A program made the position numbers and the translations under genes. A stretch of DNA of 64,000 bases. It comes from Alphaproteobacteria bacterium. Lineage in GTDB: Bacteria > Pseudomonadota > Alphaproteobacteria > Ferrovibrionales > Ferrovibrionaceae. The notes under the pieces are model-generated. The model ran no database searches, was not told the DNA's origin, and saw only the letters and a program-made list of their open reading frames with translations. Below are positions 1-64,000 of this stretch, in pieces; the first letter of the stretch is position 1, and the number at the start of each line of letters is the position of its first letter. The DNA lies in contig JAFKFH010000015.1 in assembly GCA_017307375.1 (NCBI GenBank), forward strand, positions 124,001 through 188,000, in the 5' to 3' direction.

Positions 1-106
1 TCGCTTTCAAACCGAACGGGCAGAGGTGCTTTGCCATGACCATGCGGTAGAGGATCGCGACAGGTTTTTCTTTCGCGTCAGCCCGTAGGTCCGTTGCGAT
101 CGTCAT
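1..106 (-). CDS. Glutaredoxin-like protein, N-terminal part (runs off window)
   Basis: The reverse strand reads 35 codons from an ATG at 106, preceded by an AAGGAAA ribosome site about 8 bases upstream. The visible protein has a short N-terminal lead and then a YRMVMAKHLCPFGLKA stretch. This matches the start of glutaredoxin domains that are fused to a MauE/DoxX-like membrane domain. The single Cys in CPFG is where the redox Cys of a glutaredoxin would sit. The rest lies outside the window, so the membrane domain is an inference from memory of the family. Such genes often lie near mercury or other metal resistance genes, which fits the metal-rich surroundings. Confidence 0.5.
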   Translation of the reverse strand, partial: MTIATDLRADAKEKPVAILYRMVMAKHLCPFGLKA

Positions 107-165
107 TGGCGATTTCCTTCTTCCTGGCCTGCCAAGCTCCGCTAGGGCCGTTCGGCATTGCCACC

Positions 166-198
166 CAAAAGTCCGCACCATCCCTAGGGAGACTTTTG
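166..198. promoter_or_regulatory. Dyad upstream of the glutaredoxin-like gene
   Basis: CAAAAGTC at 166-173 is mirrored by GACTTTTG at 191-198, a perfect 8 bp inverted repeat with a 17 bp spacer. It lies 60-90 bp upstream of the start codon at 106, a position suited to an operator. A regulator cannot be named. Confidence 0.3.
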
Positions 199-257
199 CT
201 GCTGAGGTCCGTTCCGGGCGTTACAAAATGTAATTCTGGGTGGCAGCCAAACTAAAG

Positions 258-329
258 GTGACTGCCACGATGACGGCGGCGCCGATGACGCCGGCAAGCA
301 CGGCTTCGTAGGAGCCGGTTGCCGCTCAC
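258..329 (-). pseudogene. 72 bp remnant of an MFS (ars-type) transporter gene 3' end
   Basis: These 72 bases align without gaps to 28597-28668, near the 3' end of the intact MFS exporter gene, with about 60 of 72 positions identical by hand. Nothing else of the gene is left. It lies on the same strand and next to a decayed arsN copy, so it marks the former presence of a second ars locus at the left end of the window. Confidence 0.7.
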
Positions 330-432
330 GGCGGTTTTGTGCCCCATCGAGCGCGCGAAGCCGGCATCCCGGTATTGTCCGGCATCGGCTGCGTTATGCC
401 CGTTGCCTCCGCAGCCCGCCCTGGCGGAGAAT

Positions 433-454
433 TCGCCTGAAGACAGTCAGGCGA
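433..454 (+). repeat. Conserved hairpin before arsN-like copy 1
   Basis: TCGCCTGA and TCAGGCGA form a perfect 8 bp stem around the 6-base loop AGACAG, ending 10 bases before the TTG start of the GNAT remnant. The identical stem-loop recurs at 47184-47205 before the second copy. It could be a terminator-like or leader structure. Confidence 0.6.
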
Positions 455-464
455 GGACCAGACG

Positions 465-850
465 TTGAAGATTCGCGTGGCTGAAGCGGCCGCCTGCTCG
501 GCTATGTCTACGCCAGCCCCCACCGGGCCCGTGCCGCCTATCGCTGGTCGGTCGACGTGACGGCCTATGTCGCCGAGGGCGCGCGCCGCGGCGGCGTCGG
601 CCGGGCGCTCTACGGCGCGCTGATCAAGATCCTGACCCGGCAGGGCTTCCATTCCGCCTATGCCGGTATCGCCTTGCCCAATGATGCCAGCGTGGCGCTG
701 CACGAGGCGGTGGGGTTCGAGGCGCTCGGCATCTACCGCGAGGTCGGCTTCAAGCACGGCCGCTGGCACGATGTCGGCTGGTGGCGCCGGGCGCTGGCCC
801 AGGCGGCGACGCCGAGTGAGCCGGTGAGGTTCTCCGAGCTCGATCTCTGA
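465..850 (+). pseudogene. arsN-like GNAT acetyltransferase, internally deleted copy
   Basis: The first nine codons (TTG start at 465) and the last two thirds match the gene at 47216. About 150 bases of the middle are missing, with the junction near 491. The deletion also shifts the frame, so reading from 465 meets a stop near 560. The remainder keeps the GNAT acetyl-CoA region (GARRGGVGRALYGAL) and, unlike the other copy, an intact C-terminus ending at 850. The full-length family resembles phosphinothricin or arsinothricin acetyltransferases (ArsN1), which N-acetylate arsinothricin. A short product could start at the GTG at 557, but it would lack the N-terminal half of the fold. A non-functional relic is most likely. 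Confidence 0.8.
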
Positions 851-877
851 TTCCGCAAGACATACGGATGGTGCGTC

Positions 878-1627
878 ATGCAAGAATTGTCGCGGGAAAT
901 TCCGGACGTCGAGACCGTGTTGGCGCTCGAGCCCGAGGAACTAGGTGCCAAGATCCTGTTGCTTCTCCGGCAGCGCGAGCAGCGTAATCCCAGCGCCAGA
1001 GGCCTTCATCACTGCGGAAACCTGCAGAGAGAACCATTCTCCGAAACAGGAGGGATGGTCCACTATCCCCAAAGTCATCGGGATCAGTTCATCCTCGCGT
1101 TCTCTGAGGCGTGGGCATGGCTGGAAGCTCAAGGCCTTCTCGTACCTGCGCCCGGGACGAACGGATCGAGCGGTTGCCGGGTGCTCAGCCGGCGGGCGCG
1201 GCGCTTCGAAGATGCGGCTGACTTCGCTCGATATGCCGCCGCGCGGCGACTACCACGAGACAGCCTGCACCCCGATATCGCCGCCACCGTGTGGTCCGCG
1301 TTCATCCGCGGCGAATATGATGTTGCCGTTTTCCAGGCTATGAAGGCCGTAGAGGTCGCTGTACGTGACGCGTCTGGCTTGGGTGCTAGTGCAGTCGGCG
1401 TACGCTTGGCTCGCGCGGCATTCGCGCCAAAAAATGGTCCGCTGACCGACACGACCGTCGAAGAGGGCGAGCAGGTTGCTCGGATGGAATTGTTCGCCGG
1501 CGCGATCGGATCCTACAAAAACCCTCATTCCCATCGCGACGTGCCACTCGACGACCCGGCCGAAGCGATCGAGATCGTCCTGTTGGCCAATCACCTGCTG
1601 CGGATCGTTGATGCCCGTCGACCTTGA
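878..1627 (+). CDS. TIGR02391 (Ymh) family protein
   Basis: This is a 249-residue protein. Its C-terminal part from about residue 133 reads as the TIGR02391/Ymh domain: SLHPDIAATVWSAFIRGEYD, then FQAMKAVEVAVRD, then an SYKNPHSHR segment. As I recall, Ymh proteins fall in the HEPN superfamily. The RNxxxxH-type position here is KNPHSH, so a canonical catalytic Arg is not evident. The N-terminal 130 residues are not recognised. It begins just after the arsN remnant and is the first gene of the defence block, reading away from it. Such proteins are common in defence islands, but their biochemical role is unknown. Family assignment is fairly sure, function is not. Confidence 0.7.
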   Translation: MQELSREIPDVETVLALEPEELGAKILLLLRQREQRNPSARGLHHCGNLQREPFSETGGMVHYPQSHRDQFILAFSEAWAWLEAQGLLVPAPGTNGSSGCRVLSRRARRFEDAADFARYAAARRLPRDSLHPDIAATVWSAFIRGEYDVAVFQAMKAVEVAVRDASGLGASAVGVRLARAAFAPKNGPLTDTTVEEGEQVARMELFAGAIGSYKNPHSHRDVPLDDPAEAIEIVLLANHLLRIVDARRP

Positions 1628-1684
1628 ATGCCCCCTGGGCTGGTGAACTTTCGCCGGTCCAGACGGCCACTCGGACAGGACTCC

Positions 1685-2176
1685 TCACGATCCGCTATAT
1701 CGCCGCAACCTCAGCTCCACCTCGCGCCGCGGCAGGCGGCAGCGCGGATGAGCCGCGGTCCGGGATAGACAGTCGTGAAGGGTCGGATGGTCGCAGAGTC
1801 CGGCCCGCTCAATCTGGTCGACCACCCACAGCATGCCGTGAACCTCGAGGCCTTCGCCCTCGGCGTACTCGCGCAACCCGCCGTCGCCGGTCAACAAGGT
1901 CCATCGCCGGCCGCTGGCCAGCGCGAAGGCGAAGCTGTCAGCCACGGAGAGCCTCGGATTGGCCCGAACGACCCGCGTCGCATGCGCCACTTCCGCGCCG
2001 TCGAGCGAAACCACATGAATGCCGAAGCCGCGCAGCCGATCCCCCAAGTCGCGAAGCTCCCGTTCGAACAGGAGATCGGGCACTGCGAGGTCATCACCAA
2101 TCCCGAACGCGGCCTGAAGCAAGCCGCCCCGGTCGAGATCGATGATGACCGACGTGTCCGACACCAGGAACGGCAT
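1685..2176 (-). CDS. PIN-domain RNase (putative toxin)
   Basis: This 163-residue protein has the acidic signature of PIN nucleases: Asp7 in the opening SDTSVIID strand, Glu39/Glu41, Asp80 in the ADSFAFALA helix, and Asp98 in LLTGDGGLR. PIN proteins are metal-dependent RNases and usually act as toxins of toxin-antitoxin pairs. The ATG at 2176 lies 3 bases after the stop of the XRE-ImmA/IrrE gene, so the two are translationally linked. That gene is the natural partner. The C-terminal 25 residues are basic and extend beyond the usual PIN fold. The target RNA is unknown. The pair reads away from the CBASS operon and shares an intergenic operator region with it. Confidence 0.8.
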   Translation of the reverse strand: MPFLVSDTSVIIDLDRGGLLQAAFGIGDDLAVPDLLFERELRDLGDRLRGFGIHVVSLDGAEVAHATRVVRANPRLSVADSFAFALASGRRWTLLTGDGGLREYAEGEGLEVHGMLWVVDQIERAGLCDHPTLHDCLSRTAAHPRCRLPRREVELRLRRYSGS

Positions 2177-2179
2177 GTG

Positions 2180-3253
2180 CTACATCGCGTTCTCGAGCTG
2201 CTTATCGAGATCAGCGAGGGAAATTCCCAACATCTCGGATGCTCGGCTTTCCCCGATCACGCCTTCAGCCAGGGCGCGGTAGCATAGCCGCTCGAAACGC
2301 TTTGGCTCCTCGTAGTCGGGGGAGATGCACTCCGGTTCCGCGTAGGGGTAAGTACGCCAGCCACGCGCGGAAAACAGGCGGAAGAGAGACGAGAACGCTT
2401 TCTGGTCGAGAATGCCCAGATCGCGGCATCGGAAGGCGATGGCTTGCACGCTGACGCCGAAGCGTTTCTTCAGGGCGACCAGTTCCCCCAGGCTGATGGA
2501 CGATCGGGAGGTCCCCACTTCGGTATGCATGACGTCGGCCGGCATCAGCAGGGCACCGGCAAAGCGGTGAGCCGCCTTCTCCTCGTCCAACCCAGGTACA
2601 ACAGCCATCACCATGTGGCCCAGTTCGTGGGCAAGAGTGAAGCGTTTGCGCTCGGCCCAGGCTATGCGGCGCACCACGATCACCCGGGCCGCATCCCGGC
2701 CCTTGCGCGTGACGCAGGCGGCGAGTCCATCGATATCGTCGAGATCGATGGACAACACTTTGATGCCGCGCTCTTCCAGAAGTTCGGCAAATTTTGGGAT
2801 GGGGTCGTAGCCTAGTCCCCACGCCTCACGCACCGATCGCGCGGCATCTTCGGCATCGCGGAAATCCTTCACGGGATATGGCGCATTCCGTGGCCGATCC
2901 CATTCGATGCTTTTGAGCCCGAGCAACTCCTCGATCGCAAGATATCGCTCGAGGAGCTGCAAGGTCCGGGCTTCGATCGTCGCCTCCTCCTTGGCGCTAC
3001 GCTTCTTGCGGAAGTCGACTCCTTCCAGCGTCAACTCCTCGTCGCTCAAAAGGTAGCTCTCGCTGACACCCAGTGCCGTCGCCAGCGCCATCAGGGCGCG
3101 GGACCCCGGCATGTCTTCGTTTCGCTCGTACTTGCCGATCGCCTGGGCGCTGACGACGTTGCCCATGCGTTCGGCCAGATCACGCAGCGATAGCCCGCTG
3201 GACGAGCGTGCAAGCTTCAGCCTCGTGCCGATCATAGCCTTCCAACCTTTCAC
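2180..3253 (-). CDS. XRE-type HTH regulator fused to ImmA/IrrE metallopeptidase
   Basis: Residues 8-65 form an XRE helix-turn-helix (LSLRDLAERMG, SAQAIGKYERN). Residues 145-260 form an ImmA/IrrE (COG2856) zinc peptidase domain with HELGH at 209-213 inside FTLAHELGHMVM. Proteins of this layout act as antitoxins or as cleavable-repressor regulators of mobile elements and defence genes. It is cotranscribed with the PIN gene. It diverges from the CBASS CD-NTase gene 130 bp away, with a perfect 11 bp inverted repeat in the gap. In some CBASS loci separate HTH (CapH) and peptidase (CapP) proteins control expression. This fusion could do both jobs, but that is inference. The start is GTG at 3253 or ATG at 3235; the second keeps the whole HTH. 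Confidence 0.85.
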   Translation of the reverse strand: MKGWKAMIGTRLKLARSSSGLSLRDLAERMGNVVSAQAIGKYERNEDMPGSRALMALATALGVSESYLLSDEELTLEGVDFRKKRSAKEEATIEARTLQLLERYLAIEELLGLKSIEWDRPRNAPYPVKDFRDAEDAARSVREAWGLGYDPIPKFAELLEERGIKVLSIDLDDIDGLAACVTRKGRDAARVIVVRRIAWAERKRFTLAHELGHMVMAVVPGLDEEKAAHRFAGALLMPADVMHTEVGTSRSSISLGELVALKKRFGVSVQAIAFRCRDLGILDQKAFSSLFRLFSARGWRTYPYAEPECISPDYEEPKRFERLCYRALAEGVIGESRASEMLGISLADLDKQLENAM

Positions 3254-3260
3254 TCCCTCA

Positions 3261-3372
3261 GTTTACAAAATCAGATGTTTTATCTATTTTGTAAACCGAC
3301 ACCCCCTTGAAAAACCGTAGCGATGACACAATGTCCGCCGCCATCGTGACTTTGGAACGCAAATTTGTAAAC
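3261..3372. promoter_or_regulatory. Palindromic operator between XRE-ImmA/IrrE and CBASS
   Basis: GTTTACAAAAT (3261-3271) and ATTTTGTAAAC (3286-3296) are perfect inverted repeats separated by 14 AT-rich bases. A third half site, ATTTGTAAAC, lies at 3363-3372, only 11 bases before the CD-NTase start codon. The placement between two divergent units suggests binding by the XRE domain, controlling the TA-like pair (full dyad) and perhaps CBASS (extra half site). Confidence 0.7.
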
Positions 3373-3383
3373 CGGAGTTTCAT

Positions 3384-4631
3384 ATGAACTCGATCTATCG
3401 GGGCGACCATCGCCCGCCCGACCCGTTCGGCGACCCGCTCGACGCAATCTTGGCCGAGATCGCGATCAACCTGCAGTTGCCGCCGGGGTTGCATGGCTCG
3501 GCAACATCGCGATTTCTGGCCGTCTGCAGGTACATCGAGCGGCCGGGCAGCCCGCTCGAGGGCCGCGTGGCGTGCTTCTACCCGCAAGGCTCGATGGCGA
3601 TCGACGCGACGATTTCGACGCGCGGCACAGACGACGAATACGACCTCGACGCGGTTGCGGAAATCATCGGCGGCAACGAGACGCCCGAGCAGCTGCTCGA
3701 TCTGCTCGAGAAGGCGCTGCGCAACTACCCTGTCTCGCGCATCGAGCGCAAGACCAGGTGCATCACGCTCTATTACGCCGACGGCATGCACATCGACGTG
3801 ACGCCGGCGCGCCGGCTGGCGCCGAAGGAGAAGGAAAGCGAAATCCCCCATGCCAAGCAGGGCCGGCCTGCCGAGCATCGCTACGTGCCGATGAACGCCT
3901 TCGCCTTCTGCCGTTGGTACAACGAGCGGACGCCCGTCGAGGATCATTTCGCCAAGGTGCTCAACAAGCGGTTGTACGAACAGCACGGCGTGGTCTTCGC
4001 CGAGGCCGACATCGAAGATGTGCCCGATCAGACGCCCCTGATCATCAAGAGCGTGACCACCGTGGCGCTGCAGCTGATCAAGCGGCATCGCAACATCCTC
4101 TATATCGACGAGGCTGGCCGGATGCCGCCGTCTGTGGTCCTGTCCTGCCATGCTGGCCACGCGGCTGTGCGCGGTATCGGTCTCGCCGACATGGTGATCC
4201 GGCAGGCTCGCTGGACCGAGCGTGCGATCAAGCAGGCCGCCGCGGCCAGGCGGCTGCTCGACGTCCGCAATCCCGAATATACCGATGAACGCTTCACCGA
4301 CCGGTGGCCCGAAACCCAGGAGCAACAGCGCGTCTATGCCGATGAGCTCGGGGTTCTGGCCAACGGGCTACAGGCGGCGCGCGAGAAGGGCGCGCAGCTT
4401 GAGGACCTGCAGGCCTGGTTGCGCGAGAAATTCGGACAGCGCGTGGTGACGCGCTCGGTCGAATCGTTCAATGCGTGGCTCGGAAAGCAGGTCCAGGACC
4501 GGGGCCACGGCTATACCCGGTCAGGCGGCCTCTATGTCCCGGCCGCGCCCGCGATCATTACCGGTGCCGGCGCCAGCCAGCTCGCGCCGGTGGCGGCGCG
4601 GGCGCACACCAACATGGGCGAACGGCGCTGA
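3384..4631 (+). CDS. CBASS CD-NTase (cGAS/DncV-like nucleotidyltransferase)
   Basis: This 415-residue nucleotidyltransferase makes a cyclic oligonucleotide signal on phage infection. The catalytic fold is clear: the GS motif at residues 69-70 (YPQGSMAID), the DxD pair at Asp87/Asp89 (DEYDLDAV), and the third acidic residue Asp138 in HIDVTPARR. The C-terminal 150 residues are the helical CD-NTase cap and end in a flexible Ala/Gly-rich tail. In type II CBASS the extreme C-terminus is the site of ubiquitin-like conjugation by the E2-type partner. It is the first gene of a tight three-gene operon with an E2-like protein and an HNH-SAVED effector. The clade, and hence the exact nucleotide product, cannot be told by eye. 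Confidence 0.9.
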   Translation: MNSIYRGDHRPPDPFGDPLDAILAEIAINLQLPPGLHGSATSRFLAVCRYIERPGSPLEGRVACFYPQGSMAIDATISTRGTDDEYDLDAVAEIIGGNETPEQLLDLLEKALRNYPVSRIERKTRCITLYYADGMHIDVTPARRLAPKEKESEIPHAKQGRPAEHRYVPMNAFAFCRWYNERTPVEDHFAKVLNKRLYEQHGVVFAEADIEDVPDQTPLIIKSVTTVALQLIKRHRNILYIDEAGRMPPSVVLSCHAGHAAVRGIGLADMVIRQARWTERAIKQAAAARRLLDVRNPEYTDERFTDRWPETQEQQRVYADELGVLANGLQAAREKGAQLEDLQAWLREKFGQRVVTRSVESFNAWLGKQVQDRGHGYTRSGGLYVPAAPAIITGAGASQLAPVAARAHTNMGERR

Positions 4632-4636
4632 CGACG

Positions 4637-5086
4637 GTGCTGACGATCGATAGCCAGATTGGTCGGATGCAAGAGGTCTGGCCTGAACTGCGCCTGTGCG
4701 CGCACGACGGGCGGGCGGCACTTTGGCGTGGCCCGCTCCGCCCGCTTCTGCAGACTTACACGGTCCAGATCGCCTATAGAACGCCTCTCGTCGCCGAGCT
4801 GTTGGATCCGTGCCGGTTTCAGCCTCGGGTTTCGATCCTGACGCCTCCGCTGCGTCGGCGACCTGGCGACCCCGAAGGGCAGTTGCCGCATGTCTACTAC
4901 GACCCCGACGGAAACGTGACCCTGTGCCTGCTTGATCCGGAAGCAGGCGACTGGTCACTGGCCGACATGCTTGCAGAGACGACGGTGCCCTGGACCATCG
5001 AGTGGCTGGCAGCCTACGAGGGCTGGCGCGCGACGGGTAAATGGACGGCGAGTGGGCGTCACGTGGAGGCAGCGCACCATGTCTAA
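4637..5086 (+). CDS. Stand-alone CBASS E2-like conjugation protein
   Basis: This protein of about 149 residues matches prokaryotic E2-like proteins of CBASS. It has [12 protein letters not shown], then VTLCLLDP with the presumed catalytic Cys97, then [19 protein letters not shown], the C-terminal helix typical of the family. The usual GGG before the last His is replaced by ASGRH. No E1 (ThiF) or JAB partner is present, so this is the type II-short layout, where the E2 alone primes the CD-NTase by linking to its C-terminus. No ATG is close to the upstream stop. I chose the GTG at 4637, five bases after the CD-NTase stop; ATG 4667 is the alternative. It overlaps the effector start by 8 bases. 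Confidence 0.8.
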
Positions 5087-6212
5087 ATCGAGCATACCGC
5101 AAAAATTACAGTCCGCGATCTGGGCGAAGGCCGGCGGACGCTGCGAGTATCGTGGCTGCAACTCTGACCTGGTCGGTGATCTGATAGCCGGGCGCGAGGA
5201 CGGTCTCTACGGCTTCATCGCCCATATCGTCGCCGATCAACCCGGCGGACCGCGTGGTGATCCGGTGCGGTCGAAGCTGCTTGCGCGCAACCTCGGCAAC
5301 TTGATGCTGATGTGCGGTCGTCATCACAAGCTGATCGACCTCGACGCCGTGGATGACCATCCCGAGGATCTCCTATTGGGGATGAAGGCCGATCATGAGG
5401 CACGGATCGCACTTCTCTCAGGTATCGACGAGGATCGCGCTTCCCACGTGATTCGTTTCGGCGCCGGTATCGGCCAGCACGAGGCGCTGGTTTCCACTCA
5501 GGCGATATTCTCGGCGATGCCGCCCGATCGGCACCCTGCTTCTGCCCAGACCATCGATCTCGAATTGCTCAATTTCGCCTGGCGCGATAACGAAGAAGGT
5601 TACTGGCGGCTGCAGGCCGAGAACCTTCGCCGCTTGTTTGCGGATAGGGTCAGGGGGCGCGTCGAGCGTCAGGAAATCCGGCACCTGAGTGTCTTCGCGT
5701 TGGCACCACAACCGCTCCTCATCGAGCTGGGTCGGCTTCTGTGCGATATCGTGCCGGTGACGGTCCATCAGCGTCATCGTGAACCGACGACCTGGCGCTG
5801 GGCGCGGGATCGCGCACCTATTTCCTATCACGTGAGCGAACCATCGCCCGGCCGGTCGGGCCCGGTTGCCCTGAAGCTTGCCGTAAGCGCAAACGTCAAG
5901 GACGAACGCCTGGAAGCGGTGCTCGGGCCAGACACCGCAATCTGGTCGCTGACGGTCGACAACGCACACAACGATATCGTCCGCTGCCCTGAAGATCAGG
6001 CGGAATACCGTCGTCTTCTGCGGATGCTGTACGATCGCATCAAGGCGCACCACGGCGAGAAGGCTACGATCAACGTATTCCCCGCGTTGCCCAATTCGCT
6101 AGCCGTGGAGACCGGCCGCGTATGGATGCCCAAGGCCGATTTGTCGCTGCGCGTCTACGACCAGCAAGGTGACCGGGGTTTTGTCGAAACCTTGACCGTC
6201 AGCAGGGCGTAG
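5079..6212 (+). CDS. CBASS effector, HNH endonuclease-SAVED (Cap5-like)
   Basis: This is a 377-residue effector. Residues 1-100 form an HNH nuclease: Cys22 and Cys27 (RCEYRGC), His49 in FIAHIVAD, Asn71/Asn74, Cys79, His82/83 in [12 protein letters not shown]. Residues from about 170 form a SAVED sensor domain ([19 protein letters not shown], then [12 protein letters not shown], ending [22 protein letters not shown]). In Cap5 proteins, cyclic dinucleotide binding to SAVED drives tetramerisation and indiscriminate DNA cleavage, killing the infected cell. ATG 5079 overlaps the E2 stop, showing translational coupling. It is the last gene of the CBASS operon and ends five bases before the convergent truncated integrase. 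Confidence 0.9.
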
Positions 6213-6216
6213 AACA

Positions 6217-7057
6217 TCACAGCCCGGCGGCCTTACTCAGATTGACCCGGAATCGGCCTCGCCGACGCTGATAGCGCCTAGTCATCTCGGCCGACGCATG
6301 CCCCATCTGTTTCTGGGCATAACGTTCGTCAATATCTGACGACGCAAAGCCAGCGCGTAGCGAATGACCGGCAAACATCGCGGACCGCTCCCCCTCCGGC
6401 GCGTCGGAGCGGACGCCGGCGGCCAGCGCCGTGCGCTTCACCAGGCGGGCGACATGGCGTCCGCTCAGGCGGTCGGGCAAGGCGCGGCTGCCGTCCTGCG
6501 ATATTCTCCGATACACCGGACCGTGGGCGATCCGGCCGAGATGCATCCAGGTTTCCAGCGCCCGGACGGGGCAGCTCAGCTCGCTCGAGCCGCGACCGAT
6601 CTCGACCTCGCGCCAGCGTTCGCCCTTGCCCTTGATGGTGAGGATCACGCCTTCGTCCAGAAGCGTCAGCCAGCCGATACCCTCTTCGGTCTCGCCGCGG
6701 CCGACATCCAGCCCGACGATTTCGCCCCGGCGTAGGCCGCCGGCGTAGCCGAGCAGGAGGATGCTTCGATCGCGCAAGCCGCGGAGATCGCGGCCGTCGA
6801 TCTCGGCCATGCGGATGACATCTTCTGCCAAGACTGCCTCCTTGCCCCGGGGCGGGCGCGCATAGGTGCGGCGAATGCCGGCGAGGACTTGCCCGATGTG
6901 AGGATCGCGCCGGTCGAGTGCCAGGCCGCGCTGGGCGTAGTTCCAGCTCAACCCCGCCAGGCGACGCTCGAGCGTCCCGACCGAGACCTGCTGCCCCGAT
7001 CGCCCGGTGGCGCAGGCCGTCAGGTAGAGGCCGATCGTCGCCGGCGACGGCGGCTGT
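6217..7057 (-). pseudogene. Tyrosine recombinase, 5'-truncated copy
   Basis: The protein encoded here matches the C-terminal three quarters of the intact integrase at 50331-51350 almost residue for residue. It keeps the catalytic set: Arg in GGLRRGEI, HSLRAG, and GHASAEMTRRY with the Tyr nucleophile. Homology continues upstream of the first possible start (TTG 6951) to about 7057. There it stops abruptly in AT-richer sequence with an in-frame TGA. The N-terminal SAM-like DNA-binding domain is therefore lost. It closes the defence block that starts at the arsN remnant, mirroring the order around the intact copy. A shortened catalytic-domain protein from TTG 6951 is possible but unlikely to recombine. 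Confidence 0.85.
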
Positions 7058-7194
7058 CGGTTTCAGTTCAAAACTTCAAAACTTCGGCCTTCACTAACGA
7101 ACTTCAAATTTCGAACCGATAAACCCCTGAGGACACGTGGGGATTGGCGAACGCAGCAGCCGGTCTTTCACCAAGAAATTTCAATTCCATGGCA

Positions 7195-7448
7195 TTATTT
7201 GAACTCGATCGGCTCTGCCGACCTCTTGTCCATCGGCTGCGCGATGCTCTTGATGTCGTCGTCAGTTATCCCAGCGGCGCGACAAGTTCGGCCAAGGCGG
7301 TGCCCAACCGCGGCCGTGTCGGCGGACGCACGGTGGCTGCGAGAATTTCTCTGATTTCGGCCTCGGTGCTCCGGCCATTCGTGGCTGCACGTGCACGGAG
7401 TGCGCGGTGCACGTCGTGGGGCAGTTTTCTCACGATGATCGTCGCCAT
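7195..7448 (-). pseudogene. FitA-like ribbon-helix-helix antitoxin, frameshifted, toxin missing
   Basis: The reading frame from ATG 7448 gives the typical FitA/StbC start (MATIIVRKLPHDVHRALR, then GRSTEAEIREIL), a ribbon-helix-helix DNA-binding antitoxin. It stops early at 7266. Adding one base near 7269 restores the usual acidic tail, ending in AEPIEFK at 7195. No VapC/FitB PIN toxin follows; the sequence beyond 7195 is unrelated. This is a decayed antitoxin gene without its toxin, or an orphan truncated RHH protein of 60 residues. Confidence 0.65.
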
Positions 7449-7712
7449 GCCTTTGCTTCTTTCATGATGAGCAATGCCGCCGCTTTAGCTTACGGCTCGC
7501 ACCGAGCGAGGTCGAGAATACTGCAGGGCTGACGATACCGGCCGGCCGGCGGCCCGTTGTTGAAGTCCGTCGGCATTTGACAGTTCGGCCAACTTTCAGG
7601 CATATCTCAGCCCGCAAGAAGGACCCGGCTACCCGACAATTCAAGCCTGCCCGCCTGCCGTCAACGGCGGCGCTTCATCTTGCTCATCCAAAATTCGAAC
7701 CGAGGCTGTGCC
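7449..7712. other. Intergenic stretch, no gene seen
   Basis: No convincing coding region, repeat or RNA was found between the antitoxin relic and the next gene. A GAGG ribosome site lies just before ATG 7713. Confidence 0.5.
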
Positions 7713-8543
7713 ATGCGCCATGATATGTCGCAGGTGCTCGTGGAGCGCCCGCGCTATGGCGGCATCTGGACGCGCAAGGGGCGTGCCGTGCCGTTCGACC
7801 AGCTACCCTCCAAGCAGGGCATGCAGCGTCCGTATCTGGAAAGGGGCGCCTACAAGGACCTGAACGAGAACCTTCGGCCCCTGAGACGCTTCCTGGAGCG
7901 CCAGGTTGGTCGCCTGTGGAATGATGTCTACAGCGAAATCGCTCGCAACCTCCGTGTCACCAGCACGGTGCAGCAGCATGTGCGCGACCACGTACCTAAC
8001 TTCGTGCGGATCAAGGGGCACGGCGGCAGAGCCGGCCGGCTCGGCGTCGGTGATCCCTGGCCATGGTATGAGCCGCTCTATGTCGATCCGGTCGACGGCA
8101 TCCTGAAGCGAACTGGTGACCTGCCGGAGATCCGGGCGGTGAGACGCTTGCGAAAGGAGATGCATCGCCGCCGCCGACCGCTGGAGAGCATCGATGTCGG
8201 TGATAGGCAGCTGCGGAAGATCGAAGGCATCTGGTACGAAGTGACCTTCGCTGATCTGCCGCAGCCTGAGTATCGCGCTTACCTGATTCTTGAGGAGATT
8301 CCGCGGTCGATCTACTTCGATAGCGAGGTCCGGCTGATCGAAAGAGTGGTGCGCCGCCTGGTGACGCCCGGCTGCTTCGACGTTGTCACCGGCGAGGCCG
8401 TTCTGGCTGGTCCGGTGACTGACGACGAGCCGTCGCGAAAGCGATACTTGGCCGACAATCCGCCGCGCCGATATGCAATTGCCAAACGGCAACTCTCGGC
8501 GCGCGAGCTACGGCATCATCGTATCTCGAACGACTGCGATTGA
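7713..8543 (+). CDS. Conserved hypothetical protein
   Basis: This is a 276-residue soluble, strongly basic protein. It has the order MRHDMSQVLVERPR, then NENLRPLRRFLERQVGRLWN, VYSEIARNLRV, and VQQHVRDHVPNFV. I recall this set from a widespread but uncharacterised family found sporadically in proteobacteria and planctomycetes. No enzyme motif or membrane segment is visible. The ATG at 7713 is preceded by GAGG and is followed at once by the conserved start of the family, so it is preferred over the upstream TTG. The gene stands alone between decayed toxin-antitoxin and small-gene relics, so it may be accessory cargo. Function unknown. Confidence 0.6.
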   Translation: MRHDMSQVLVERPRYGGIWTRKGRAVPFDQLPSKQGMQRPYLERGAYKDLNENLRPLRRFLERQVGRLWNDVYSEIARNLRVTSTVQQHVRDHVPNFVRIKGHGGRAGRLGVGDPWPWYEPLYVDPVDGILKRTGDLPEIRAVRRLRKEMHRRRRPLESIDVGDRQLRKIEGIWYEVTFADLPQPEYRAYLILEEIPRSIYFDSEVRLIERVVRRLVTPGCFDVVTGEAVLAGPVTDDEPSRKRYLADNPPRRYAIAKRQLSARELRHHRISNDCD

Positions 8544-8624
8544 GTCCGGGAAGCCGGGAAGGCGGCATAACCGCTGAGTCCTGTCCCTCCGCCTTTTTCA
8601 GGCGAAGCTGCCCATACGCAAGTC

Positions 8625-8888
8625 TCAGAGTGCACTTCTGGGTGCCGTCCAGCCTTGCATTTCCTCGGTAAGAACGAAACGCATGTCGTCGTGATTCATC
8701 GATCTCACATAATCGGGAGTCCATTTGTACGTTTTTATTAGATAAAAACGTATTGCTTCTAGGCCATCCAGATCTTTCCAGCCATACTTCTTGGCTAATT
8801 CATCTCCAAAGACTTCAAGTAAATAGTTCAGTCCAGCATTTGCCTAATGCAATTTCCGCCGGATAGCGTTTCGCTCCTGATCGGCCAT
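8625..8888 (-). pseudogene. Small conserved protein interrupted by an in-frame amber codon
   Basis: From ATG 8888, with AGAAGGACAG just upstream, the frame reads 14 codons, meets a TAG at 8844-8846, and continues in the same frame for 72 more codons to a stop at 8625. The downstream part looks like real protein: NYLLEVFGDELAKKYGWKDL, EAIRFYLIKTYKW, MRFVLTEEMQGW. It resembles a small conserved family of unknown function. A single CAG to TAG change would explain the break. The gene is less GC-rich than its neighbours, suggesting foreign origin. It is probably inactive unless the stop is suppressed. Confidence 0.6.
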
Positions 8889-9086
8889 TTTCTGTCCTTC
8901 TGATAATTAACTGAGATCGCGCTTAGCGTTAAAATGAAAGAATAGAAAATATCAATTGCAATTAAAAGGTCTAAGCGGGGGCTTTCTCTCCCACCTGTTA
9001 TCCGTCGCGATCAGGCTACTCCCTATCGCCGGACACGCTTTTCGGCCCCGATTGACACCCGCGCTGTCGCACGCCATACCGGACGC

Positions 9087-9482
9087 ATGATGGGGGATCG
9101 GACATCGCGGTTGCGGCGTACCGGCGCATGGATTGCGCTGGTCGGCATGCTGATGGCCCTGGTCCTGCCATTCATGCCGCGGGCGGCGCTCGCGTCGGCG
9201 CTGGGCGTCGAAGGCATCGTCATCTGCACCCCATACGGCATCAAGATCATCGATAGCGGTCAGTCCGATTCATCGCTGCCCGACCAGGCGGCCGGCGGCG
9301 TGCATTGCCCGCTCTGCATCGGTCAGGGCGACGGTTGGGTCCTGCCCGTCCCACTGCCCATGCCGTTCCGTCTGCCGCTCGTCAGTGCTCGGCTTCTCGC
9401 GTTCCTCGCCGATCTCGACCTGCCACTAACGGTCGACACGGCCAGCGCCCCCAACGCCCCAAGGCCGCCGCCCGTCCTCTGA
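9087..9482 (+). CDS. DUF2946 family exported protein
   Basis: This 131-residue protein has an N-terminal transmembrane or signal segment (WIALVGMLMALVLPFMP). It also has the HCPLC motif near residue 75 that marks DUF2946, a family found beside copper and other metal homeostasis genes, where the Cys/His cluster is thought to bind metal in the periplasm. The Pro-rich C-terminus carries no further domain. ATG 9087 is the first of two adjacent Met codons. An AT-rich region of about 200 bp upstream probably holds its promoter. It precedes the DJ-1/PfpI gene on the same strand. Confidence 0.7.
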   Translation: MMGDRTSRLRRTGAWIALVGMLMALVLPFMPRAALASALGVEGIVICTPYGIKIIDSGQSDSSLPDQAAGGVHCPLCIGQGDGWVLPVPLPMPFRLPLVSARLLAFLADLDLPLTVDTASAPNAPRPPPVL

Positions 9483-9553
9483 TTCCCGACTGACCGTGCT
9501 CGCATCGGCCGCCCGCGGCCAGTGCATGACGTCTTCTGGAACAGAGGCATCGC

Positions 9554-10327
9554 ATGAACCCGTCGTTCTCCCGCCGTACTTTCTCCGCCATGGCGGCCGC
9601 GGCCGCCATCGCCGCCACCACACGCCCTGCCATACCGGCGGGCCGTACCGACATCGCGATGCTGGTCCACCAGGATATGGTGGCCCTCGACCTGATCGGG
9701 CCGCAGACCGTCTTCGGCCTGATGCCCGAGGCGCGCATCCATCTGGTCGGCCGCACCCGCGATCCCGTCATGACCGAGATCGGGCTGCCGGTGGCGCCGA
9801 CCACCGACTTCGCCGACTGTCCGGTCGCGCCCGACATCCTGTTCGTGCCCGGCGGGCTGAAAGGCTCGATCGCGGCGATGACCGATCCCGCGACGATCGC
9901 CTTCCTGGCTGACCGCGGGGCCAAGGCCCGCTTCGTCACCAGCGTCTGCACCGGCGGGCTGGTGCTCGGCGCCGCAGGCCTGCTGCGCGGCTATCGCGCT
10001 ACCACCCACTGGTACGTCCGCGATTTATTGCCGCTGCTCGGCGCCGTGCCGGCCGAGGGGCGGGTTGTCGTCGATCGCAACCGGCTCACCGCCGGCGGCG
10101 TCACCGCGGGCATCGATTTCGGGCTGACCCTGGCGGCGCAGCTGCACGGCGAGGAGGTCGCCAAGCGGCTGCAGCTGGTCCTCGAATACGAGCCGGCGCC
10201 CCCGTTCCAGGCCGGCGGCCCCACCGGTGCCGGCCCAGCGCTGACTGCCGAGGTCCTCGGTCGCCGGCGCTCCGTCCTGGACGAAGCCAAAGCCGCCGCG
10301 ACGGCCGCCGCGAGGAATCTGCCATGA
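9554..10327 (+). CDS. DJ-1/PfpI family protein with Tat-type signal
   Basis: The 257-residue protein starts with SRRTFSAMAAAAAIAA, a twin-arginine-like export signal. The DJ-1/PfpI (class I glutamine amidotransferase-like) fold runs from about residue 30 to 220: DLIGPQTVF, PDILFVPGG, and the nucleophile elbow SVCTGG with the conserved Cys. Close relatives are isonitrile hydratase-like proteins and the N-terminal domain of GlxA-type regulators. No AraC domain follows. Export would be unusual for a hydratase. The substrate is unknown. Its stop overlaps the start of the next short frame by four bases. Confidence 0.8.
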   Translation: MNPSFSRRTFSAMAAAAAIAATTRPAIPAGRTDIAMLVHQDMVALDLIGPQTVFGLMPEARIHLVGRTRDPVMTEIGLPVAPTTDFADCPVAPDILFVPGGLKGSIAAMTDPATIAFLADRGAKARFVTSVCTGGLVLGAAGLLRGYRATTHWYVRDLLPLLGAVPAEGRVVVDRNRLTAGGVTAGIDFGLTLAAQLHGEEVAKRLQLVLEYEPAPPFQAGGPTGAGPALTAEVLGRRRSVLDEAKAAATAAARNLP

Positions 10328-10509
10328 ACCGGCGATTCTTACTGTCCGCCGGCGCGGCAGCGTTCGCGCAACCCGCCCTTATCAGCGCCGATGAGGCCGA
10401 TGCCATTGCCATCTGTCGCCGGACGTCAGCAGGGGGACATGGATGGCTGGCAGGAACGGCTGTTAGGTCAGATTGCCGTGCAGGAATGGTTCTGCTGTCT
10501 GTGAGCTGA
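10324..10509 (+). pseudogene. Truncated Tat-signal protein start
   Basis: The frame starts in an ATGA overlap with the DJ-1 gene and gives MNRRFLLSAGAAAFAQPALI, a plausible export signal, then about 35 residues of unrelated low-quality sequence. The overlap shows that a real gene once followed the DJ-1 gene. Its body appears to have been lost at a junction near 10400. Confidence 0.45.
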
Positions 10510-10624
10510 TCATGTCTGAACCGAGTCCAGCCGGTACCATCGTGCAGATGGTTGTCGAATAGGGCGTCTCCAGCACGATCTTGAGATCCGCCTCGCGTTG
10601 GTCGAGATCGCGCAGCGCGAATAA
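10463..10624 (-). pseudogene. Fragment of a LysR-type regulator
   Basis: The reverse strand reads LFALRDLDQREADLKIVLET, then PYSTTICTMVPAGLG, with a stop at 10463. This resembles the C-terminal effector-binding part of LysR regulators (family pattern PYSxTVCxMVxAGLG). It has no start and no DNA-binding domain. With the truncated frame at 10324 it marks a deletion scar. Confidence 0.45.
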
Positions 10625-10628
10625 GAGT

Positions 10629-10648
10629 GGGGCGCGTGCCCGCGCCCC
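10629..10648 (-). terminator. Hairpin after the vWA gene
   Basis: GGGGCGCG and CGCGCCCC form a perfect 8 bp stem around four bases, 14 bases past the vWA stop codon. On the minus strand it is followed by ACTCTTATT, a weak T-rich tail. It is a plausible terminator for the Ter/Tel operon. Confidence 0.5.
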
Positions 10649-10661
10649 AAAGCTCGTTGCG

Positions 10662-11435
10662 TCAGGCCTTCAGCCAGTTGATCAATTCCGAGCCCAGCAG
10701 GGCGGCGCTGATCTCGTCGTCGGACTGTTCGACGAAGGCTTCGAGGTCGCGAATGATGACGACACCGGTGTTCTTGAAGCGGGCGGCGACCGACCGGATG
10801 AACCGGAAGTCTACGTTGTGCTCGCAGGCACCGATGAACAGGAAATAGACGTTGTCGCCGCGCGCCTGAGAGTCGGCCAGCACCTTCATTGTGCGCGCTT
10901 CGTCGTCTGTCTCGTTCTCGCCGTCGGTGACGAAAATGACGATGGACTTCTTCTTCTCACGATAGCGCGGCCGGTCGTCACCGCCGAAGAAACGGCTGAC
11001 AATGTCGAGCAGGCCCGGTTCCTGCGGCAGCCAACCGAAATACCGCAGGTTCTCTTCCAGCACATAGGAGTAGGTCGTGCCGCCCTTCCAGCCGGGGACG
11101 CGCTCGACCACGTTGCGCAGGATGTAGCCTTCGGAGTCGGCCGGCGTGACCGTGCCCACCCGATGCGCCGTTCCGGCACCGCGCGAGAAGGTGAACACGT
11201 CCATGGCGCCGTCAGGGTCCAGCACCATGCCGTAAGGCACCAGCCGTTCAATCAGCTGGCTGGTGGTGCCTTCCTCATGTTCGTGCTCGAACGAGCCTGA
11301 AACGTCGATGTCGAAGATCAGATCGGCCTTGATGTCGGCCGCGACGCCCGCCTTGTCGAGCGACAAGCGCAGGCGTTGCGCCGCTTTGTTGAGATCGAGG
11401 CTCAGGGGCTGCCGGGCCGGGCCATGGTCGCTCAT
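10662..11435 (-). CDS. vWA-domain protein of Ter-type cluster
   Basis: This 257-residue protein has a von Willebrand A fold with the MIDAS-type motif DIDVSGSFE near residue 43 and FVTDGENETDD in the middle. The first metal site reads DVSGS instead of the common DxSxS spacing, which is still compatible with metal binding. It resembles the vWA proteins (TerF/TerY-like) that accompany TerD and TelA in tellurium-resistance and phage-defence-like clusters. ATG 11435 was chosen because MSDHGPARQ starts right after the upstream gene. It is the last gene of a four-gene minus-strand operon. Confidence 0.8.
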   Translation of the reverse strand: MSDHGPARQPLSLDLNKAAQRLRLSLDKAGVAADIKADLIFDIDVSGSFEHEHEEGTTSQLIERLVPYGMVLDPDGAMDVFTFSRGAGTAHRVGTVTPADSEGYILRNVVERVPGWKGGTTYSYVLEENLRYFGWLPQEPGLLDIVSRFFGGDDRPRYREKKKSIVIFVTDGENETDDEARTMKVLADSQARGDNVYFLFIGACEHNVDFRFIRSVAARFKNTGVVIIRDLEAFVEQSDDEISAALLGSELINWLKA

Positions 11436-11446
11436 CTGTCGTCTCC

Positions 11447-12388
11447 TTAAGCCTTCAGCTGCTGGATGATGTCGTGAAGCTTGTAGTTGAGTTCGTTGGC
11501 CTGGGTTGGCGAGAGCACGGCGTCGCGCAGGCCAAGCGCGTTGATAGCGGCGAGGCTGGCCAGGAAGTCGGGCATCGAAACCAGTGTGGCGTTCTGAATG
11601 GCGCCGATAATCTCGATCGGGTGCTGGCGCTGCATATCGCGGATCGAACTGTTGCCGCGAATCTGGGTCAGTGTCTGTGTCAGGCTCATGCTGCGGGAAA
11701 GAAAGTTGTCGGCGATCGCAGGGGCTGTAGGTCGCAGGTGGTCGGAGAGGTAAAGGGCTGCAAGTGCCGCGGCCTCCGCCTCCCCAGCGATCGTCTCCAG
11801 CACGCCGGCGTTCTTCTCCAGCCGTTCCCTGAGGTCGAGCAGTTCGTCGAGGCCATTGCCCATCAGGCGGATGATCTGGTCGATCTCGGCCCGCGCCGCC
11901 GCCAACTCGTCGACCGTATCGATCCTGGTGTTGAGCGACCTGAGCAGGCCGCCAATGCCATTGCCCGATTGCGCCACGGCCATCAGGTCGAAGGCGCCGA
12001 GAATTTCGAGCATCCGCGCGATATGGCCCTGCATCCTGCGCATCACCGGCGCCTGAGCCAACGCCAGCGACTCGGTCACCGCATTGCCGTGGTCCATCTG
12101 CAGGCCGTGTCCCCAGAGGATGGCCTTGCGCTCGCTTGCCTTCTCGACGACGAAGCCTTCGAGCAGGGCCAGTGCGCGGTCGATCACCACCTTGGTCGCG
12201 CCTGGCGACAGCCGGCACAGGTCGCCGACCGTCACCGCGATGCGCCGCCGCGCGGTGCCGTTGATCGCGGTCGGCTGCAATACCGTCGGTGTCGGCGGCC
12301 TGGCTGCCTCCGACACCGACGGCTTCGCCCCGCGCGCCGGCGGCGTGACGATCGTCGGCCGCAGCTTGCCCGGAGCTTCCTCGTCCAT
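11447..12388 (-). CDS. Unknown helical protein of Ter/Tel operon
   Basis: This is a 313-residue cytoplasmic protein not recognised by family. It starts with a Pro/Ala-rich, probably disordered 50 residues. The rest is almost wholly helical with long Leu/Ala/Glu-rich stretches such as LMGNGLDELLDLRERLEK. It has no membrane segment and no enzyme motif. ATG 12388 lies 9 bases after the TerD-family stop and 12 bases before the vWA start region, so it is a fixed member of the operon. A scaffold or adaptor for TelA, TerD and vWA is a guess from context only. Confidence 0.65.
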   Translation of the reverse strand: MDEEAPGKLRPTIVTPPARGAKPSVSEAARPPTPTVLQPTAINGTARRRIAVTVGDLCRLSPGATKVVIDRALALLEGFVVEKASERKAILWGHGLQMDHGNAVTESLALAQAPVMRRMQGHIARMLEILGAFDLMAVAQSGNGIGGLLRSLNTRIDTVDELAAARAEIDQIIRLMGNGLDELLDLRERLEKNAGVLETIAGEAEAAALAALYLSDHLRPTAPAIADNFLSRSMSLTQTLTQIRGNSSIRDMQRQHPIEIIGAIQNATLVSMPDFLASLAAINALGLRDAVLSPTQANELNYKLHDIIQQLKA

Positions 12389-12396
12389 CTCGGCGG

Positions 12397-13050
12397 TCAG
12401 GAAAAGTGGGCCAATACGTCGTTGATCGTCCCAGTGAAGCCTCGGCCGACCGGCGCGTATTCCCAACCCTGCGACCCCAGCATGATGCTGCCCAACTGGA
12501 CGACGTTGAAGTCGCCGAACTCGTCAGACAGTTTGTAGGCGCCCAGCTGGCGGCCGTCGTCGCCGGTGATCGTGACCGTGCAGACCTCGATGTCGGCGAA
12601 GGCGGCTTCCTCCTCGCCCTCCTCGCCTTCGTGATCGCCGCCATGATCGGCGCGATGCACGGTGGCAAACAGCGGGATTTCGTTGACGCCTTCGGGAATG
12701 CGAGAGCCGTCGATGGTGATGGTCTCGAAATTACCCTGGACCCGCACATCGCCGGAATGGATCAGGCCCCCCGACGGCGTCTGGAAGGATCCGTCGGCAT
12801 TGTTGGGCAGCACGCCACCGCGCGGATTCATCTTCTTGGTATTGTAGGTCGACAGCACGTTCGCGAGTTCAGTCACCCGCGCACCCTGGCCGCTGTTGCG
12901 GGCCTCCAGCGCGTGGATATCGACGTCGTCTTCGTGATCGGCCTCGCATTCCCAGGCGATCTTGACGGTGAAGCGGGCGCCCTTGTTGAGCGACAGCTGG
13001 AGCTTCTTGGGCGGGGCGATCCCCGGCTTGTCGAGTGAGAGTGTCAGCAT
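12397..13050 (-). CDS. TerD-family (calcium-binding stress) protein
   Basis: This 217-residue protein has TerD features: an opening LSLDKPG-like strand, KIAWECEADHEDDVDIHALE, VLSTYNTKKMNPRGGV, a GDVRVQG region, and the closing FNVVQLGSIMLGSQGWEYAPVGRGF. TerD proteins bind calcium and act with TerA/B/C/F and TelA in tellurite resistance, colicin and phage inhibition phenotypes. An acidic insert (EGEEGEEEAAF) interrupts the usual central region. It is second in an operon after telA. Confidence 0.85.
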   Translation of the reverse strand: MLTLSLDKPGIAPPKKLQLSLNKGARFTVKIAWECEADHEDDVDIHALEARNSGQGARVTELANVLSTYNTKKMNPRGGVLPNNADGSFQTPSGGLIHSGDVRVQGNFETITIDGSRIPEGVNEIPLFATVHRADHGGDHEGEEGEEEAAFADIEVCTVTITGDDGRQLGAYKLSDEFGDFNVVQLGSIMLGSQGWEYAPVGRGFTGTINDVLAHFS

Positions 13051-13080
13051 GGCAAAACTTTCGGGATCGAAGGGAACGGG

Positions 13081-14232
13081 TCAGCTGAGCTGGGCCAGCT
13101 CGCGGCGGGCTTCGACAAATTTCTGGCGGGCCTTGGCGAACTTCTCCTCGGTTTCCCGCTTGGCCACCTGGATCATCGCGTGCACTTCCTTGGTCGTGGC
13201 GATGATGTGCTCGATCTGCTCGGCCTGGGCCATCCGGTTGTCGCCGGGCGCCTTGGCTGCCGCGACCGCGACGTCCTTCAGCGTGGCGCTGCGGATCTTG
13301 ATCAACTGCTCGTCCATCCGCGCCTGGCGCTCGCTCAGCTGCTGAACGCTTTTCACCGCGAAGGCGGCATGGATGGCCAGGAGCGTCATCTTGATCGAGG
13401 CGAAGCGTGAGGCCGCCGTGGTCGCGGTTTCCTGCAGGGTGGCCACGCCGGCCTGCTCGATCTGCTGGATGACGATCTGGTCGGCGGGCAGGCGGGTATG
13501 GGTGCCCTCCAGCGCCAGGGCCCGGCTTTCCAGCAGGCGCAGCTTGTCCTCGAGTTCCTGGAACTTCATCAGGGCGACAACGTCGCCGGGCGTGACCTGC
13601 ACCTTCTCCACGGCCACGAAGCCGCGCGACTTGTCGAGGAAGGCGCGAGCGGCTCCGGCGGCCACCGTGAATTCGCCGAAATGCGTGGCGTAGGAGCGCT
13701 TAAGCGTGTCGAGCGCCTTGAGCTCGGCGAACAGCTTCTGCATTTCGGTGGCGAGCTCGCCTTCCAGGCGCTGCATCTGGTCGGCCAAGGTGCGGGTGCG
13801 GCCGGCAATCAGCGAGCCGATCTCATCAATGAATTCGCGCATCAGCTGGTCCGGCGTCTTGCCGGTGATGCGCGCGATCAGCCCCTCGATGAACCCGGGC
13901 TTTTCCCCCTCGTGCAGACGCTCGAGGATCTCGGGCAGCTTGGCATCGTCGACGCCCTGCTCCAGCCGATCGAACAATTCGAACAGCCGGGCCGAAGCAT
14001 TACGGTCGAGCCGGGCGAGGAAGCCGTCGAGCGTCGATTGGAGGGCCTGTTCGGCCCCGAGCCCCAGCCGGACGATGTCGCCGGATGCGATCGTGGCGAA
14101 ATCGAGCTCGGCCAGCGCCTGCTCGGCCCGCGAAGTCTGCTCCGGGCTCAACACGATCGCGCCGGTATCCAGCGCGGCGGGCGATGAGCCGGGCGTTGCC
14201 GGACCTTGCACTTCGATCTTGGTCGGCTCCAT
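13081..14232 (-). CDS. telA: TelA/KlaA-family toxic anion resistance protein
   Basis: This 383-residue helical protein has the TelA family hallmarks: a central GKTPDQLMREFIDEI, QMQRLEGELATEMQKLF, VALMKFQELEDKLRLLESR, the QIVIQQIEQAG segment, and the C-terminal ATTKEVHAMIQVAKRETEEKFAKA. TelA is associated with tellurite and other toxic-anion tolerance, and its molecular action is not settled. It is the first gene of the minus-strand operon with TerD, the unknown helical protein and the vWA protein. It is separated by only 128 bp from the P1B ATPase gene on the same strand. Confidence 0.9.
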   Translation of the reverse strand: MEPTKIEVQGPATPGSSPAALDTGAIVLSPEQTSRAEQALAELDFATIASGDIVRLGLGAEQALQSTLDGFLARLDRNASARLFELFDRLEQGVDDAKLPEILERLHEGEKPGFIEGLIARITGKTPDQLMREFIDEIGSLIAGRTRTLADQMQRLEGELATEMQKLFAELKALDTLKRSYATHFGEFTVAAGAARAFLDKSRGFVAVEKVQVTPGDVVALMKFQELEDKLRLLESRALALEGTHTRLPADQIVIQQIEQAGVATLQETATTAASRFASIKMTLLAIHAAFAVKSVQQLSERQARMDEQLIKIRSATLKDVAVAAAKAPGDNRMAQAEQIEHIIATTKEVHAMIQVAKRETEEKFAKARQKFVEARRELAQLS

Positions 14233-14360
14233 CCTGTTGCCTCCTCCCCGGGGCTGATTTTGGGCTTAAGCCACGTTCCGAATCCTGCACCGTCTCCGGA
14301 AACGCTTCTACCTATCGGCGTGAATTCTGGCAACCGTATGGCGGCTGTCAACGGGCGGGG

Positions 14361-16868
14361 TCAACCGTCGCGATAGGCCAGAAGGCGTAGCGCGTTGAAG
14401 ACCACGATCAAGGTTGACCCCTCGTGCAGCGCCACCGCCGGGCCGATGCCGAGGCCCAGGATGGTCGCCGGCAGCAGCACGGCCACGACACCCAGGCTGA
14501 TGAACACGTTCTGGCGGATCACCCAGCGCGTATGTCGGCTAAGCGCCACGGCGAAGGGCAGGTGGCGCAGGTCGTCGGCCATCAGGGCGACGTCGGCGGT
14601 TTCGAGCGCGACGTCCGAACCCGCGGCGCCCATGGCGATGCCGACGGTGGCGTTGGCCATCGCCGGGGCGTCGTTGACGCCGTCGCCGACCATCGCGACC
14701 TTCTGCTGGGCGCGCAGCTTGCGGATCGCCTCGACCTTGTCCTCCGGCATCAGGTCGCCCCAGGCTTCGGTAAGGCCGACATCTCGGGCAATGGCATCGG
14801 CGACCTTCTGGTTATCGCCGGAAATCATGATCATCCGGGTGATGCCCAGCTGGCGCAGCCGGGCCAGCGCGTCGCGCGCCGCCGCGCGCGGGGTATCCAT
14901 CAGGCCGATGACGCCGAGGTCGGCATCGCCGTGGCGTACCGCCATCGTCGTGCGGCCCTCACTCCGCAGCCGGGCGATCGCCGCCGCCGCGGCCGCGCCC
15001 AGCGGGGCGATGCCGTCGTTGCCGAACATCTCCGCCTTGCCGATCCAGACGGGCTTGCCGTCGAGATCCGCGCTGACCCCGCGCCCGGTCAGGCTTTTCA
15101 GGCTGCCCGCCTCGGGGATATCGGCGCCGCCCAGCCGTTCGCGCCCGTCGCGGGCGATGGCGGCGGCCAGCGGATGGTCGCTCAACTGCTCGACGGCGAC
15201 GGCGACCTTGAGCAACGTTTCCTCCGCGACGCCCTCGGCCAGGACGATATCGGTGATGCGGGGCCGCCCCTCGGTCAACGTGCCGGTCTTGTCGAAGGCG
15301 ATAGCGTTGAGCGAACCGAGATTCTCCAGCGGTGCGCCGCCTTTGACCAGCACGCCGCCGCGCGCGGCGCGCGCCACGCCCGACAGGACCGCGCTGGGTG
15401 TGGCAATGGCCAGCGCGCAGGGGCTCGCCGCCACCAGCACCGCCATGGCGCGGTAGAAGCTGGCGCTGAACGGTTCGTCGACCACCACCCAGGCAAACAG
15501 CAGCACGACGGCCAGTACCAACACCGCCGGCACGAAGATGCGCTCGAACCGGTCGGTGAATCGTTGGGTGGGTGATTTCTGGGTCTCGGCCTGGGCGACC
15601 ATTTCGACGACCTTGGCCAGTGCCGACTCGGTCGAGAGGCGAGTGACCTCGATGTCGACGGCGCCGGCACCGTTGATGGTGCCGGCGAAGACCCGGGCGG
15701 CCGCGTCGACAGCATTGGGCCGGGCCCGTGCCGCGGCGGGGTCGGCCACCGGGCGCTTGTCGACCGGAATGCTCTCCCCGGTGACCGGGGCCTGGTTGAT
15801 GGCTGTCTCGCCCTTGACCACGAAGCCGTCCGCGGGCAGCCGTTCGTTGGGCCGGACGAGGACGACGTCGCCGACGACCAGTTCTTCGACCGGTACTTCA
15901 ACGACCTCCTCGCCGCGGCGCACGCTGGCCGTCGGCGGGGCGAGCTTGGCCAGCGCCTCGATCGCCTGTTTGGCGCGGCCCATAGCGAAATGCTCCAGCG
16001 CGTGACCCAGGCTGAACAGGAACAACAGCAGCGCACCTTCGGCGAAGGCGCCGAGCGTGGCGGCGCCGGCCGCCGCGACCAGCATCAGGGTATCGATCTC
16101 GAATTTTCGGAGGCGCAGATTGTCGATGGCCTCCCGCAACGTGTAGAAACCACCGAAGAAATAGGCTGCGATATAACAGGCCGTCGGCAACCAGCCGGGC
16201 GCGCCGGTGACCAGTTTCTCGACGAGATAACCGGCGCCGAGCAACGCCCCGCACACCAGCGCGAAGATCAACTCGGTATTTGGCCCGAGAATGCCGCCAT
16301 GGGCGTGCCCATGGCCATGGTCGTCGCCGTGCGCATGATCATGACCGTCACCATGATCATGGCTGTGATCATGGTCGTGATCGTGCGCCTTGCCAGCGTG
16401 CGTGGCGGCCGCTGGCGCAGCCTCGGACAGGCGAACGCCCATCTGGGTCAGCAGGTCGCGCAGTGGCGCCTCGGAGGTGCGTTCACGGTCGAATTCCGCG
16501 CGCACAAATCCGGCCGAGCTGGCTTCCGCCTCCATCACGCCAGGCAAAGCGCGCAGGCGATCAGCCACGGTGCGCGCCCGGCGCTCATGATTGATGCCCT
16601 GGACCTTCCACATGACATGGCCAAACCGGTCGGAGATCTTCGCCCCGACACTGGTGACCAGTTCGCGGATGCGGAACAGCGGCAAAATGGCAGGATCGTA
16701 GTGGAAGCAGAGCTGGGGCGGCTCGCCCGGCGCCCCTGGGGCCACATGCACCTCGTCGATGCCGTCGCGGCCTTGTATTTCCGCCCTCAGCCTGGCAACG
16801 CAGGCATCATCGGCATCGTGGACACCAGGCAGCAGGACCGCAATGTCCAGGCGCAGCTTCTCGGTCAC
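14361..16868 (-). CDS. P1B-4-type metal-exporting P-type ATPase
   Basis: This 835-residue ATPase has the SPC motif in the fourth transmembrane helix (VLVAASPCALAIATPS), DKTGTLTEG, GDGVNDAPA, and HEGST in the last membrane segment. SPC plus HEG(G/S)T is the signature of the P1B-4 group (CzcP/PfeT/CtpD), which exports Zn, Cd, Co or Fe(II). A cytosolic extension of about 190 residues ends in a very His/Asp-rich stretch of about 30 residues, likely a metal buffer. The GTG at 16868 has AAAGGA nine bases upstream and is preferred over the upstream ATG. No dedicated regulator is adjacent. Confidence 0.9.
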   Translation of the reverse strand: MTEKLRLDIAVLLPGVHDADDACVARLRAEIQGRDGIDEVHVAPGAPGEPPQLCFHYDPAILPLFRIRELVTSVGAKISDRFGHVMWKVQGINHERRARTVADRLRALPGVMEAEASSAGFVRAEFDRERTSEAPLRDLLTQMGVRLSEAAPAAATHAGKAHDHDHDHSHDHGDGHDHAHGDDHGHGHAHGGILGPNTELIFALVCGALLGAGYLVEKLVTGAPGWLPTACYIAAYFFGGFYTLREAIDNLRLRKFEIDTLMLVAAAGAATLGAFAEGALLLFLFSLGHALEHFAMGRAKQAIEALAKLAPPTASVRRGEEVVEVPVEELVVGDVVLVRPNERLPADGFVVKGETAINQAPVTGESIPVDKRPVADPAAARARPNAVDAAARVFAGTINGAGAVDIEVTRLSTESALAKVVEMVAQAETQKSPTQRFTDRFERIFVPAVLVLAVVLLFAWVVVDEPFSASFYRAMAVLVAASPCALAIATPSAVLSGVARAARGGVLVKGGAPLENLGSLNAIAFDKTGTLTEGRPRITDIVLAEGVAEETLLKVAVAVEQLSDHPLAAAIARDGRERLGGADIPEAGSLKSLTGRGVSADLDGKPVWIGKAEMFGNDGIAPLGAAAAAAIARLRSEGRTTMAVRHGDADLGVIGLMDTPRAAARDALARLRQLGITRMIMISGDNQKVADAIARDVGLTEAWGDLMPEDKVEAIRKLRAQQKVAMVGDGVNDAPAMANATVGIAMGAAGSDVALETADVALMADDLRHLPFAVALSRHTRWVIRQNVFISLGVVAVLLPATILGLGIGPAVALHEGSTLIVVFNALRLLAYRDG

Positions 16869-17108
16869 GTCGGAGTCCTTTACTTTGGAACGGGTGTCGC
16901 GAGCAGGAGACAGACTCGGCGCGCCCCGCCATAACCTGACGGCGGTTATCATCAACTCGCACGCGAATAGTGCGCAAGCGTTACCACAGTGTCGTTGCTG
17001 GAAAAATCGGTAATCCGACGATGCATCGGGCTTCTATGGCAGGAGGGCCAGCTGCGACATTCTACCGCAGGGGACGAGCCACCTTTGTCCATGGTATGGA
17101 GCAGGATC

Positions 17109-17444
17109 ATGGGCCGCTGCCTCCGCCTTCTTCTCATCGCCGTCTTCACCCTCGCGCTGGTCGCGAGCGGCATGGCGATGGGTGCGTCACAGCAGGTCTT
17201 CTCGGCATCCGTGCCGTCGACGGGCAGCGTCCTGCGTGCTGACCACGGTAGCTGCCCATCCTGTTCGACATCGTCGGTCGTTGCTGCTCCCTCTCATTGC
17301 GCCTCGAGTTGCCCCAGTCTGATCGGCACCCGCGTCGCCGGCCTGGCGCTTGACGAAGTTACCCGGCAATTGCCGGCGCCGGCGCCCGGAGTGCGTGCAG
17401 CCGGGCGCACGACAATTCCCGACCCGATACCTCCGAGATCCTGA
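17109..17444 (+). CDS. Small Cys-rich exported protein
   Basis: This is a 111-residue protein with a clear signal or membrane segment (LRLLLIAVFTLALVASG). A short mature part follows with CPSCS and CASSC pairs. The ATG at 17109 follows GGAG at a good distance. No named family is recognised. The Cys pairs and position ahead of a DsbA-like protein and CcdA suggest a periplasmic metal-binding or thiol role. The layout resembles that of the DUF2946 protein at 9087. Confidence 0.5.
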   Translation: MGRCLRLLLIAVFTLALVASGMAMGASQQVFSASVPSTGSVLRADHGSCPSCSTSSVVAAPSHCASSCPSLIGTRVAGLALDEVTRQLPAPAPGVRAAGRTTIPDPIPPRS

Positions 17445-17618
17445 AGCGCGCCTGACGGGCATGCCGCCCGTTCCCGGTCGCCGTTCCGCGGCGGCCGCGC
17501 CATTCCGCCGGTGTGCGCCAGCGGTGCCTATAGGATGTCAGAGGATCTTCACCATGGTTCCGTTTTCATCAACGGCAGCATCCCGGCTGCCTGTGCCGGC
17601 CATCGGCCGCGGTGCGCA

Positions 17619-17804
17619 ATGACGCCCGACGTCGAAGCCCAGTTCGGCCAGATCTTCGGGCGCCCCGCCTCGGGTGGCTTGAAGCCAGACGCCGCCCCTC
17701 CGCGGCCCATCGCGTCGCCCGTGTCGTTGCGCCGGTGCGCCGATTGCGGCCTTGATCAGCCGGCCATCGCCAGGGAGTGCATCCAATGCAGCATCCGGCG
17801 TTGA
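17619..17804 (+). CDS. Small zinc-ribbon-like protein
   Basis: This 61-residue reading frame has two CxxC pairs, CADC and CIQC, 13 residues apart, as in zinc ribbons. It overlaps the start of the DsbA-like gene by 19 bases, which suggests coupling. No family is recognised and the first half is low complexity, so the gene call is tentative. Confidence 0.35.
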   Translation: MTPDVEAQFGQIFGRPASGGLKPDAAPPRPIASPVSLRRCADCGLDQPAIARECIQCSIRR

Positions 17805-18415
17805 TTTCCCGCGCCCACTTGACGCGCCGCCGCCTTTTGCGGGCAGCGAGCCTCATGCCCGCGATCCTGGCTGCACCGTCAGCGAGTGCAATCGCCGCAG
17901 CCAGCATCGACGAGATGGTGATCGGGAACCCCGCGGCGCCGGTCACGATCATCGAATACGCATCGATGACCTGCCCGCACTGCGCAAAATTTCATCAGAC
18001 CGTCCTTCCGCGGATTAAGGCAGAGCTGGTCGACACCGGCAAGGTCCGGCTGATCTACCGCGATTTCCCATTGGATGGCCTGGCCGTGCGGGCCGCAATG
18101 CTGGCCCGCTGCGGTGGCGGCCAGCGGTTCTTCGCTTTCGCCGACGTGATCTATGCCCAGCAGGCCCAGTGGGCACGCGCGGCCGATCCGCTCGCCGCCC
18201 TGCGCCAGCTTGGGCGGCTTGGTGGACTGTCCGACCAGGAAATCGAAGGATGCCTCGCTGATCGGGCACTGGAGGATGCCGTGCTGCGCAGCAGGATGGA
18301 CGGCCAACAGAAGTTCCAGATCGACAGCACGCCCGCCTTCCTGATCAACGGCAAACGCTTCCGGGGGGCGCCTGAGTTCGACGCGATCCGCCAGGCGATC
18401 GAGGAAGCCGGATAG
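17786..18415 (+). CDS. DsbA-family thiol oxidoreductase
   Basis: This protein of about 209 residues has a twin-arginine-like signal (TRRRLLRAASLMPAILAAPS) and a thioredoxin fold. The active site is MTCPHC near residue 62, and a cis-Pro loop occurs at STPAFLING. It matches periplasmic DsbA/DsbG-like proteins with an AAPVTIIEYASMTCPHC start. ATG 17786 is used; a GTG nine bases upstream is possible. The CcdA gene follows 30 bp downstream, so electrons for this protein may come across the membrane from thioredoxin, which would point to a reductase or metal-centre assembly role. Confidence 0.85.
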   Translation: MQHPALISRAHLTRRRLLRAASLMPAILAAPSASAIAAASIDEMVIGNPAAPVTIIEYASMTCPHCAKFHQTVLPRIKAELVDTGKVRLIYRDFPLDGLAVRAAMLARCGGGQRFFAFADVIYAQQAQWARAADPLAALRQLGRLGGLSDQEIEGCLADRALEDAVLRSRMDGQQKFQIDSTPAFLINGKRFRGAPEFDAIRQAIEEAG

Positions 18416-18445
18416 CGCGGCGGCGCTCGAGTACAGCGCGCCGTC

Positions 18446-19174
18446 ATGGATATTTCAGCGATCGGTCTCGCCACGGCGTTCGGCGCCGGGGTGATCTCGT
18501 TCCTGTCACCCTGCGTCTTGCCGCTCGTGCCGGGCTATTTGTCGTTCGTCACCGCCGATGGGCCGGTCGCGAGCGCTACAGCCCAGCCGCCCGTTCACCG
18601 TCTTGGCCGTAGCCTCTGGTTCATCGCTGGCTTCTCGGCGGTATTTATTGCGCTGGGTGCAGGGGCGACGTGGATCGGCCAAGCGCTGCTGGCCTATCGC
18701 TACGAGTTGAATATCGTTGCCGGCACGTTGGTCGCCATCGCCGGGCTACTGACGCTGGGCCTGCCGCGACCGGCCTGGCTGCTCCGCGATTTCCGATATC
18801 ACGGGCCGGTGGCGATGCGGGGACCGGCGGGGCCCCTGTTGCTCGGAGTTGCCTTCGGATTCGGCTGGACACCCTGCATTGGACCGGTACTGGGGGCGGT
18901 GCTTGCCGTGGGCGCCACCGCCAGCCGGCAAGCCGAGGGCATCGCGTTGCTGGCCGCCTACGCGGCTGGCCTCGGCGTGCCGTTCCTGCTTGCAGCGCTT
19001 TCCGCCCAAGGGGCCGCGGCCAGGCTGAAGCCGCTGCGACGATTCAGCCGCCCGCTGCAGATACTGGCGGGAGCGGTGCTGGTCGTAATGGGCGTGGCGA
19101 TGCTGACCAACCGGCTATCCGACGCGGCCCTCTGGCTGTTCGAGGCTTTCCCCGGCCTCGCCAGGCTGGGCTGA
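18446..19174 (+). CDS. ccdA: CcdA/DsbD-type membrane thiol transporter
   Basis: This 242-residue protein has six predicted membrane helices. The two conserved half-motifs are FLSPCVLPLVPGYLSF in helix 1 and FGFGWTPCIGPVLGA in helix 4, whose Cys pair carries reducing power from cytosolic thioredoxin to the periplasm. CcdA serves cytochrome c maturation and metal-centre assembly. It sits between a DsbA-like protein and lnt, in a same-strand run that leads to PCuAC and Sco copper chaperones. The latter need reduced thiols. Confidence 0.9.
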   Translation: MDISAIGLATAFGAGVISFLSPCVLPLVPGYLSFVTADGPVASATAQPPVHRLGRSLWFIAGFSAVFIALGAGATWIGQALLAYRYELNIVAGTLVAIAGLLTLGLPRPAWLLRDFRYHGPVAMRGPAGPLLLGVAFGFGWTPCIGPVLGAVLAVGATASRQAEGIALLAAYAAGLGVPFLLAALSAQGAAARLKPLRRFSRPLQILAGAVLVVMGVAMLTNRLSDAALWLFEAFPGLARLG

Positions 19175-19193
19175 GCCATGCTCGGAACGCGCA

Positions 19194-20753
19194 ATGGCTG
19201 ATGTCATGCCTCTCTGCTGGCGCCAGGCGGGCGTGGCGGCCGCGCTCGGCGCGACCGCAACGCTCGGCCTGGCTCCTATCGGGTTTTGGCCCCTGACGCT
19301 GGCGGCCTTCGGTGGCTTGTTCCTGCTGATCCGTCGCCAAGAGCGGGCCTGGCGTGCGACCTTCGTCGGTTGGTGCTTCGGCTTCGGCTACTTTCTGGCC
19401 GGGCTGCACTGGATCAGCAATGCGTTCATGACCGATGGAGGCCGTCTTGCCTGGGCGGCCGTGCCGGCGGTCGTCGCGCTGTCGGCGCTGATGGCCGTCT
19501 ACGCGGCGCTGGCCGTCGGGCTGACCGCGCTGGTCGGGGCGCCCGGGACCGTCCGGGCGGTTGTGCTGGCGGCGTTCTGGACAGTGTCCGAATTACTGCG
19601 CGCCAGCCTGTTCGGCGGTTTTCCCTGGAATCTGGTGGGCTACGCTATCGCTGGCAACGAGGCGATGGCGCAGCTCGCGTCGCTCGGTGGCATCCACGCC
19701 CTTGGCTTCGTCACCGTGCTCTTCGCCACGCTCGGCGCGGCAGCGCTGACGCTTCATGGGCGGCACCGATGGTCGCTGGCCGGCGTGGCAATTGTCCTGC
19801 TCGCGGCGACTTGGGGCTATGGCATCATCAGGCTGTCCGAGGCCGGGATCGGTGACGCTTCCACAGTCCTGCGTCTCGTGCAGGCCGACATCCCCCAGGC
19901 CCGAAAATGGCGTGTCGACGAGCGCGAGGCGATCATCGAGCGCTATATCGACCTCAGCAACCAGCCGCCGGCGGGTCAGGCGCCGACAGTGATCCTGTGG
20001 CCGGAATCGGCCTTGCCCGTGGCGATTGATCAGGCCGGGCCGTTCGCCGAGCGGCTGCGCACGGTGGTGCCGTCGGACGGGTACCTCGTGACGGGCGCCG
20101 TCCGCTATCACCCCGATGTCCAGGGCGGCCCGCCGCATCCCCACAATAGCGCCGTGGCGATCGACGGCAGCGGCCGGATTGCCGCCGATTACGACAAGGT
20201 CCGCTTGGTACCGTTCGGCGAATTCGTGCCGTTCGGCCGGTACCTGCCGATCGAGAAGATGACGGCGGGCCGCGAGGATTTCCGGCCGGGTCCTGGACCT
20301 CGCAGCTGGTCCCTCCCTGGTCTGCCGCCTGCCCAGCCGCTGATCTGCTACGAGGCCGTCTTTCCAGGCGATCAGCCGCCCGCGACGGCAGAACGCCGGC
20401 CGGCTTGGTTGCTGAACCTGACCAATGATGCCTGGTTCGGGGCGTCGTCCGGTCCCTACCAGCATTTCGCGATGGCGCGGCTGCGTGCGATCGAACGCGG
20501 CCTCCCGCTGGTGCGGGTCGCCAACGGTGGCATCTCCGCGGTGACCGACGCCTACGGCCGCACCGTCGCGGCGCTGCCCCTCGACGCGGTCGGCATCCTC
20601 GACGTGGCCCTCCCTCGCCCCATGGCGACAAAAACCACCTACGAGCGCCACGGCGACCGGCCGCTGTGGATCCTCATCGGCATCGTGGTCGCCGCGATCA
20701 CCCTGTTGCAGTCCGTGTTTCCGGATCGCTTCTGGACCAGCGACGGAACCTGA
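19194..20753 (+). CDS. lnt: Apolipoprotein N-acyltransferase
   Basis: This 519-residue protein has N-terminal membrane helices and a C-terminal nitrilase-like catalytic domain. The catalytic triad is visible as Glu in LWPESALP, Lys in YDKVRLVPFGEFVPFG and Cys in PLICYEAVFPG. Lnt adds the third acyl chain to lipoproteins in the inner membrane and is normally a chromosomal single-copy gene. Here it lies on a plasmid-like replicon with lspA, 186 bp apart, so it is likely a second copy. It may be devoted to lipoproteins made by this metal and copper cluster. Start at ATG 19194. Confidence 0.92.
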   Translation: MADVMPLCWRQAGVAAALGATATLGLAPIGFWPLTLAAFGGLFLLIRRQERAWRATFVGWCFGFGYFLAGLHWISNAFMTDGGRLAWAAVPAVVALSALMAVYAALAVGLTALVGAPGTVRAVVLAAFWTVSELLRASLFGGFPWNLVGYAIAGNEAMAQLASLGGIHALGFVTVLFATLGAAALTLHGRHRWSLAGVAIVLLAATWGYGIIRLSEAGIGDASTVLRLVQADIPQARKWRVDEREAIIERYIDLSNQPPAGQAPTVILWPESALPVAIDQAGPFAERLRTVVPSDGYLVTGAVRYHPDVQGGPPHPHNSAVAIDGSGRIAADYDKVRLVPFGEFVPFGRYLPIEKMTAGREDFRPGPGPRSWSLPGLPPAQPLICYEAVFPGDQPPATAERRPAWLLNLTNDAWFGASSGPYQHFAMARLRAIERGLPLVRVANGGISAVTDAYGRTVAALPLDAVGILDVALPRPMATKTTYERHGDRPLWILIGIVVAAITLLQSVFPDRFWTSDGT

Positions 20754-20769
20754 CGATCGGAGTTTCTTA

Positions 20770-20943
20770 ATGAATCAGCCCATATCCAAACTCGAATTCT
20801 ACCGACGCCGGCGCGGCAGGAACATCGCCGTCGCGGTCGTGCTCGCTGCCCTGGTCGTTCTGTTCTTCACGATCTCGATGGTGAAGATGGCCGGCATCAT
20901 GGACGACGAACATACCCGGCCGGCCGGAGCGGCCGACCAATGA
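20770..20943 (+). CDS. Small single-pass membrane protein (CoxF-like)
   Basis: This 57-residue protein has a basic N-terminus (LEFYRRRRGRNIAVAV) and one membrane helix (VLAALVVLFFTISMVKM). The pattern resembles the small CoxF-like proteins found beside cytochrome oxidase assembly genes, though the match is short. GGAG lies about 10 bases before ATG 20770. Its stop overlaps the lspA start (ATGA), so it belongs to the operon. A role in copper or oxidase assembly fits the PCuAC and Sco genes downstream. Confidence 0.6.
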   Translation: MNQPISKLEFYRRRRGRNIAVAVVLAALVVLFFTISMVKMAGIMDDEHTRPAGAADQ

Positions 20944-21464
20944 CGAAGACGGGCTTGGGCGCATTGCCGGACACCCGCGCCAAGCTCGGGGCATTGCAGC
21001 TGATCACCGCCGTGATCGTGCTCGATCAGTTCTTCAAGCAGGTGATGATCGACCAGGGCAGCGCCGGCGGCCTGCCGATCGCGGTGACGCCGTTCTTCAA
21101 TCTCGTGCTCGGCTTCAATCGCGGCGTCACCTTTGGTCTGCTGGCCAGCGATAACCCCTACGCCCCCTATCTGCTGGGCGGTCTCGCCATCATCTTTTCG
21201 ATCGGGTTCTGGATCATGCTGATCCGCAGCCCTCGCACGCATGAGCGCCTGGGGCTTGCCGCGGTGGCAGGCGGCGCACTGGCCAATGCGATCGACCGCC
21301 TTTATCGCGGCGCCGTCACCGATTTTCTCGATTTTCACGCCGCCGGCTGGCACTGGCCGGCTTTCAACCTGGCTGACGTCGCCATCGTCTGTGGCGTCGC
21401 CTTGCTGCTGGCTTCCGCATGGCGCAACGCGCCGGCGGGCCCCACCACCGACAGAGGAGTTTGA
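20940..21464 (+). CDS. lspA: Lipoprotein signal peptidase (signal peptidase II)
   Basis: This 174-residue protein has four membrane helices. The family blocks are IVLDQFFKQ, FNRGVTFGLLA, and GGALANAIDRLYRGAVTDFLDF, with the catalytic Asp residues in AIDR and TDFLDF. It cleaves prolipoproteins after acyl transfer. Extra lspA copies are known in metal-resistance cassettes, for example the LspA part of PbrBC in lead resistance. It is coupled to the small membrane protein upstream and ends two bases before the PCuAC gene. Confidence 0.92.
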   Translation: MTKTGLGALPDTRAKLGALQLITAVIVLDQFFKQVMIDQGSAGGLPIAVTPFFNLVLGFNRGVTFGLLASDNPYAPYLLGGLAIIFSIGFWIMLIRSPRTHERLGLAAVAGGALANAIDRLYRGAVTDFLDFHAAGWHWPAFNLADVAIVCGVALLLASAWRNAPAGPTTDRGV

Positions 21465-21466
21465 CG

Positions 21467-21958
21467 ATGATGTTGACCCACCGCGCCATGGCCTTGATCG
21501 CGTTCGCCGTGCTGGCGACACCCGGACCGGCCCTCAGTCATGAAACTGTCGCGGGCGCCCTGTTCATCGATCATCCGATCGCCCGCGAAACGCCGTCGGC
21601 AAAGACGCCCGGGGGCGCGTACATGACGATCCGCAACAACGGCGACAAGCCCGACCGCCTGGTTGCTGCCCGCACACCCGCGGCGGGCAGGGTCGAATTC
21701 CATCAGAGCATCATCGATGGCGACATCGTCAGGATGCGGCCGTTGCCGGCGATCGACCTGCCGCCCGCTGGAAGCGTCGCGTTGCAGCCGGGCAAGGGCA
21801 TGCACCTGATGCTGATGGATCTCGCCGAACGGCTGAAGCGCGGCGACAGCTTTCCGATGACGCTGACCTTCGAACGCGGGGGCGATGTCGAAATCACCAT
21901 TCGCGTCACCGCGATCACCGGCGCGGCCGGCGGTCATCACCAGCCGGACACGCAGTAA
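21467..21958 (+). CDS. PCuAC-type periplasmic copper chaperone
   Basis: This 163-residue protein has a signal peptide (ALIAFAVLATPGPALS). The PCuAC fold copper motif is His in RVEFHQSIIDGD, then a MRPLP segment, and KGMHLMLMDL (the H(M)X10MX21HXM pattern). PCuAC delivers Cu(I) to the CuA or CuB centre of cytochrome oxidase together with Sco. ATG 21467 follows AGAGGAG closely. The C-terminal GGHHQP adds two His. The Sco gene follows after 12 bp. Confidence 0.88.
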   Translation: MMLTHRAMALIAFAVLATPGPALSHETVAGALFIDHPIARETPSAKTPGGAYMTIRNNGDKPDRLVAARTPAAGRVEFHQSIIDGDIVRMRPLPAIDLPPAGSVALQPGKGMHLMLMDLAERLKRGDSFPMTLTFERGGDVEITIRVTAITGAAGGHHQPDTQ

Positions 21959-21970
21959 GGAGGCGGGCCG

Positions 21971-22585
21971 ATGCCTCTTGCCGCTCGCATGACCATCGTC
22001 GCCCTGGCCGCGATGCTGACGGTCTCGGTTGCCGTAAGCCTGCTGCTCGTCACCCGGCCGGATCCTGCGCCGGCCGAGAAGGTCAGGCGCATCGGCGATA
22101 TCGGCGGCCCGTTCACCCTGATCGACCATCGCGGCCGGACGGTGACGCAGGCCGATTTCGTCGGATCGCCGTTCATCGTCTTCTTCGGCTTCACCTCATG
22201 CCCCGACGTCTGCCCGACGGCCCTGAGCTATGCCCTGACCGCGCTGGACGGACTGCCCGGGGTGGACACGGCGCCGGTCAACATCTTGCTGGTATCCGTA
22301 GATCCCGCGCGCGATACCCCGGAGCGCCTGACCGAGTACGTCACAGCTTTCGACGGCCGCGTGGTTGGCCTGACCGGCTCGGACCAACAGGTCGGGGCAA
22401 TGGCCGAAACCTACCGCGTGTTCTACCAAAAGACGCCGCCCGATGCCGCCGGCAACTACTCGGTCGATCATTCGGGAAGCATCTTCCTGATGGACCGAAG
22501 CGGAAAATTCGCCTCGACCCTTGACGTGCATGAACCGATCGAAACGGCGACGGCCAAGCTTGCCGGCGTCATTGGCAGGGAATGA
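21971..22585 (+). CDS. Sco1/SenC copper chaperone
   Basis: This 204-residue protein has an N-terminal membrane anchor and a thioredoxin-like domain. The copper ligands are the CxxxC in FTSCPDVCPTAL and the distal His in YSVDHSGSIFLMD. Sco proteins insert copper into the CuA centre of cytochrome c oxidase. It is the last large gene of the plus-strand envelope and copper run, with a short membrane protein overlapping its stop codon. Confidence 0.92.
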   Translation: MPLAARMTIVALAAMLTVSVAVSLLLVTRPDPAPAEKVRRIGDIGGPFTLIDHRGRTVTQADFVGSPFIVFFGFTSCPDVCPTALSYALTALDGLPGVDTAPVNILLVSVDPARDTPERLTEYVTAFDGRVVGLTGSDQQVGAMAETYRVFYQKTPPDAAGNYSVDHSGSIFLMDRSGKFASTLDVHEPIETATAKLAGVIGRE

Positions 22586-22746
22586 CGGCCATGCGTCCTG
22601 CCACCCCCCCGCGGCGGCGCCGACGGCTCCTTTCGAAGATCATTTTCGGGATCGCCGTGCCCGTGCTGTTCGTATACTTCCTGGTGAAGGGCTTGTGGCG
22701 CCCGGCCGAGCGACAAGGGCGCCGCATCAAGGGCGGTGTGGCATAG
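22582..22746 (+). CDS. Small membrane protein after Sco
   Basis: This frame of about 54 residues overlaps the Sco stop (ATGA). A second in-frame ATG at 22591 has AGGGA at better spacing. It has a very basic start (PPRRRRRLLSK), one membrane helix (IIFGIAVPVLFVYFLV) and a basic tail. It resembles the small membrane protein at 20770 in layout. Function is unknown. Confidence 0.5.
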   Translation: MTAMRPATPPRRRRRLLSKIIFGIAVPVLFVYFLVKGLWRPAERQGRRIKGGVA

Positions 22747-22773
22747 ACCGCCGCCGCCCGCTCGCCCTTTGCG

Positions 22774-23436
22774 CTACCGGGTGGATCTTACCCGCTCGAC
22801 CTCGCTGCGCACGAGGTCGTAGAGCTGTTGGGCACCAAATGAGAGCAGTGGCTTCTCGTTGACGAAAAACGTTGGTGTCCCCCGAACATTGGCCGTGCGC
22901 AGGTCGGCCACGTCCTGGCGCAGCACCGCATCGATCTCGGGTCGCGCGATGTCGCGGCGCGCCCGCTCGACGTCGAGGCCCTGGTCCGCAGCCACCGCCC
23001 AAGCGATGTCCAGCCTGGGGGCCCCGTGCACCGCCCAGGACGGCTGTGTCTGCAACAGCCCTTCCAGCACCGGCACGAAGAGATTCTGCAAACGGGCGGC
23101 CTCCAGCATCCGCACCACCTCGTCCGAGCCTTCATGCAAAGGCGCGTAGCGGATGACTAGCCTGACATCGTTCGGGAACATGCCAAGGATCTGCTTCACC
23201 ACCGGATAGAACGCCCGGCATGTCTCGCAAGACGGATCGAAGAACTCGACGATGGTCACGGGGGCGTTCGACGGGCCCATGATTGGCGCATGTGCGCGTA
23301 CCAGCGCGGCCGAGGCCGCAGCGGCTGCGTTCAACTGGTTTTCGCGAACCTGTCGATCGTAGAGGAACCAGCCGGCAGCGAAAGCGGCGATGGCGATCAC
23401 GGCGGTGAGAAGGACGATCTGATGGCGTCTGGTCAC
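22774..23436 (-). CDS. Membrane-anchored DsbA-family protein
   Basis: This 220-residue protein has an N-terminal membrane helix (IVLLTAVIAIAAFAAGWFLY) and a DsbA-like thioredoxin domain with the active site CETC in EFFDPSCETCRAFYPVV. A VRGTPTFFVN cis-Pro loop is also present. It is the downstream partner of DsbB: its ATG overlaps the DsbB stop by four bases. Together they would oxidise periplasmic thiols, opposite to the CcdA branch on the other strand. Confidence 0.88.
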   Translation of the reverse strand: MTRRHQIVLLTAVIAIAAFAAGWFLYDRQVRENQLNAAAAASAALVRAHAPIMGPSNAPVTIVEFFDPSCETCRAFYPVVKQILGMFPNDVRLVIRYAPLHEGSDEVVRMLEAARLQNLFVPVLEGLLQTQPSWAVHGAPRLDIAWAVAADQGLDVERARRDIARPEIDAVLRQDVADLRTANVRGTPTFFVNEKPLLSFGAQQLYDLVRSEVERVRSTR

Positions 23437-23879
23437 TTGGCTACCCCCCGGCGAGCGAGGACGAGCAAAGCGGCGATGACGGCGAAGGCGCCGAGCGACA
23501 GCAGAGGGATCGGCACCCCGCCGAGGATCGTCATGGCGGCCCCGGTGCAGGAGGGCCCGGCGCCGCAGGGGATAATCGGTTCAGGGATGAGTTCCAGGTA
23601 CTGCATCGAATGGAAACCCGCGACCAGCACACCCAACCCGGCGAGCGGCAGGGCGTAGCGCCAGATCCCGGCATCGGACCGCCAGGCCGCGATCGCCAGG
23701 ATCACTGCCAGCGGAAACATGAAGGCGCGCTGGAACCAGCACAGCAGGCATGGCGCCTGCCCCATCACCTCACCGATGAACAGCGCGCCGAGGCTCGCGC
23801 CCAGCGCGACAGTCCAGGCGGAGAACAAGGCCGACCAGGCATTTACCTGGGCAGCCGGCGTGGCGGCGGTCAGAGCCAT
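23433..23879 (-). CDS. dsbB: Disulfide bond formation protein DsbB
   Basis: This 148-residue protein has four membrane helices. It has the first Cys pair in APCLLCWFQRAFMFP and the second in PCGAGPSC. The QRAFMFP block matches the quinone-site region of DsbB. It passes electrons from DsbA-type proteins to quinone. ATG 23879 is chosen from the family start; it overlaps the end of the methyltransferase gene upstream by 10 bases, and the DsbA-like gene overlaps downstream. Confidence 0.88.
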   Translation of the reverse strand: MALTAATPAAQVNAWSALFSAWTVALGASLGALFIGEVMGQAPCLLCWFQRAFMFPLAVILAIAAWRSDAGIWRYALPLAGLGVLVAGFHSMQYLELIPEPIIPCGAGPSCTGAAMTILGGVPIPLLSLGAFAVIAALLVLARRGVAK

Positions 23880-24358
23880 GGGCGAACTTTCGTCTGATAG
23901 AGGCGGTAGGGAGTGCCGAATTTCTCGGCGAGATAGCGTTCCTCGCGGGCGATCACGCCGTACTGGATGACGGCGATCACCGGGATCAACAGGATCAGCG
24001 CGGTGGGGCTGGCGAATGCGAGGGCGAAACCGGCATGACACAGCGCCATGCCCAGATACATCGGGTTGCGCGTGTAGCGGTATAGGCCGCCGGTCACCAG
24101 CGCAGAGGACGGCTGCCACGGCTCGGGCCGTGTGCCAGCGCGCCGGAACAGACCGAGCGCCGCGGCGATCAGCGCCGCGCCGATGCCGATCAGCAGGACC
24201 GCCGGCAGGTATCGCGGCATTCCGGAGAGCGACGTCGTCCAGCCGATGACGAACCGGTCGAGCAGGACTCCCGCCGCCAAGCCGCCGGAGAAAATCAGCG
24301 GCGGCGGTACCACGACCCCCGCGCTTGTCTTGCCGCCCTGGCCACCCTCACGAGTCAT
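23870..24358 (-). CDS. Isoprenylcysteine methyltransferase-like membrane protein
   Basis: This 162-residue membrane protein has the conserved C-terminal block of the ICMT/PEMT-like family: TGGLYRYTRNPMYLGMAL, then REERYLAEKFGTPYRLY and VRPW. The motif binds S-adenosylmethionine. Bacterial members are common beside metal genes, but their substrate is unknown. AAAGG lies eight bases before ATG 24358. It sits between the P1B-2 ATPase and dsbB in a same-strand run. Confidence 0.85.
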   Translation of the reverse strand: MTREGGQGGKTSAGVVVPPPLIFSGGLAAGVLLDRFVIGWTTSLSGMPRYLPAVLLIGIGAALIAAALGLFRRAGTRPEPWQPSSALVTGGLYRYTRNPMYLGMALCHAGFALAFASPTALILLIPVIAVIQYGVIAREERYLAEKFGTPYRLYQTKVRPWL

Positions 24359-24369
24359 TTGAGAACCTT

Positions 24370-26502
24370 TCAAAAGCGCGGCCGGAAGCGCAGCAGGCGC
24401 AGGGCGTTGGCGGTGACGAGAACCGTGGCCCCGGTATCGGCCAGGATTGCCATCCACAGCGGCGTGGCGCCGAACAGCGTGGTGATCAGGAAGATGCTCT
24501 TCAGGCCGAGGGCGAGGGTGACGTTCTGCCAGATATTGGCGAGCGTCGCGCGCGACAGGGCGACGAGTTCGGCGACACCGGCCACTCGGTTTTTGAGGAG
24601 GGCGGCGTCGGCGGTTTCCAGCGCCACGTCGGTGCCGCCGCCCATGGCGACGCCGACCGAGGCTGCGGCCAGCGCTGGCGCATCGTTGATGCCGTCGCCG
24701 ACCATCCCGATCGGCGCCTCCTTGCGGTAGGCGGCGATCGCGTCGAGCTTGTCGTCGGGGAGCAGGCCGGCCCGGGCTTCGAGCCCCAGCGCGCCGGCGA
24801 TGGCCGTGGCGGTGCGGGCGTTGTCGCCGGTCAGCATAACCGTGTGGACACCGAGCTTGCGCAGCTGCGCCAAGCCCTCGGCGGCATCGGGGCGAGGCTC
24901 GTCGCGCAGCGCGATCAGGCCGAGCAGGCGATTGCCCTCGCTGACGACGACCACGGTCTTACCCTGGTCCTCCAACGTCAGGGCTTTAGCCTCGATCGTC
25001 TCGTCGAACAGTCCCTGCTCGGCGGCGTGACGGGGCGAACCGACGGTGACGAAACCGCCGCGAAGGCGGCTGGTGACCGCCTTGCCGGGGATCGCCACCG
25101 TGCCGCCAAATGCCTTGGGAACGTCTAGGCCGCGCTGTTCCGCCGCGGCGAGGATCGCCGCGGCGAGGGGGTGGCTGGATCCGCGCTCGACGGCCGCGGC
25201 CTTCGCCAGAATCTCGGTCTCGTCCGCGCCGGCGGCAACGATATCGGTGACCAGCGGCTGGCCGCGGGTCAGCGTGCCAGTCTTGTCGAATGCCATGGTC
25301 CGAACCTTGCCGAGCATTTCCAACGCGGCGCCGCCCTTGATAAGAAGACCGCGCTGGGCGCCACGGGCGAGGCCCGAGGCGATGGCCGCCGGTGTCGAAA
25401 TGACCAGCGCGCAGGGGCAGGCGATCAGCAGCACGGCGAGGCCGCGATAGATCCAGGTCGACCAGTCGGCGCCGGCCAGCAACGGCGGCAGCACGACGAC
25501 CAACGCGGAGACGACCATGGCGGCGGGGGTGTACCAACGGCTGAACCGGTCAATGAAACGCGCCGTCGGCGCCTTCGACCCTTGAGCCTCCTCGACCAGA
25601 TGGATGATCCGGGCGATGGTGTTGTCGGCTGCCGTACGGGTGATGGCGATATGCAGCGCGCCGTTGGCGTTGACGCTGCCGGCATAGACGGTCCCACCCG
25701 GCTCCTTGGTCACCGGCACGGACTCGCCGGTGACCGGCGCCTCGTCGACTTCCGAGGTGCCTTCCAGAACCGTACCGTCGGACGGGATGCGATCGCCCGG
25801 TCGGACCAGCACGACGTCGCCCACGATCAGGTTGGCAACTGGCACGGTGTCGAGCGCGCCGTCACGCACCCGCAGCGCGGTGCGCGGCACGAGATCGATC
25901 AGCGCCTTGATGCCGGCCCGGGCGCGGCCGGCCGCGACCCCTTCCAGCAATTCGCCCACGGCAAACAGGAACACGACGACAGCCGCCTCGCCAGCCTCGC
26001 CGATCGCGACGGCGCCGATTGCGGCGACCGACATCAGTGTCTCGATGCTGAAGGGCGTGCCCGATGTCGCGCCGGCAAGCGCATGGCGGGCGATCGGCAG
26101 CAGGCCGACCAGCGCCGCGGCGGAATAGGCCCAGGTGGACCAGCCGGGCTCCACAAAGGAAACTGCGTAGGCGACGGCAAGCAGCACGCCTGTGGTGATG
26201 ACCTGTCTGCCCTTGACCGAGGTCCACCACGGCCCCTGTGGTCCGATGCCATGCCCCGCATCGGCGCCATCTCCTTTGCCGCCAGGGGAAAATGGCGTGA
26301 AGCCGAGTGCCTTGACCTTTGCCTCCACCGCGCCGCGCGGCGTGCGGTCCTCATCCAGCGTCAGCGACAACGAGCGCTGACCATAGCTGACCTCGAGATC
26401 CGAAATCCCTGGCAACCGCTTGAGCGCATTCTCGATCTTCACGGCGCAGGCGCCGCAGTCCATGCCTTCAATTCGCAGTTTCAGGGCAACAGGGGCCGTC
26501 AT
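24370..26502 (-). CDS. Zn/Cd/Pb-exporting P1B-2 ATPase (ZntA/CadA type)
   Basis: This 710-residue ATPase has an N-terminal metal-binding domain with GMDCGAC at residues 13-19. It has CPC in the transport helix (IACPCALVISTP), DKTGTLTRG, GDGINDAPAL, and the last-helix Asp in LADTGATVLVTANALRLL. CPC plus that Asp marks the P1B-2 group exporting Zn, Cd and Pb. Transcription starts from a textbook MerR-type promoter shared with the divergent MerR gene, so it is expected to be metal-induced. ATG 26502 is chosen because the metal-binding domain follows directly. It probably heads the operon with the ICMT-like, dsbB and DsbA-like genes. Confidence 0.92.
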   Translation of the reverse strand: MTAPVALKLRIEGMDCGACAVKIENALKRLPGISDLEVSYGQRSLSLTLDEDRTPRGAVEAKVKALGFTPFSPGGKGDGADAGHGIGPQGPWWTSVKGRQVITTGVLLAVAYAVSFVEPGWSTWAYSAAALVGLLPIARHALAGATSGTPFSIETLMSVAAIGAVAIGEAGEAAVVVFLFAVGELLEGVAAGRARAGIKALIDLVPRTALRVRDGALDTVPVANLIVGDVVLVRPGDRIPSDGTVLEGTSEVDEAPVTGESVPVTKEPGGTVYAGSVNANGALHIAITRTAADNTIARIIHLVEEAQGSKAPTARFIDRFSRWYTPAAMVVSALVVVLPPLLAGADWSTWIYRGLAVLLIACPCALVISTPAAIASGLARGAQRGLLIKGGAALEMLGKVRTMAFDKTGTLTRGQPLVTDIVAAGADETEILAKAAAVERGSSHPLAAAILAAAEQRGLDVPKAFGGTVAIPGKAVTSRLRGGFVTVGSPRHAAEQGLFDETIEAKALTLEDQGKTVVVVSEGNRLLGLIALRDEPRPDAAEGLAQLRKLGVHTVMLTGDNARTATAIAGALGLEARAGLLPDDKLDAIAAYRKEAPIGMVGDGINDAPALAAASVGVAMGGGTDVALETADAALLKNRVAGVAELVALSRATLANIWQNVTLALGLKSIFLITTLFGATPLWMAILADTGATVLVTANALRLLRFRPRF

Positions 26503-26534
26503 GGCGTCACCTCGACAAATCCGACGAGGCCCCC

Positions 26535-26565
26535 TAAATACACCCTGTAGCAACTACAGGGTCAA
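26535..26565 (-). promoter_or_regulatory. MerR-type promoter of the P1B-2 ATPase
   Basis: On the minus strand TTGACC (26565-26560) and TATTTA (26540-26535) are separated by 19 bp, the overlong spacer of MerR-activated promoters. Inside it, ACCCTGTAG (26542-26550) and CTACAGGGT (26554-26562) form a perfect 9 bp dyad with a 3 bp centre, as in ZntR/CadR/PbrR operators. Confidence 0.9.
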
Positions 26566-26568
26566 GCC

Positions 26569-26976
26569 ATGACGACGCATCTGACGATCGGCGAGCTGGC
26601 GCGTGGTACCGGCACCAAGGTCGAGACCGTCCGTTTCTACGAAAAGAGCGGTCTGCTGCCAGCCCCGGGTCGGACCGCCGGCAATTACCGGGCCTACGGT
26701 CCGAGCCATCTGAGCCGGCTGAGCTTCATTCGCCGGTCGCGCGATCTCGGCTTCTCGCTCGACCAGGTGCGGGAATTGCTGGATCTGGCCGACGAACGCG
26801 ACCGGTCGTGCGAGGCGATCGATGCCATCGCCAAGGCGCACCTGGCCGAGGTCGAACGCAAGATCGCCGACCTGACAGCCCTGCGTCAGGAACTGGACCG
26901 CATGATCACTCAGTGCGGCTGCGGTACCGTGGCCGACTGCCGTATCATCGACGCGCTGTCGCCGCGGGTCGCGTAG
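26569..26976 (+). CDS. MerR-family metal regulator (CadR/PbrR-like)
   Basis: This 135-residue protein has the MerR winged helix (LTIGELARGTGTKVETVRFYE, GNYRAYGPSHLSRL) and a dimerisation helix. Metal-site Cys residues occur in DRSCEAID and the C-terminal QCGCGTVADCRIIDAL, as in CadR/PbrR sensors of Cd or Pb. It diverges from the P1B-2 ATPase across the dyad at 26542-26562 and should both repress and activate that promoter. Confidence 0.9.
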   Translation: MTTHLTIGELARGTGTKVETVRFYEKSGLLPAPGRTAGNYRAYGPSHLSRLSFIRRSRDLGFSLDQVRELLDLADERDRSCEAIDAIAKAHLAEVERKIADLTALRQELDRMITQCGCGTVADCRIIDALSPRVA

Positions 26977-27016
26977 AAAGCGGCCCGTACGTCACACCGG
27001 GCAATGCGATACCGGA

Positions 27017-27430
27017 CTACGCGCAACAGCGTGGTACGGTGAGATCCTCGATGACGGCGCATTGCGGCCCAGGCCCGCCGAGGCAGTCGGCGTTGCAGCT
27101 GTCGACGAAACGTTCGAGGCTTTCCTGCAGCGCCGCCAGTTCGGCCATCTTGGCCTTGACGTTGGCGAGGTGGCTGGCCGCCAGGTCGCGCACCTCGGTG
27201 CAGGACCGGTCGCTATCCTCCATTACCTGCGCCAGCGTCCGCACCTGGTCGATCGGAAAATCGAAATCGCGGCATCGCTTCACGAACAGCAGCCGCTGCA
27301 GCGCGTCATCGCCATAGACCCGGTGCCCGCCTGGCTTGCGGTCGGCGGTCGGCAGCAGCCCGACCTCCTCGTAATAGCGAACGGTCGGGACCGAGCAGCC
27401 CGCCCTTTCCGCCAGAACGCCGATCGTCAT
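27017..27430 (-). CDS. MerR-family metal regulator (second)
   Basis: This 137-residue protein has a MerR DNA-binding domain (VLAERAGCSVPTVRYYEEVG) and a C-terminal metal loop with Cys in SCNADCLGGPGPQC. The effector could be Hg, Pb, Cd or Cu and cannot be fixed by eye. ATG 27430 follows GAGG at normal spacing and is preferred over the GTG at 27448. It is divergent from two small Cys-rich genes, with its presumed operator at 27476-27496. Confidence 0.85.
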   Translation of the reverse strand: MTIGVLAERAGCSVPTVRYYEEVGLLPTADRKPGGHRVYGDDALQRLLFVKRCRDFDFPIDQVRTLAQVMEDSDRSCTEVRDLAASHLANVKAKMAELAALQESLERFVDSCNADCLGGPGPQCAVIEDLTVPRCCA

Positions 27431-27472
27431 GCCAATGCCTCGGGCCACTTATCGTCCCCTTCGAAAAAGCGC

Positions 27473-27505
27473 TTGAACCTCAAGTTACTTGAGGTTCTAG
27501 GGTGC
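27473..27505 (+). promoter_or_regulatory. MerR-type promoter and dyad
   Basis: AACCTCAAG (27476-27484) and CTTGAGGTT (27488-27496) form a perfect 9 bp dyad with centre TTA. TTGAAC at 27473-27478 and TAGGGT at 27498-27503 lie 19 bp apart, as in MerR-controlled promoters. It would drive the two small genes at 27543 and 27794. Confidence 0.75.
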
Positions 27506-27542
27506 GGCAACTGCTCCGACGGGGCGTCACGAGGAACGGACC

Positions 27543-27797
27543 ATGATGTCGAAAACGAAAGCATTGCTTGGCCTGGGCGCTGCTTGCGCGGCCTGCTGCG
27601 CAGCGGCCCCGCTTCTTGCTGCCCTGGGCCTGACCGGACTCGGTGCTGGTGTGCTGGGTGGCTGGCCGATCGAGCTGGTGGTCCTCGTGCTCGGCGCCGT
27701 CATGGCGGGCGGCTATTTGCTGCTGCGGCGCCGGAAACGGTCCTGCGCCGCAGACAGCTCGTGCGGCTGCAAGCCGGCCGGGGGAACCGCGTCATGA
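27543..27797 (+). CDS. Small two-helix Cys-rich membrane protein (metal transport-like)
   Basis: This 84-residue protein has two membrane helices. The first begins AACAACCAAAPLLAALGL, with a CxxCC cluster in the membrane, reminiscent of small mercury transporters such as MerF. The C-terminus has RKRSCAADSSCGCKP, three more Cys. It is driven from the MerR-type promoter and overlaps the next gene's start. A role in taking up or handing on a thiophilic metal is an inference from the Cys pattern and regulator. Confidence 0.6.
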   Translation: MMSKTKALLGLGAACAACCAAAPLLAALGLTGLGAGVLGGWPIELVVLVLGAVMAGGYLLLRRRKRSCAADSSCGCKPAGGTAS

Positions 27798-28102
27798 GCG
27801 GCTGCGCGGCCCCGATCGCCTGCACCCTGGCGCCTGGGGCCTTCAAGAACCGAGCCGGATGGATGCACGAGATCGCGACCAAGGCGCTGATCGGTCATCG
27901 TCGCGAAGATCTCGCCCTTCACCTGACCTACGCCTCTTCGTTTGCCACGGAGGTGAGGGAACTGGTTGAGCGCGAGACTGAATGTTGTGGCTTCCTGACT
28001 TTCGCCCTGTCGGAAGATCACGGTGCCGTCCACCTCACCCTGACAGGCTCGGCCGACGCACGCGATAGCCTGGACACCGTCTTTGCGCTCTACCTGCCCT
28101 AA
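27794..28102 (+). CDS. Small conserved protein with vicinal cysteines
   Basis: This 102-residue soluble protein has the core EVRELVERETECCGFLTFAL, a motif I associate with small proteins next to MerR regulators and mer-like genes. ATG 27794 overlaps the upstream stop. The CC pair is a likely metal site. Function is unknown. It may act as a chaperone for the upstream membrane protein. Confidence 0.6.
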   Translation: MSGCAAPIACTLAPGAFKNRAGWMHEIATKALIGHRREDLALHLTYASSFATEVRELVERETECCGFLTFALSEDHGAVHLTLTGSADARDSLDTVFALYLP

Positions 28103-28202
28103 GGGGCAACGGCGGCGCCGGTCACGGCTTGTCCGCCCGTGCAGGTCGACGACGACAAAAACCTTGTGATAGGGCACGCCGTAGTGAGGTCATGAGGCCG
28201 TG

Positions 28203-28532
28203 ATGGGAAAGATGATTGCCGTCTATGCAGGGGCGGCGCTGGCCGAGATTGCCGGCTGCTTCGCCTTCTGGGCGTGGGCGCGGCTCGGCAAGTCGGCCTG
28301 GTGGCTGGCGCCCGGCGTGGTCAGCCTCGTGGCATTCGCCTGGCTGCTGACGCGCAGCGATGCGGACGCCGCCGGGCGTGCCTACGCAGCCTATGGCGGC
28401 GTCTACATCGTCGCGTCGTTGGCCTGGCTGTGGCTGGTCGAGGGCGCGGCACCCGATCGCTGGGATTTTGCCGGTGCCGCTTTGTCCCTTGTCGGCGCCG
28501 GCGTCATCCTGTTCGGTCCTCGCCCCGCCTGA
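28203..28532 (+). CDS. ynfA: YnfA/UPF0060 membrane protein
   Basis: This 109-residue protein has four membrane helices and the family blocks [30 protein letters not shown] and [23 protein letters not shown]. YnfA-type proteins are SMR-like transporters of uncertain substrate and are often found in metal and arsenic islands. ATG 28203 is used; the GTG just before it is also possible. It converges with the MFS gene of the arsenic island. Confidence 0.88.
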
Positions 28533-28550
28533 GCCGCCATCGCATCCGCC

Positions 28551-29795
28551 TCACACCGCCGGCGTCGCCGCGGACCTGATCGCAGCGAAGCCGAAGGCGA
28601 TCGCCACCACGACGGCGGCGCCGATGGCGCCGACGAGCACGGCCTCATAGGAGCCGGTCGCCGCCCACAGCATCGCGGCGCCGACTGGCGCCAGCGCCTC
28701 CAGCATCGTGCCCGGGCCGGCGATTATGCCGTTCAGCGCCCCGTAGGCGCGCGAGGTCAGCATCTCCGGGATCGCCACGCCGCGGATGATGGTCATGATG
28801 CCGTTGACGGTGCCGTAGAGGCAGGCGAAGCCGGCCAGCGCCAGGAAGCTCGGCGGCAGGAACAGCAGCACCAGCAGGACGACCGGCAGGGCGATGACGG
28901 TGGCGACGCCGACCGCGCGCAGCGGCTGGCTGCGGGCGAAGGTCCAGATCGCGAGACGGCCGGCGACCTGCGAGGGCCCGATGATGGCGAGCGCACCGAC
29001 GACGGTTGCGGCATCGAAGCCGCGTTCGAGCAGCATCGGGTAGATGTGGAACGACATCGCCGAGAACAGCCCATGATAGGCGACGATAGCGATGAACAGC
29101 CCCCAGAACACCGGCTGGCGCAGCGCCCAGGCCACCGCGGCACGGCCGGCGAGCTTCGGGCCGGCGGCATCGTCGTCGCTATGGTGGGCGCTGCCGGCGA
29201 CATCGAGGCGGGGTTGGATCATCGTGAGGTAGACCAGCATGCAGATGCCGAGCTGGAACGCCGCCAGCACCATCAGCCCGGTGCGCCAGCCGAACTGGTC
29301 CATCAGCACCTGCAGCAGCGGGATGAACACCGTGCTGGCGAAGCCGCCCCACAAGGTCAGCTCGGTGATGCCCTGGCGCGCCTCGCGGCCGAGCCGGCGG
29401 GCGACCACGGCGAAGGCGGGTTCGTAGAGCGTCATCGCCTGGGCCAGGCCCATGCCGGCGAAGACGAGATAGAGCATCGTCAGGCTGGTGACCTGCGACC
29501 AGGCGATCAGCAGCAGGCCGCCCAGCGCGGCACCGCAGCCCATCACCAGCCGGCCATGGCCGCGGTCGATCGCCGCGCCGATCGGATAGGCGGCGAGCCC
29601 GGCCGTCAGCAGCGCCACGGCCAGTGCGGTGTAGACCGCCGGCTTATCGGCGCCGAGCGCCTCGCCCAGCGGGCCGGCGATCAGCGGGAAGCTGTAGTAG
29701 AGCGTGCCGTAACCGACGATCTGGCCGATGCCCAGAGCGGCGATGAAAAGGCGGCGGGACGAACCCGCCCCGCCGCCTATTTCGATTGCGGCCAT
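28551..29795 (-). CDS. MFS exporter of the ars island (ArsK-like)
   Basis: This 414-residue protein has twelve predicted helices and MFS loop motifs (GAAIDRGHGRLVMGCGAALGG). Its start overlaps the arsO stop (TGATG), so it is cotranscribed with arsO and lies downstream of an arsenic-type PadR regulator. MFS proteins in this position, such as ArsK, export As(III), Sb(III) or organoarsenicals. The exact substrate is not shown by the sequence. A 72 bp remnant of a related gene is at 258-329. Confidence 0.8.
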   Translation of the reverse strand: MAAIEIGGGAGSSRRLFIAALGIGQIVGYGTLYYSFPLIAGPLGEALGADKPAVYTALAVALLTAGLAAYPIGAAIDRGHGRLVMGCGAALGGLLLIAWSQVTSLTMLYLVFAGMGLAQAMTLYEPAFAVVARRLGREARQGITELTLWGGFASTVFIPLLQVLMDQFGWRTGLMVLAAFQLGICMLVYLTMIQPRLDVAGSAHHSDDDAAGPKLAGRAAVAWALRQPVFWGLFIAIVAYHGLFSAMSFHIYPMLLERGFDAATVVGALAIIGPSQVAGRLAIWTFARSQPLRAVGVATVIALPVVLLVLLFLPPSFLALAGFACLYGTVNGIMTIIRGVAIPEMLTSRAYGALNGIIAGPGTMLEALAPVGAAMLWAATGSYEAVLVGAIGAAVVVAIAFGFAAIRSAATPAV

Positions 29796-31183
29796 CACGC
29801 GGCCTGGCTGCCGCAACCACCCTTGCCCGCATCCTTGGCGGCCTCGTCGACCGCGCAGCACGCATCCTGCCGCACCTTCGGCGGCCCGCCGCAGCAGCCG
29901 GACGCGGCTGCGTCCTCGGCAGCGGCCGCCCGCGGCGTCGCGCTGCAGACACCGGTCTCGGGCAGAGCAAGCTGGACGTTGCGGGCGGCCTCCCGGTCGC
30001 CGGCGATCTCGGCCACCACCGAGCGCACCTGCTCGTAACCGGTCGCCATCAGGAAGGTCGGGGCACGGCCATAGCTCTTCGAGCCGACGATGTAGAATCC
30101 GGCCTCGGGATGGGTCAACTCGACCACGCCATGCGGCGGCACGGTGCCGCAGGAATGCAGGTTCGGGTCGATCAGCGGAGCCAGCGCCGGCGGCGCCTCC
30201 ATGATCGGGTCGACGCTGAGGCGCAGTTCGGAGAACGGCGACAGGTCGGGGCGGAAGCCCGTGGCGACGACGATGCGGTCCACGGTCAGTTCGTGGGGCT
30301 GGCCGCCGAGGCGGCCGGTCACCTTGAGGCCGGCGCCGTCGGTCTTGATCTGCTCGGCCGCATAGGGGGCGAGCATGGCCAGCCGGCCATCGGCGATCGC
30401 CTTCTTGGCGGCCAGGCCGAGCGCGCCGCGCGCGGGCAACTGGTCGTTCAGCCCGCCGCCCAGCAGCCGGTCGATCCGGTCGCGGCGCACCGCCCAGGTC
30501 ACCTTGGTCTCCGGCGCGCTCTCCTGCAGCGCCAGCAGGTCGAGCACGACGTTGATCGCCGAATGGCCGCTGCCGACCACCAGCACGCGCTTGCCGGCAT
30601 AGGTGGCGGCCGCGGTGCCCGCGACATCGGGGATGCCGTAGGCGATGCGGTCGGCGACCGCGCGCTCGCCACGCACGGCGAGGCCGTCGACGCCCAGCGG
30701 GTTCGGGGTGAACCAGGTGCCCGAGGCATCGATGACCGCGCGGGCCAGCGCCTCATGGTCGCGGCCGTCGCGGTCGCGCCAGCGAAGGCGGAACGGCGCC
30801 TCGTCGCGGCCCGGCGACATCACCTTGTCGTAGCCGGCGCGGTTGACGCTGACGACCTCGGCGCCGAGCCGCAGATGTGGCGCGATCGCCGGGTGGGCGG
30901 CTAACGGCGCCAAGTAGTCGTCGATCAACGCATTGCCGGTGGGCAGCGCATCCGGATCGGGCGCGATCCAGGTCCGCTGCTCCAGCAGGCGGCGCGCCGC
31001 CTTGTCGATGTTGAACGACCAGGGGGAGAAGACATGCACATGGCCCCAGTGCCGCACGGCGTGACCGACGGTGCGCCCGCGCTCGAGGATCAGCGGGGTC
31101 AGCCCGCGTTCCACGACATGGGCCGCGGCCGCCAGGCCCACGGGGCCGGCGCCGATGATGGCAATGGGAAGCTCGGCACTCAT
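29795..31183 (-). CDS. arsO: ArsO-like flavin monooxygenase with Cys-rich tail
   Basis: This 462-residue flavoprotein has an FAD-binding GAGPVGLAAAAH at residues 11-22, a second nucleotide site VVGSGHSAINV, and ATGFRPDLSPF near the end of the core. It fits the ArsO family of ars operons. The last 40 residues hold several Cys pairs (SGCCGGPP, DACCAVDE, GGCGS), a likely As(III)-binding tail. ATG 31183 follows GGGAGA. It is the first gene of an operon with the MFS exporter, and the PadR gene lies upstream on the same strand. Confidence 0.82.
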   Translation of the reverse strand: MSAELPIAIIGAGPVGLAAAAHVVERGLTPLILERGRTVGHAVRHWGHVHVFSPWSFNIDKAARRLLEQRTWIAPDPDALPTGNALIDDYLAPLAAHPAIAPHLRLGAEVVSVNRAGYDKVMSPGRDEAPFRLRWRDRDGRDHEALARAVIDASGTWFTPNPLGVDGLAVRGERAVADRIAYGIPDVAGTAAATYAGKRVLVVGSGHSAINVVLDLLALQESAPETKVTWAVRRDRIDRLLGGGLNDQLPARGALGLAAKKAIADGRLAMLAPYAAEQIKTDGAGLKVTGRLGGQPHELTVDRIVVATGFRPDLSPFSELRLSVDPIMEAPPALAPLIDPNLHSCGTVPPHGVVELTHPEAGFYIVGSKSYGRAPTFLMATGYEQVRSVVAEIAGDREAARNVQLALPETGVCSATPRAAAAEDAAASGCCGGPPKVRQDACCAVDEAAKDAGKGGCGSQAA

Positions 31184-31202
31184 CGGTATCTCCCTTGCTG
31201 AT

Positions 31203-31238
31203 GCACTATGCATCGATGATTGATGTATCGAGGCAAAA
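31203..31238. promoter_or_regulatory. PadR-type operator candidate before arsO
   Basis: The 64 bp between padR and arsO contains ATGCATC, GATGAT, then TGATGTAT, an imperfect inverted repeat of the ATxCATCA type. A related ATGCATCATTGATTC stretch lies upstream of padR at 31712-31726. The repetition of the motif at both places suggests one regulator acts on both. Confidence 0.45.
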
Positions 31239-31247
31239 AAATAGACG

Positions 31248-31670
31248 TCAGGGACAGCAGGTCCGGGACGACGCGGCCTCGTCGACCACGCGGCCGGAAT
31301 CGACCAGGCACTGGGTGATCTCCATCCAGGAGTCCACGGCGACCTTGAAGGCGTCGCGGCCCTTGTCGGTCAGCGTGTAGACCTTGCGCTCGCGGCCCGA
31401 GACGACCTCGGCCTCCGAGGTGACGTAGCCGCCTTCCTCAAACTCGCGCAGCACCGGGTAGATCGTGCCCTCGGTGGGTGAGCAGCAGCCGTTCGTCGTC
31501 TGCTCGACGGCACGGGCGACGTCGTAGCCATGCATCGGCCGCTTGTGCAGCACGCACAGGATGAAGAACTTCGACAGGCTCATCTTGATCGTGCCGTTCC
31601 AGTACGCCCGGCTGGTGAAGTCGGGGGCCTGCTTCGGGACGGAACGGGGGCGAGCGGCTGGCTTGATCAT
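31248..31670 (-). CDS. PadR-family regulator with arsenic-type Cys pairs
   Basis: This 140-residue protein has a PadR winged helix: FFILCVLHKRPMHGYDVAR, TEGTIYPVLREFEEGGYV, and SGRERKVYTLTDKGRDAF. Two vicinal Cys pairs stand out, NGCCSPTEG in the recognition-wing region and TCCP at the extreme C-terminus. Such pairs are how ArsR proteins sense As(III), so this PadR is probably an arsenite-responsive repressor of the arsO-MFS operon. The start codon could lie further inside, at MSLSKFF. Confidence 0.82.
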   Translation of the reverse strand: MIKPAARPRSVPKQAPDFTSRAYWNGTIKMSLSKFFILCVLHKRPMHGYDVARAVEQTTNGCCSPTEGTIYPVLREFEEGGYVTSEAEVVSGRERKVYTLTDKGRDAFKVAVDSWMEITQCLVDSGRVVDEAASSRTCCP

Positions 31671-31686
31671 GGCTTCAGCCTATGCC

Positions 31687-31726
31687 TTGACCATCAATGG
31701 GTCAATCCACAATGCATCATTGATTC
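31687..31726. promoter_or_regulatory. Dyad and motif upstream of padR
   Basis: TTGACC (31687-31692) and GGTCAA (31700-31705) form an inverted repeat. It is followed by ATGCATCATTGATTC (31712-31726), similar to the motif before arsO. The padR start is at 31670, so this is likely its promoter and autoregulatory region. Confidence 0.4.
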
Positions 31727-31816
31727 GATATTCATGGAATAGTCATAGGATCATAACGCCGGAATCATCGTCCAGGCAGAGGCTGCCGCGCGGCACGTAA
31801 CCAGCGGTAAGCATCG

Positions 31817-33214
31817 ATGTTCCAACGCCCCATCGTCCTCGCCTCGTCATCCCCCGCCGCGACCGCGCGAGCGATCTGCCAGCAGGTCGTGCCGATCTCG
31901 CCCAGGACCCCCGCCGGCCAGGTCCTGATCCGCTTCGAGGCGGATCGCGCGCTGCACGCCCTGCCGATCGTCGATGACGGCGTGCCGGTCGGGCTGATCG
32001 ACCGGAACCATCTTACCGCCGAGTTCGCCAAGCCCTCCGGGCGGGCGCTGTACCTCAAGCGCCCCATCGCCCTGCTGATGGACGCCGAGCCGCTGATCGC
32101 CGAACTCGATACCGACATTCCCCTGCTCGCGGACCGGCTCGGCCGCGAGAAGCCGGAGGCCCTCCGCTCGGGCTTCGTTCTCGTCGACGGCGGCACCTAT
32201 GCCGGCATCGGCAGTGGGGCAGACCTGGTCCAGGCCACCGCGGACGCCGCCCACCGCGCGCTGGCCGAACTGCGCGCGACCCAGGAGGCGATGGCCGCGG
32301 CCGAGGAGGCCGAACGCAACGCCGAGATGCGCCGGCGGCTGGAAAGCGAGGAAGCGGCCGAGGCGCGCCGGGCCGCAATGCACCAACTGGCGGCCGACCT
32401 CGAGGCGGCCGTCGGCGGCGTCGCCCAGACCATCGCCTCGACCGCCGCGGCGATGCATCGCTCGGCCGGCGCCATGGTCGATATCGCCGAGCAGACGGAA
32501 ACACGCTCCTCCGCCGCCGAGCAGGGTGTCGGCAGGGTTTCAGGCCATGTGCAGAGCGTCGCCGCGGCCGGCCAGCGCATGACCGTCTCGCTCGACCATG
32601 TCTCGGGCCAGGTCGCGGAAGCCTCACGCATCACCGCCCAGGCAGTGGCGGAAGCCGCCCGCTCGCGCGAGATCGTCGCCAAGTTCTCCGCCGCGTCGTC
32701 GCGCATCACCGCGGTGGTGGATTTCATCCGGGTGATCGCCGAGCAGACCAGCCTGCTGGCGCTCAACGCCACCATCGAAGCCGCGCGCGCCGGCGCCTCC
32801 GGCAAAGGCTTCGTCGTCGTCGCCAACGAGGTCAAGGCGCTCGCCCGCAAGACCGCCCAGGCGACCGACGACATCGGCCGCCATATCGGCGACATCCGGA
32901 ACACCGCGACCACGGCGATCGAGGCGAACCAGCGCATTTCCTCGGTCATCGCCCGGCTGTCCGATATCTCCACGGCCGTCGCCGATGCGATGCAGCAGCA
33001 GGACAAGGCGACGTCGGAGATCACCGTCGCGGTCGACGACGTCGCTGGCGACAGCGTGGTCGTGCACGAGGCGGTGGGCGGCGTCGCCCAGACCGCGGGC
33101 GCCGCCAGGTCGGCGGCGAGCGCCGTGCTCGACGCCTCGCAGCGCCTGACCGCGGAGGCCGGCGAACTGGATGCCGAGGTCGCGCGCTTCCTCACGGTGT
33201 TCCGGGCTGCCTGA
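31817..33214 (+). CDS. Soluble methyl-accepting chemotaxis-like receptor with CBS-like input domain
   Basis: This 465-residue protein has no membrane helix. Residues 10-130 look like a CBS-type pair ([19 protein letters not shown], and [15 protein letters not shown]). A coiled linker leads to a MCP signalling domain with the conserved hairpin [18 protein letters not shown] and [14 protein letters not shown]. It should signal through CheA/CheW of the host. Genes for chemoreceptors are found near arsenite oxidase loci, so it may sense arsenic or energy state. Its position next to padR and TSUP is the only support for that. Confidence 0.85.
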
Positions 33215-33354
33215 CCGGGTTCGCCCGGCCGGTAGAGGTAGGGCTTCTGGACTCGATATTCCTCCCTGACTATAACGGCGGACCAAGGTCGCATGGCCGC
33301 CATGTGCATGGGCAACGGTCTTACCGACGGCGACGAAGTCAGGGGACCGGCACG

Positions 33355-34149
33355 ATGTCAGATACTGGGTTGCGCAAGGACGCCACGACCGTCGGCAGCG
33401 GTGCGGCGATCGGCATGCTCGGCGGGCTGATCGGTCTCGGCGGCGCCGAGTTTCGCCTGCCGCTGCTGATCGGGCTGTTTCGGTTCCCGGCCCTGGAGGC
33501 GGTGATCCTCAACAAGGCCATGAGCCTGATCGTGGTTGCCGCGGCATTGCCGTTCCGCGCCCAGACCGTTCCGTTCGCGCAGATTGCCGGTCATTGGGAA
33601 GTCATCGCCAATCTCCTGGCGGGAAGCCTGATCGGCGCCTGGGCCGGCGCGGGCTGGGCGACGCGGCTGCGATCCGAGACGCTCTACCGGGTCATCGCCG
33701 TGCTGCTGCTGGTGATCGCCGCTGTCCTGCTGTTCGGCCACGATGCATCGGCAGGTGCGCCGCTCCTCGCCGGCGGGCTGCAGATGATCGCGGGCGTGGT
33801 CGCGGGCTTCCTGATCGGTGTCGTCGCGTCGCTGATGGGCGTCGCCGGCGGCGAGTTGCTGATACCGACGCTGATCCTGTTGTTCGGCGCCGATGTCAAA
33901 CTGGCGGGCAGCCTGTCGCTCGCGGTCAGCCTGCCGACGATGATCGTCGGGTTCTCGCGCTACAGCCGCGACCGGAGCTTCTCGGTACTGCGCCGCGAAG
34001 GGCGCTTCGTCGTGCTGATGGCGATCGGCTCGATCGCCGGCGCCTTCATCGGCGGCCAGCTGCTCGCCATCGTACCCAACTGGATCGTGCTTCCCGCCCT
34101 GGCCGCGATACTGGTGATCTCGTCGGTGAAAGTCTGGCGCCATCGCTAG
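33355..34149 (+). CDS. TSUP (TauE/SafE) family membrane transporter
   Basis: This 264-residue protein has about eight membrane helices and the paired TSUP repeats GLIGLGGAEFRLPLL and VVASLMGVAGGELLIPTLILLFG. The family exports sulfite or other organosulfur or sulfur compounds. ATG 33355 follows AGGGGA. It lies alone upstream of an arsR operon. Its link to arsenic is by position only. Confidence 0.85.
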   Translation: MSDTGLRKDATTVGSGAAIGMLGGLIGLGGAEFRLPLLIGLFRFPALEAVILNKAMSLIVVAAALPFRAQTVPFAQIAGHWEVIANLLAGSLIGAWAGAGWATRLRSETLYRVIAVLLLVIAAVLLFGHDASAGAPLLAGGLQMIAGVVAGFLIGVVASLMGVAGGELLIPTLILLFGADVKLAGSLSLAVSLPTMIVGFSRYSRDRSFSVLRREGRFVVLMAIGSIAGAFIGGQLLAIVPNWIVLPALAAILVISSVKVWRHR

Positions 34150-34200
34150 CCGGAGCCCGGTCGGCCATGGCCCATCACGGGGGATTTACGGTCGGCAATA

Positions 34201-34226
34201 AATCCATTATTCTGGATATATGGATT
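34201..34226. promoter_or_regulatory. ArsR-type operator overlapping arsR start
   Basis: AATCCAT (34201-34207) and ATGGATT (34220-34226) form a perfect 7 bp inverted repeat with a 12 bp AT-rich spacer. The right arm includes the arsR start codon, so binding would block its own expression. Confidence 0.65.
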
Positions 34227-34552
34227 CAATAGACGCCCAGCAGGCCTTCGCCGCCCTGTCCCAGGCCACGCGCCTGGAATGCTTCCGGCTGCTGGTCCGG
34301 CACGAGCCCACGGGCCTCGCCGCCGGCCAGATCGCCCAGGCGCTGGACGTGCCGCAGAACACGATGTCGACCCATCTGGGAATCCTGGCCCGTGCCGAGC
34401 TGGTCAGGGCCGACCGCCGCGGCCGCTCGATCGTCTACCGCGCCGACATCGAGGGCCTGCGCGACCTGATGCTGTTCCTGCTGAAGGATTGCTGCGGCGG
34501 CACGATCGACATCGAACCACTGATCGCCGGGCTGCGGGCCTGCGCGCCATGA
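34220..34552 (+). CDS. arsR: ArsR-family repressor (first)
   Basis: This 110-residue winged-helix repressor has ALSQATRLECFRLLVRHEP, the recognition helix region VPQNTMSTHLGILARAELV, and a wing DRRGRSIVYRAD. A Cys pair near the C-terminus (LKDCCGG) is the probable As(III) site, in the place used by ArsR proteins of the C-terminal Cys type. It leads an operon arsR-arsC-arsH-(ACR3-like), with ATGA and TGATG overlaps between the first three genes. Confidence 0.9.
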   Translation: MDSIDAQQAFAALSQATRLECFRLLVRHEPTGLAAGQIAQALDVPQNTMSTHLGILARAELVRADRRGRSIVYRADIEGLRDLMLFLLKDCCGGTIDIEPLIAGLRACAP

Positions 34553-34983
34553 AAGGACAAGCCTTGGACTTGATCATCTATCATAACCCCGATTGCGGCA
34601 CGTCGCGCAACACGCTGGCGATGATCAACAATGCCGGCATCGAGCCCCATGTGGTCGAATACCTGAAGACGCCGCCCACCCGCGCCCTGCTGCGGCAGCT
34701 GATCGATCGCATGGGCGTGCCCGTCCGGTCGGTCATCCGCGAGAAGGGCACGCCGTTCGCCGAACTCGGGCTGGGGGATCCGTCCCTGACCGACGACCAG
34801 TTGCTCGACGCGATGATGGCGCATCCGATCCTGATCAACCGGCCGATCGTGGTCTCGCCGCTGGGCGTGAGACTTTGCCGCCCCTCGGAAGCCGTTCTCG
34901 ACATCCTGCCGCAGCCGCAGCAGGGGGCGTTCACCAAGGAGGATGGCGAGCGGGTCGTCGACGCGCAGGGCCGGAGGGTGTGA
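34549..34983 (+). CDS. arsC: Glutaredoxin-dependent arsenate reductase
   Basis: This 144-residue protein has the catalytic [10 protein letters not shown] (Cys16) of the ArsC/Spx thioredoxin-fold family. It also has the arsenate-binding Arg block [17 protein letters not shown]. It reduces arsenate to arsenite using glutathione and glutaredoxin. ATG 34549 overlaps the arsR stop and its own stop overlaps arsH. A second, unrelated type of ArsC is at 45209. Confidence 0.9.
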
Positions 34984-35708
34984 TGCGACTGCGTTCCCTA
35001 GCCGATCCCGACCTGCTGCCCGCGCTCGACCGGCGGTTCGCCGAGGGCGCACCCGCGCTGCTGGGGCCCGACGATCATCCGCCCCGGATCCTGCTGCTGT
35101 ACGGATCGCTGCGGCCGCGATCGTTTTCGCGGCTGGCGACCGAGGAAGCCGCACGCCTGCTGCAGTTCTTCGGCGCGGAGACCCGGATCTTCGATCCGAG
35201 CGACCTGCCGCTGCCCGATCAGGTGGCGGGCGACGACCATCCGGCCGTGCAGGAATTGCGCGAGCTGTCGACCTGGTCGGAAGGCCAGGTCTGGTGCAGC
35301 CCGGAGCGCCACGGCCAGATCACCGGGCTGATGAAGGCGCAGATCGACCACCTGCCGCTGAGCATCGGCGCGGTGCGCCCGACGCAGGGGCGGACGCTGG
35401 CCGTGATGCAGGTATCGGGCGGCTCGCAGAGTTTCAATGCAGTCAATTCATTGCGGCTGCTCGGCCGCTGGATGCGGATGTTCACCATCCCGAACCAGTC
35501 GAGCGTGGCGATGGCCTACAAGGAGTTCGATGCCGACGGCCGCATGCGGCCATCGAGTTACTACGACCGCATCGTCGACGTCATGGAGGAGTTGGTGCGG
35601 GTTACCGTGCTGCTGCGGCCGCATACGGCGATGCTGACCGACCGCTATTCCGAGCGCAAGGAAGCCGGGTTGAAGCCGGCCGCCGCGGGCATCATCAGCG
35701 CCATGTGA
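34983..35708 (+). CDS. arsH: ArsH NADPH-dependent flavin oxidoreductase
   Basis: This 241-residue protein has the flavodoxin-like ArsH blocks: [19 protein letters not shown], the EWSEGQVW-type segment [18 protein letters not shown], and [17 protein letters not shown]. ArsH oxidises trivalent methylarsenicals and aids oxidative stress resistance. ATG 34983 overlaps the arsC stop (TGATG). It is followed by a 113 bp gap with an 8 bp dyad and then the ACR3-like gene. Confidence 0.92.
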
Positions 35709-35756
35709 GATCTGCCGGCGCGGCGTCACGAAACGGTATTTTGACGCGGTAAACCG

Positions 35757-35811
35757 ATCCGATTAAACCAGAAGACGACATTTTTGGAATTCTGGAAATA
35801 TCAAATCGGAT
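35757..35811. promoter_or_regulatory. Dyad before the ACR3-like gene
   Basis: ATCCGATT (35757-35764) and AATCGGAT (35804-35811) are a perfect inverted repeat 39 bp apart, ending 10 bases before the start codon at 35822. The AT-rich centre could hold a promoter, so the gene may have its own control. Confidence 0.35.
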
Positions 35812-35821
35812 TGCCAGCCCG

Positions 35822-36913
35822 ATGACGCCGACGCCCTCGATCAAGCCGGTACCGGCGCATACCGCCGCGGACGCAACTGCATCGCAGCCAGGCTGGATCG
35901 AACGGCATCTCGTGCTTCTGTTGGCGTTCGCCGTGGGCGTCGGTGTCGGCATCGCCCATTTCATCCCCGGCGTGATGCGCAGCATCGTCGACATGCGGGT
36001 GGGGGCAATCAGCCTTCCCATCGCCGCGCTGATCTGGGCGGCGGTCATCCCCGCCATGATGCAGGCTAGCCTGCCGTCGAACGCCAGGCTTACCTTCGAC
36101 TGGCGAGGGGCCAGCATCGCGCTGTTCGTCGGCGGCATCATCCGCCCGATCTCGATGGCACTGCTTGCTGCCATCGCGCTGGCTTGGCTATTTCGGCCGC
36201 TGCTGCCGGCGGCAGAGATTCCCGCCTACATCGCCGGGCTCACATTGCTTGCCGCCGGACCGCCCAGCCTGTTGACCTGCCTGTGGGTGAACCTGGCCGG
36301 TGCCGATCAGCGCGCCGCGCTGCTGCAGATACTGCTCGCGGCAGGCGTGGCGCTCATCGCCGCGGGACCTGCCGCCGCGTTGCTGCTGGACCTGCCCATC
36401 GTCCTCGCGCCGCCGTCGGGCATGCTGATCGCGGTCACCGTCCATGTCGTCGTGCCGGTTGCCATCGCCCAGCTTCTGGGCCGCCGGCTTGCTGCCCAGG
36501 GCGATCATGCCGTTCGCGTCTTCACCGCCAGCTTGCGCCCCTGGACGCTCGGCGCTGTGTTGCTGCTGCTCGCGATCCTGTCGGGCATGGCGGCGCCGGC
36601 CCTGATCCAGCGCCCGCTGGTGATCGCGCTGCTTGCCTTGTCGCTCGCCTGCCAGGTCTACCTGAATGCCGGCCAGACCATGCTGATGAGCCGCCTGGCG
36701 GACCTGCCGTACGCGCGTGCCGTGCCGACGGCCCTGATCGGTGCCTCGGGTTCCGGAATCATCGCGGCAGCACTCGCTGCCGACGCCGCGGGCACGGGGA
36801 CGGCCACGGCGGTGATCGCCGCCGTGGGTCTCCTTGCCGAGATACCGCTGGGCCTGTCGGTCGTGCTGGCCCTCGACGCTTGCCGGAGGCGATATGAGAG
36901 CGCGGCCAGGTAA
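35822..36913 (+). CDS. Divergent ACR3-family transporter lacking the core cysteine
   Basis: This 363-residue protein has ten predicted helices and aligns in layout with the ACR3 arsenite exporter at 45709: VGIAHFIPGVM, LPIAALIWAAVIPAMMQ, NxG-like helices, VPTALIGASGSGIIAA and LLAEIPLGLSVV. The helix-4 segment that reads LLAAAPCTAMVFVW in canonical ACR3, with its essential Cys, reads LLAAGPPSLLTCLWV here. The Cys is replaced by Pro and a different Cys follows five residues later. The helix-9-type Glu is kept. It may export another arsenical or antimonite, or be inactive. It ends five bases before the convergent cytochrome gene. Confidence 0.75.
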   Translation: MTPTPSIKPVPAHTAADATASQPGWIERHLVLLLAFAVGVGVGIAHFIPGVMRSIVDMRVGAISLPIAALIWAAVIPAMMQASLPSNARLTFDWRGASIALFVGGIIRPISMALLAAIALAWLFRPLLPAAEIPAYIAGLTLLAAGPPSLLTCLWVNLAGADQRAALLQILLAAGVALIAAGPAAALLLDLPIVLAPPSGMLIAVTVHVVVPVAIAQLLGRRLAAQGDHAVRVFTASLRPWTLGAVLLLLAILSGMAAPALIQRPLVIALLALSLACQVYLNAGQTMLMSRLADLPYARAVPTALIGASGSGIIAAALAADAAGTGTATAVIAAVGLLAEIPLGLSVVLALDACRRRYESAAR

Positions 36914-36917
36914 GTCG

Positions 36918-37298
36918 CTACTGCGCCGCCTTGAGGTAGGCGATCACGTCGTCCAGCTCCTGCTGTTTCTTCAGCCCGGCGAAGACCATCTTGGTCCCCG
37001 GGTTGAATTTGCGCGGATCGGCCAGATAGGCGGCCAGGTTGGCTTCATCCCAGGTCACACCGAGCGCGGCCAGGCTCGATGAATAGTTGAAGCCGGATAC
37101 GGTCGCCGCTTTGCGGCCGATCACGCCATGCAGATTCGGGCCGACGAGGTTCTTGCCGCCGGAATCGACGGTGTGACAGACCTTGCACTTGCCGAAGACC
37201 TTTTCGCCCGCGGCAACGTCGCCGGCAGCCATCGCCGGGGTCACCAGGGTTACGCCATGCAGAGCGGCCGCGGCCGTCATAAGAACCAGCAATTTCAT
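36918..37298 (-). CDS. Periplasmic cytochrome c (arsenite oxidase acceptor)
   Basis: This 126-residue protein has a signal peptide and a single haem site CKVCH near residue 38. The PNLHGVIGRKAATVSGFNYS block and axial Met in GTKMVFAGLKK place it in class I cytochromes c (c2/c550). It follows aioA and mobB on the same strand, the usual place for the electron acceptor of AioBA. ATG 37298 has GGAAG upstream. Confidence 0.9.
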   Translation of the reverse strand: MKLLVLMTAAAALHGVTLVTPAMAAGDVAAGEKVFGKCKVCHTVDSGGKNLVGPNLHGVIGRKAATVSGFNYSSSLAALGVTWDEANLAAYLADPRKFNPGTKMVFAGLKKQQELDDVIAYLKAAQ

Positions 37299-37308
37299 CG
37301 GCACTTCC

Positions 37309-37845
37309 TCAACAGCAGATCGGGACGGGGATATCGAACGGCGCGACCGGCTGCAGGCCGCAATGGACAATGATGAAGTCGCAGATCGCCGGCGGATCGT
37401 TGATGTCGAGGACCGGCAGGCCGATATCGCCGAGGCGCGTGTCGGAGGCCACCGCCACCACGTTGGGATCACCGCGGCCGACCAGCGGCTGGGGCGATCC
37501 ATGCCGCCAGACCTCGATCTTGTCGTGGGCCTCGTTCCGGAACCCTTCGACCAGCACCAGGTCGACCGGCCTCAGCCGGGCGATCAGTTCGGCCAGCGGC
37601 GGTTCCGGCGCGCCCCGCAGCTCCTGCATGATGGCGACGCGGTTCTCCGAGCAGACCAGCACCTCCGCCGCGCCGGCCTGGCGATGCCGCCAGGAATCCT
37701 TGCCCTCGACATCGACGTCGAAGGCGTGATGGGCATGCTTCACCGTCGACACGGTGATGCCGCGGCCGGCCAGCACCGGGATCAGGGTGACCAGCAGCGT
37801 GGTCTTGCCCGCGCCGCTCCAGCCGCGCAGTCCGAGTATCTTCAT
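37309..37845 (-). CDS. mobB: Molybdopterin-guanine dinucleotide biosynthesis protein MobB
   Basis: This 178-residue GTPase has a Walker A (GWSGAGKTT, residues 8-16), the STVKHAHHAFDVD switch block and DLVLVEGFRNEAHDKIEV. MobB assists formation of the bis-MGD cofactor needed by AioA. It is encoded 77 bp downstream of aioA, after a likely terminator, so it may be expressed at a lower level than the oxidase. The cytochrome c gene follows 10 bp later. Confidence 0.9.
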   Translation of the reverse strand: MKILGLRGWSGAGKTTLLVTLIPVLAGRGITVSTVKHAHHAFDVDVEGKDSWRHRQAGAAEVLVCSENRVAIMQELRGAPEPPLAELIARLRPVDLVLVEGFRNEAHDKIEVWRHGSPQPLVGRGDPNVVAVASDTRLGDIGLPVLDINDPPAICDFIIVHCGLQPVAPFDIPVPICC

Positions 37846-37871
37846 CGCCGTTCTCCAGGAGGGGAAAAGAG

Positions 37872-37897
37872 CGGGCGGGATCGTCAGGTCCCGCCCG
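37872..37897 (-). terminator. Terminator-like hairpin after aioA
   Basis: CGGGCGGGA (37872-37880) and TCCCGCCCG (37889-37897) form a perfect 9 bp GC stem. On the minus strand it is followed by CTCTTTTCCCC. It lies 25 bases past the aioA stop and before mobB, and may work as partial attenuation within the aio operon. Confidence 0.65.
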
Positions 37898-37921
37898 TGG
37901 CCCGAGTTGCCGGAGAGAGGA

Positions 37922-40387
37922 TCAGCCGGTCACGTATTCCTGGGACTTGAAGGTCAGGTGCCGGGTCACCTCCGGCGCCGTGGCGATCTTGCGGATGTTG
38001 CCCCAGGCCTGCTTGTAGTTGGGGATCACGAACTCGTTGACGCCCTTGGAGACGACGTTGCCCTGCACACCGGTCGGATAGGCGAACAGCATGAAGGTTT
38101 CCTTTCGCTTGGCCGTCGGCGTCGGGTAGACCATCGCCTGGGTCGAGCCGTTGTCGTTGTAGACCTCGACCAGGTCGCCGGCGCCGAGGTTCAGCTCCTG
38201 CATGTCGGCGGGGTTCATCTCGATGAACGGGAACGGCCAGCGATCGCGGACGAAATCGCTCTGCTGGTCCAGATAGGCGGATTGCCAGACCTGGTTGGTG
38301 CGACCGTTGTTGATCAGGAAGGTGAACTTGTCCTTCTCGGCCTGCTTGCCCTCGGCCTGGAAGCCGCGCCAGGTGGAGGCCATGAACGTGGCCTTGCCAT
38401 CCTTCGTCCCGAACTTCCCGTCGGTGTAGAGGCGTTTCGTCCCGACGATCTTGCCGCCGTCGAACGCCGTCGCCGGCTCCTGGAAGCCGTTGGTGCCCAT
38501 CGCGCGCAGGCGATCGTAGCTGACGAACTCGCCACCCTTCTCGTGACGCTGATAGCCGTCCTTGAAGGAGTCTTCCTCGGTCTTCCAGTCGTAGCCCTTG
38601 AACTTGTCGGCGATGGCCGGCTTGCCGGCGGCGCGCCAGCTCCGCTCCAGGCCCTGGGCAAGCGCCGCGGCGACCAGGCAGTCCGGCTTGGACTGGCCCG
38701 GGGGATCCATGTAGCGCTCGGTCAGCCGCATCCGCCGCTCGCCGTTCATCGAAGTCAGATTCATCTCGCCCGCCGTCGCCGCCGGCAGCACGACGTGGCA
38801 ATGCTGCCCGATCTGGGTCGGGACGATATCGACGTTGACGGCGAACAAGCCGCCCTGGCGGATCGCGCCCATGATCGCCTCGACCTGGGCCCGGCGATCA
38901 CCCCCGGGCACCGACAGCATCGCGTCCTTCACCAGGTCGGTGCGCTTCTTGTAGGTGCGCTTGAACTCGCTGGCGTTCAGCGTGGTCTTGAAGTGGTCGC
39001 AGCCCCAGATGTGATGGACGCCGCCCTTGCCGCCGATCAGCAGCTGGTCGACATAGGCCGCGGGCCGGCCGACATGGGCGTCCGACGGCCGCGAATAACC
39101 TTCCTGGTGGCCGCCCAGCCGGACGCAGCCGCCGCCCGGCCGGCCGATATTGCCGGTGGCCAGCGCCACGTTCACCAGGGCCGCGTTGGTGCGGTAGTTG
39201 TCGTTGCCCCAGATCAGCCCCTTCTCATAGGCGAACATGGTGCGCCGGCGGGCGCCGCCCGCCTTCGGCTCGCCGATCCAGGCGACCGCCTTGGCGATCT
39301 GGGCGACGGTCAGGCCGGTCACCTTCGCCGCCTCGTCGAGCGAGACCTTGTTCGCGGCCAGCGCGGCGTCGAACCCGCTGGTCGAGGCCTGGATGAACGG
39401 GCGGTCGAGCCAGCCCTTCGCCGCCAGCTCGGTGAAGATCGCGTTGAACAGGATCAGGTCGGTGCCGGAATTGATCGCGAGATGCAGGACGTTGTCCTTG
39501 CCCGCCTCGACCTCGCAGGCGTTGACGGTGACCGTGCGCCGCGGATCGACGATGACGATGCGGGCGGCGGCATGCGCCTCGTTCGGTATCTCCTGCTTCT
39601 TCTTGTCCAGCGTGGTCCCGCGCAGATTGGGGATCCAGTGGTTCAGGAAGTAGTTGGTCTGGGTTTCCAGCGAGTTGGCGCCGACGATGAACAGCGTGTC
39701 GGCCAGCTCGGCATCCTCGTAGCAATTATTGAGTTCGCCGACGCCCATGTCGCGTGTCGCATGCACTTCCGAATTGTAGGCCGGGCGGTTGTGGATGCGG
39801 ATGTTCTTGATCTTCATGCTCTCGAAATAGAGCTTGCCGGTGGCCCAGGTGTTCTCGTAGCCGCCGCCGGCGCCGCCATGGTCGTAAGCCGAGACGATCA
39901 GGCCATCCTCGCCCTGTTCCTCGACGACGCGCCGGGTGACCTCGGCGACCAGGTCGATCGCGTCGTCCCAGCTGGTCGGCATCATGCTGCCGTAGCGCCA
40001 GACCAGCGGGTCGGTCAGCCGCTGCTGCTGGGTGTTGGTGGTCTGCGAGTAGGACAGCTCGGCCAGCCGCGCGCCGCGGACCGAGCCGAGGCCGGAATTC
40101 ACCACGCAATCCTTGTCCGGCATGATGACGATGTGAACGTCGCGGCCGTCCTGCTTGACGACGTTGTACATCGATGGGGCGAACCAGGCCGCGCTGTCGG
40201 CCGCCTCCTGCTTGGCCAGGTCGGCACCGAAGAGGTTCTGCCCAGGTGCGGGCCCGCCCTGCTGGTTGACCGGCCAGGAAACCGCCTTGTAGCCGCAGCC
40301 GACGATGCAGAAATGGCAGGTCACGTTCTGGACCCGGGCATCTTTCGGCGGAATCGGAAGGCGGTCGACGTATCGCTTGAAGGCCAT
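37922..40387 (-). CDS. aioA: Arsenite oxidase large molybdopterin subunit
   Basis: This 821-residue periplasmic enzyme oxidises As(III) to As(V). The 3Fe-4S cluster motif is Cys24-x2-Cys27-x3-Cys31 in VTCHFCIVGC. Family blocks such as NSGLGSVRGARLAE, YDHGGAGGGYENTWATGK, RIHNRPAYNSEVHATRDMG and GCVRLGGHQEGYSRP match AioA closely. It has no signal peptide and is exported with AioB by the Tat system. ATG 40387 follows AAAGGGGGGA. It is second in the operon aioB-aioA-mobB-cytochrome c. Confidence 0.97.
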   Translation of the reverse strand: MAFKRYVDRLPIPPKDARVQNVTCHFCIVGCGYKAVSWPVNQQGGPAPGQNLFGADLAKQEAADSAAWFAPSMYNVVKQDGRDVHIVIMPDKDCVVNSGLGSVRGARLAELSYSQTTNTQQQRLTDPLVWRYGSMMPTSWDDAIDLVAEVTRRVVEEQGEDGLIVSAYDHGGAGGGYENTWATGKLYFESMKIKNIRIHNRPAYNSEVHATRDMGVGELNNCYEDAELADTLFIVGANSLETQTNYFLNHWIPNLRGTTLDKKKQEIPNEAHAAARIVIVDPRRTVTVNACEVEAGKDNVLHLAINSGTDLILFNAIFTELAAKGWLDRPFIQASTSGFDAALAANKVSLDEAAKVTGLTVAQIAKAVAWIGEPKAGGARRRTMFAYEKGLIWGNDNYRTNAALVNVALATGNIGRPGGGCVRLGGHQEGYSRPSDAHVGRPAAYVDQLLIGGKGGVHHIWGCDHFKTTLNASEFKRTYKKRTDLVKDAMLSVPGGDRRAQVEAIMGAIRQGGLFAVNVDIVPTQIGQHCHVVLPAATAGEMNLTSMNGERRMRLTERYMDPPGQSKPDCLVAAALAQGLERSWRAAGKPAIADKFKGYDWKTEEDSFKDGYQRHEKGGEFVSYDRLRAMGTNGFQEPATAFDGGKIVGTKRLYTDGKFGTKDGKATFMASTWRGFQAEGKQAEKDKFTFLINNGRTNQVWQSAYLDQQSDFVRDRWPFPFIEMNPADMQELNLGAGDLVEVYNDNGSTQAMVYPTPTAKRKETFMLFAYPTGVQGNVVSKGVNEFVIPNYKQAWGNIRKIATAPEVTRHLTFKSQEYVTG

Positions 40388-40404
40388 GTCGGTGATCCCC
40401 CCTT

Positions 40405-40932
40405 TCAGAGCCGGTTGCTGAGGCGGCCGTAGATCAGCTCGTCGACGCCTTCGGCGAAGATGTCGCCCTTGCCGTCGATGCGCAGCGCGAACTGCGGCAG
40501 GTTCTGCGTGGCCTGGCCCCAGATCTGCTGGCCGCCCTTCTCGACGTCGAAGCGCGAATAATGCCCCGGGCAGTTCAGCGACCGGTCGGCAGCGGCATAG
40601 GCCAGCGGGAACCCCTTGTGCGGACACAGGATCGAGAAGGCGACGATGTCGCGGTGGGGACCGGCGCCGCCGTCGACGGCCTGGCCGAGTTTGATCAGCA
40701 CGCCGGGCGAATCCGCGTCGGGATAGGCGATGTCGACGGGTTCGTTGACCTTGAGATCGGCGACATTCGCCAGGCGGTTCGACGGATAGCTGACGCGCGC
40801 CGGCGCCGGCGCGGCCTTCGCTTCCGTGCGGCCCAGAGCGGCGGCTGCCGCCGCGGCGCCGGCGACGGCCGCGCCGCCGCCACGCAGGAATTGCCGCCGA
40901 CCGACGTCGACGAGGTTGTTGCACCCCTTCAT
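40405..40932 (-). CDS. aioB: Arsenite oxidase small Rieske subunit
   Basis: This 175-residue protein has a Tat signal (RRQFLRGGG at 12-20). It carries a Rieske 2Fe-2S site, CPHKGFPLAY (Cys103, His105) and NCPGHYSRFD (Cys121, His124). It passes electrons from AioA to the cytochrome c. It is the first gene of the aio structural operon. A near-consensus sigma-54 promoter lies 42 bases upstream of ATG 40932. The gap to aioA is 17 bases. Confidence 0.97.
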   Translation of the reverse strand: MKGCNNLVDVGRRQFLRGGGAAVAGAAAAAAALGRTEAKAAPAPARVSYPSNRLANVADLKVNEPVDIAYPDADSPGVLIKLGQAVDGGAGPHRDIVAFSILCPHKGFPLAYAAADRSLNCPGHYSRFDVEKGGQQIWGQATQNLPQFALRIDGKGDIFAEGVDELIYGRLSNRL

Positions 40933-40973
40933 GGCTTCCCTCCCCGGAAGATGGTTTTCTCAGGGGACAGAAG

Positions 40974-40989
40974 AGCAAGCGGCGTGCCA
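40974..40989 (-). promoter_or_regulatory. Sigma-54 promoter of aioBA
   Basis: On the minus strand TGGCACG (40989-40983), four bases, then TTGCT (40978-40974) match the -24/-12 consensus TGGCACG-N4-TTGCW fully. It lies 42 bases before aioB ATG. This agrees with control by the NtrC-type regulator AioR encoded next door. Confidence 0.92.
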
Positions 40990-41042
40990 CCCGCGGCGAT
41001 GGCGGTTTTCCGCGGATCGCGGCGGCCTACGGCGGGCGCGCC

Positions 41043-41080
41043 GTCCGGAGTTCCGGACAGGCGGCCGGAATTGCGTCCGG
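41043..41080. promoter_or_regulatory. Candidate AioR upstream activating sites
   Basis: GTCCGGA (41043-41049) and TCCGGAC (41052-41058) form a perfect dyad with a 2 bp centre. A second CCGGA / TCCGG pair lies at 41065-41069 and 41076-41080. Both are about 60-90 bp upstream of the sigma-54 promoter, and the region also runs up to the 3' end of aioR. The spacing suits enhancer sites for an NtrC-type activator. Confidence 0.55.
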
Positions 41081-41083
41081 TTC

Positions 41084-42400
41084 TCAGGACGGGTGGTGGT
41101 CGATGCCCAGGCGCCGGATCTTCTCGAAGAAAGTCGAGCGTGAGATGCCGAGAATGGCCGCGGCCCGCACCGCATCGCCGCGCGTACCCGTCAGGACGTC
41201 GCGGATATGGCGCCGCTCGGCCGTTTCCCGGACTTCCGCCAGGGTCAGCGGATTCGCCGGCGCGGCCGCCTCGCCGGGGAAAAGATCTGCCGCGACCAGA
41301 TGCGGCCCTTCCGCCAGGGCGACGGCGCGTTCGATACGGTTGCGCAATTCGCGGACGTTGCCGGGCCAGGCGTGGTTCTGCATCAGCGTTTCCGCGCCAT
41401 GGTCGAAGCCTTCGAGCGGCCGGGCGAAAGCGTCCGAGAACTCGCGCAGGAACGACCGGGCCAGCGGCAGGATATCGTCGCCACGATCGCGCAACGGCGG
41501 GATGGCGACATCGATCACGTTGATCCGATAGAACAGGTCGCGACGGAATCGTCCGGCCTCGACCGCCGTGGCCAGGTCGACGTTGGTCGCGAAGACGAAG
41601 CGTGCCTTGCAATGCAGCGCGTCCTCGCCGCCGACCCGCATATACGACCGGTCCTGGATCAGCCGCAGCAGCTTCGCCTGCACGGCGAGCGGCAGCTCGC
41701 CGACCTCGTCGAGGAAGAGGACGCCGTCGCGCGCCCGCTCGACATACCCCGCATGGCGCTGGGCCGCGCCGGTAAACGCGCCTTTCTCGTGGCCGAACAA
41801 CTCGCTTTCGATCAGTTCGGTCGGGATCGCCGCGCAGTTCACCGCGAAGAACGGCGCCTGCGCGCGCGCCGAGATGCGATGCAGATGCCGGGCGGCGACT
41901 TCCTTGCCGACGCCGGATTCCCCGGTCAGCAGCACGATGCTGTCGATATCGGCCACCCGGGCCAGCAGCAGCTCGATCCGCCGCATGACCGGGGCATGGC
42001 CAAGCGCGCCGCCCACCGTCTCCGGGCCGGGGCTGGCGACCAGCCGCTCGAGCCGCGCCAGCAGCTCGCCCAGCACATAGGGCTTGGTGATGTAGTCGAC
42101 CGCGCCGGCCTTGGTCAGGCGCACCGCCTGGTCGATGTCGCCGTATGCCGTGACGAAGACGAACGGCGTGCGGCCGATCAGCGGCAGCGAGCGCAGGAAC
42201 AGCTCCTCGCCGGACAGGCCGGGCAGCCGGATGTCGCAGACGACGGCGCGCGGCCGCTCGACGGCGATGGCCTCCAGCGCCGCCTCGCCGCTTTCCCAGA
42301 GGATCGGGCGATAGCCCTCGATCTCCAGGCGATGGGCCAGTGTGCCGCCGATGATCGCGTCGTCCTCGACGATTCCGATCGGAAGGTTGCTAGGCTGCAT
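41084..42400 (-). CDS. aioR: Sigma-54-dependent response regulator AioR
   Basis: This 438-residue NtrC-type activator has a receiver domain with phosphoacceptor Asp56 (CDIRLPG). An AAA+ domain follows with GESGVGKE, ESELFGHEKGAFTGA (the sigma-54 contact loop) and VLFLDEVGELP. A C-terminal Fis-like helix reads AAILGISRSTFFEKIRRLG. It is activated by AioS and should drive the sigma-54 promoter of aioBA. ATG 42400 overlaps the aioS stop by 11 bases. Confidence 0.93.
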   Translation of the reverse strand: MQPSNLPIGIVEDDAIIGGTLAHRLEIEGYRPILWESGEAALEAIAVERPRAVVCDIRLPGLSGEELFLRSLPLIGRTPFVFVTAYGDIDQAVRLTKAGAVDYITKPYVLGELLARLERLVASPGPETVGGALGHAPVMRRIELLLARVADIDSIVLLTGESGVGKEVAARHLHRISARAQAPFFAVNCAAIPTELIESELFGHEKGAFTGAAQRHAGYVERARDGVLFLDEVGELPLAVQAKLLRLIQDRSYMRVGGEDALHCKARFVFATNVDLATAVEAGRFRRDLFYRINVIDVAIPPLRDRGDDILPLARSFLREFSDAFARPLEGFDHGAETLMQNHAWPGNVRELRNRIERAVALAEGPHLVAADLFPGEAAAPANPLTLAEVRETAERRHIRDVLTGTRGDAVRAAAILGISRSTFFEKIRRLGIDHHPS

Positions 42401-43850
42401 GATCGACCGGTCTCCGTGGCTGGAGCGGGATCGCGACGATGACCTGCGATCCATGCTCGTGGCGTCCGAGGGTGATGCTGCCGTCCAGCCGCGCGACGAG
42501 GCGGGCGGTGGTCCACAGGCCGAGGCCGCTGGTCCCCTTGGGCGGGGTCTCGGCGGGCTGGCCGGTGAGAATGTCGGCCATCGGGGCCGGCAGGCCCGGC
42601 CCTTCGTCGGCAATGACGAACACCAGGGCATCCTGGTCGTCCAGCCGCGCGGTCAGCCTGACCAGGCCGCCGGTCCGCGATGCGGCGCAGGCATTGAGCA
42701 GAAGGTTGAGCAGGATCTGGCGGATGGTGCCGCCTTCGGCCTCGACGCTGTCCGGCAGGCTGCTCTGCCAGGCGATGCGCAGCCGCCGGGCCTCGGCTTC
42801 GTGCTGAATCAGGAAGGGCAGATCCTCCAGGTCGCCGCCGGTCAGCCGGGAGGGATCGCCGCCGCCCTTGTAGCTGACGAGCGTGGCGCGCACGACGTTG
42901 CGGATGCCCGCCAGCCCGCGATGCAGGAAATCGAGCGACCGCCGACGGATCTCCGGGTCATGGCCATGGGCCTGCAGCGTGTCGATCGCGTTCAGCATGC
43001 CGCCCAACGGGTTGTTCACCTCGTGGGCCATACCGGAGGCGAGCTTGCCCAGCAGCGCCAGCTTCTCCTCATCGGCCAGCCGCGCCGCCAGGTTCTTGCG
43101 TTCCTCCAGCGCCCGGACCAGGTCGTTGAACTGGAGGAAGGCGTCGCTGAACTCGGCCCCGACCCGCCTGAATTCCGGTTCGGCGATGGCGACCACCTCG
43201 CCGTCCCTGGCCCGGCGCAGATGGCGCGCCAGGATGCCAAGGGGATGAACCATGCGGCCGACCAGCAGGTAGCCGACCGCGCCGAAGGCGACCGTCAGCG
43301 CGGCGTTGACCAGTAGCAGCGTCAGGGCGACCTCGCGCCGCACCGCCAGCAGGTCGGTGATGTCGATCTCGGCGAACAACCGGCCGATCAGGATGCCGCC
43401 TTCGCGTAGGTCGCGCGCGGCCCAGGCCCGGCCGGCACGCTCGTCGATGGTCAGGCTGCCCGGCACGAACCGGTTCTCCAGGGCGGACGGCATCGCCGTC
43501 TGGGTGGGGAAGCGATCGGGGTCGGACGAGGCAAGGATCTGGCCGTCGGGCGTGGTGACGACGGTGTAGAGGGCGCGCAGGCCGGAATACTGGCCCCGCG
43601 CCCGATCCAGCCCGTCGAACACTTCCCAGACGTCGCGCCGGATCACCGCCGGCATCGTCGCCGTCGACAGGCCGTCGAGGAAGGCGCCGGCCAGGCTCTG
43701 CAGATGGTTTTCCTGCTCGGTCGACAGGCGGGACAGCACCGCCTGCGACAGCCCCATGGCCGCGGCGACCACGATCAGCACGACGCTGAGCGGGACTTTG
43801 ACCGCCAGGGGCCAGGCCGCGATGCCGCCCCTGAGCCGCCCGGGCATCAC
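42390..43850 (-). CDS. aioS: Arsenite-responsive sensor histidine kinase AioS
   Basis: This 486-residue membrane kinase has an N-terminal helix (VPLSVVLIVVAAAMGLSQAV), a periplasmic domain of about 130 residues, a second helix near 180-200 and a HAMP linker (GRMVHPLGILARHLRRARDGE). The phosphorylation site is MAHEVNNPLGGM, and the ATPase boxes are ADEGPGLP and TSGLGLWTTARL. It works with AioX, which binds arsenite in the periplasm. Its start overlaps the aioX stop by four bases. Confidence 0.92.
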   Translation of the reverse strand: MMPGRLRGGIAAWPLAVKVPLSVVLIVVAAAMGLSQAVLSRLSTEQENHLQSLAGAFLDGLSTATMPAVIRRDVWEVFDGLDRARGQYSGLRALYTVVTTPDGQILASSDPDRFPTQTAMPSALENRFVPGSLTIDERAGRAWAARDLREGGILIGRLFAEIDITDLLAVRREVALTLLLVNAALTVAFGAVGYLLVGRMVHPLGILARHLRRARDGEVVAIAEPEFRRVGAEFSDAFLQFNDLVRALEERKNLAARLADEEKLALLGKLASGMAHEVNNPLGGMLNAIDTLQAHGHDPEIRRRSLDFLHRGLAGIRNVVRATLVSYKGGGDPSRLTGGDLEDLPFLIQHEAEARRLRIAWQSSLPDSVEAEGGTIRQILLNLLLNACAASRTGGLVRLTARLDDQDALVFVIADEGPGLPAPMADILTGQPAETPPKGTSGLGLWTTARLVARLDGSITLGRHEHGSQVIVAIPLQPRRPVDHAA

Positions 43851-44737
43851 AGGCTCTCCCGCACCTGGGCATATTTGGCGGCGATGCCGTCAAACAGCGC
43901 CGGCTCGGCCGCGCTGAAGCCGTCCAGGCGCAGTTCCGCCAGCACCGTGCGGCCGAGCGGGTCACCGGCCATGCCCTGCAGCGCCGCGGCGAGCGCCGAG
44001 ACACCCGGCTGGCCAGCGGCCGAGCGCAGGCAGGCGACGGGCGGGAAGCCCAGCCATTCCGAGCGGCGCAGCACCCGGGTGGCACCGACGAGGCCCGGCT
44101 CGGTCTCCTTCATCACCTCCCAGACATAGCCGTCGACCGACCCGCTCTGGGCCAGGCCCGCGGCCACGGCGCGGATTACGTTGCGATGGCCGTAGGTGAA
44201 GAACACCCGGCTGAAGAAACTGTCGGGCGTCGCGCCGAGATCGGCCAGCAGGCAGCGGGTGACGAGAAACCCGGAGTTGCTTTCCGGGTCCGAGAACGCA
44301 TGGATGCCGCCGCGCAGGTCGGCAAAGTCACGGGCGGGCGCGCCCTCCCGCACGATGACGTAGGACTGGTAGAGCGGCCGGCCGCGGAACAGCGGCACCC
44401 CGACCAGGGCCAGGCGGTCGGCGTGCTGGACGAAGGGAAAACCGCAAATCCAGGCGGCGTCGAGCTGGCCGGTCAGCAGCAGCGCGGTGATCTCCTGGTA
44501 GGTGCGCCGCTTGACCAGCGCGACCGGCCCGCCGGTGGCCCGCTCGAGATAGGCCTCGAGGTTCGCCAGGAGCTGGATGTCGGAATCGAGGAAGACCGGG
44601 GTCAGGCCGAAGCTCAGCCCGCCGGCGGCGGCCGCCGGCCTCTGCCGGGCGATGGATAGCGCGCAGGCCACCACCCCGGCGGCCATCATGGCGCGACGGG
44701 TCAAGCCTGGCCCTGGTCGGGCTGCGGGTTTCTGCAT
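43847..44737 (-). CDS. aioX: Periplasmic arsenite-binding protein AioX
   Basis: This 296-residue protein has a Tat-like signal (LTRRAMMAAGVVACALS). It also has a PhnD/phosphonate-binding-type fold (GLTPVFLDSDIQLLANLEAYLE, DAAWICGFPFVQH, SDPESNSGFLVTRCLLADLG). AioX binds As(III) through Cys and starts AioS signalling. Cys residues at ICGF, TRCL and PPVACLRS are candidates. It is the first gene of aioXSR and diverges from the second arsR operon. Confidence 0.92.
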   Translation of the reverse strand: MQKPAARPGPGLTRRAMMAAGVVACALSIARQRPAAAAGGLSFGLTPVFLDSDIQLLANLEAYLERATGGPVALVKRRTYQEITALLLTGQLDAAWICGFPFVQHADRLALVGVPLFRGRPLYQSYVIVREGAPARDFADLRGGIHAFSDPESNSGFLVTRCLLADLGATPDSFFSRVFFTYGHRNVIRAVAAGLAQSGSVDGYVWEVMKETEPGLVGATRVLRRSEWLGFPPVACLRSAAGQPGVSALAAALQGMAGDPLGRTVLAELRLDGFSAAEPALFDGIAAKYAQVRESL

Positions 44738-44781
44738 CGCCCGCTCCGTTTCCTACCCCGGTCATGCCCGCTGTCACGGAA

Positions 44782-44846
44782 CTGTCTTTTGACAGCCCTC
44801 GGACACGCGGCTATGCATGATCCATCATTTCTGTGATTATTGAAAT
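44782..44846. promoter_or_regulatory. Divergent aioX / arsR control region
   Basis: The 109 bp gap holds CTGTC-TTTT-GACAG (44782-44795) and ATTTC / GAAAT arms at 44827-44831 and 44842-44846, the latter touching the arsR start codon. These are plausible ArsR-type operator elements in an AT-richer stretch. Confidence 0.4.
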
Positions 44847-45212
44847 ATGGAAACGAAACAGGTCATCGCAGCGCTTGCCGCTCTCGCCCAGGAAAACCGC
44901 CTCGCGGTCTATCGCCTTCTGGTCGAACGCGGCCCCGCCGGGGAATCGGCTGGCACGATCGCCGCGGCGCTCGAGCTGCCGGCGTCGTCGCTGTCCTTCC
45001 ACCTGGCGCAACTGCGCCATGCCGGGCTGGTGACGCAGCGCCGCCAGAGCCGGCAACTGATCTACGCCGCGGATATTACAGCCATGAACGCGCTGGTCGG
45101 ATATCTGACGGCCAATTGCTGCGGCAATCCCACCACGGCCGCGCCGGTCTGTTGTCCCGTGCCGGCGGTCGCCGAACCCGTCGCCACCAAACGCGCCCGA
45201 GGCCGATCGTGA
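44847..45212 (+). CDS. arsR: ArsR-family repressor (second)
   Basis: This 121-residue repressor has ALAALAQENRLAVYRLLVERG and a recognition segment LPASSLSFHLAQLRHAGLV. Its C-terminal half carries TANCCGNP and PVCCPV, two Cys pairs suited to As(III) sensing. It leads the operon arsR-arsC-acr3 with four-base overlaps, and diverges from aioX. It is a separate lineage from the ArsR at 34220. Confidence 0.9.
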   Translation: METKQVIAALAALAQENRLAVYRLLVERGPAGESAGTIAAALELPASSLSFHLAQLRHAGLVTQRRQSRQLIYAADITAMNALVGYLTANCCGNPTTAAPVCCPVPAVAEPVATKRARGRS

Positions 45213-45712
45213 GCAACCACTACAACGTCCTCTTCCTCTGCACCGGCAACTCCGCCCGGTCGATCCTGGCCGAGAGCCTGCTGAACAGCATGGGCGGCGA
45301 CCGGTTCACCGGCTACAGCGCGGGCAGCTACCCCAAGGGGCAGGTCCATCCGCTCGCGCTCGAACTGTTGGATGGCCTGCACCTGCCGACGGCCGGCCTG
45401 CGCAGCAAGAGCTGGGACGAATTCGCCAAGGCGGGGGCGCCGCCGATCGACTTTATCTTCACCGTCTGCGACTCCGCCGCCGGCGAGGTCTGCCCGGTCT
45501 GGCCAGGCAAGCCGGTCACGGCGCATTGGGGCATTCCGGATCCGGCCGCGGTCGAAGGCCCCGACGAGGTGCGCCGGAAGGCCTTCAAGGATGCCTTCTC
45601 GGCCATGCAGGCCCGCCTGCGGCTGTTCGTCAATCTGCGCCTCGAAGCGCTCGACGGCATGTCGCTGCAGCACGAGCTCGACGCCATCGGCAAGACCACG
45701 GCACCGACATGA
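45209..45712 (+). CDS. arsC: LMW-phosphatase-type arsenate reductase
   Basis: This 167-residue protein has the P-loop LCTGNSARS (CX5R, Cys11) of low-molecular-weight phosphatase-type ArsC. A later Cys pair in TVCDSAAGEVCPVW fits the relay Cys residues, and HWGIPDPA carries the general-acid Asp. The start is GTG 45209 overlapping the arsR stop. This type uses thioredoxin or mycoredoxin-like reductants, unlike the glutaredoxin type at 34549. Confidence 0.92.
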   Translation: MSNHYNVLFLCTGNSARSILAESLLNSMGGDRFTGYSAGSYPKGQVHPLALELLDGLHLPTAGLRSKSWDEFAKAGAPPIDFIFTVCDSAAGEVCPVWPGKPVTAHWGIPDPAAVEGPDEVRRKAFKDAFSAMQARLRLFVNLRLEALDGMSLQHELDAIGKTTAPT

Positions 45713-46782
45713 GCGGCGCGGCCGACACGATCGGCACCCCGGCGCGCCCTGGCCTCGGCGTTTTCGAACGCTATCTGACGATCTGGGTTGGCCTGTGCAT
45801 CGTCGCCGGCATCGCGCTGGGCCATTGGTTTCCGGCCGCGTTCCAGGCGGTCGGCCGGCTTGAGGTGGCCCAGGTCAACCTGCCGGTGGCGGTGCTGATC
45901 TGGCTGATGATCGTGCCGATGCTGCTGAAGATCGATTTCACGGCGCTGGGGCATGTCGCCGGCCAGTGGCGCGGCATCGGGGTGACGCTGTTCATCAACT
46001 GGGCGGTCAAGCCGTTCTCGATGGCGTTGCTCGGCTGGCTGTTCATCGGCTGGCTGTTCCGGCCGCTGCTGCCCGAGGCGCAGATCGACAGCTACATCGC
46101 CGGGCTGATCCTGCTGGCCGCGGCGCCCTGCACCGCGATGGTCTTCGTCTGGTCGAACCTGTGCGACGGCGAGCCGCATTTCACCCTGAGCCAGGTGGCC
46201 GTCAACGACGCCATCATGGTGGTGGCCTTCGCCCCGATCGTCGGCCTGCTGCTCGGCCTGTCGGCGATCACCGTGCCCTGGTCGACGCTGCTCCTGTCGG
46301 TCGCGCTCTACATCGTCATCCCCGTCGCGGTCGCGCAAGCCTGGCGCCGCGGGCTGATCGCCGCCGGCGGCCATGCCGCCCTCGACCGGCTGCTTGCCCG
46401 CCTCGGGCCGCTGTCGCTCGGCGCGCTGCTGCTGACCCTGGTCCTGCTGTTCGGTTTCCAGGGCGAGCAGATCATCGCCCAGCCCGGCGTGATCCTGCTG
46501 CTGGCCGTGCCGATCCTGATCCAGGTCTATTTCAACTCGGGCCTCGCCTATCTGCTGAACCGCTATTTCGGCGTGCCCCACTGCGTCGCCGGGCCCTCGG
46601 CCCTGATCGGCGCCTCCAACTTCTTCGAGCTGGCGGTCGCCGCGGCGATCAGCCTGTTCGGGTTCAATTCCGGTGCCGCGCTCGCCACCGTCGTCGGCGT
46701 GCTGATCGAGGTGCCGGTCATGCTGTCGGTCGTGCGCATCGTCAACGCCAGCAGAGCTTGGTACGAGCGCACGCCCCGCTAG
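45709..46782 (+). CDS. acr3: ACR3 arsenite efflux transporter
   Basis: This 357-residue protein has ten membrane helices and all key ACR3 elements: LIWLMIVPMLLKIDF, the essential Cys in LLAAAPCTAMVFVWS, VNDAIMVVAFAPIVG, and the conserved Glu in FFELAVAAAISLFG and VLIEVPVML. It exports As(III) using the proton gradient. ATG 45709 overlaps the arsC stop. Confidence 0.95.
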   Translation: MSGAADTIGTPARPGLGVFERYLTIWVGLCIVAGIALGHWFPAAFQAVGRLEVAQVNLPVAVLIWLMIVPMLLKIDFTALGHVAGQWRGIGVTLFINWAVKPFSMALLGWLFIGWLFRPLLPEAQIDSYIAGLILLAAAPCTAMVFVWSNLCDGEPHFTLSQVAVNDAIMVVAFAPIVGLLLGLSAITVPWSTLLLSVALYIVIPVAVAQAWRRGLIAAGGHAALDRLLARLGPLSLGALLLTLVLLFGFQGEQIIAQPGVILLLAVPILIQVYFNSGLAYLLNRYFGVPHCVAGPSALIGASNFFELAVAAAISLFGFNSGAALATVVGVLIEVPVMLSVVRIVNASRAWYERTPR

Positions 46783-46826
46783 GGGCCGACACCTCGCCAC
46801 CCACGCAACACGATAATGAGGGGAAC

Positions 46827-47105
46827 ATGCGTCTGCTAGCCGCCACCCTGCTTGCTGTCTCGCTTCTGGTCGGCACCTCGGCCTGCGCGACCGATACGAA
46901 ATCGTCGGCCTACGACAAGCCGGGCTTCACCACCAAGGTCGTCGACGGCCGGCTCTGGGTCTTCCGCAGCGACTCCAAGGAGCTTCAAAACTTCGAGAAG
47001 GGCGTCGAGCCCAGCCAGCTCGTGACCCGGATCGCGGCCGGCCCGGGCGGCATGACTCTCAAGTCCCCGGACGCCAAGATCCTGGACGAGTACCTCGCGA
47101 AGTAA
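46827..47105 (+). CDS. Small exported protein of the ars operon
   Basis: This 92-residue protein has a signal peptide ending LLVGTSACA, which may be a weak lipobox. The mature part contains VDGRLWVFRSDSKELQNFEK and a closing SPDAKILDEYLAK. GAGGGGA precedes ATG 46827. No named family is recognised, though small proteins with similar endings occur after acr3 genes. It lacks Cys apart from that in the signal region. Confidence 0.6.
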   Translation: MRLLAATLLAVSLLVGTSACATDTKSSAYDKPGFTTKVVDGRLWVFRSDSKELQNFEKGVEPSQLVTRIAAGPGGMTLKSPDAKILDEYLAK

Positions 47106-47183
47106 CCTGCGCCCGGGCCGGAGGCAGCCGGCATCGGCAATCCGCGATGCCCGTTGCCCCCGCAGCCCGGCCTGGCGGAGAAT

Positions 47184-47205
47184 TCGCCTGAAGACAGTCA
47201 GGCGA
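47184..47205 (+). repeat. Conserved hairpin before arsN-like copy 2
   Basis: The same stem-loop as at 433-454, with arms TCGCCTGA and TCAGGCGA and loop AGACAG, ending 10 bases before the TTG start. More than 60 surrounding bases are nearly identical in both loci. Confidence 0.6.
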
Positions 47206-47215
47206 GGACGAGACG

Positions 47216-47753
47216 TTGAAGATTCGCGTGGCCGAAACGGCCGATGCCGCGGCGATCCAGACCATCTATGCGCCGATCGTGCGCGAGACGGCGATTTCCT
47301 TCGAGGATGAACCGCCGATCGTCGCGGAGATGGCGCGCCGGATCCAGGACACCCTGGCCGTCTACCCCTACTTGGTCGCCGAGGATGGCGACCACCTGCT
47401 TGGCTATGTCTACGCCAGCCCCCATCGGGCGCGTGCCGCCTATCGCTGGTCGGTCGACGTGACGGCCTATGTCACCGAGGGCGCTCGCCGCGGCGGCGTC
47501 GGCCGGGCGCTCTACGGCGCCCTGCTCGAGATCCTGACCCGGCAGGGTTTCCATTCGGCCTATGCCGGCATCGCCCTGCCCAACGATGCCAGCGTCGCGC
47601 TGCACGAGGCAGTCGGGTTCGAGGCGCCCGGGCGTCTACCGTGAGGTCGGCTTCAAGCACGGCCGCTGGCACGACGTCGGCTGGTGGCGCCGGGCGCTAG
47701 CCCAGGCGACGCCACCGAGCGAGCCGGTGAGGTTTTCTGAGCTCGGCCGATGA
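47216..47753 (+). pseudogene. arsN: arsN-like GNAT acetyltransferase, frameshifted copy
   Basis: From TTG 47216 the frame gives a full GNAT N-terminus (IRVAETADAAAIQTIYAPIV, ETAISFEDEPP) and the acetyl-CoA region GARRGGVGRALYGAL. It then goes out of frame at a GGG near 47626-47630 and stops at 47644. Removing one G restores GVYREVGFKHGRWHDVGWW and the end at 47753, which matches copy 1. The family resembles ArsN1 arsinothricin/phosphinothricin N-acetyltransferases. The frameshift removes the last 37 residues. It is either a recent mutation or a sequencing slip in a G run. Confidence 0.8.
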
Positions 47754-47839
47754 TTTCGGGGTTCAGCAGGGAGACCGGGGTAGCCCGGCGTTGCGCCTGA
47801 TCTGGCGGGCGGCAATCGTATAGGCAGCGACGGCATTCA

Positions 47840-49099
47840 TCAGCTACGGGCGCGTCCGAGGTTCAGGACATGCAGCAGGCCCGGGCGATAGTCGGCGGCT
47901 GGCACGACTGTCGCGCGCAAGCTGGGGTGCTTTTCAAAAAGTGCTAGCCGCTCCGTTTCGCTTTCGCCGTGAAGTCCCGCGAACAGCAGCTGGCATGCGG
48001 CTTCGGTGGCACTCTCACTGGCGGCAAGCGATGTTCTTCCGGCGTAGCGATTGACCAGCGTGTCCGCATCGTCGATCAGGGTTAGGGTTTCGAGGCTCAA
48101 GTGCATGAAGTCCTCGACATACGGGGCTCGCGGTTCTGGCTTGGGTCGCGGATCGAATTGCCAATGTGCCAGACGCTCGTTTCGGAACTTTGTGATTGCC
48201 TTGCAGGACTCAGACGCCCCCAGTGCGACGATGCGTTTTCGTAGCAGCGCTGCATCTACCTTGGTCTGTTCAGCCTCGGTCGCACCCCCCATGAATTCGG
48301 TGAATATATGCAGTTCGCGCTGGACCTCGGTATTGCCCATTGTCCGATGCAGCTCTGGCAGCGATGCGGTTCCTCTTGTAGTGTCCCAAAGCCTGGCGAG
48401 CAGCTGGTTTGATCCGATAATTTCGAGATAAATGAGGCGACGCAGGGTGTCGGCGGCAAGCGTCTTGTCCAGCGCTGGCGACGAGAACTTATCGCTTATC
48501 GCAACAAGCATGCCTCGCGCTTGTGCGAGCCAGCTTGCGCTGAGACGGATAGTAGCCAACAGATTGACCAGCCGACCCATTCCCCTCAACGGATTGCTAC
48601 TTGATCCGGGTCGCGACGGCGTTTCAGCTTCGAACTCTTGTCGCGGGTCGTCGGCTTCATGGTCGCTTTGGGCACCTGCTTCGTCCCGGACTGTGGCCCC
48701 TGCGGTCGCCAGAAGCCGCGCCAGCAAGGCACCCATTTCCTGATCAATCAGGGCCAGATCCGTTGCCGGCGCCAGCAACCGCGGTGCCGGAGGTGCCGCG
48801 CGGTTCAACTCGCGCAGCCGCGCCACCTCGTCATAGGTGGGAGCACGATGAGCCTTCTCGGTATTGCAGGGCGAGCAGGCGAAAACCTTGTTGGACCAAT
48901 CCTTCCGGCCGCCTCGCGCAATCGGAAAGACGTGCTCCTTCGTATAGAAGCGCCCGTCACCCTTGGGGTGACCTTTGCCGGCTGCCTGCCGAAGCAACGG
49001 TTTCTGGCAATAGAAACATTGGCCACCTTGCGCGTCGAAGCGCGCCGCCACCGCCTTGTCATCCAGTGCATTGCTGCGACTGCTGCCGTTTTTCTTCAT
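47840..49099 (-). CDS. HNH nuclease fused to HEPN/AbiU2-like domain
   Basis: This 419-residue protein has an N-terminal HNH nuclease with zinc Cys pairs Cys28/Cys31 and Cys75/Cys78, and catalytic-type His56 (KEHVFPIARGG), Asn70 and His84. The middle, about residues 110-190, is acidic and probably disordered. The C-terminal helical domain carries RNERLAH (Arg306 to His312) followed by a W and an acidic helix, resembling AbiU2/HEPN-type abortive-infection RNases. The Rx5H spacing fits HEPN. It lies 33 bp downstream of an AbiJ-like gene on the same strand, so the two probably form one defence operon. The fusion itself is not one I know as a named system. Confidence 0.7.
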   Translation of the reverse strand: MKKNGSSRSNALDDKAVAARFDAQGGQCFYCQKPLLRQAAGKGHPKGDGRFYTKEHVFPIARGGRKDWSNKVFACSPCNTEKAHRAPTYDEVARLRELNRAAPPAPRLLAPATDLALIDQEMGALLARLLATAGATVRDEAGAQSDHEADDPRQEFEAETPSRPGSSSNPLRGMGRLVNLLATIRLSASWLAQARGMLVAISDKFSSPALDKTLAADTLRRLIYLEIIGSNQLLARLWDTTRGTASLPELHRTMGNTEVQRELHIFTEFMGGATEAEQTKVDAALLRKRIVALGASESCKAITKFRNERLAHWQFDPRPKPEPRAPYVEDFMHLSLETLTLIDDADTLVNRYAGRTSLAASESATEAACQLLFAGLHGESETERLALFEKHPSLRATVVPAADYRPGLLHVLNLGRARS

Positions 49100-49132
49100 G
49101 CCCCCTCTGGCCGCACATTCGGTGTCATAGAA

Positions 49133-50263
49133 TCAGTTTTTACCGGCCGTTCGGGCTGACCACGTCGATACGAGAAACATTGAAATCGACCCCGCTAAAT
49201 TGACCGCAAGTTCAGCATGTCGTGCCAAGGGCCTCACTGGCTTCTTTCCCTGGCCGTGGGAATCTCCAAGTTGGTTTCGAACGGCCGCCAGACCCCCGAC
49301 CACAGCCTGGCAGCCGCCGAGGATCGTCTTGAAAACGGCTTCCGAATGCTGGTTCGGAGCCAGTCTCAGCGATTCCGCGGCCTTGGCATAGAGTTTCGGT
49401 AGGTCATCCCTCGACCCGTACGTCCCACCCCCCTCTTCGATGATGTGCTTGCAGACGGATTCCAGTAGCGATTTTGCCGCGGTGATCGCGCCGTCCGGAT
49501 CGTTCCGCCGGCGCGCCAGCGCTTTTTCCCAAGCAGCGTGGACGCCACCCTCATCGAAGGACTTCAGCGCTTTTGAAATATCAGGGTCGGCCGGAGGTGT
49601 TCCGGTCGGCATCGACTGAACACCGTATGATGGATATCCGGACACCTGTCGTGTCACTACCAAGTGAAACCCATCGCGCTCCAGGATCGGGTTCAGGGCT
49701 TGGATAATGGCATCTTGCTCATTCTGGTTTCGGCGTTTCGGGTCAACCACGTCAGCCAAAAAGGCAAAAATCGTAGCTTGGGAGCAGTTCCGAAATCCTA
49801 CGGCATCCAGGGTATCGCGATTGCTCCAGTCATCATGGTCAACAGCGTGCCGCCAGATTTTTTCCGCAAGCGATTCACCGAAATCGATAGGCCTTTCTAT
49901 GCCCGGCCAGTGGGAACGCATCATCTCCACCAGCTCGAGGTCGCCTGATAGCGAGAAAGGTTCCAGGGCTTTCATCAGGTGCAGTCGCGTCAAGTCGGTC
50001 ACAAGGCCGCCCTCGTTCCTGAGTTGTGCGACGGCAGCCTGCAGCTTGTCGGACCGGTGATCCGCCAGGACCCGCTCGGCGATCACGAGCACCTGCTCGT
50101 CGGAAAGATTTTTCAGGCGCGACAGGACATAGGTTTTCTTGCTTGCAAATGCCTCCTGGTCGTTCCCGGGCGCCAAGCCGTACCTCTCGCACGCTGCGGG
50201 CAACTCGTAAGACTTGGTCGGATAAAGTGCTTCTGCGACCAGATGCCTAATCTGGGATTTCAT
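49133..50263 (-). CDS. AbiJ-type abortive infection protein with HEPN Abi_C domain
   Basis: This 376-residue protein has an N-terminal helical AbiJ_NTD-like region (EALYPTKSYELPAACERYGL, NLSDEQVLVIAERVL). The C-terminal Abi_C domain reads ITAAKSLLESVCKHIIEE and a closing RNQLGDSHG with Arg329 and His336, the HEPN RNase signature. Such proteins cut RNA in response to phage and stop growth. ATG 50263 is used. It starts 70 bp beyond the 3' end of the integrase and is followed by the HNH-HEPN gene. Confidence 0.82.
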   Translation of the reverse strand: MKSQIRHLVAEALYPTKSYELPAACERYGLAPGNDQEAFASKKTYVLSRLKNLSDEQVLVIAERVLADHRSDKLQAAVAQLRNEGGLVTDLTRLHLMKALEPFSLSGDLELVEMMRSHWPGIERPIDFGESLAEKIWRHAVDHDDWSNRDTLDAVGFRNCSQATIFAFLADVVDPKRRNQNEQDAIIQALNPILERDGFHLVVTRQVSGYPSYGVQSMPTGTPPADPDISKALKSFDEGGVHAAWEKALARRRNDPDGAITAAKSLLESVCKHIIEEGGGTYGSRDDLPKLYAKAAESLRLAPNQHSEAVFKTILGGCQAVVGGLAAVRNQLGDSHGQGKKPVRPLARHAELAVNLAGSISMFLVSTWSARTAGKN

Positions 50264-50330
50264 CCTTCGCCCCCCTTTTGCCGGCCGCGCGGCTTTTTAT
50301 TATGCGGCACCCGTCTCGTTCGGCGGCAAT

Positions 50331-51350
50331 CTAAAGGCCGGCGGCTTTTGTCATATTTACTCTGAACCGGCCGCGGCGGCGCTGATAGCGCCGCGTCATC
50401 TCCGCCGACGCATGCCCCATCTGTTTCTGGGCATAACGTTCGTCAATATCTGATGACGCAAAGCCAGCGCGAAGCGAATGACCGGCAAACATGGCTGATC
50501 GCTCGCCCTCCGACGCGTCGCCACGGATGCCGGCGGCGAGCGCCGTGCGCTTTACCAGGCGAGCGACGTGACGCCCGCTCAGGCGGTCGGGCAAGGCACG
50601 CATGCCGTCCTGCGAGATGCGCCGGAACACCGGCCCATGGGCAATCCGGCCAAGATGCAGCCAGGTCTCCAGCGCGCGAACAGGGCAGCTCAACTCGCTC
50701 GAGCCGCGGCCGATCTCGACCTCGCGCCAGCGCTCCCCCTTGCCCTTGATGGTGAGGAGCATCCCCTCCTCCAGGAGGGCCAACCAGCCGACGCCTTCTT
50801 CAGTCTCGCCGCGGCCGACATCCAGTCCGACGATCTCGCTGCGGCGAAGACCGCCGGCGTATCCCAGCAGCAAGATGCTGCGATCGCGCAGACCACGCAG
50901 ATCGCGGCCGTCAATCTCAGCCATACGGATGACGTCTTCCGCCAGCACCGGCTCCTTGCCGACGGACGGGCGCGCGTAGGTGCGGCGGATGCCGGCAAGG
51001 ACCTGGGCGATATGCGGGTCTCGCCGATCGATCACGAGGCCGCGCTGGGTGTAGTGCCAGCTCAGCCCGGCTAGGCGGCGCTCCAGGGTGCCTACGGATA
51101 TCTGTTCGCCGGCGCGACCCGTGGCGCAAGCCGTGAGGTAGAGGCCGATCGTCGGCGGCGACGGCGGCAGGGCCGACAGCCCCTTGGAAGCACACCAGGC
51201 GGAGAAATGGCGCCAGTCAGCCCCGTACGCGCGCCGGGTGTTGGCCGATTGTGCTCGACGGGCGAACTCGCGGGCCTTCTCGGCGAGGGTCTCCAGATGG
51301 GAGAGCTCTGTCGGTGTCGCCGCCAGGGCGGGGAGGGTCTCGTCGGTCAC
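50331..51350 (-). CDS. Tyrosine site-specific recombinase (intact copy)
   Basis: This 339-residue recombinase has an N-terminal SAM-like core-binding domain (ANTRRAYGADWRHFSAWC). The catalytic domain has Arg in GGLRRSEI, HSLRAGF, and GHASAEMTRRY with the nucleophilic Tyr. The C-terminus is basic. It resembles XerC-like integrases of plasmids rather than lambda-type phage integrases. A truncated near-copy is at 6217. Two large inverted repeats lie 33-90 bp upstream of its start and are candidate binding or crossover sites. It closes the second defence cargo. Confidence 0.92.
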   Translation of the reverse strand: MTDETLPALAATPTELSHLETLAEKAREFARRAQSANTRRAYGADWRHFSAWCASKGLSALPPSPPTIGLYLTACATGRAGEQISVGTLERRLAGLSWHYTQRGLVIDRRDPHIAQVLAGIRRTYARPSVGKEPVLAEDVIRMAEIDGRDLRGLRDRSILLLGYAGGLRRSEIVGLDVGRGETEEGVGWLALLEEGMLLTIKGKGERWREVEIGRGSSELSCPVRALETWLHLGRIAHGPVFRRISQDGMRALPDRLSGRHVARLVKRTALAAGIRGDASEGERSAMFAGHSLRAGFASSDIDERYAQKQMGHASAEMTRRYQRRRGRFRVNMTKAAGL

Positions 51351-51382
51351 CGAGAGGGTTCCGGGGCTGTTTTCGGCCTTTT

Positions 51383-51402
51383 CAGCCTATCCGAATAGGC
51401 TG
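51383..51402. repeat. 8 bp hairpin upstream of integrase
   Basis: CAGCCTAT (51383-51390) and ATAGGCTG (51395-51402) form a perfect inverted repeat around CCGA. It lies 33 bp before the integrase start and 8 bp from a larger dyad. It could be an operator or an accessory recombinase site. Confidence 0.6.
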
Positions 51403-51409
51403 CGGAAAT

Positions 51410-51440
51410 CATGTCCGATAATTGAAACTTATCGGACATG
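51410..51440. repeat. 12 bp inverted repeat with 7 bp centre, possible recombination core
   Basis: CATGTCCGATAA (51410-51421) and TTATCGGACATG (51429-51440) are perfect 12 bp arms around TTGAAAC. Tyrosine recombinase cores have paired 11-13 bp arms around a 6-8 bp crossover region, so size and place, between the integrase and the DUF1403 gene, fit such a site. An operator for a divergent promoter is the other option. Confidence 0.6.
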
Positions 51441-51505
51441 GAGTACCTCAGAGAGGTGGGGCGCTTTAAGGTTGATTTTCAGCTTAAAAGCGCCCTCAGC
51501 CTGCT

Positions 51506-52450
51506 ATGATTCCGGCGATGGTTTTCGATGGAGAGCAGCCGCCGACGGATCTGCAGCGCCCGCCGCCCTGGATTCATAGCGCCGGGGCGGGGGAGCACGA
51601 GCTGGACGCGGCGGGTGCGGCCGGCGCAGCACTCGCCCTGTTCCATGCGGCCGCCAGCGGCGATCTGCCAGGACGCGGGGCCTGGCTCGACCGCCAGGCG
51701 CTGCGCGCCGCCGTCGCCTGCTGCGCAGCCGCGGGGCGGCGCGAGGGTGAGCCCGAGATACGCGATAGCCTGCATATGACAGCTGCCGGCATTGATCCGG
51801 GGCCGGCCGGCCGGCTGTACGTTTTCTGGCGGGGGGCGGTGCGCTGCTCGCCCGAGCTTGATGACGACAAAGTCTCAGCAGGCCGGCGGCTGCTCGGGTT
51901 GGCTCCTGCCACGGGCGACGACCTGGTTGCCGCGGCCCGCGAGCTCGCCGACGGAGACCGGCTGGGCCTTTCCGCGGTGGTCGAGCTGGTCGGCCGGTGC
52001 GCGTCGCGGCCGGCGGAGGTCGAGCCCTTCGCCTTGTGGCTGGCCGATGTGGTGCTGGCCCGCCGGTCCGGCTGGCCAGTCGCCGTGCCGCTGCTGGCGG
52101 GCGCGCTGCAGCGGCCGCGAGGCGGCGTCGGCCGTCTGTTGCGGCGTGAGCCCGACAACTGGCGCCGGCAGATTCTGGCTGCTCTCGCCGCTACCGCGAT
52201 CGAGGGTCTGGCGCTCGCACAGGATCTTGCCGGCCGCGCCGGCAGGCTTCAGGCGGCCATCCCCCGCCTTCGCGCCAAGGGGGCCGGGCCCTTGCTGACG
52301 GCAGTGCTGGAGCGGGATGCGGTGGCGCCGTCGGCACCGCTCGCCACGATGACCAGCCGCAGCCGCCGCCGGCTGTTCGATCGCCTGGTGACGCTCGGCC
52401 TGGTCCGCGAGCTGACCGGGCGTCCGAGCTTCCGCCTCTACGGGTTATGA
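51506..52450 (+). CDS. DUF1403 family protein
   Basis: This 314-residue protein has the DUF1403 layout: AGAAGAALALFHAAASGDLP, WLDRQALRAAVACCAAAGRREGEPEIRDSLHM, and a closing winged-helix-like SRSRRRLFDRLVTLGLVRELTGRPSFRLY. The family is known mainly from alphaproteobacterial plasmids, usually right before a ScpB gene. Its role is unknown, and partition or chromosome organisation is suspected from context. The stop overlaps the ScpB start (ATGA). Confidence 0.85.
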   Translation: MIPAMVFDGEQPPTDLQRPPPWIHSAGAGEHELDAAGAAGAALALFHAAASGDLPGRGAWLDRQALRAAVACCAAAGRREGEPEIRDSLHMTAAGIDPGPAGRLYVFWRGAVRCSPELDDDKVSAGRRLLGLAPATGDDLVAAARELADGDRLGLSAVVELVGRCASRPAEVEPFALWLADVVLARRSGWPVAVPLLAGALQRPRGGVGRLLRREPDNWRRQILAALAATAIEGLALAQDLAGRAGRLQAAIPRLRAKGAGPLLTAVLERDAVAPSAPLATMTSRSRRRLFDRLVTLGLVRELTGRPSFRLYGL

Positions 52451-53124
52451 CCGCCATGAAGAAATCGGCTGCCGCCCGGCCCGCCTTCGATCGCGATCTG
52501 GCCGATCTGCCGGCGGAGCTTCGCTGGCGCGAATGGATGGGGCGGGTCGAGGTGGTGCTCTTCGCTGCCGGCGAGCCGGTGCCGCGGCAGATCCTTGCCG
52601 GCCTCGTCGGCGGCGACTGCAATCTCGACCTGCTGATCGACGACATCCGGGCCGAGCTGCGGCCCCGGCCGTTCGATATTGTGCCGGTCGCCGGCGGGGC
52701 CTGGCAGTTTCGTACCCGCCCGGGCTTTGCCGACGCGATTGCCGCCGTCTCCGTGGTGCGCCAGACGCCTGAGCTCTCCGAGCTCGAAGGATTGGCGCTG
52801 ATCACCGTGGCCTATCATCAGCCGGTCACCCGCGCCGAGATCGGGCAAATTCTCGGCAAGGACATTCATCGGGATATCTTCGCCCGGCTGCGCACCGCCG
52901 GGTTGATCGGCCCCGGCCCGCGTAGCCCGGTGCCTGGTGCGCCCTATACCTTCGTCACAACCGAGCGGTTCCTAACGGTATACGGCCTCGAGACCCTACA
53001 CGATTTGCCCGATATCGAGCGCCTGCGCGATGCGGGCCTGCTGTCCAACGAGAACGTGCTGGCAGATATTTTGCCTCCTCTTGAGGACGAGGCCGAACGG
53101 GATGGAATCGAGGAAGAGGACTGA
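52447..53124 (+). CDS. scpB: ScpB-like condensin accessory protein
   Basis: This 225-residue protein has the ScpB double winged-helix pattern: VEVVLFAAGEPVPRQILAGL, DDIRAELRPRPFDIVPVAGGAWQFRTRPG, TPELSELEGLALITVAYHQPVTRAEIGQI, and GAPYTFVTTERFLTVYGLETLHDLP. ScpB joins SMC and ScpA in bacterial condensin. No smc or scpA is near, so it is a plasmid-borne stand-alone form. It ends in an acidic tail and is coupled to DUF1403. Confidence 0.88.
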   Translation: MTAMKKSAAARPAFDRDLADLPAELRWREWMGRVEVVLFAAGEPVPRQILAGLVGGDCNLDLLIDDIRAELRPRPFDIVPVAGGAWQFRTRPGFADAIAAVSVVRQTPELSELEGLALITVAYHQPVTRAEIGQILGKDIHRDIFARLRTAGLIGPGPRSPVPGAPYTFVTTERFLTVYGLETLHDLPDIERLRDAGLLSNENVLADILPPLEDEAERDGIEEED

Positions 53125-53772
53125 TCGAAGCGGCGGGGCCAGCTCCCGCTCAGCTTATTCCCCCCTGCTGCAGAGACTTTGTCGCCCGGCAAACGGACCA
53201 GGCCTTGCGTGCTACCGAGACACGCTCATCGGCGTGACGCTTGTGCTTGGGCCGCGAACTCGGTGCAGCTCGGGACCGTACCCGGCCGGAAACCGGTGCG
53301 GAAATTCCGCGTGGTTCCCGGTCGGAAAAGATCCCTAAAAATCAACAGTTTGAAACGATATGCGTCCCAAACTGTGCAGGATTATGGGTGAAATTGCAGT
53401 TTTATGGGTCCAGGTACAACTGGATACCGCAAATCGAACGGCACCCGGCCGTCCTTCCATATCCCCAGGTTATCATGAAATGATCGTTTGAGAACGCTTC
53501 CAATGCGGGACCCGACCGTCGCGGGCGGCATCGGTGGACGAATATACAAGCGAATTCAACAGGTTACGGCCGGGCCAGTGTCATCGTTTGCTGGTGAGAA
53601 CCACCATCGGCGGACAACGGCAACGGACGCCCCCTATCCTTCCCGGGAACCGGGTAGTACGGGAACAAACCCGGCCGAAAAATTCCCGGTTCCGGTTTAA
53701 AGTCCTGATATTCCTGCTAGAATCATCTGGACGCGTTTTGCGGACGAGCATCGCTGTGCGGCGGAGGCACGC
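53125..53772. promoter_or_regulatory. Structured intergenic region of about 650 bp
   Basis: No convincing gene is seen. The stretch contains an 8 bp dyad ACAGTTTG / CAAACTGT (53345-53352 and 53368-53375). A direct repeat GCAG-N2-TTATGGGT occurs twice, 20 bp apart (53376-53389 and 53396-53409). Several CCCGG/TTCCCGG-type blocks occur at 53280-53330 and 53636-53696. The 20 bp spacing puts the repeats on nearly the same DNA face, as in operators. Short open frames here have poor codon use. Confidence 0.5.
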
Positions 53773-55044
53773 TTGATCGACGACGATGATGACGGTTACC
53801 TGCCGGACGATCCCTACGGGGATGACGACGATGAGCCGGCCTTCGGCCGGCTGGAACTCGATCCGGAAATCGCAACTGTTCTACCATCGGACATCGATCC
53901 TGTCGAGTCGGGCCGGCTGGCAGACGCGCTGGCGCGCCGCGACCAGATCCTCGAGGACGAGGCGACCGGATACGCCCCGGCCGGCCCGACGTCCGGCAGC
54001 CTTGCTTCGTGCTACCTCGCCGACCTCTGCCGGCGCGAGGCGGCCGCCTCCGCGAGCCTCGACGGGCCGGCGGTCAGCCCGGAGCTGCTGGCGCTCGCGC
54101 GCTACGATCGCGCAGCCAGGCCGGTGACAAGGGCGGTGAGGGCGGCACTTGCCCTGGAGCAGGCCTGCCTCGCCGCGGCCTCGCCGATCGCCAGCAGGGA
54201 TGTCGAGTGGGTCGCGCGCCTGCTGCGCCTGGCGATCGCGGCCGATGCCAGCTGGGACCAGCCGTCGGTCGTGCGGCTGTCGCCGCCGCAGCAGCTCGAA
54301 GTCGCCGCCTGGCTGGCCACCCTGCCCTCCCAGCCTCGGCCCGGCGACATCCGCGGCCTGGCCGACTGGCTGCTGCAGATCGAGCGCACCGCCGCCTTCA
54401 CCGAGCTGCATGCCGAGCGCATCGCGCGGATCGAACGCAGCCGCGACGACTTCGATCCGCTGTCGCGCGCCATCGCCGACGAGCACCTGACCTGGACGGA
54501 AGACGGCCGGCCGGTGCGGGAGCGACTGGCGCGGCTGCTGCTCCCGCTCGGCGCCGCGCGCATCCTCGGCAGCCGGCATGCGCCGCTGTTTGTGAGCTCG
54601 GCGCTGACGACCGGCATGGACCTGGTCGACTGGCGCCAGGCCGCGCGGCTGGCGGCCGATCCGGTTGAAAGGCGCCGGCTCAGCCGCACGATCGGGCAGA
54701 GGGCCCTGCCCGTCTGGACCCGCCAGGTATTCTCGGCGCTGGAACGATCGGCGGTGGCCGAGCTCCATCGCCTGCAGCTGATCCGCGGCCTCCGCCGGCG
54801 CTGGACCGAGCGGCTGCTGGCCCGCCGCCGGAGCGCGGATGCGGCCGCGATCGTCGACCTGATCCTCAGGCGCCAGGTCTTCGCCGGCAACACGCTCGAG
54901 GAGCTCGGCATGACCCGGCGCAACGCCAACCTCTGGGTCGCGCTGCTGGTCGACGAGGGCATGGCGCGGGCCATCAGCCCGCGCGGATTCCCGATCTACC
55001 GGGTCGAGCGATTGCTGGGCGAGGGGTTTGGCTGGGCGGCTTGA
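53773..55044 (+). CDS. Large plasmid-associated hypothetical (RHE_PE00001-like)
   Basis: This 423-residue protein begins with a very acidic stretch (IDDDDDGYLPDDPYGDDDDE) and is otherwise helical. It has a core LARRDQILEDEATGY, SLASCYLADLCRREAAASASLDG, and a C-terminal helix-turn-helix-like NTLEELGMTRRNANLWVALLV. The order resembles RHE_PE00001/DUF1612-type proteins that follow scpB on alphaproteobacterial plasmids, but my match is by layout only. The start is TTG at 53773. It ends 12 bases before the first parS-like palindrome. Confidence 0.6.
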   Translation: MIDDDDDGYLPDDPYGDDDDEPAFGRLELDPEIATVLPSDIDPVESGRLADALARRDQILEDEATGYAPAGPTSGSLASCYLADLCRREAAASASLDGPAVSPELLALARYDRAARPVTRAVRAALALEQACLAAASPIASRDVEWVARLLRLAIAADASWDQPSVVRLSPPQQLEVAAWLATLPSQPRPGDIRGLADWLLQIERTAAFTELHAERIARIERSRDDFDPLSRAIADEHLTWTEDGRPVRERLARLLLPLGAARILGSRHAPLFVSSALTTGMDLVDWRQAARLAADPVERRRLSRTIGQRALPVWTRQVFSALERSAVAELHRLQLIRGLRRRWTERLLARRRSADAAAIVDLILRRQVFAGNTLEELGMTRRNANLWVALLVDEGMARAISPRGFPIYRVERLLGEGFGWAA

Positions 55045-55056
55045 ACCATTAACGGA

Positions 55057-55080
55057 TCATCATTTCACGTGAAATGATGA
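55057..55080. promoter_or_regulatory. parS-like site 1
   Basis: A perfect 24 bp palindrome centred between 55068 and 55069, with the core TTTCACGTGAAA of ParB/Spo0J parS sites flanked by symmetric TCATCA and TGATGA. It is the longest of four sites. Confidence 0.85.
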
Positions 55081-55217
55081 CGCAGCAAAGAGCGGGCGGA
55101 TCCAGATCCATCAGTACGCCTTTGGTTCTCGGCTGCCGGACCGATGCGCAAATCCAGTTCACCACGGGCTCCTGGTCACCGACGACTGACAACCGCCCAC
55201 AAGCTTTGCCGATTACG

Positions 55218-55850
55218 TCAGGGCGTGGCGTGGCGCTCGAGAATTTCCTGCAACCGCGCCGATATCTGCCGATCGAACCCCAAAGTCGCTCGATACACTA
55301 GCGGCTGCATGAGCGTCACGCAGCCGATGAAGATAAATTGCGCGGGTGAAAGAGAAATGCCACCCCGGATGGTGAGACAGATCATTGTCGCGCAGGATAG
55401 TGCGATAGTGAGCACTGGTACGAATCTGTCGAACTGGAACCGATCGCGATACTCGTTCTCGAGCTCCTGCATTTCCTCTATCAACTTTAACTTTCCGCCG
55501 CCCCCGCTCCGCCGAGCCAAGGCAGTAAATTGTTTCACGCTTCGTCGTAGTCGGTCGAGCTTTCGACGTGGCCCCTGCGGCCACGTGGTCGAGATCACCG
55601 ACCAGCCGACAAGCAATTGGACCCAGGACAGCCAGGCACTGCTCTCTCCTAGGGAATAGCTGGGTTTCCAAAGTGCTCCGCCGCCGGCCAACGTGAACCG
55701 AGACCACCCGCCTAACCCGAAAGGATCGAATGCCGAAAGGAAAAGCCAGCAGGAAGCCCCAACCGCAACGAGGGATACGACCCAGAGGTAGCATCTTCGC
55801 CGCGTCGCCGAAATCACGCTCGTGCCGCCGAACCGAAAGAACCTCTGCAT
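55218..55850 (-). CDS. Membrane protein A of the partition region
   Basis: This 210-residue protein has about four predicted helices (VVSLVAVGASCWLFLSAF, VQLLVGWSVIST, VPVLTIALSCATMICLTI, FIFIGCVTLMQPLVY). A cytoplasmic helical stretch lies between the second and third. ATG 55850 has AAGGG nine bases upstream and is preferred over the upstream ATG at 55904, which would lie inside parS 2. It is a distant paralogue of the protein at 55943: both have (F)xPFG, then a SSAWL/MSSWQ segment and QLLVGW. Both lie between parS sites. No known family is recognised. Confidence 0.65.
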   Translation of the reverse strand: MQRFFRFGGTSVISATRRRCYLWVVSLVAVGASCWLFLSAFDPFGLGGWSRFTLAGGGALWKPSYSLGESSAWLSWVQLLVGWSVISTTWPQGPRRKLDRLRRSVKQFTALARRSGGGGKLKLIEEMQELENEYRDRFQFDRFVPVLTIALSCATMICLTIRGGISLSPAQFIFIGCVTLMQPLVYRATLGFDRQISARLQEILERHATP

Positions 55851-55900
55851 CCTGGCAACCCTTCCCATTCGATTCCCCAATACCGCGCGCACGACGCATG

Positions 55901-55918
55901 TCATTTCACGTGAAATGA
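55901..55918. promoter_or_regulatory. parS-like site 2
   Basis: The 18 bp palindrome TCATTTCACGTGAAATGA, with the ParB core TTTCACGTGAAA. It lies between the two paralogous membrane-protein genes. Confidence 0.85.
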
Positions 55919-55942
55919 TTCGGATGAGCCTCGCATTTCGAC

Positions 55943-56605
55943 CTATTGGCGAGCCGTACTCGGTGCGTGGGTTGTCTCGAGCGTACGAACTTCCGTGGAT
56001 AGCTTGATGATGGTCATCTTCGTAGCCGCCATGGCGATCAAGGGCATGAGTGCGATCAAACCGATCAGCGCCATTCCTGGTGCCGTCATGTAGTCCGTAT
56101 CGCGGTCCAGTACCGTGACGCTGACGAAGCAGGCGAGCGAGTAAACGAAGAACACGAGCGCAAGAACCGTATCGATCACCACGCCATCCCGGGCTCGAAT
56201 CTCCAATTCTTGCAGTTTTCTGCGGGCGGCCTCGTTCGCTGGTGGTTTGCCGCGGGACAAATCGTCGAGTTCCCGTTTGATCTGATCGAGCGGATCAAAA
56301 CGTCGGAGGGAGATCACAACGCTGAAGATTGCCCATCCAACGAGTAGTTGGCAGACCGATTGCCAGGAGCTCATTTTTCCAAACTGATTGACCAGCTGCT
56401 TGAACAGCGCCGGGGCGCCATGGAACCACCCAAACGGATTGAAGCTCGCGCCATAGGCGTAGCCGACCGCCACAATCTCGACAGCCAGAATGGTGCTTAG
56501 CAGCCATCGCCGGCCCATCCTTCGGGTACCGGCAGCAATAAGCCGGCTACACCACCGATTTGTGGCAGCTACGTCACGGAAAAAAACTCTGATGAGATCT
56601 ACCAT
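55943..56605 (-). CDS. Membrane protein B of the partition region
   Basis: This 220-residue protein has about four predicted helices (LLSTILAVEIVAVGYAYG, VCQLLVGWAIFSVVI, VIDTVLALVFFVYSLACFVS, MALIGLIALMPLIAMAA) and a central charged helical loop (DPLDQIKRELDDLSRGK). It shares the FNPFGW, MSSWQ and QLLVGW blocks with membrane protein A, in the same order, so they arose by duplication. It is flanked by parS 2 and parS 3. Function unknown; a link of the partition complex to the membrane is only a guess. Confidence 0.65.
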   Translation of the reverse strand: MVDLIRVFFRDVAATNRWCSRLIAAGTRRMGRRWLLSTILAVEIVAVGYAYGASFNPFGWFHGAPALFKQLVNQFGKMSSWQSVCQLLVGWAIFSVVISLRRFDPLDQIKRELDDLSRGKPPANEAARRKLQELEIRARDGVVIDTVLALVFFVYSLACFVSVTVLDRDTDYMTAPGMALIGLIALMPLIAMAATKMTIIKLSTEVRTLETTHAPSTARQ

Positions 56606-56771
56606 GCAAAAGCTCGTTGCTTTAAGTGAACCAACAGCGAGCTATGACATTAGTATTATATATAATGTTCGCAACTGAAATGGCATAGCTATCAGGAACG
56701 ACGCTTGCGCTACTCCGCCGCTGCATGCATCAGGATGCTCGTTGCAAAGACGATCGTGGCACAGGTCATGG

Positions 56772-56789
56772 TCATTTCACGTGAAATGA
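56772..56789. promoter_or_regulatory. parS-like site 3
   Basis: The 18 bp palindrome TCATTTCACGTGAAATGA. It lies 7 bases from a remnant of a parB 3' end, just as site 4 lies beside the intact parB, so site and gene end were duplicated together. Confidence 0.85.
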
Positions 56790-56796
56790 TCCCTTC

Positions 56797-56880
56797 CTAC
56801 GATAGCGGATCGTCGATGAGGGCCCGGATACCCACAAACCGATCGCGATCCCGCCGCGAAAGCATGATCCTATCGCTCAG
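56797..56880 (-). pseudogene. Remnant of a second parB 3' end
   Basis: The reverse strand encodes MLSRRDRDRFVGIRALIDDP and stops after LS at 56797. The C-terminus of the intact ParB reads VLSQQDRDRLAATRALIDDI and then LS. The match covers about 25 codons and fades upstream of 56880. No start or DNA-binding part is left. Confidence 0.7.
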
Positions 56881-57040
56881 GGCTTTCGATGTCGCGGGGA
56901 TGCTGCTGGATGCTGACATTATTGAAGGTCGCGATGTCGATGCCCTGATCGAGCGGCTCTTCGCCAATCGGGCGGTGAAGTATATCCACGCCCATAACGC
57001 GAAACAGGGTTGTTACGCCGGCCGCATCGATCGAGGCTGA
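56864..57040 (+). CDS. Small hypothetical protein
   Basis: This is a 58-residue frame with plausible protein character: DVDALIERLFANRAVKYIHA and a closing GCYAGRIDRG. I recall similar C-termini from small alphaproteobacterial proteins. It overlaps the far end of the parB remnant on the other strand. There is no clear ribosome site, so the call is tentative. Confidence 0.35.
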   Translation: MILSLRAFDVAGMLLDADIIEGRDVDALIERLFANRAVKYIHAHNAKQGCYAGRIDRG

Positions 57041-57217
57041 ACAATCGTTACGAGTGACGCATCGAGCTGACGCGCCCCGACTCCGGCCTCGACCCCGAAC
57101 CTTGCGGAGTACAGCTGACGGTCATATCTCGCGAAATAGTCGCTTGTTCGAGCAGAACACAAAAGGAAGGCCCCATATCGGGGCCCTCGCGCTGGTGATG
57201 GAGATAGCCGCCATCGT

Positions 57218-57233
57218 CATTTCACGTGAAATG
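57218..57233. promoter_or_regulatory. parS-like site 4
   Basis: The 16 bp palindrome CATTTCACGTGAAATG, 12 bases from the parB stop. A degenerate relative (TCATATCTCGCGAAATAG) lies at 57122-57139. Confidence 0.85.
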
Positions 57234-57244
57234 TCCCGCCCTCC

Positions 57245-58111
57245 TCAGGACAGGATGTCGTCGATAAGCGCCCGCGTAGCCGCCAAGCGATCGCGATCCT
57301 GCTGCGACAGGACACTCCCCCCGGCTTTCTGGTCGCGCAGCAGGACCAGCCGCTTCTCCGAGGCACGCGTGAATTTGCTCACCAGGGCCGTCAGGCTTGG
57401 CGCCTCCTGGCGGGTGCTCGCGGTCCGTTCCCCGGGCTTGCGCGCGGCTTTCAGCCCCTCGAGCTGTCGGACCGTCGCACCCTCGACCGCCGCTTCCCAC
57501 ATCCGCATCTGGAGGGCCGGATCCGACGTATCGGCAATGGCACGGAGAGCCGACGCGCTCACGTCGCGATGCTGCTCCAGGACAGCGAGGATTTCGTGGG
57601 GCAGGCGGAGCAGGGCGAGCGTCCTGGTGATATGGCCCTGGCTCTTGCCCACCATCGTCCCGAGTTGCTCGTGGGTGAGCCCCCGCACCTGCTGGAGCTT
57701 TGCCAGCGCTCGCGCCTCCTCGACCGGGGACAGATCCTCGCGTTGCAGGTTCTCGATCACCGCGACCTCCGCGGGATCCAGGTCGTCGCTGACGACGATC
57801 ACCGGCACCAGCTCCAGCCCGGCGATCCCGGCGGCACGCCACCGCCGCTCGCCGGCGATGATCGTGTACCGGCCTCCATCGCCCTCACGGACCAGCAGCG
57901 GTTCCAGAACCCCCAGTCCGCGTATCGTTGCCGCCAGTTCCTGCAGCGCGCCCTCGTCGAAAAACGTCCGCGGCTGCTCCGGATTGGGATCGAGAAGGTC
58001 CACCCGCACCTCGCGGTAGGAGCGGCTTTCATCGACCGCGAAAATGGAACTGGCGCGGGCAACCGCACCCTTCATGAGGCTGAGGTTGCCGGTCTGCAGC
58101 TTACGCGACAT
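57245..58111 (-). CDS. parB: ParB centromere-binding protein
   Basis: This 288-residue protein has the ParB CTPase domain (DLLDPNPEQPRTFFDEGALQ, IIAGERRWRAAGIAG, VIENLQREDLSPVEEARALA). A helix-turn-helix follows (LTHEQLGTMVGKSQGHITRTLALL) and a C-terminal dimerisation tail. It should load at the four parS-like palindromes next to it and segregate the replicon with ParA. ATG 58111 overlaps the parA stop by 11 bases. Confidence 0.93.
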   Translation of the reverse strand: MSRKLQTGNLSLMKGAVARASSIFAVDESRSYREVRVDLLDPNPEQPRTFFDEGALQELAATIRGLGVLEPLLVREGDGGRYTIIAGERRWRAAGIAGLELVPVIVVSDDLDPAEVAVIENLQREDLSPVEEARALAKLQQVRGLTHEQLGTMVGKSQGHITRTLALLRLPHEILAVLEQHRDVSASALRAIADTSDPALQMRMWEAAVEGATVRQLEGLKAARKPGERTASTRQEAPSLTALVSKFTRASEKRLVLLRDQKAGGSVLSQQDRDRLAATRALIDDILS

Positions 58112-59150
58112 GCTTCGCCCCTTCCTGCTGGGGTAGGGCGGCGACCAGCGCCGCCACCACTTCCCGATAGGCTTCAATTCCGGCGATGTCCGGATCTAGC
58201 TGGATCGCGGGCTTGCCCGCGAGCGCCCCCTTGGGATAGCCGGCGGAGTTGCGCACCGGAGAGAAGAGGCGGCAGCGCGAGACCGCCGCCAGCTCGGTCA
58301 GTTCCTCGAGGATCTTCTTGTCCTGCTGCCGTCTCGGCTGATGCGACGTCGGCAGGATACCAAGGACCTTCAGCTTCGGGTTGACCCTGCGCTGGACCTT
58401 GGAGATCGTCTCCATGAGCATCGTGAGACCCATGAACGAAAGGACCTCCGTCTGCGAGGGGATCAGGACGAGATCAGCCGCATTCAGCGAACTGACGGTG
58501 AGCTGCCCCATGTTGGGCGGGCAATCCAGCAGGATCACGTCATACGCGGTCCGGCATTCGCCGAGCTTCTCACGCAACAACAGCGTGCCATTGGGTTCCG
58601 CGAGGATTTCAGCGTCGGCATTCGCAAGCGAGATATGCGACGGGAGGATGTCGATCGTGCCTGCGCCGACGTCGATATGCAGGATCGAATCGACCATCGA
58701 CCCGCTGCCGAAGAGCGCGTGGGTGAGGGTCAGCTTGGCGCGCTCGCGCTCGTTGACGTCGACCCCGAGATGGATCGAGGCGTTCGCCTGAGGATCGCAG
58801 TCGACGACCAGCACGCGCAGGCCGCTCGTCGCGAGCAGGTAGGCGATGTTGACGACCGACGTGGTCTTCCCCACGCCGCCCTTTTGATTTACGCAGGCCA
58901 TGACCAGGCCTGGTCGATCGGACACCGCTGGGATGCCTTTGACGCTGCCCGCGGACTGGGCGCGCAGGGCGCTTGAGATCATCTGCGGGATTCTCGCTGC
59001 TCCGCTTTCCCAGCGCGATATCGTCGCGCGGTCGTATTTGCGATCGAACTGCCGGTTGAGCAGGTCGGCGAACTGCTGCTGGTCCTTGGATCCGCGGATT
59101 TCCCGCAGCTCGGCGCCGGACATGACCTTGTCGTCCATCATCGTCCCCAT
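58101..59150 (-). CDS. parA: ParA partition ATPase with N-terminal HTH
   Basis: This 349-residue protein has an N-terminal XRE-like helix-turn-helix (QQFADLLNRQFDRKYDRATISRWE). It also has a deviant Walker A KGGVGKTT at 90-97, VVDCDPQANAS and ILLDCPPNMG. An extra DNA-binding domain marks plasmid type Ia ParA, which also represses its own operon. The start could be 59150 or 59141. It leads the parAB operon and diverges from repA across the iteron-bearing origin. Confidence 0.93.
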   Translation of the reverse strand: MGTMMDDKVMSGAELREIRGSKDQQQFADLLNRQFDRKYDRATISRWESGAARIPQMISSALRAQSAGSVKGIPAVSDRPGLVMACVNQKGGVGKTTSVVNIAYLLATSGLRVLVVDCDPQANASIHLGVDVNERERAKLTLTHALFGSGSMVDSILHIDVGAGTIDILPSHISLANADAEILAEPNGTLLLREKLGECRTAYDVILLDCPPNMGQLTVSSLNAADLVLIPSQTEVLSFMGLTMLMETISKVQRRVNPKLKVLGILPTSHQPRRQQDKKILEELTELAAVSRCRLFSPVRNSAGYPKGALAGKPAIQLDPDIAGIEAYREVVAALVAALPQQEGAKHVA

Positions 59151-59228
59151 GAGCGGTGTTGATAGTTGAGACTATGCTCAACTCACTTGACGAAATTGTC
59201 AACCGGTGCGACCTTGCCGGCGTCGAAC

Positions 59229-59471
59229 GCTAAAGTCTCAAGCCTTGACGCGAGTCGCCCCGACCGGCTGGCCGCACAAGACAATCCCCAGAGACTTTGA
59301 CGCCGACGAAGTATTGCGTACTGAGACTTTGGCGTTCCTCGGCCAGAGAGATTGTCGTTGGAGCGCTGAGAGTTTGACGTGATTTGCGGGTTATCCACTG
59401 AGAGATGGTCGTCAGACCTATAATTATAAAGCTATTAACCCTTAACAACGGCGCGAACGACAAACTCTCAG
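59229..59471. repeat. Origin region: upstream iterons, DnaA-like box and AT-rich stretch
   Basis: Copies or variants of the iteron TGAGACTTTGACG occur at 59229-59240 (minus), 59291-59302, 59322-59334, 59345-59357 (degenerate), 59367-59380 and 59459-59471 (minus). TTATCCACT at 59391-59399 differs from a DnaA box at one base. An AT-rich segment at 59416-59446 would be an unwinding element. Together these are the layout of an iteron-controlled plasmid origin between parA and repA. Confidence 0.85.
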
Positions 59472-59529
59472 CATGAGGACTTGTCACGCATCGGCTACCA
59501 TGAAACCGCATCGACTCGGGAGACTCGGC

Positions 59530-60498
59530 ATGCAAGACGACAGCCGCACCGGCAACGTCCACCAGCTCGTCCTGGCCTATGGCACGGAAAGGGCCAGGGC
59601 GATTGCCGTCGACGCCGAGGAACGCAAACTGATCGACCTCGCCTCCGGGATGCTCACGACCGAAGATAGCTCGTTTGGCATCTCGCATTCGGCGTTCTGC
59701 ATGACGAGCTTCCCGCATCGCAACCTCAAGGACGAGGCCGCGGTCTGGGTCCGCAAGAACGGCCGGGCGTCGCTGATGGTAGAGCCAGGCAAACTGCTGA
59801 TCAGTGGTGAGCCCAGACATTTCGGCGTGCCCTACGGCCCGAAAGCGAGGCTTATCCTGCTGTACCTGCAGAGCAGGGCCATCAAGACCAACAGCCGTTT
59901 CATCGAACTCGGCGGCTCGATGTACGACTGGATGAAGCGCCTCGAGATACCGATCTGCGGCTCGAACTACAAAGCCATGCAGGAACAGGCATTCCGCCTG
60001 TCCGCCTGCAGGCTGACGATCGGCTGGACTGGCGAGGCGAACAGCGTCGGCTTCCGCCAGGAGAACATCATCCAGGGAATGCTGCTTCTGCCCCCGGCCG
60101 AGCAGGGGCAACCGCGCCTGTGGAACGACACCGTCGAAATCACGGAATCCTTCTTCGATGCGCTTAAGAAGCATCCGGTCCCGATTTCGGAACGGGCAAT
60201 CAAGATGCTGTCGGAAGCATCGTCCGCCCTCGATGTCTACATCTGGCTCAGCTACAGGCTCTACAATCTCAAGAAGAGCGAGCGAATTTCCTACAACGCA
60301 CTGCGCGAACAATTCGGCAGCGAGTACGATCGTCTGTTCGATTTCAAGCGGCGCTTCCAGTTTCCGCTCAAGAAGGCCCTCGCCGTCTACCCGGACGCCA
60401 AGGTTGACATCGACGACGACGGTATTGTCCTCCACCCGTCACGGCCCGCCGTCAGCGCCCAGACCACCGTCGTCGCGATCGGCAGCGGCCGGCGCTAG
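59530..60498 (+). CDS. repA: RepA replication initiator
   Basis: This 322-residue protein matches the plasmid RepA (RepA_C, PF04796) group of alphaproteobacteria: FPHRNLKDEAAVWVRKNGRA, GVPYGPKARLILLYLQSRAI, GGSMYDWMKRLEIPICGSNY, and PVPISERAIKMLSEASSALDVYIWLSYRL. It has winged-helix domains that bind the iterons. ATG 59530 has GGGAG at good spacing; earlier Met codons at 59473 and 59500 lack one. Iterons lie on both sides, which suits both initiation and copy control by handcuffing. Confidence 0.9.
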   Translation: MQDDSRTGNVHQLVLAYGTERARAIAVDAEERKLIDLASGMLTTEDSSFGISHSAFCMTSFPHRNLKDEAAVWVRKNGRASLMVEPGKLLISGEPRHFGVPYGPKARLILLYLQSRAIKTNSRFIELGGSMYDWMKRLEIPICGSNYKAMQEQAFRLSACRLTIGWTGEANSVGFRQENIIQGMLLLPPAEQGQPRLWNDTVEITESFFDALKKHPVPISERAIKMLSEASSALDVYIWLSYRLYNLKKSERISYNALREQFGSEYDRLFDFKRRFQFPLKKALAVYPDAKVDIDDDGIVLHPSRPAVSAQTTVVAIGSGRR

Positions 60499-60506
60499 CC
60501 GCGACC

Positions 60507-60812
60507 TGAGACTTTGACGTCGCTCAGCTTGCTCCAACTTCCTGTCCGGAATCTGGGATCGACCTGAGACTTTGACGCACAGGAAGACATCGTCCGGCAC
60601 CTGAGACTTTGTCGTCGAGCTGGCCGCCTCATGCCAGGTCGGACCTCACCTGGCATTGCACGCTCTATTGAGACTTTGTCGTTCGGTGCCCCGAACCCTG
60701 AGACTTTGTCGTCCGACCTGCACGCCGCAAATAGGGCAAGGTCGGCTGGCAAGATTCGGGGTGCGAGGCTCGAACGACAAACTCTCTGGTGCCGACGCCT
60801 GAGAGTTTGTCG
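60507..60812. repeat. Downstream iteron array
   Basis: Seven copies of TGAGACTTTGWCG or its TGAGAGTTTGTCG variant were found: 60507-60522, 60565-60578, 60602-60614, 60669-60681, 60699-60711, 60774-60786 (minus strand) and 60800-60812. Spacing is irregular, from 30 to 75 bp. The first two end in GACG, the later ones in GTCG, so two subtypes are present. Confidence 0.88.
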
Positions 60813-61037
60813 CTCGACCGAGCGCGGCGGTGGCCGGCCTCCGCCACCCGGGTCATCGATGACGGCCGGGATCGGCCCGCACCGGACCGCTACGAAGGTA
60901 GCGCCCTTGTGGTAGTATCGATCGAGGCGAGAGCTTGCGAAGGCGGGGTCGATCGGACGGAACCACTCACCGAGCCCGATATCCGCAAATTGGGCGCATC
61001 GGCATTCGCCGCCGGCGCAATCGGATCGGGTAGCCAC

Positions 61038-61364
61038 ATGCCTAAGCTCCACAGCGTTACCGAGTCTTCTGCTGCCACCCCGCAACTGGGCCCTCGTACA
61101 CACCTCGTCGGAGAATGGCCTCTCGCAGACCTGCAGCCGCTGATCGACGCCAGCCAAGGATTGATCTTCACCTCAGACCGGCCACGTTTCCATCCGCCTG
61201 AAGGTAGCCAACCTTCGCCATGGCCCCGGCACTTGGTCATCGAGGTCGAGACGGAGGACTGCGGTGGGCCCTGCCCGACGCCTGGCTACTACATCGTATC
61301 GGGCATCCGCCCGGATCTCGCCTCTCGCTTGCTTCCGGGCCGGGGCGGTTCGGAAACAGCATGA
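61038..61364 (+). CDS. Small protein coupled to SIR2-like gene
   Basis: This is a 108-residue protein of unknown family. Parts are PLADLQPLIDASQGLIFTSD, a WPRHLVIEVETED strand and a GGPCPTPGYYIVSGI block. It has no membrane segment. Its stop overlaps the SIR2 gene start (ATGA), which is the main support for the gene. ATG 61038 was chosen because upstream sequence lies in a region of iterons. A partner, sensor or antitoxin for the SIR2 protein is possible. Confidence 0.5.
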   Translation: MPKLHSVTESSAATPQLGPRTHLVGEWPLADLQPLIDASQGLIFTSDRPRFHPPEGSQPSPWPRHLVIEVETEDCGGPCPTPGYYIVSGIRPDLASRLLPGRGGSETA

Positions 61365-62323
61365 CAGCGCCCCGCACCAGCGTGTTGCTGCTCGGTGCTG
61401 GTTTCAGCGCCAACTTCGGCGGCTTCCTTGCTAACGAAATGCCGGGGAAGCTCCTCGCCTGCCCTCAATTCGATGACGAATTGCGTGAACTCCTTCACAG
61501 CTACGACAACCGAGGTGGCTTCGAGGCTGCACTGGGCGATCTCCAAACCGAGGCCCGCGACGCCGGCCGACCGACGCCGCGCCTGCTCCAGTTCCTCGGC
61601 GCGCTGCGCAGCGTCTTCGATCTGATGAACCGGGAGTACAAAAACGTCCCCTTCGAATGGCAGAACGACCGCGCTTTCAGGCTGGGCACGTTCCTGACCA
61701 GGTTCGACGCAATCTTCAGTTTGAACCAGGATACGCTGCTCGAGCAGCATTACCTGAATGACAACGTCGGCCTCGAAAGCGCGATGCGCTGGAGCGGCCC
61801 ATGCTTGCCGGGAATGGTGCCGAACGGGCCAGCCCCACTGTTCGAGGGCCGCTTCCTCGGCCCCTGGCAACCGGCTGCGCCTCCCTATTCGGTTCCACCG
61901 CGCATGCAGCCATACTTCAAGCTGCATGGCTCGACCAACTGGCATGTCGCCGGTTCCGACGAAATCATGGTCCTCGGCACCGGCAAGCCGGGCATCATTG
62001 AGCGCTTCCCCGTACTTGCCTGGTACTTCCAGCAGTTCCGCCAATATCTCGCCCGCCCAAACGTGCGGCTGATGACGATCGGATACGGCTTCGCCGACGA
62101 TCACATCAACGAGGCGATCGCTAGCGCGGCACTCGGGAACGAGCCGCGACTTTGGATCGTCGGGCCCTCCGGCATGAAAACCTTGAACCGGCTCGGAGAA
62201 CACCAACGCGATCTGATGCGGGCATTGCGGCTGAAGGTGATCGGGGAATCCACCCGGAACCTCAGCGCGCTCTTCGGCGACGACCGGGTCGGCCACGCCG
62301 ATCTGATGCGCTTCTTTAGTTGA
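61361..62323 (+). CDS. SIR2-like NAD-dependent putative defence effector
   Basis: This 320-residue protein has a SIR2-like fold: the NAD-binding GAGFS at 12-16 (VLLLGAGFSANFGGFL), the NQD motif at 122-124 (FSLNQDTLLEQHY), the catalytic-type His189 in FKLHGSTNWH, and GYGFADDHIN near 245. It lacks the zinc Cys of protein deacylases. This form is typical of SIR2 domains in anti-phage proteins, which break down NAD. No Argonaute, HerA or other large partner is encoded next to it, only the 108-residue protein. It lies inside the iteron field of the plasmid origin. Confidence 0.78.
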   Translation: MTAPRTSVLLLGAGFSANFGGFLANEMPGKLLACPQFDDELRELLHSYDNRGGFEAALGDLQTEARDAGRPTPRLLQFLGALRSVFDLMNREYKNVPFEWQNDRAFRLGTFLTRFDAIFSLNQDTLLEQHYLNDNVGLESAMRWSGPCLPGMVPNGPAPLFEGRFLGPWQPAAPPYSVPPRMQPYFKLHGSTNWHVAGSDEIMVLGTGKPGIIERFPVLAWYFQQFRQYLARPNVRLMTIGYGFADDHINEAIASAALGNEPRLWIVGPSGMKTLNRLGEHQRDLMRALRLKVIGESTRNLSALFGDDRVGHADLMRFFS

Positions 62324-62417
62324 CGCCGGCGGGATCCGCGATGGCGAACAAATCCGCCATAGCCGTCTTGGTCGCGACATCGTCGGTCGGGAGCCGATGC
62401 TGCTAGGCCGCTCGGGC

Positions 62418-62493
62418 TGAGACTTAGACGCCGGCTCGGCCCGAATGGGAACATCGAAGAACATCGGAAAACACCGCTTGAGACTTTGACGTC
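62418..62493. repeat. Outlying iterons beyond the SIR2 pair
   Basis: TGAGACTTAGACG at 62418-62430 and TGAGACTTTGACGTC at 62479-62493 repeat the iteron of the origin 1.6 kb beyond the main array. The second is identical to the copy at 60507 over 15 bases. Confidence 0.85.
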
Positions 62494-62496
62494 GGG

Positions 62497-62988
62497 TCAT
62501 CCCCCGGCCAGATTCCAAGCCGCCTGCAGCGCGTCGGCCAGATCCGGCCGCAACCACGGCACGACCACCATCGCGGTCAGGGCAAGGCGTCCACGCCAAT
62601 CCGCTTCGCTGAACACGATGACGAAGACCGGCCCGAAGACAAGCAACAGCCAGACAGGAGGCCAGTAGGTCCGGTAGAGATCGGCCAGGGCTTCGACCAG
62701 GATGCAGATTTCGAGGACGGTCAGGAAACCGCGCCAGTCCAGCGCGATGTAGACGGCGGATGCGACCAGCAACACGCCGCCGGCGACCGCGATCACCGGC
62801 TCCATGGTCAAGACGGCGATGATGAGGCGGATGAACCGGGCGAATGCCTCGGCCTGCAGCGCGACCTCGGCCGGGGCGGGCAGCCACACCGCTGCGATCA
62901 CCGAAAGGAGCGCCGCGACCGGGACCACGGCGGCCAGAACGCCGATCCCGCCGCGCCAGGCGGAAGGCAGGGCGGCCGCGGCATTCAC
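62497..62988 (-). CDS. Four-helix membrane protein
   Basis: This 163-residue protein has four to five hydrophobic segments (VLAAVVPVAALLSVIAAVWL, AVAGGVLLVASAVYIAL, VWLLLVFGPVFVIVF, LALTAMVVVPWL). No family is recognised. Its start overlaps the end of the response regulator gene by four bases, so it belongs to that operon and may be the output or partner of the two-component pair. Confidence 0.65.
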   Translation of the reverse strand: MNAAAALPSAWRGGIGVLAAVVPVAALLSVIAAVWLPAPAEVALQAEAFARFIRLIIAVLTMEPVIAVAGGVLLVASAVYIALDWRGFLTVLEICILVEALADLYRTYWPPVWLLLVFGPVFVIVFSEADWRGRLALTAMVVVPWLRPDLADALQAAWNLAGG

Positions 62989-63422
62989 GACGCGGCATCC
63001 AGCGCGTCGAGGGCAAGCCTCGCCGTCCGGCGCAGCTCGGCGGCCCGTTCGAGACGGTTGCGCAAGGTCGCGATCAGAATCATATGATCGATCGGCTTTT
63101 CGAGAAATCCGTCCGCCCGCAGCTTCAGCGACTTCAGTCGCGTCGCCTGGTCGTGAAACGCCGTCATCATCACGACCGGCGTCCAGGTCTGCTCGGGATA
63201 TTGCAGCCGGATCTCGGACAGGAATTCATGGCCGTCGAGATCGGGCAGCCGGATGTCGCTCAGCACGATCGCCGGCTTCGCGCTGCCGAAGAGGTCGATC
63301 GCTTCCCTCCCGGTCGAGGCACGGGCGACGTCGTAGCCGCCCGCGACCAGCACCCGGCGGAGCATTCCCGACATGGCCGGCTCGTCCTCGACCAGCAGCA
63401 CCAACCTCTCATTGTCGACCAT
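62985..63422 (-). CDS. Single-domain response regulator
   Basis: This 145-residue receiver protein has LVLLVEDEPAM, the phosphoacceptor in IVLSDIRLPDLDG, VVMMTAFHD and the Lys in FLEKPIDH. The C-terminal 25 residues are helical and Arg-rich with no DNA-binding domain. It would relay phosphate from the kinase encoded just upstream. ATG 63422 lies next to the kinase stop. Confidence 0.85.
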   Translation of the reverse strand: MVDNERLVLLVEDEPAMSGMLRRVLVAGGYDVARASTGREAIDLFGSAKPAIVLSDIRLPDLDGHEFLSEIRLQYPEQTWTPVVMMTAFHDQATRLKSLKLRADGFLEKPIDHMILIATLRNRLERAAELRRTARLALDALDAAS

Positions 63423-63423
63423 T

Positions 63424-64000
63424 TCAGCAATCCCCTGTTGATCCAGCGTCATTGACCGTCGGCAGTCGGATTTCGACGACCGTACCTCCGCCGGGACGCG
63501 CGCCCAGCGCGATCTCGCCGCCGTGGCGCTGCACGACGTTGAGCGCATGGTGAAACCCGAGCCCGGTACCGCGGATCGACGTCGTGTTGGATCCGCGAAA
63601 ATACGGCTGTCCCAGCCGCTCGAGCTCGGCTGCCGGAATGCCGATCCCGTCGTCACTGACCCGGATGATCAGCAGCGAGCGTGCCGCCACCAGCTCGATG
63701 GCCACGGCCGAGCTCGCGTATTTGGCGGCGTTGCCGACGATATTGAGCACCGCCTCCGACAGCCGGCCGGCATCGCCGGAATAGGGCAGGGGGCCGGCCT
63801 GCTGGCCGATCTGGAATTCCCGGTCGGGGTGAATGCGGGCCACCTCGGCTGCGCAGCGCAGCACCAGCCGGCGCAGATCGACCGGCTCCGGAACGATTGC
63901 CGCGCGGCGCTCGGCAACGACGTCGAGATGGGTCACCAGCATCTCGTCGAGCCGGCGCAGCTGGTCGCCGATGATGCGATAATGGTCGTAACGCTCGATT
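63424..64000 (-). CDS. Sensor histidine kinase, C-terminal part (runs off window)
   Basis: The visible 191 residues cover the end of the dimerisation helices (RIIGDQLRRLDEMLVTHLDV) and a complete HATPase domain. That domain has the N box VLNIVGNAAKYAS, the G1 box VSDDGIGIP and the G2 box RGTGLGFHHALNVVQRHGGE. The His box and any sensor domain lie beyond 64000. The short DHp spacing suggests a HisKA-type kinase. It is encoded directly before a response regulator. Confidence 0.88.
   Translation of the reverse strand, partial: IERYDHYRIIGDQLRRLDEMLVTHLDVVAERRAAIVPEPVDLRRLVLRCAAEVARIHPDREFQIGQQAGPLPYSGDAGRLSEAVLNIVGNAAKYASSAVAIELVAARSLLIIRVSDDGIGIPAAELERLGQPYFRGSNTTSIRGTGLGFHHALNVVQRHGGEIALGARPGGGTVVEIRLPTVNDAGSTGDC

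Follow-up and report, generated by a model that had tools for sequence, protein, structure and literature searches.

Do two adjacent genes, one encoding an AbiJ-type protein and the other joining an HNH nuclease domain to an RNERLAH-bearing HEPN-type domain, constitute a single defence system directed against both DNA and RNA, as was suggested in a preliminary description of this locus, or are they separate defence genes carried together by a mobile element? Both open reading frames (ORFs) were recovered from the ORF list of the 64-kb window (the whole stretch of DNA that was analysed) at the described positions and on one strand, being separated by 33 nt (Table 1), and the alignments bear out the numbering of the five residues that had been singled out (His56, Arg306, His312, Arg329, and His336). 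The “integrase slot” in which the pair had been placed is right in substance, since the pair lies downstream of a tyrosine recombinase gene whose end is 67 nt away from the start of AbiJ. The GC contents of the two genes (60% and 58%) are below the 66% of the window; in both, as in neighbouring genes, GC is lowest at the second codon position, with third-position GC being raised less in the pair than in its neighbours. A promoter scan returned none, and two terminator-like sites were found, fewer than the shuffled mean.

Table 1. Features of the gene pair, its slot, and the second slot copy, by position in the 64-kb window.
Feature	Position	Strand	Basis or remark
HNH–HEPN(AbiU2-like) fusion gene	47840..49099	-	419 aa; ORF, Pfam, motif alignments
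HNH nuclease domain, about residues 28-86 (C28, C31, H56, C75, C78, N79)	48842..49018	-	Pfam, alignment
AbiU2-like HEPN domain, residues 215-351	48047..48457	-	AbiU2 profile built without the fusion; PF18734 24.2 bits
RNERLAH motif, R306-H312	48164..48184	-	In register with R....AH of AbiU2 relatives
AbiJ-type gene: AbiJ_NTD3 + Abi_C HEPN	49133..50263	-	376 aa; Pfam, PADLOC, relatives
RNQLGDSH motif, R329-H336	49256..49279	-	Invariant residues in 8 sequences
Tyrosine recombinase	50331..51350	-	Phage_integrase 54.7 bits; co-directional, upstream of pair
Palindrome ATGTCCGATAA-N7-TTATCGGACAT	51411..51439	.	11-base arms, 7-base spacer
GNAT acetyltransferase gene, left end of slot	47216..47644	+	Pfam; second copy at 379-855
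Second, decayed slot-end copy with other cargo	379..7054	.	GNAT remnant 379-855; recombinase remnant 6221-7054
Second-slot cargo	878..6212	.	Six genes, rows below
Ymh-type HEPN gene (PF09509)	878-1627		Second-slot cargo
PIN-like ORF	1685-2176		Second-slot cargo; no profile match
RmrA-like HTH/M78 gene	2180-3253		Second-slot cargo
CD-NTase gene	3384-4631		Second-slot cargo
E2 gene	4628-5086		Second-slot cargo
HNH-SAVED effector gene	5076-6212		Second-slot cargo

The fusion protein was shown to match the Pfam families HNH_5 (40.1 bits) and HNH (28.6 bits) above their curated cut-offs, and C28, C31, E55-H56, C75, C78, and N79 are in register with those of other HNH domains wherever the aligned rows extend that far. 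On the strength of the profile match, and with its H, N, and Cys residues preserved, this half is predicted to be an active nuclease. The best match among solved structures was the HNH endonuclease 4h9d (E 0.0095), and PADLOC gave only weak HNH-type matches. NCBIfam returned Cas9d, IscB, and Csn1 models only, all far below cut-off; Cas9d (31.4 bits against a cut-off of 375) and IscB (18.7 bits against 175) were rejected as identities for the HNH part, the rest of either protein being unmatched. Septu (PtuAB) consists of a PtuB-type HNH protein and a PtuA ATPase partner, and was likewise rejected because the best PtuB match reached 17 bits over 37 residues and the neighbouring gene is AbiJ, not PtuA. 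The fusion thus has the HNH piece alone in common with PtuB, IscB, and Cas9d.

The C-terminal half is more divergent from its Pfam family. HEPN_AbiU2 (PF18734) scored 24.2 bits (E 2.6e-5) on the whole fusion and 25.6 bits on the C-terminal part alone, neither reaching the cut-off of 26.8, and the half is therefore termed AbiU2-like rather than a member of AbiU2. Because this match was borderline, the half was re-examined with an AbiU2 profile of our own, made from eight ORFs that were extracted by script from ten loci above the cut-off; the fusion was left out, the free-standing AbiU2 gene of the own genome was included, and the omissions were L054 and L055 (no ORF satisfying the overlap rule) together with L058 and L059 (under the cut-off). 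The profile scored 30.6 bits on residues 215-351 of the fusion, R306 and A311-H312 falling on the conserved R....AH, at an E-value of 1.3e-11 in a one-protein search and of 1e-8 when all ORFs of 23 AbiU2 loci were searched. It recovered 20 of those 23 loci at E 0.01, missing L055, L079, and L080. Comparison of the fusion with five AbiU2 proteins using hhalign gave 85% over residues 207-380, as against 0.2% for a control with the AbiJ protein; in one AbiU2 alignment, a single row (L048) has the motif out of register. AlphaFold models from single sequences were helical, with mean pLDDT values of 40.3 for the whole fusion and 39.1 for its C-terminal part, too low for the models to be of use. Taken from sequence, the profile comparisons support the RNERLAH-bearing segment as an AbiU2-like HEPN domain with a putative HEPN fold, and the HNH–HEPN architecture originally proposed is upheld at that level, the HNH domain exceeding its Pfam cut-off and R306/H312 lying on the AbiU2 motif. 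The fusion shares the aligned L.R.WD and R....AH stretches with AbiU2 and departs from it in the attached N-terminal HNH domain and in the PF18734 score.

PF18734 had a match in 12 of 190 sampled genomes of the class, the own genome counted. The HEPN half has its closest relative on the window's own contig, in a free-standing AbiU2 gene that scores 55.3 bits and exceeds the cut-off. At L086:8973-11546 on that contig, a PDC-S65 SIR2 gene (SIR2_2 domain; PADLOC) stands immediately upstream of this AbiU2 gene, and these two genes are possibly another two-gene defence unit.

The upstream protein had been described as an AbiJ/Abi_C protein carrying RNQLGDSH, and this assignment stands: AbiJ_NTD3 (105.7 bits, cut-off 32.5) and Abi_C (66.5 bits, cut-off 24) were both well matched in Pfam, and R329, D334, and H336 of the R....DxH motif are invariant across eight AbiJ sequences. 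The PADLOC AbiJ model matched at 61.2 bits over residues 234-365, i.e. the C-terminal part only, and nothing below E 1 was found for the protein among solved structures. Ten relatives on plasmids share 39-49% identity with it along almost its entire length. Among 385 sampled genomes of the class searched at E 1e-30, seven matched, the own genome included, the other six through the Abi_C part only; two Abi_C relatives were found in viral contigs. The protein agrees with AbiJ as defined by PADLOC and in the available part of PMC3710099 in having both domains above the Pfam cut-offs and the motif retained, and differs in that an HNH–HEPN gene comes next. It may, as an AbiJ-type protein, protect against phage.

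Whether the AbiJ and fusion genes belong together was approached from the AbiJ side. Of 195 plasmid records that gave a match to the AbiJ protein, 12 covered at least 80% of the query at one site, and these 12 were taken with flanks of 5-6 kb (two being clipped on one side at the record end). The set includes two closely similar Ti plasmids; the AbiJ match is split over several frames or pieces in L025 and L096, is only 29% identical in L097, and lies in an unannotated record in L033. Neither the HNH nor the AbiU2 profile matched near the AbiJ relative in any of the 12, an absence that is not complete since other types of HNH are beyond the reach of the HNH profile and some true AbiU2 members escape the AbiU2 profile. 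The neighbours vary, comprising recombinases, an RHE_PE00001 gene, WGR genes, a DNA methyltransferase, an S8 peptidase, and a TIGR02391-family gene; some are close and co-directional, differing between records. The TIGR02391-family gene, which we presume may be a HEPN gene, lies about 1 kb upstream of the AbiJ relative in the two Ti plasmid records. With shorter flanks, the Abi_C relatives of six genomes of the class and of two viral contigs had no HNH or AbiU2 match nearby either. The proposal that the pair forms one system found no support here: homologues of AbiJ were rarely, in fact in none of the 12 records, accompanied by homologues of the fusion, which is the outcome that the preliminary description had named as counting against it, and the sole other pair found belongs to the same moved block on a Rhizorhabdus contig. 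That the pair is known from one event speaks against a conserved two-gene system, though a young one would still be compatible with it.

That block was identified in a contig scan based on exact 8-residue stretches, which reaches close relatives only and yielded five loci, namely one full-length copy of the fusion (L028) and four HNH-only matches. The full-length copy resides on NZ_JAGMXV010000017.1, a contig of a Rhizorhabdus metagenome-assembled genome, and differs from positions 42305-51440 of the window (9.1 kb) by two mismatches, one of them within the fusion gene. Identity falls sharply past 51440, i.e. at the palindrome, the DUF1403 and ScpB genes beyond being far more diverged, and the Rhizorhabdus contig terminates near the left edge of the near-identical block. 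Since Rhizorhabdus belongs to the Sphingomonadales and the window to another order (18 genomes, one family), a move between orders is suggested; the Rhizorhabdus contig may possibly be misbinned.

Elsewhere, the fusion query gave HNH-only matches in 16 of the 18 genomes of its own order, besides the own genome. Of 385 genomes sampled from the class, 3 had such a match at E 1e-8, few candidates having been scored in each. The HEPN part was matched by the own genome alone among samples of 385 class and 249 phylum genomes that include it. One plasmid record matched the query, by HNH over 16% of the fusion; neither the HEPN part, even at E 1, nor the AbiU2 relative from the own genome had any plasmid match. 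No relative of the fusion was found in phages or viral contigs, the latter also being without a match to three AbiU2 proteins used as queries, and this HNH type was detected by profile in none of 22 other AbiU2 loci (three of which are under the Pfam cut-off; flanks extending for about 1.5 kb or as far as the contig ran). The fusion thus looks rare, with no independent full-length relative in the genomes, plasmids, and phages searched. An HNH–AbiU2 fusion was likewise not encountered in the literature searched, which takes in a minority of the subscription papers. Fusions of HEPN with HNH have been published for other HEPN families of the Abi2/Swt1 group (PMC3710099, in the part available); RNase-type and DNase-type domains are united in one protein there, as here, although the HEPN families are different and ParB domains are also present. 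For AbiU2 itself, the same part of that source gives Sel1-repeat and restriction-modification genes as operon partners and makes no mention of an HNH fusion.

The space between the GNAT gene and the recombinase is taken up by the AbiJ and fusion genes plus short spacers. Self-comparison of the window revealed a second copy of both slot ends, with GNAT sequences at 379-855 and 47128-47758 being 91.4% and 90.6% identical in two pieces and recombinase sequences at 6221-7054 and 50335-51168 being 84.1% identical. This second slot is decayed, its GNAT gene being internally deleted and its recombinase lacking the N-terminal part, and it carries other cargo. The ORF at 1685-2176 is one that we take to resemble a PIN protein. 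Together, the CD-NTase, E2, and HNH-SAVED genes are parts of a CBASS system, while Ymh is a HEPN family according to the part of PMC3710099 available. No finding argues more strongly for the pair being defence cargo than the presence of CBASS parts in a second copy of the slot, and the defence setting proposed at the outset is borne out to that extent.

The recombinase itself has relatives in 700 plasmid records (E up to 1e-40), from the top of which list, rather than by random draw, eight plasmids were taken. A DUF1403 gene lies within the stretch in seven of the eight and repC in six, and toxin–antitoxin-type genes (RelE-HTH, AbiEii with a hypothetical gene, VapBC, and RES-Xre twice) lie directly downstream of the related recombinase in five. 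DUF1403 and ScpB genes adjoin the recombinase in the window too (Pfam). RepC (PF03428) had no match in the 41 contigs of the own genome, which a diverged RepC could escape, and a repABC plasmid is therefore unsupported here. Lying 60 bases upstream of the recombinase start, the palindrome is unique in the window at up to three mismatches and is the sole exact match in the own genome. Its arms recur exactly upstream of the recombinase in two of the eight plasmids (at 0.4 and 1.6 kb) and in altered form in another two (at about 50 bases and 0.85 kb), with none found in the remaining four. Exact matches to the inner arms were also obtained in 12 viral stretches; only two of these have a related recombinase, so the role of the palindrome rests on the plasmids. 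It is probably the core site of the recombinase.

We incline, with some reserve, to the explanation that two abortive-infection-type genes, each able to act alone, have been stacked as mobile cargo, because HEPN Abi proteins are predicted in PMC3710099 to be RNases acting through suicide or a block of phage growth. The domains and motifs, AbiJ relatives without an HNH–HEPN partner, AbiU2 genes without this HNH type, the free-standing AbiU2 relative, the CBASS genes of the second slot, the toxin–antitoxin-type genes downstream of related recombinases, and the lower GC of the pair speak for this reading. Against it stand the single independent occurrence of the fusion, the close co-directional neighbours of some AbiJ relatives, which vary from one to another, the TIGR02391-family gene of the two Ti plasmid records, and the score of the HEPN half under its Pfam cut-off. 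The 33-nt gap, the shared strand, and the joint transfer suit the main rival, one two-component system, just as well, in which AbiJ and the fusion would form a complex, AbiJ sensing and the fusion or both proteins destroying DNA and RNA. Such a system would also accord with a slot that contains these two genes plus short spacers and with their joint movement in a 9.1-kb block with two mismatches; the own-genome AbiU2 relative is likewise the downstream member of a pair, and paired HEPN genes do exist, the Bxe_C0808 HEPN family being in an operon with AbiU2 (PMC3710099, available part). With such a partner in none of the 12 AbiJ records and no independent second pair found, we nevertheless regard one system as unlikely. 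The fuller proposition, that of an undescribed system whose HNH–AbiU2-like protein destroys DNA and RNA under the gating of AbiJ and which has passed between orders in a defence-exchanging, recombinase-linked slot, strikes us as doubtful.

A maintenance pair akin to toxin–antitoxin modules, one protein restraining the other until loss of the element frees the toxin, would be in keeping with the toxin–antitoxin-type genes that occupy the equivalent position in five of the eight related plasmids; the nuclease-type motifs are, however, intact in both proteins, no antitoxin family was matched in Pfam, and AbiJ relatives occur without an HNH–HEPN partner, which makes this quite improbable. It is very improbable that the fusion gene has no function, being in decay or a product of chance, next to a working AbiJ gene: the single independent occurrence and a divergent HEPN half scoring under its Pfam cut-off would fit, but the key residues are intact in both domains and the frame is open through 419 codons.

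Under the favoured reading of independent stacked cargo, the pair would ride as mobile defence cargo in a slot adjoining a plasmid-type tyrosine recombinase. The N-terminal part of AbiJ would restrain the protein or sense infection, in line with the N-terminal domains of HEPN Abi proteins being seen as sensors or restraints (PMC3710099, in the part available), whereupon the Abi_C HEPN domain would cut RNA and growth would stop. The HNH–HEPN protein may serve as a DNase/RNase suicide effector, its HNH domain cutting or nicking DNA and its AbiU2-like HEPN domain cutting RNA. All of these activities, the trigger, the co-transcription of the genes, and the independence of both are what we infer from the sequence and its comparisons. 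According to PMC3710099, fusions of HEPN with DNase domains arose several times, and strong selection for their linkage was deduced there. If active, the present protein would unite a DNase with a suicidal RNase of the AbiU2-like HEPN type, a combination not found in the literature searched, and it offers a clean test case for the target of HEPN–DNase fusions, be it phage DNA, host RNA, or both. An exchange of defence cargo next to a plasmid-type recombinase is shown by the two slots, and such surroundings are a convenient place in which to seek further systems. Beside the slot, at 43847-46782, lie genes for a phosphonate-binding protein, an ArsR-type regulator, an LMWPc-type protein, and an SBF-type protein (Pfam), which together resemble an arsenic cluster, the LMWPc-type protein presumably being ArsC-like and the SBF-type protein ACR3-like.
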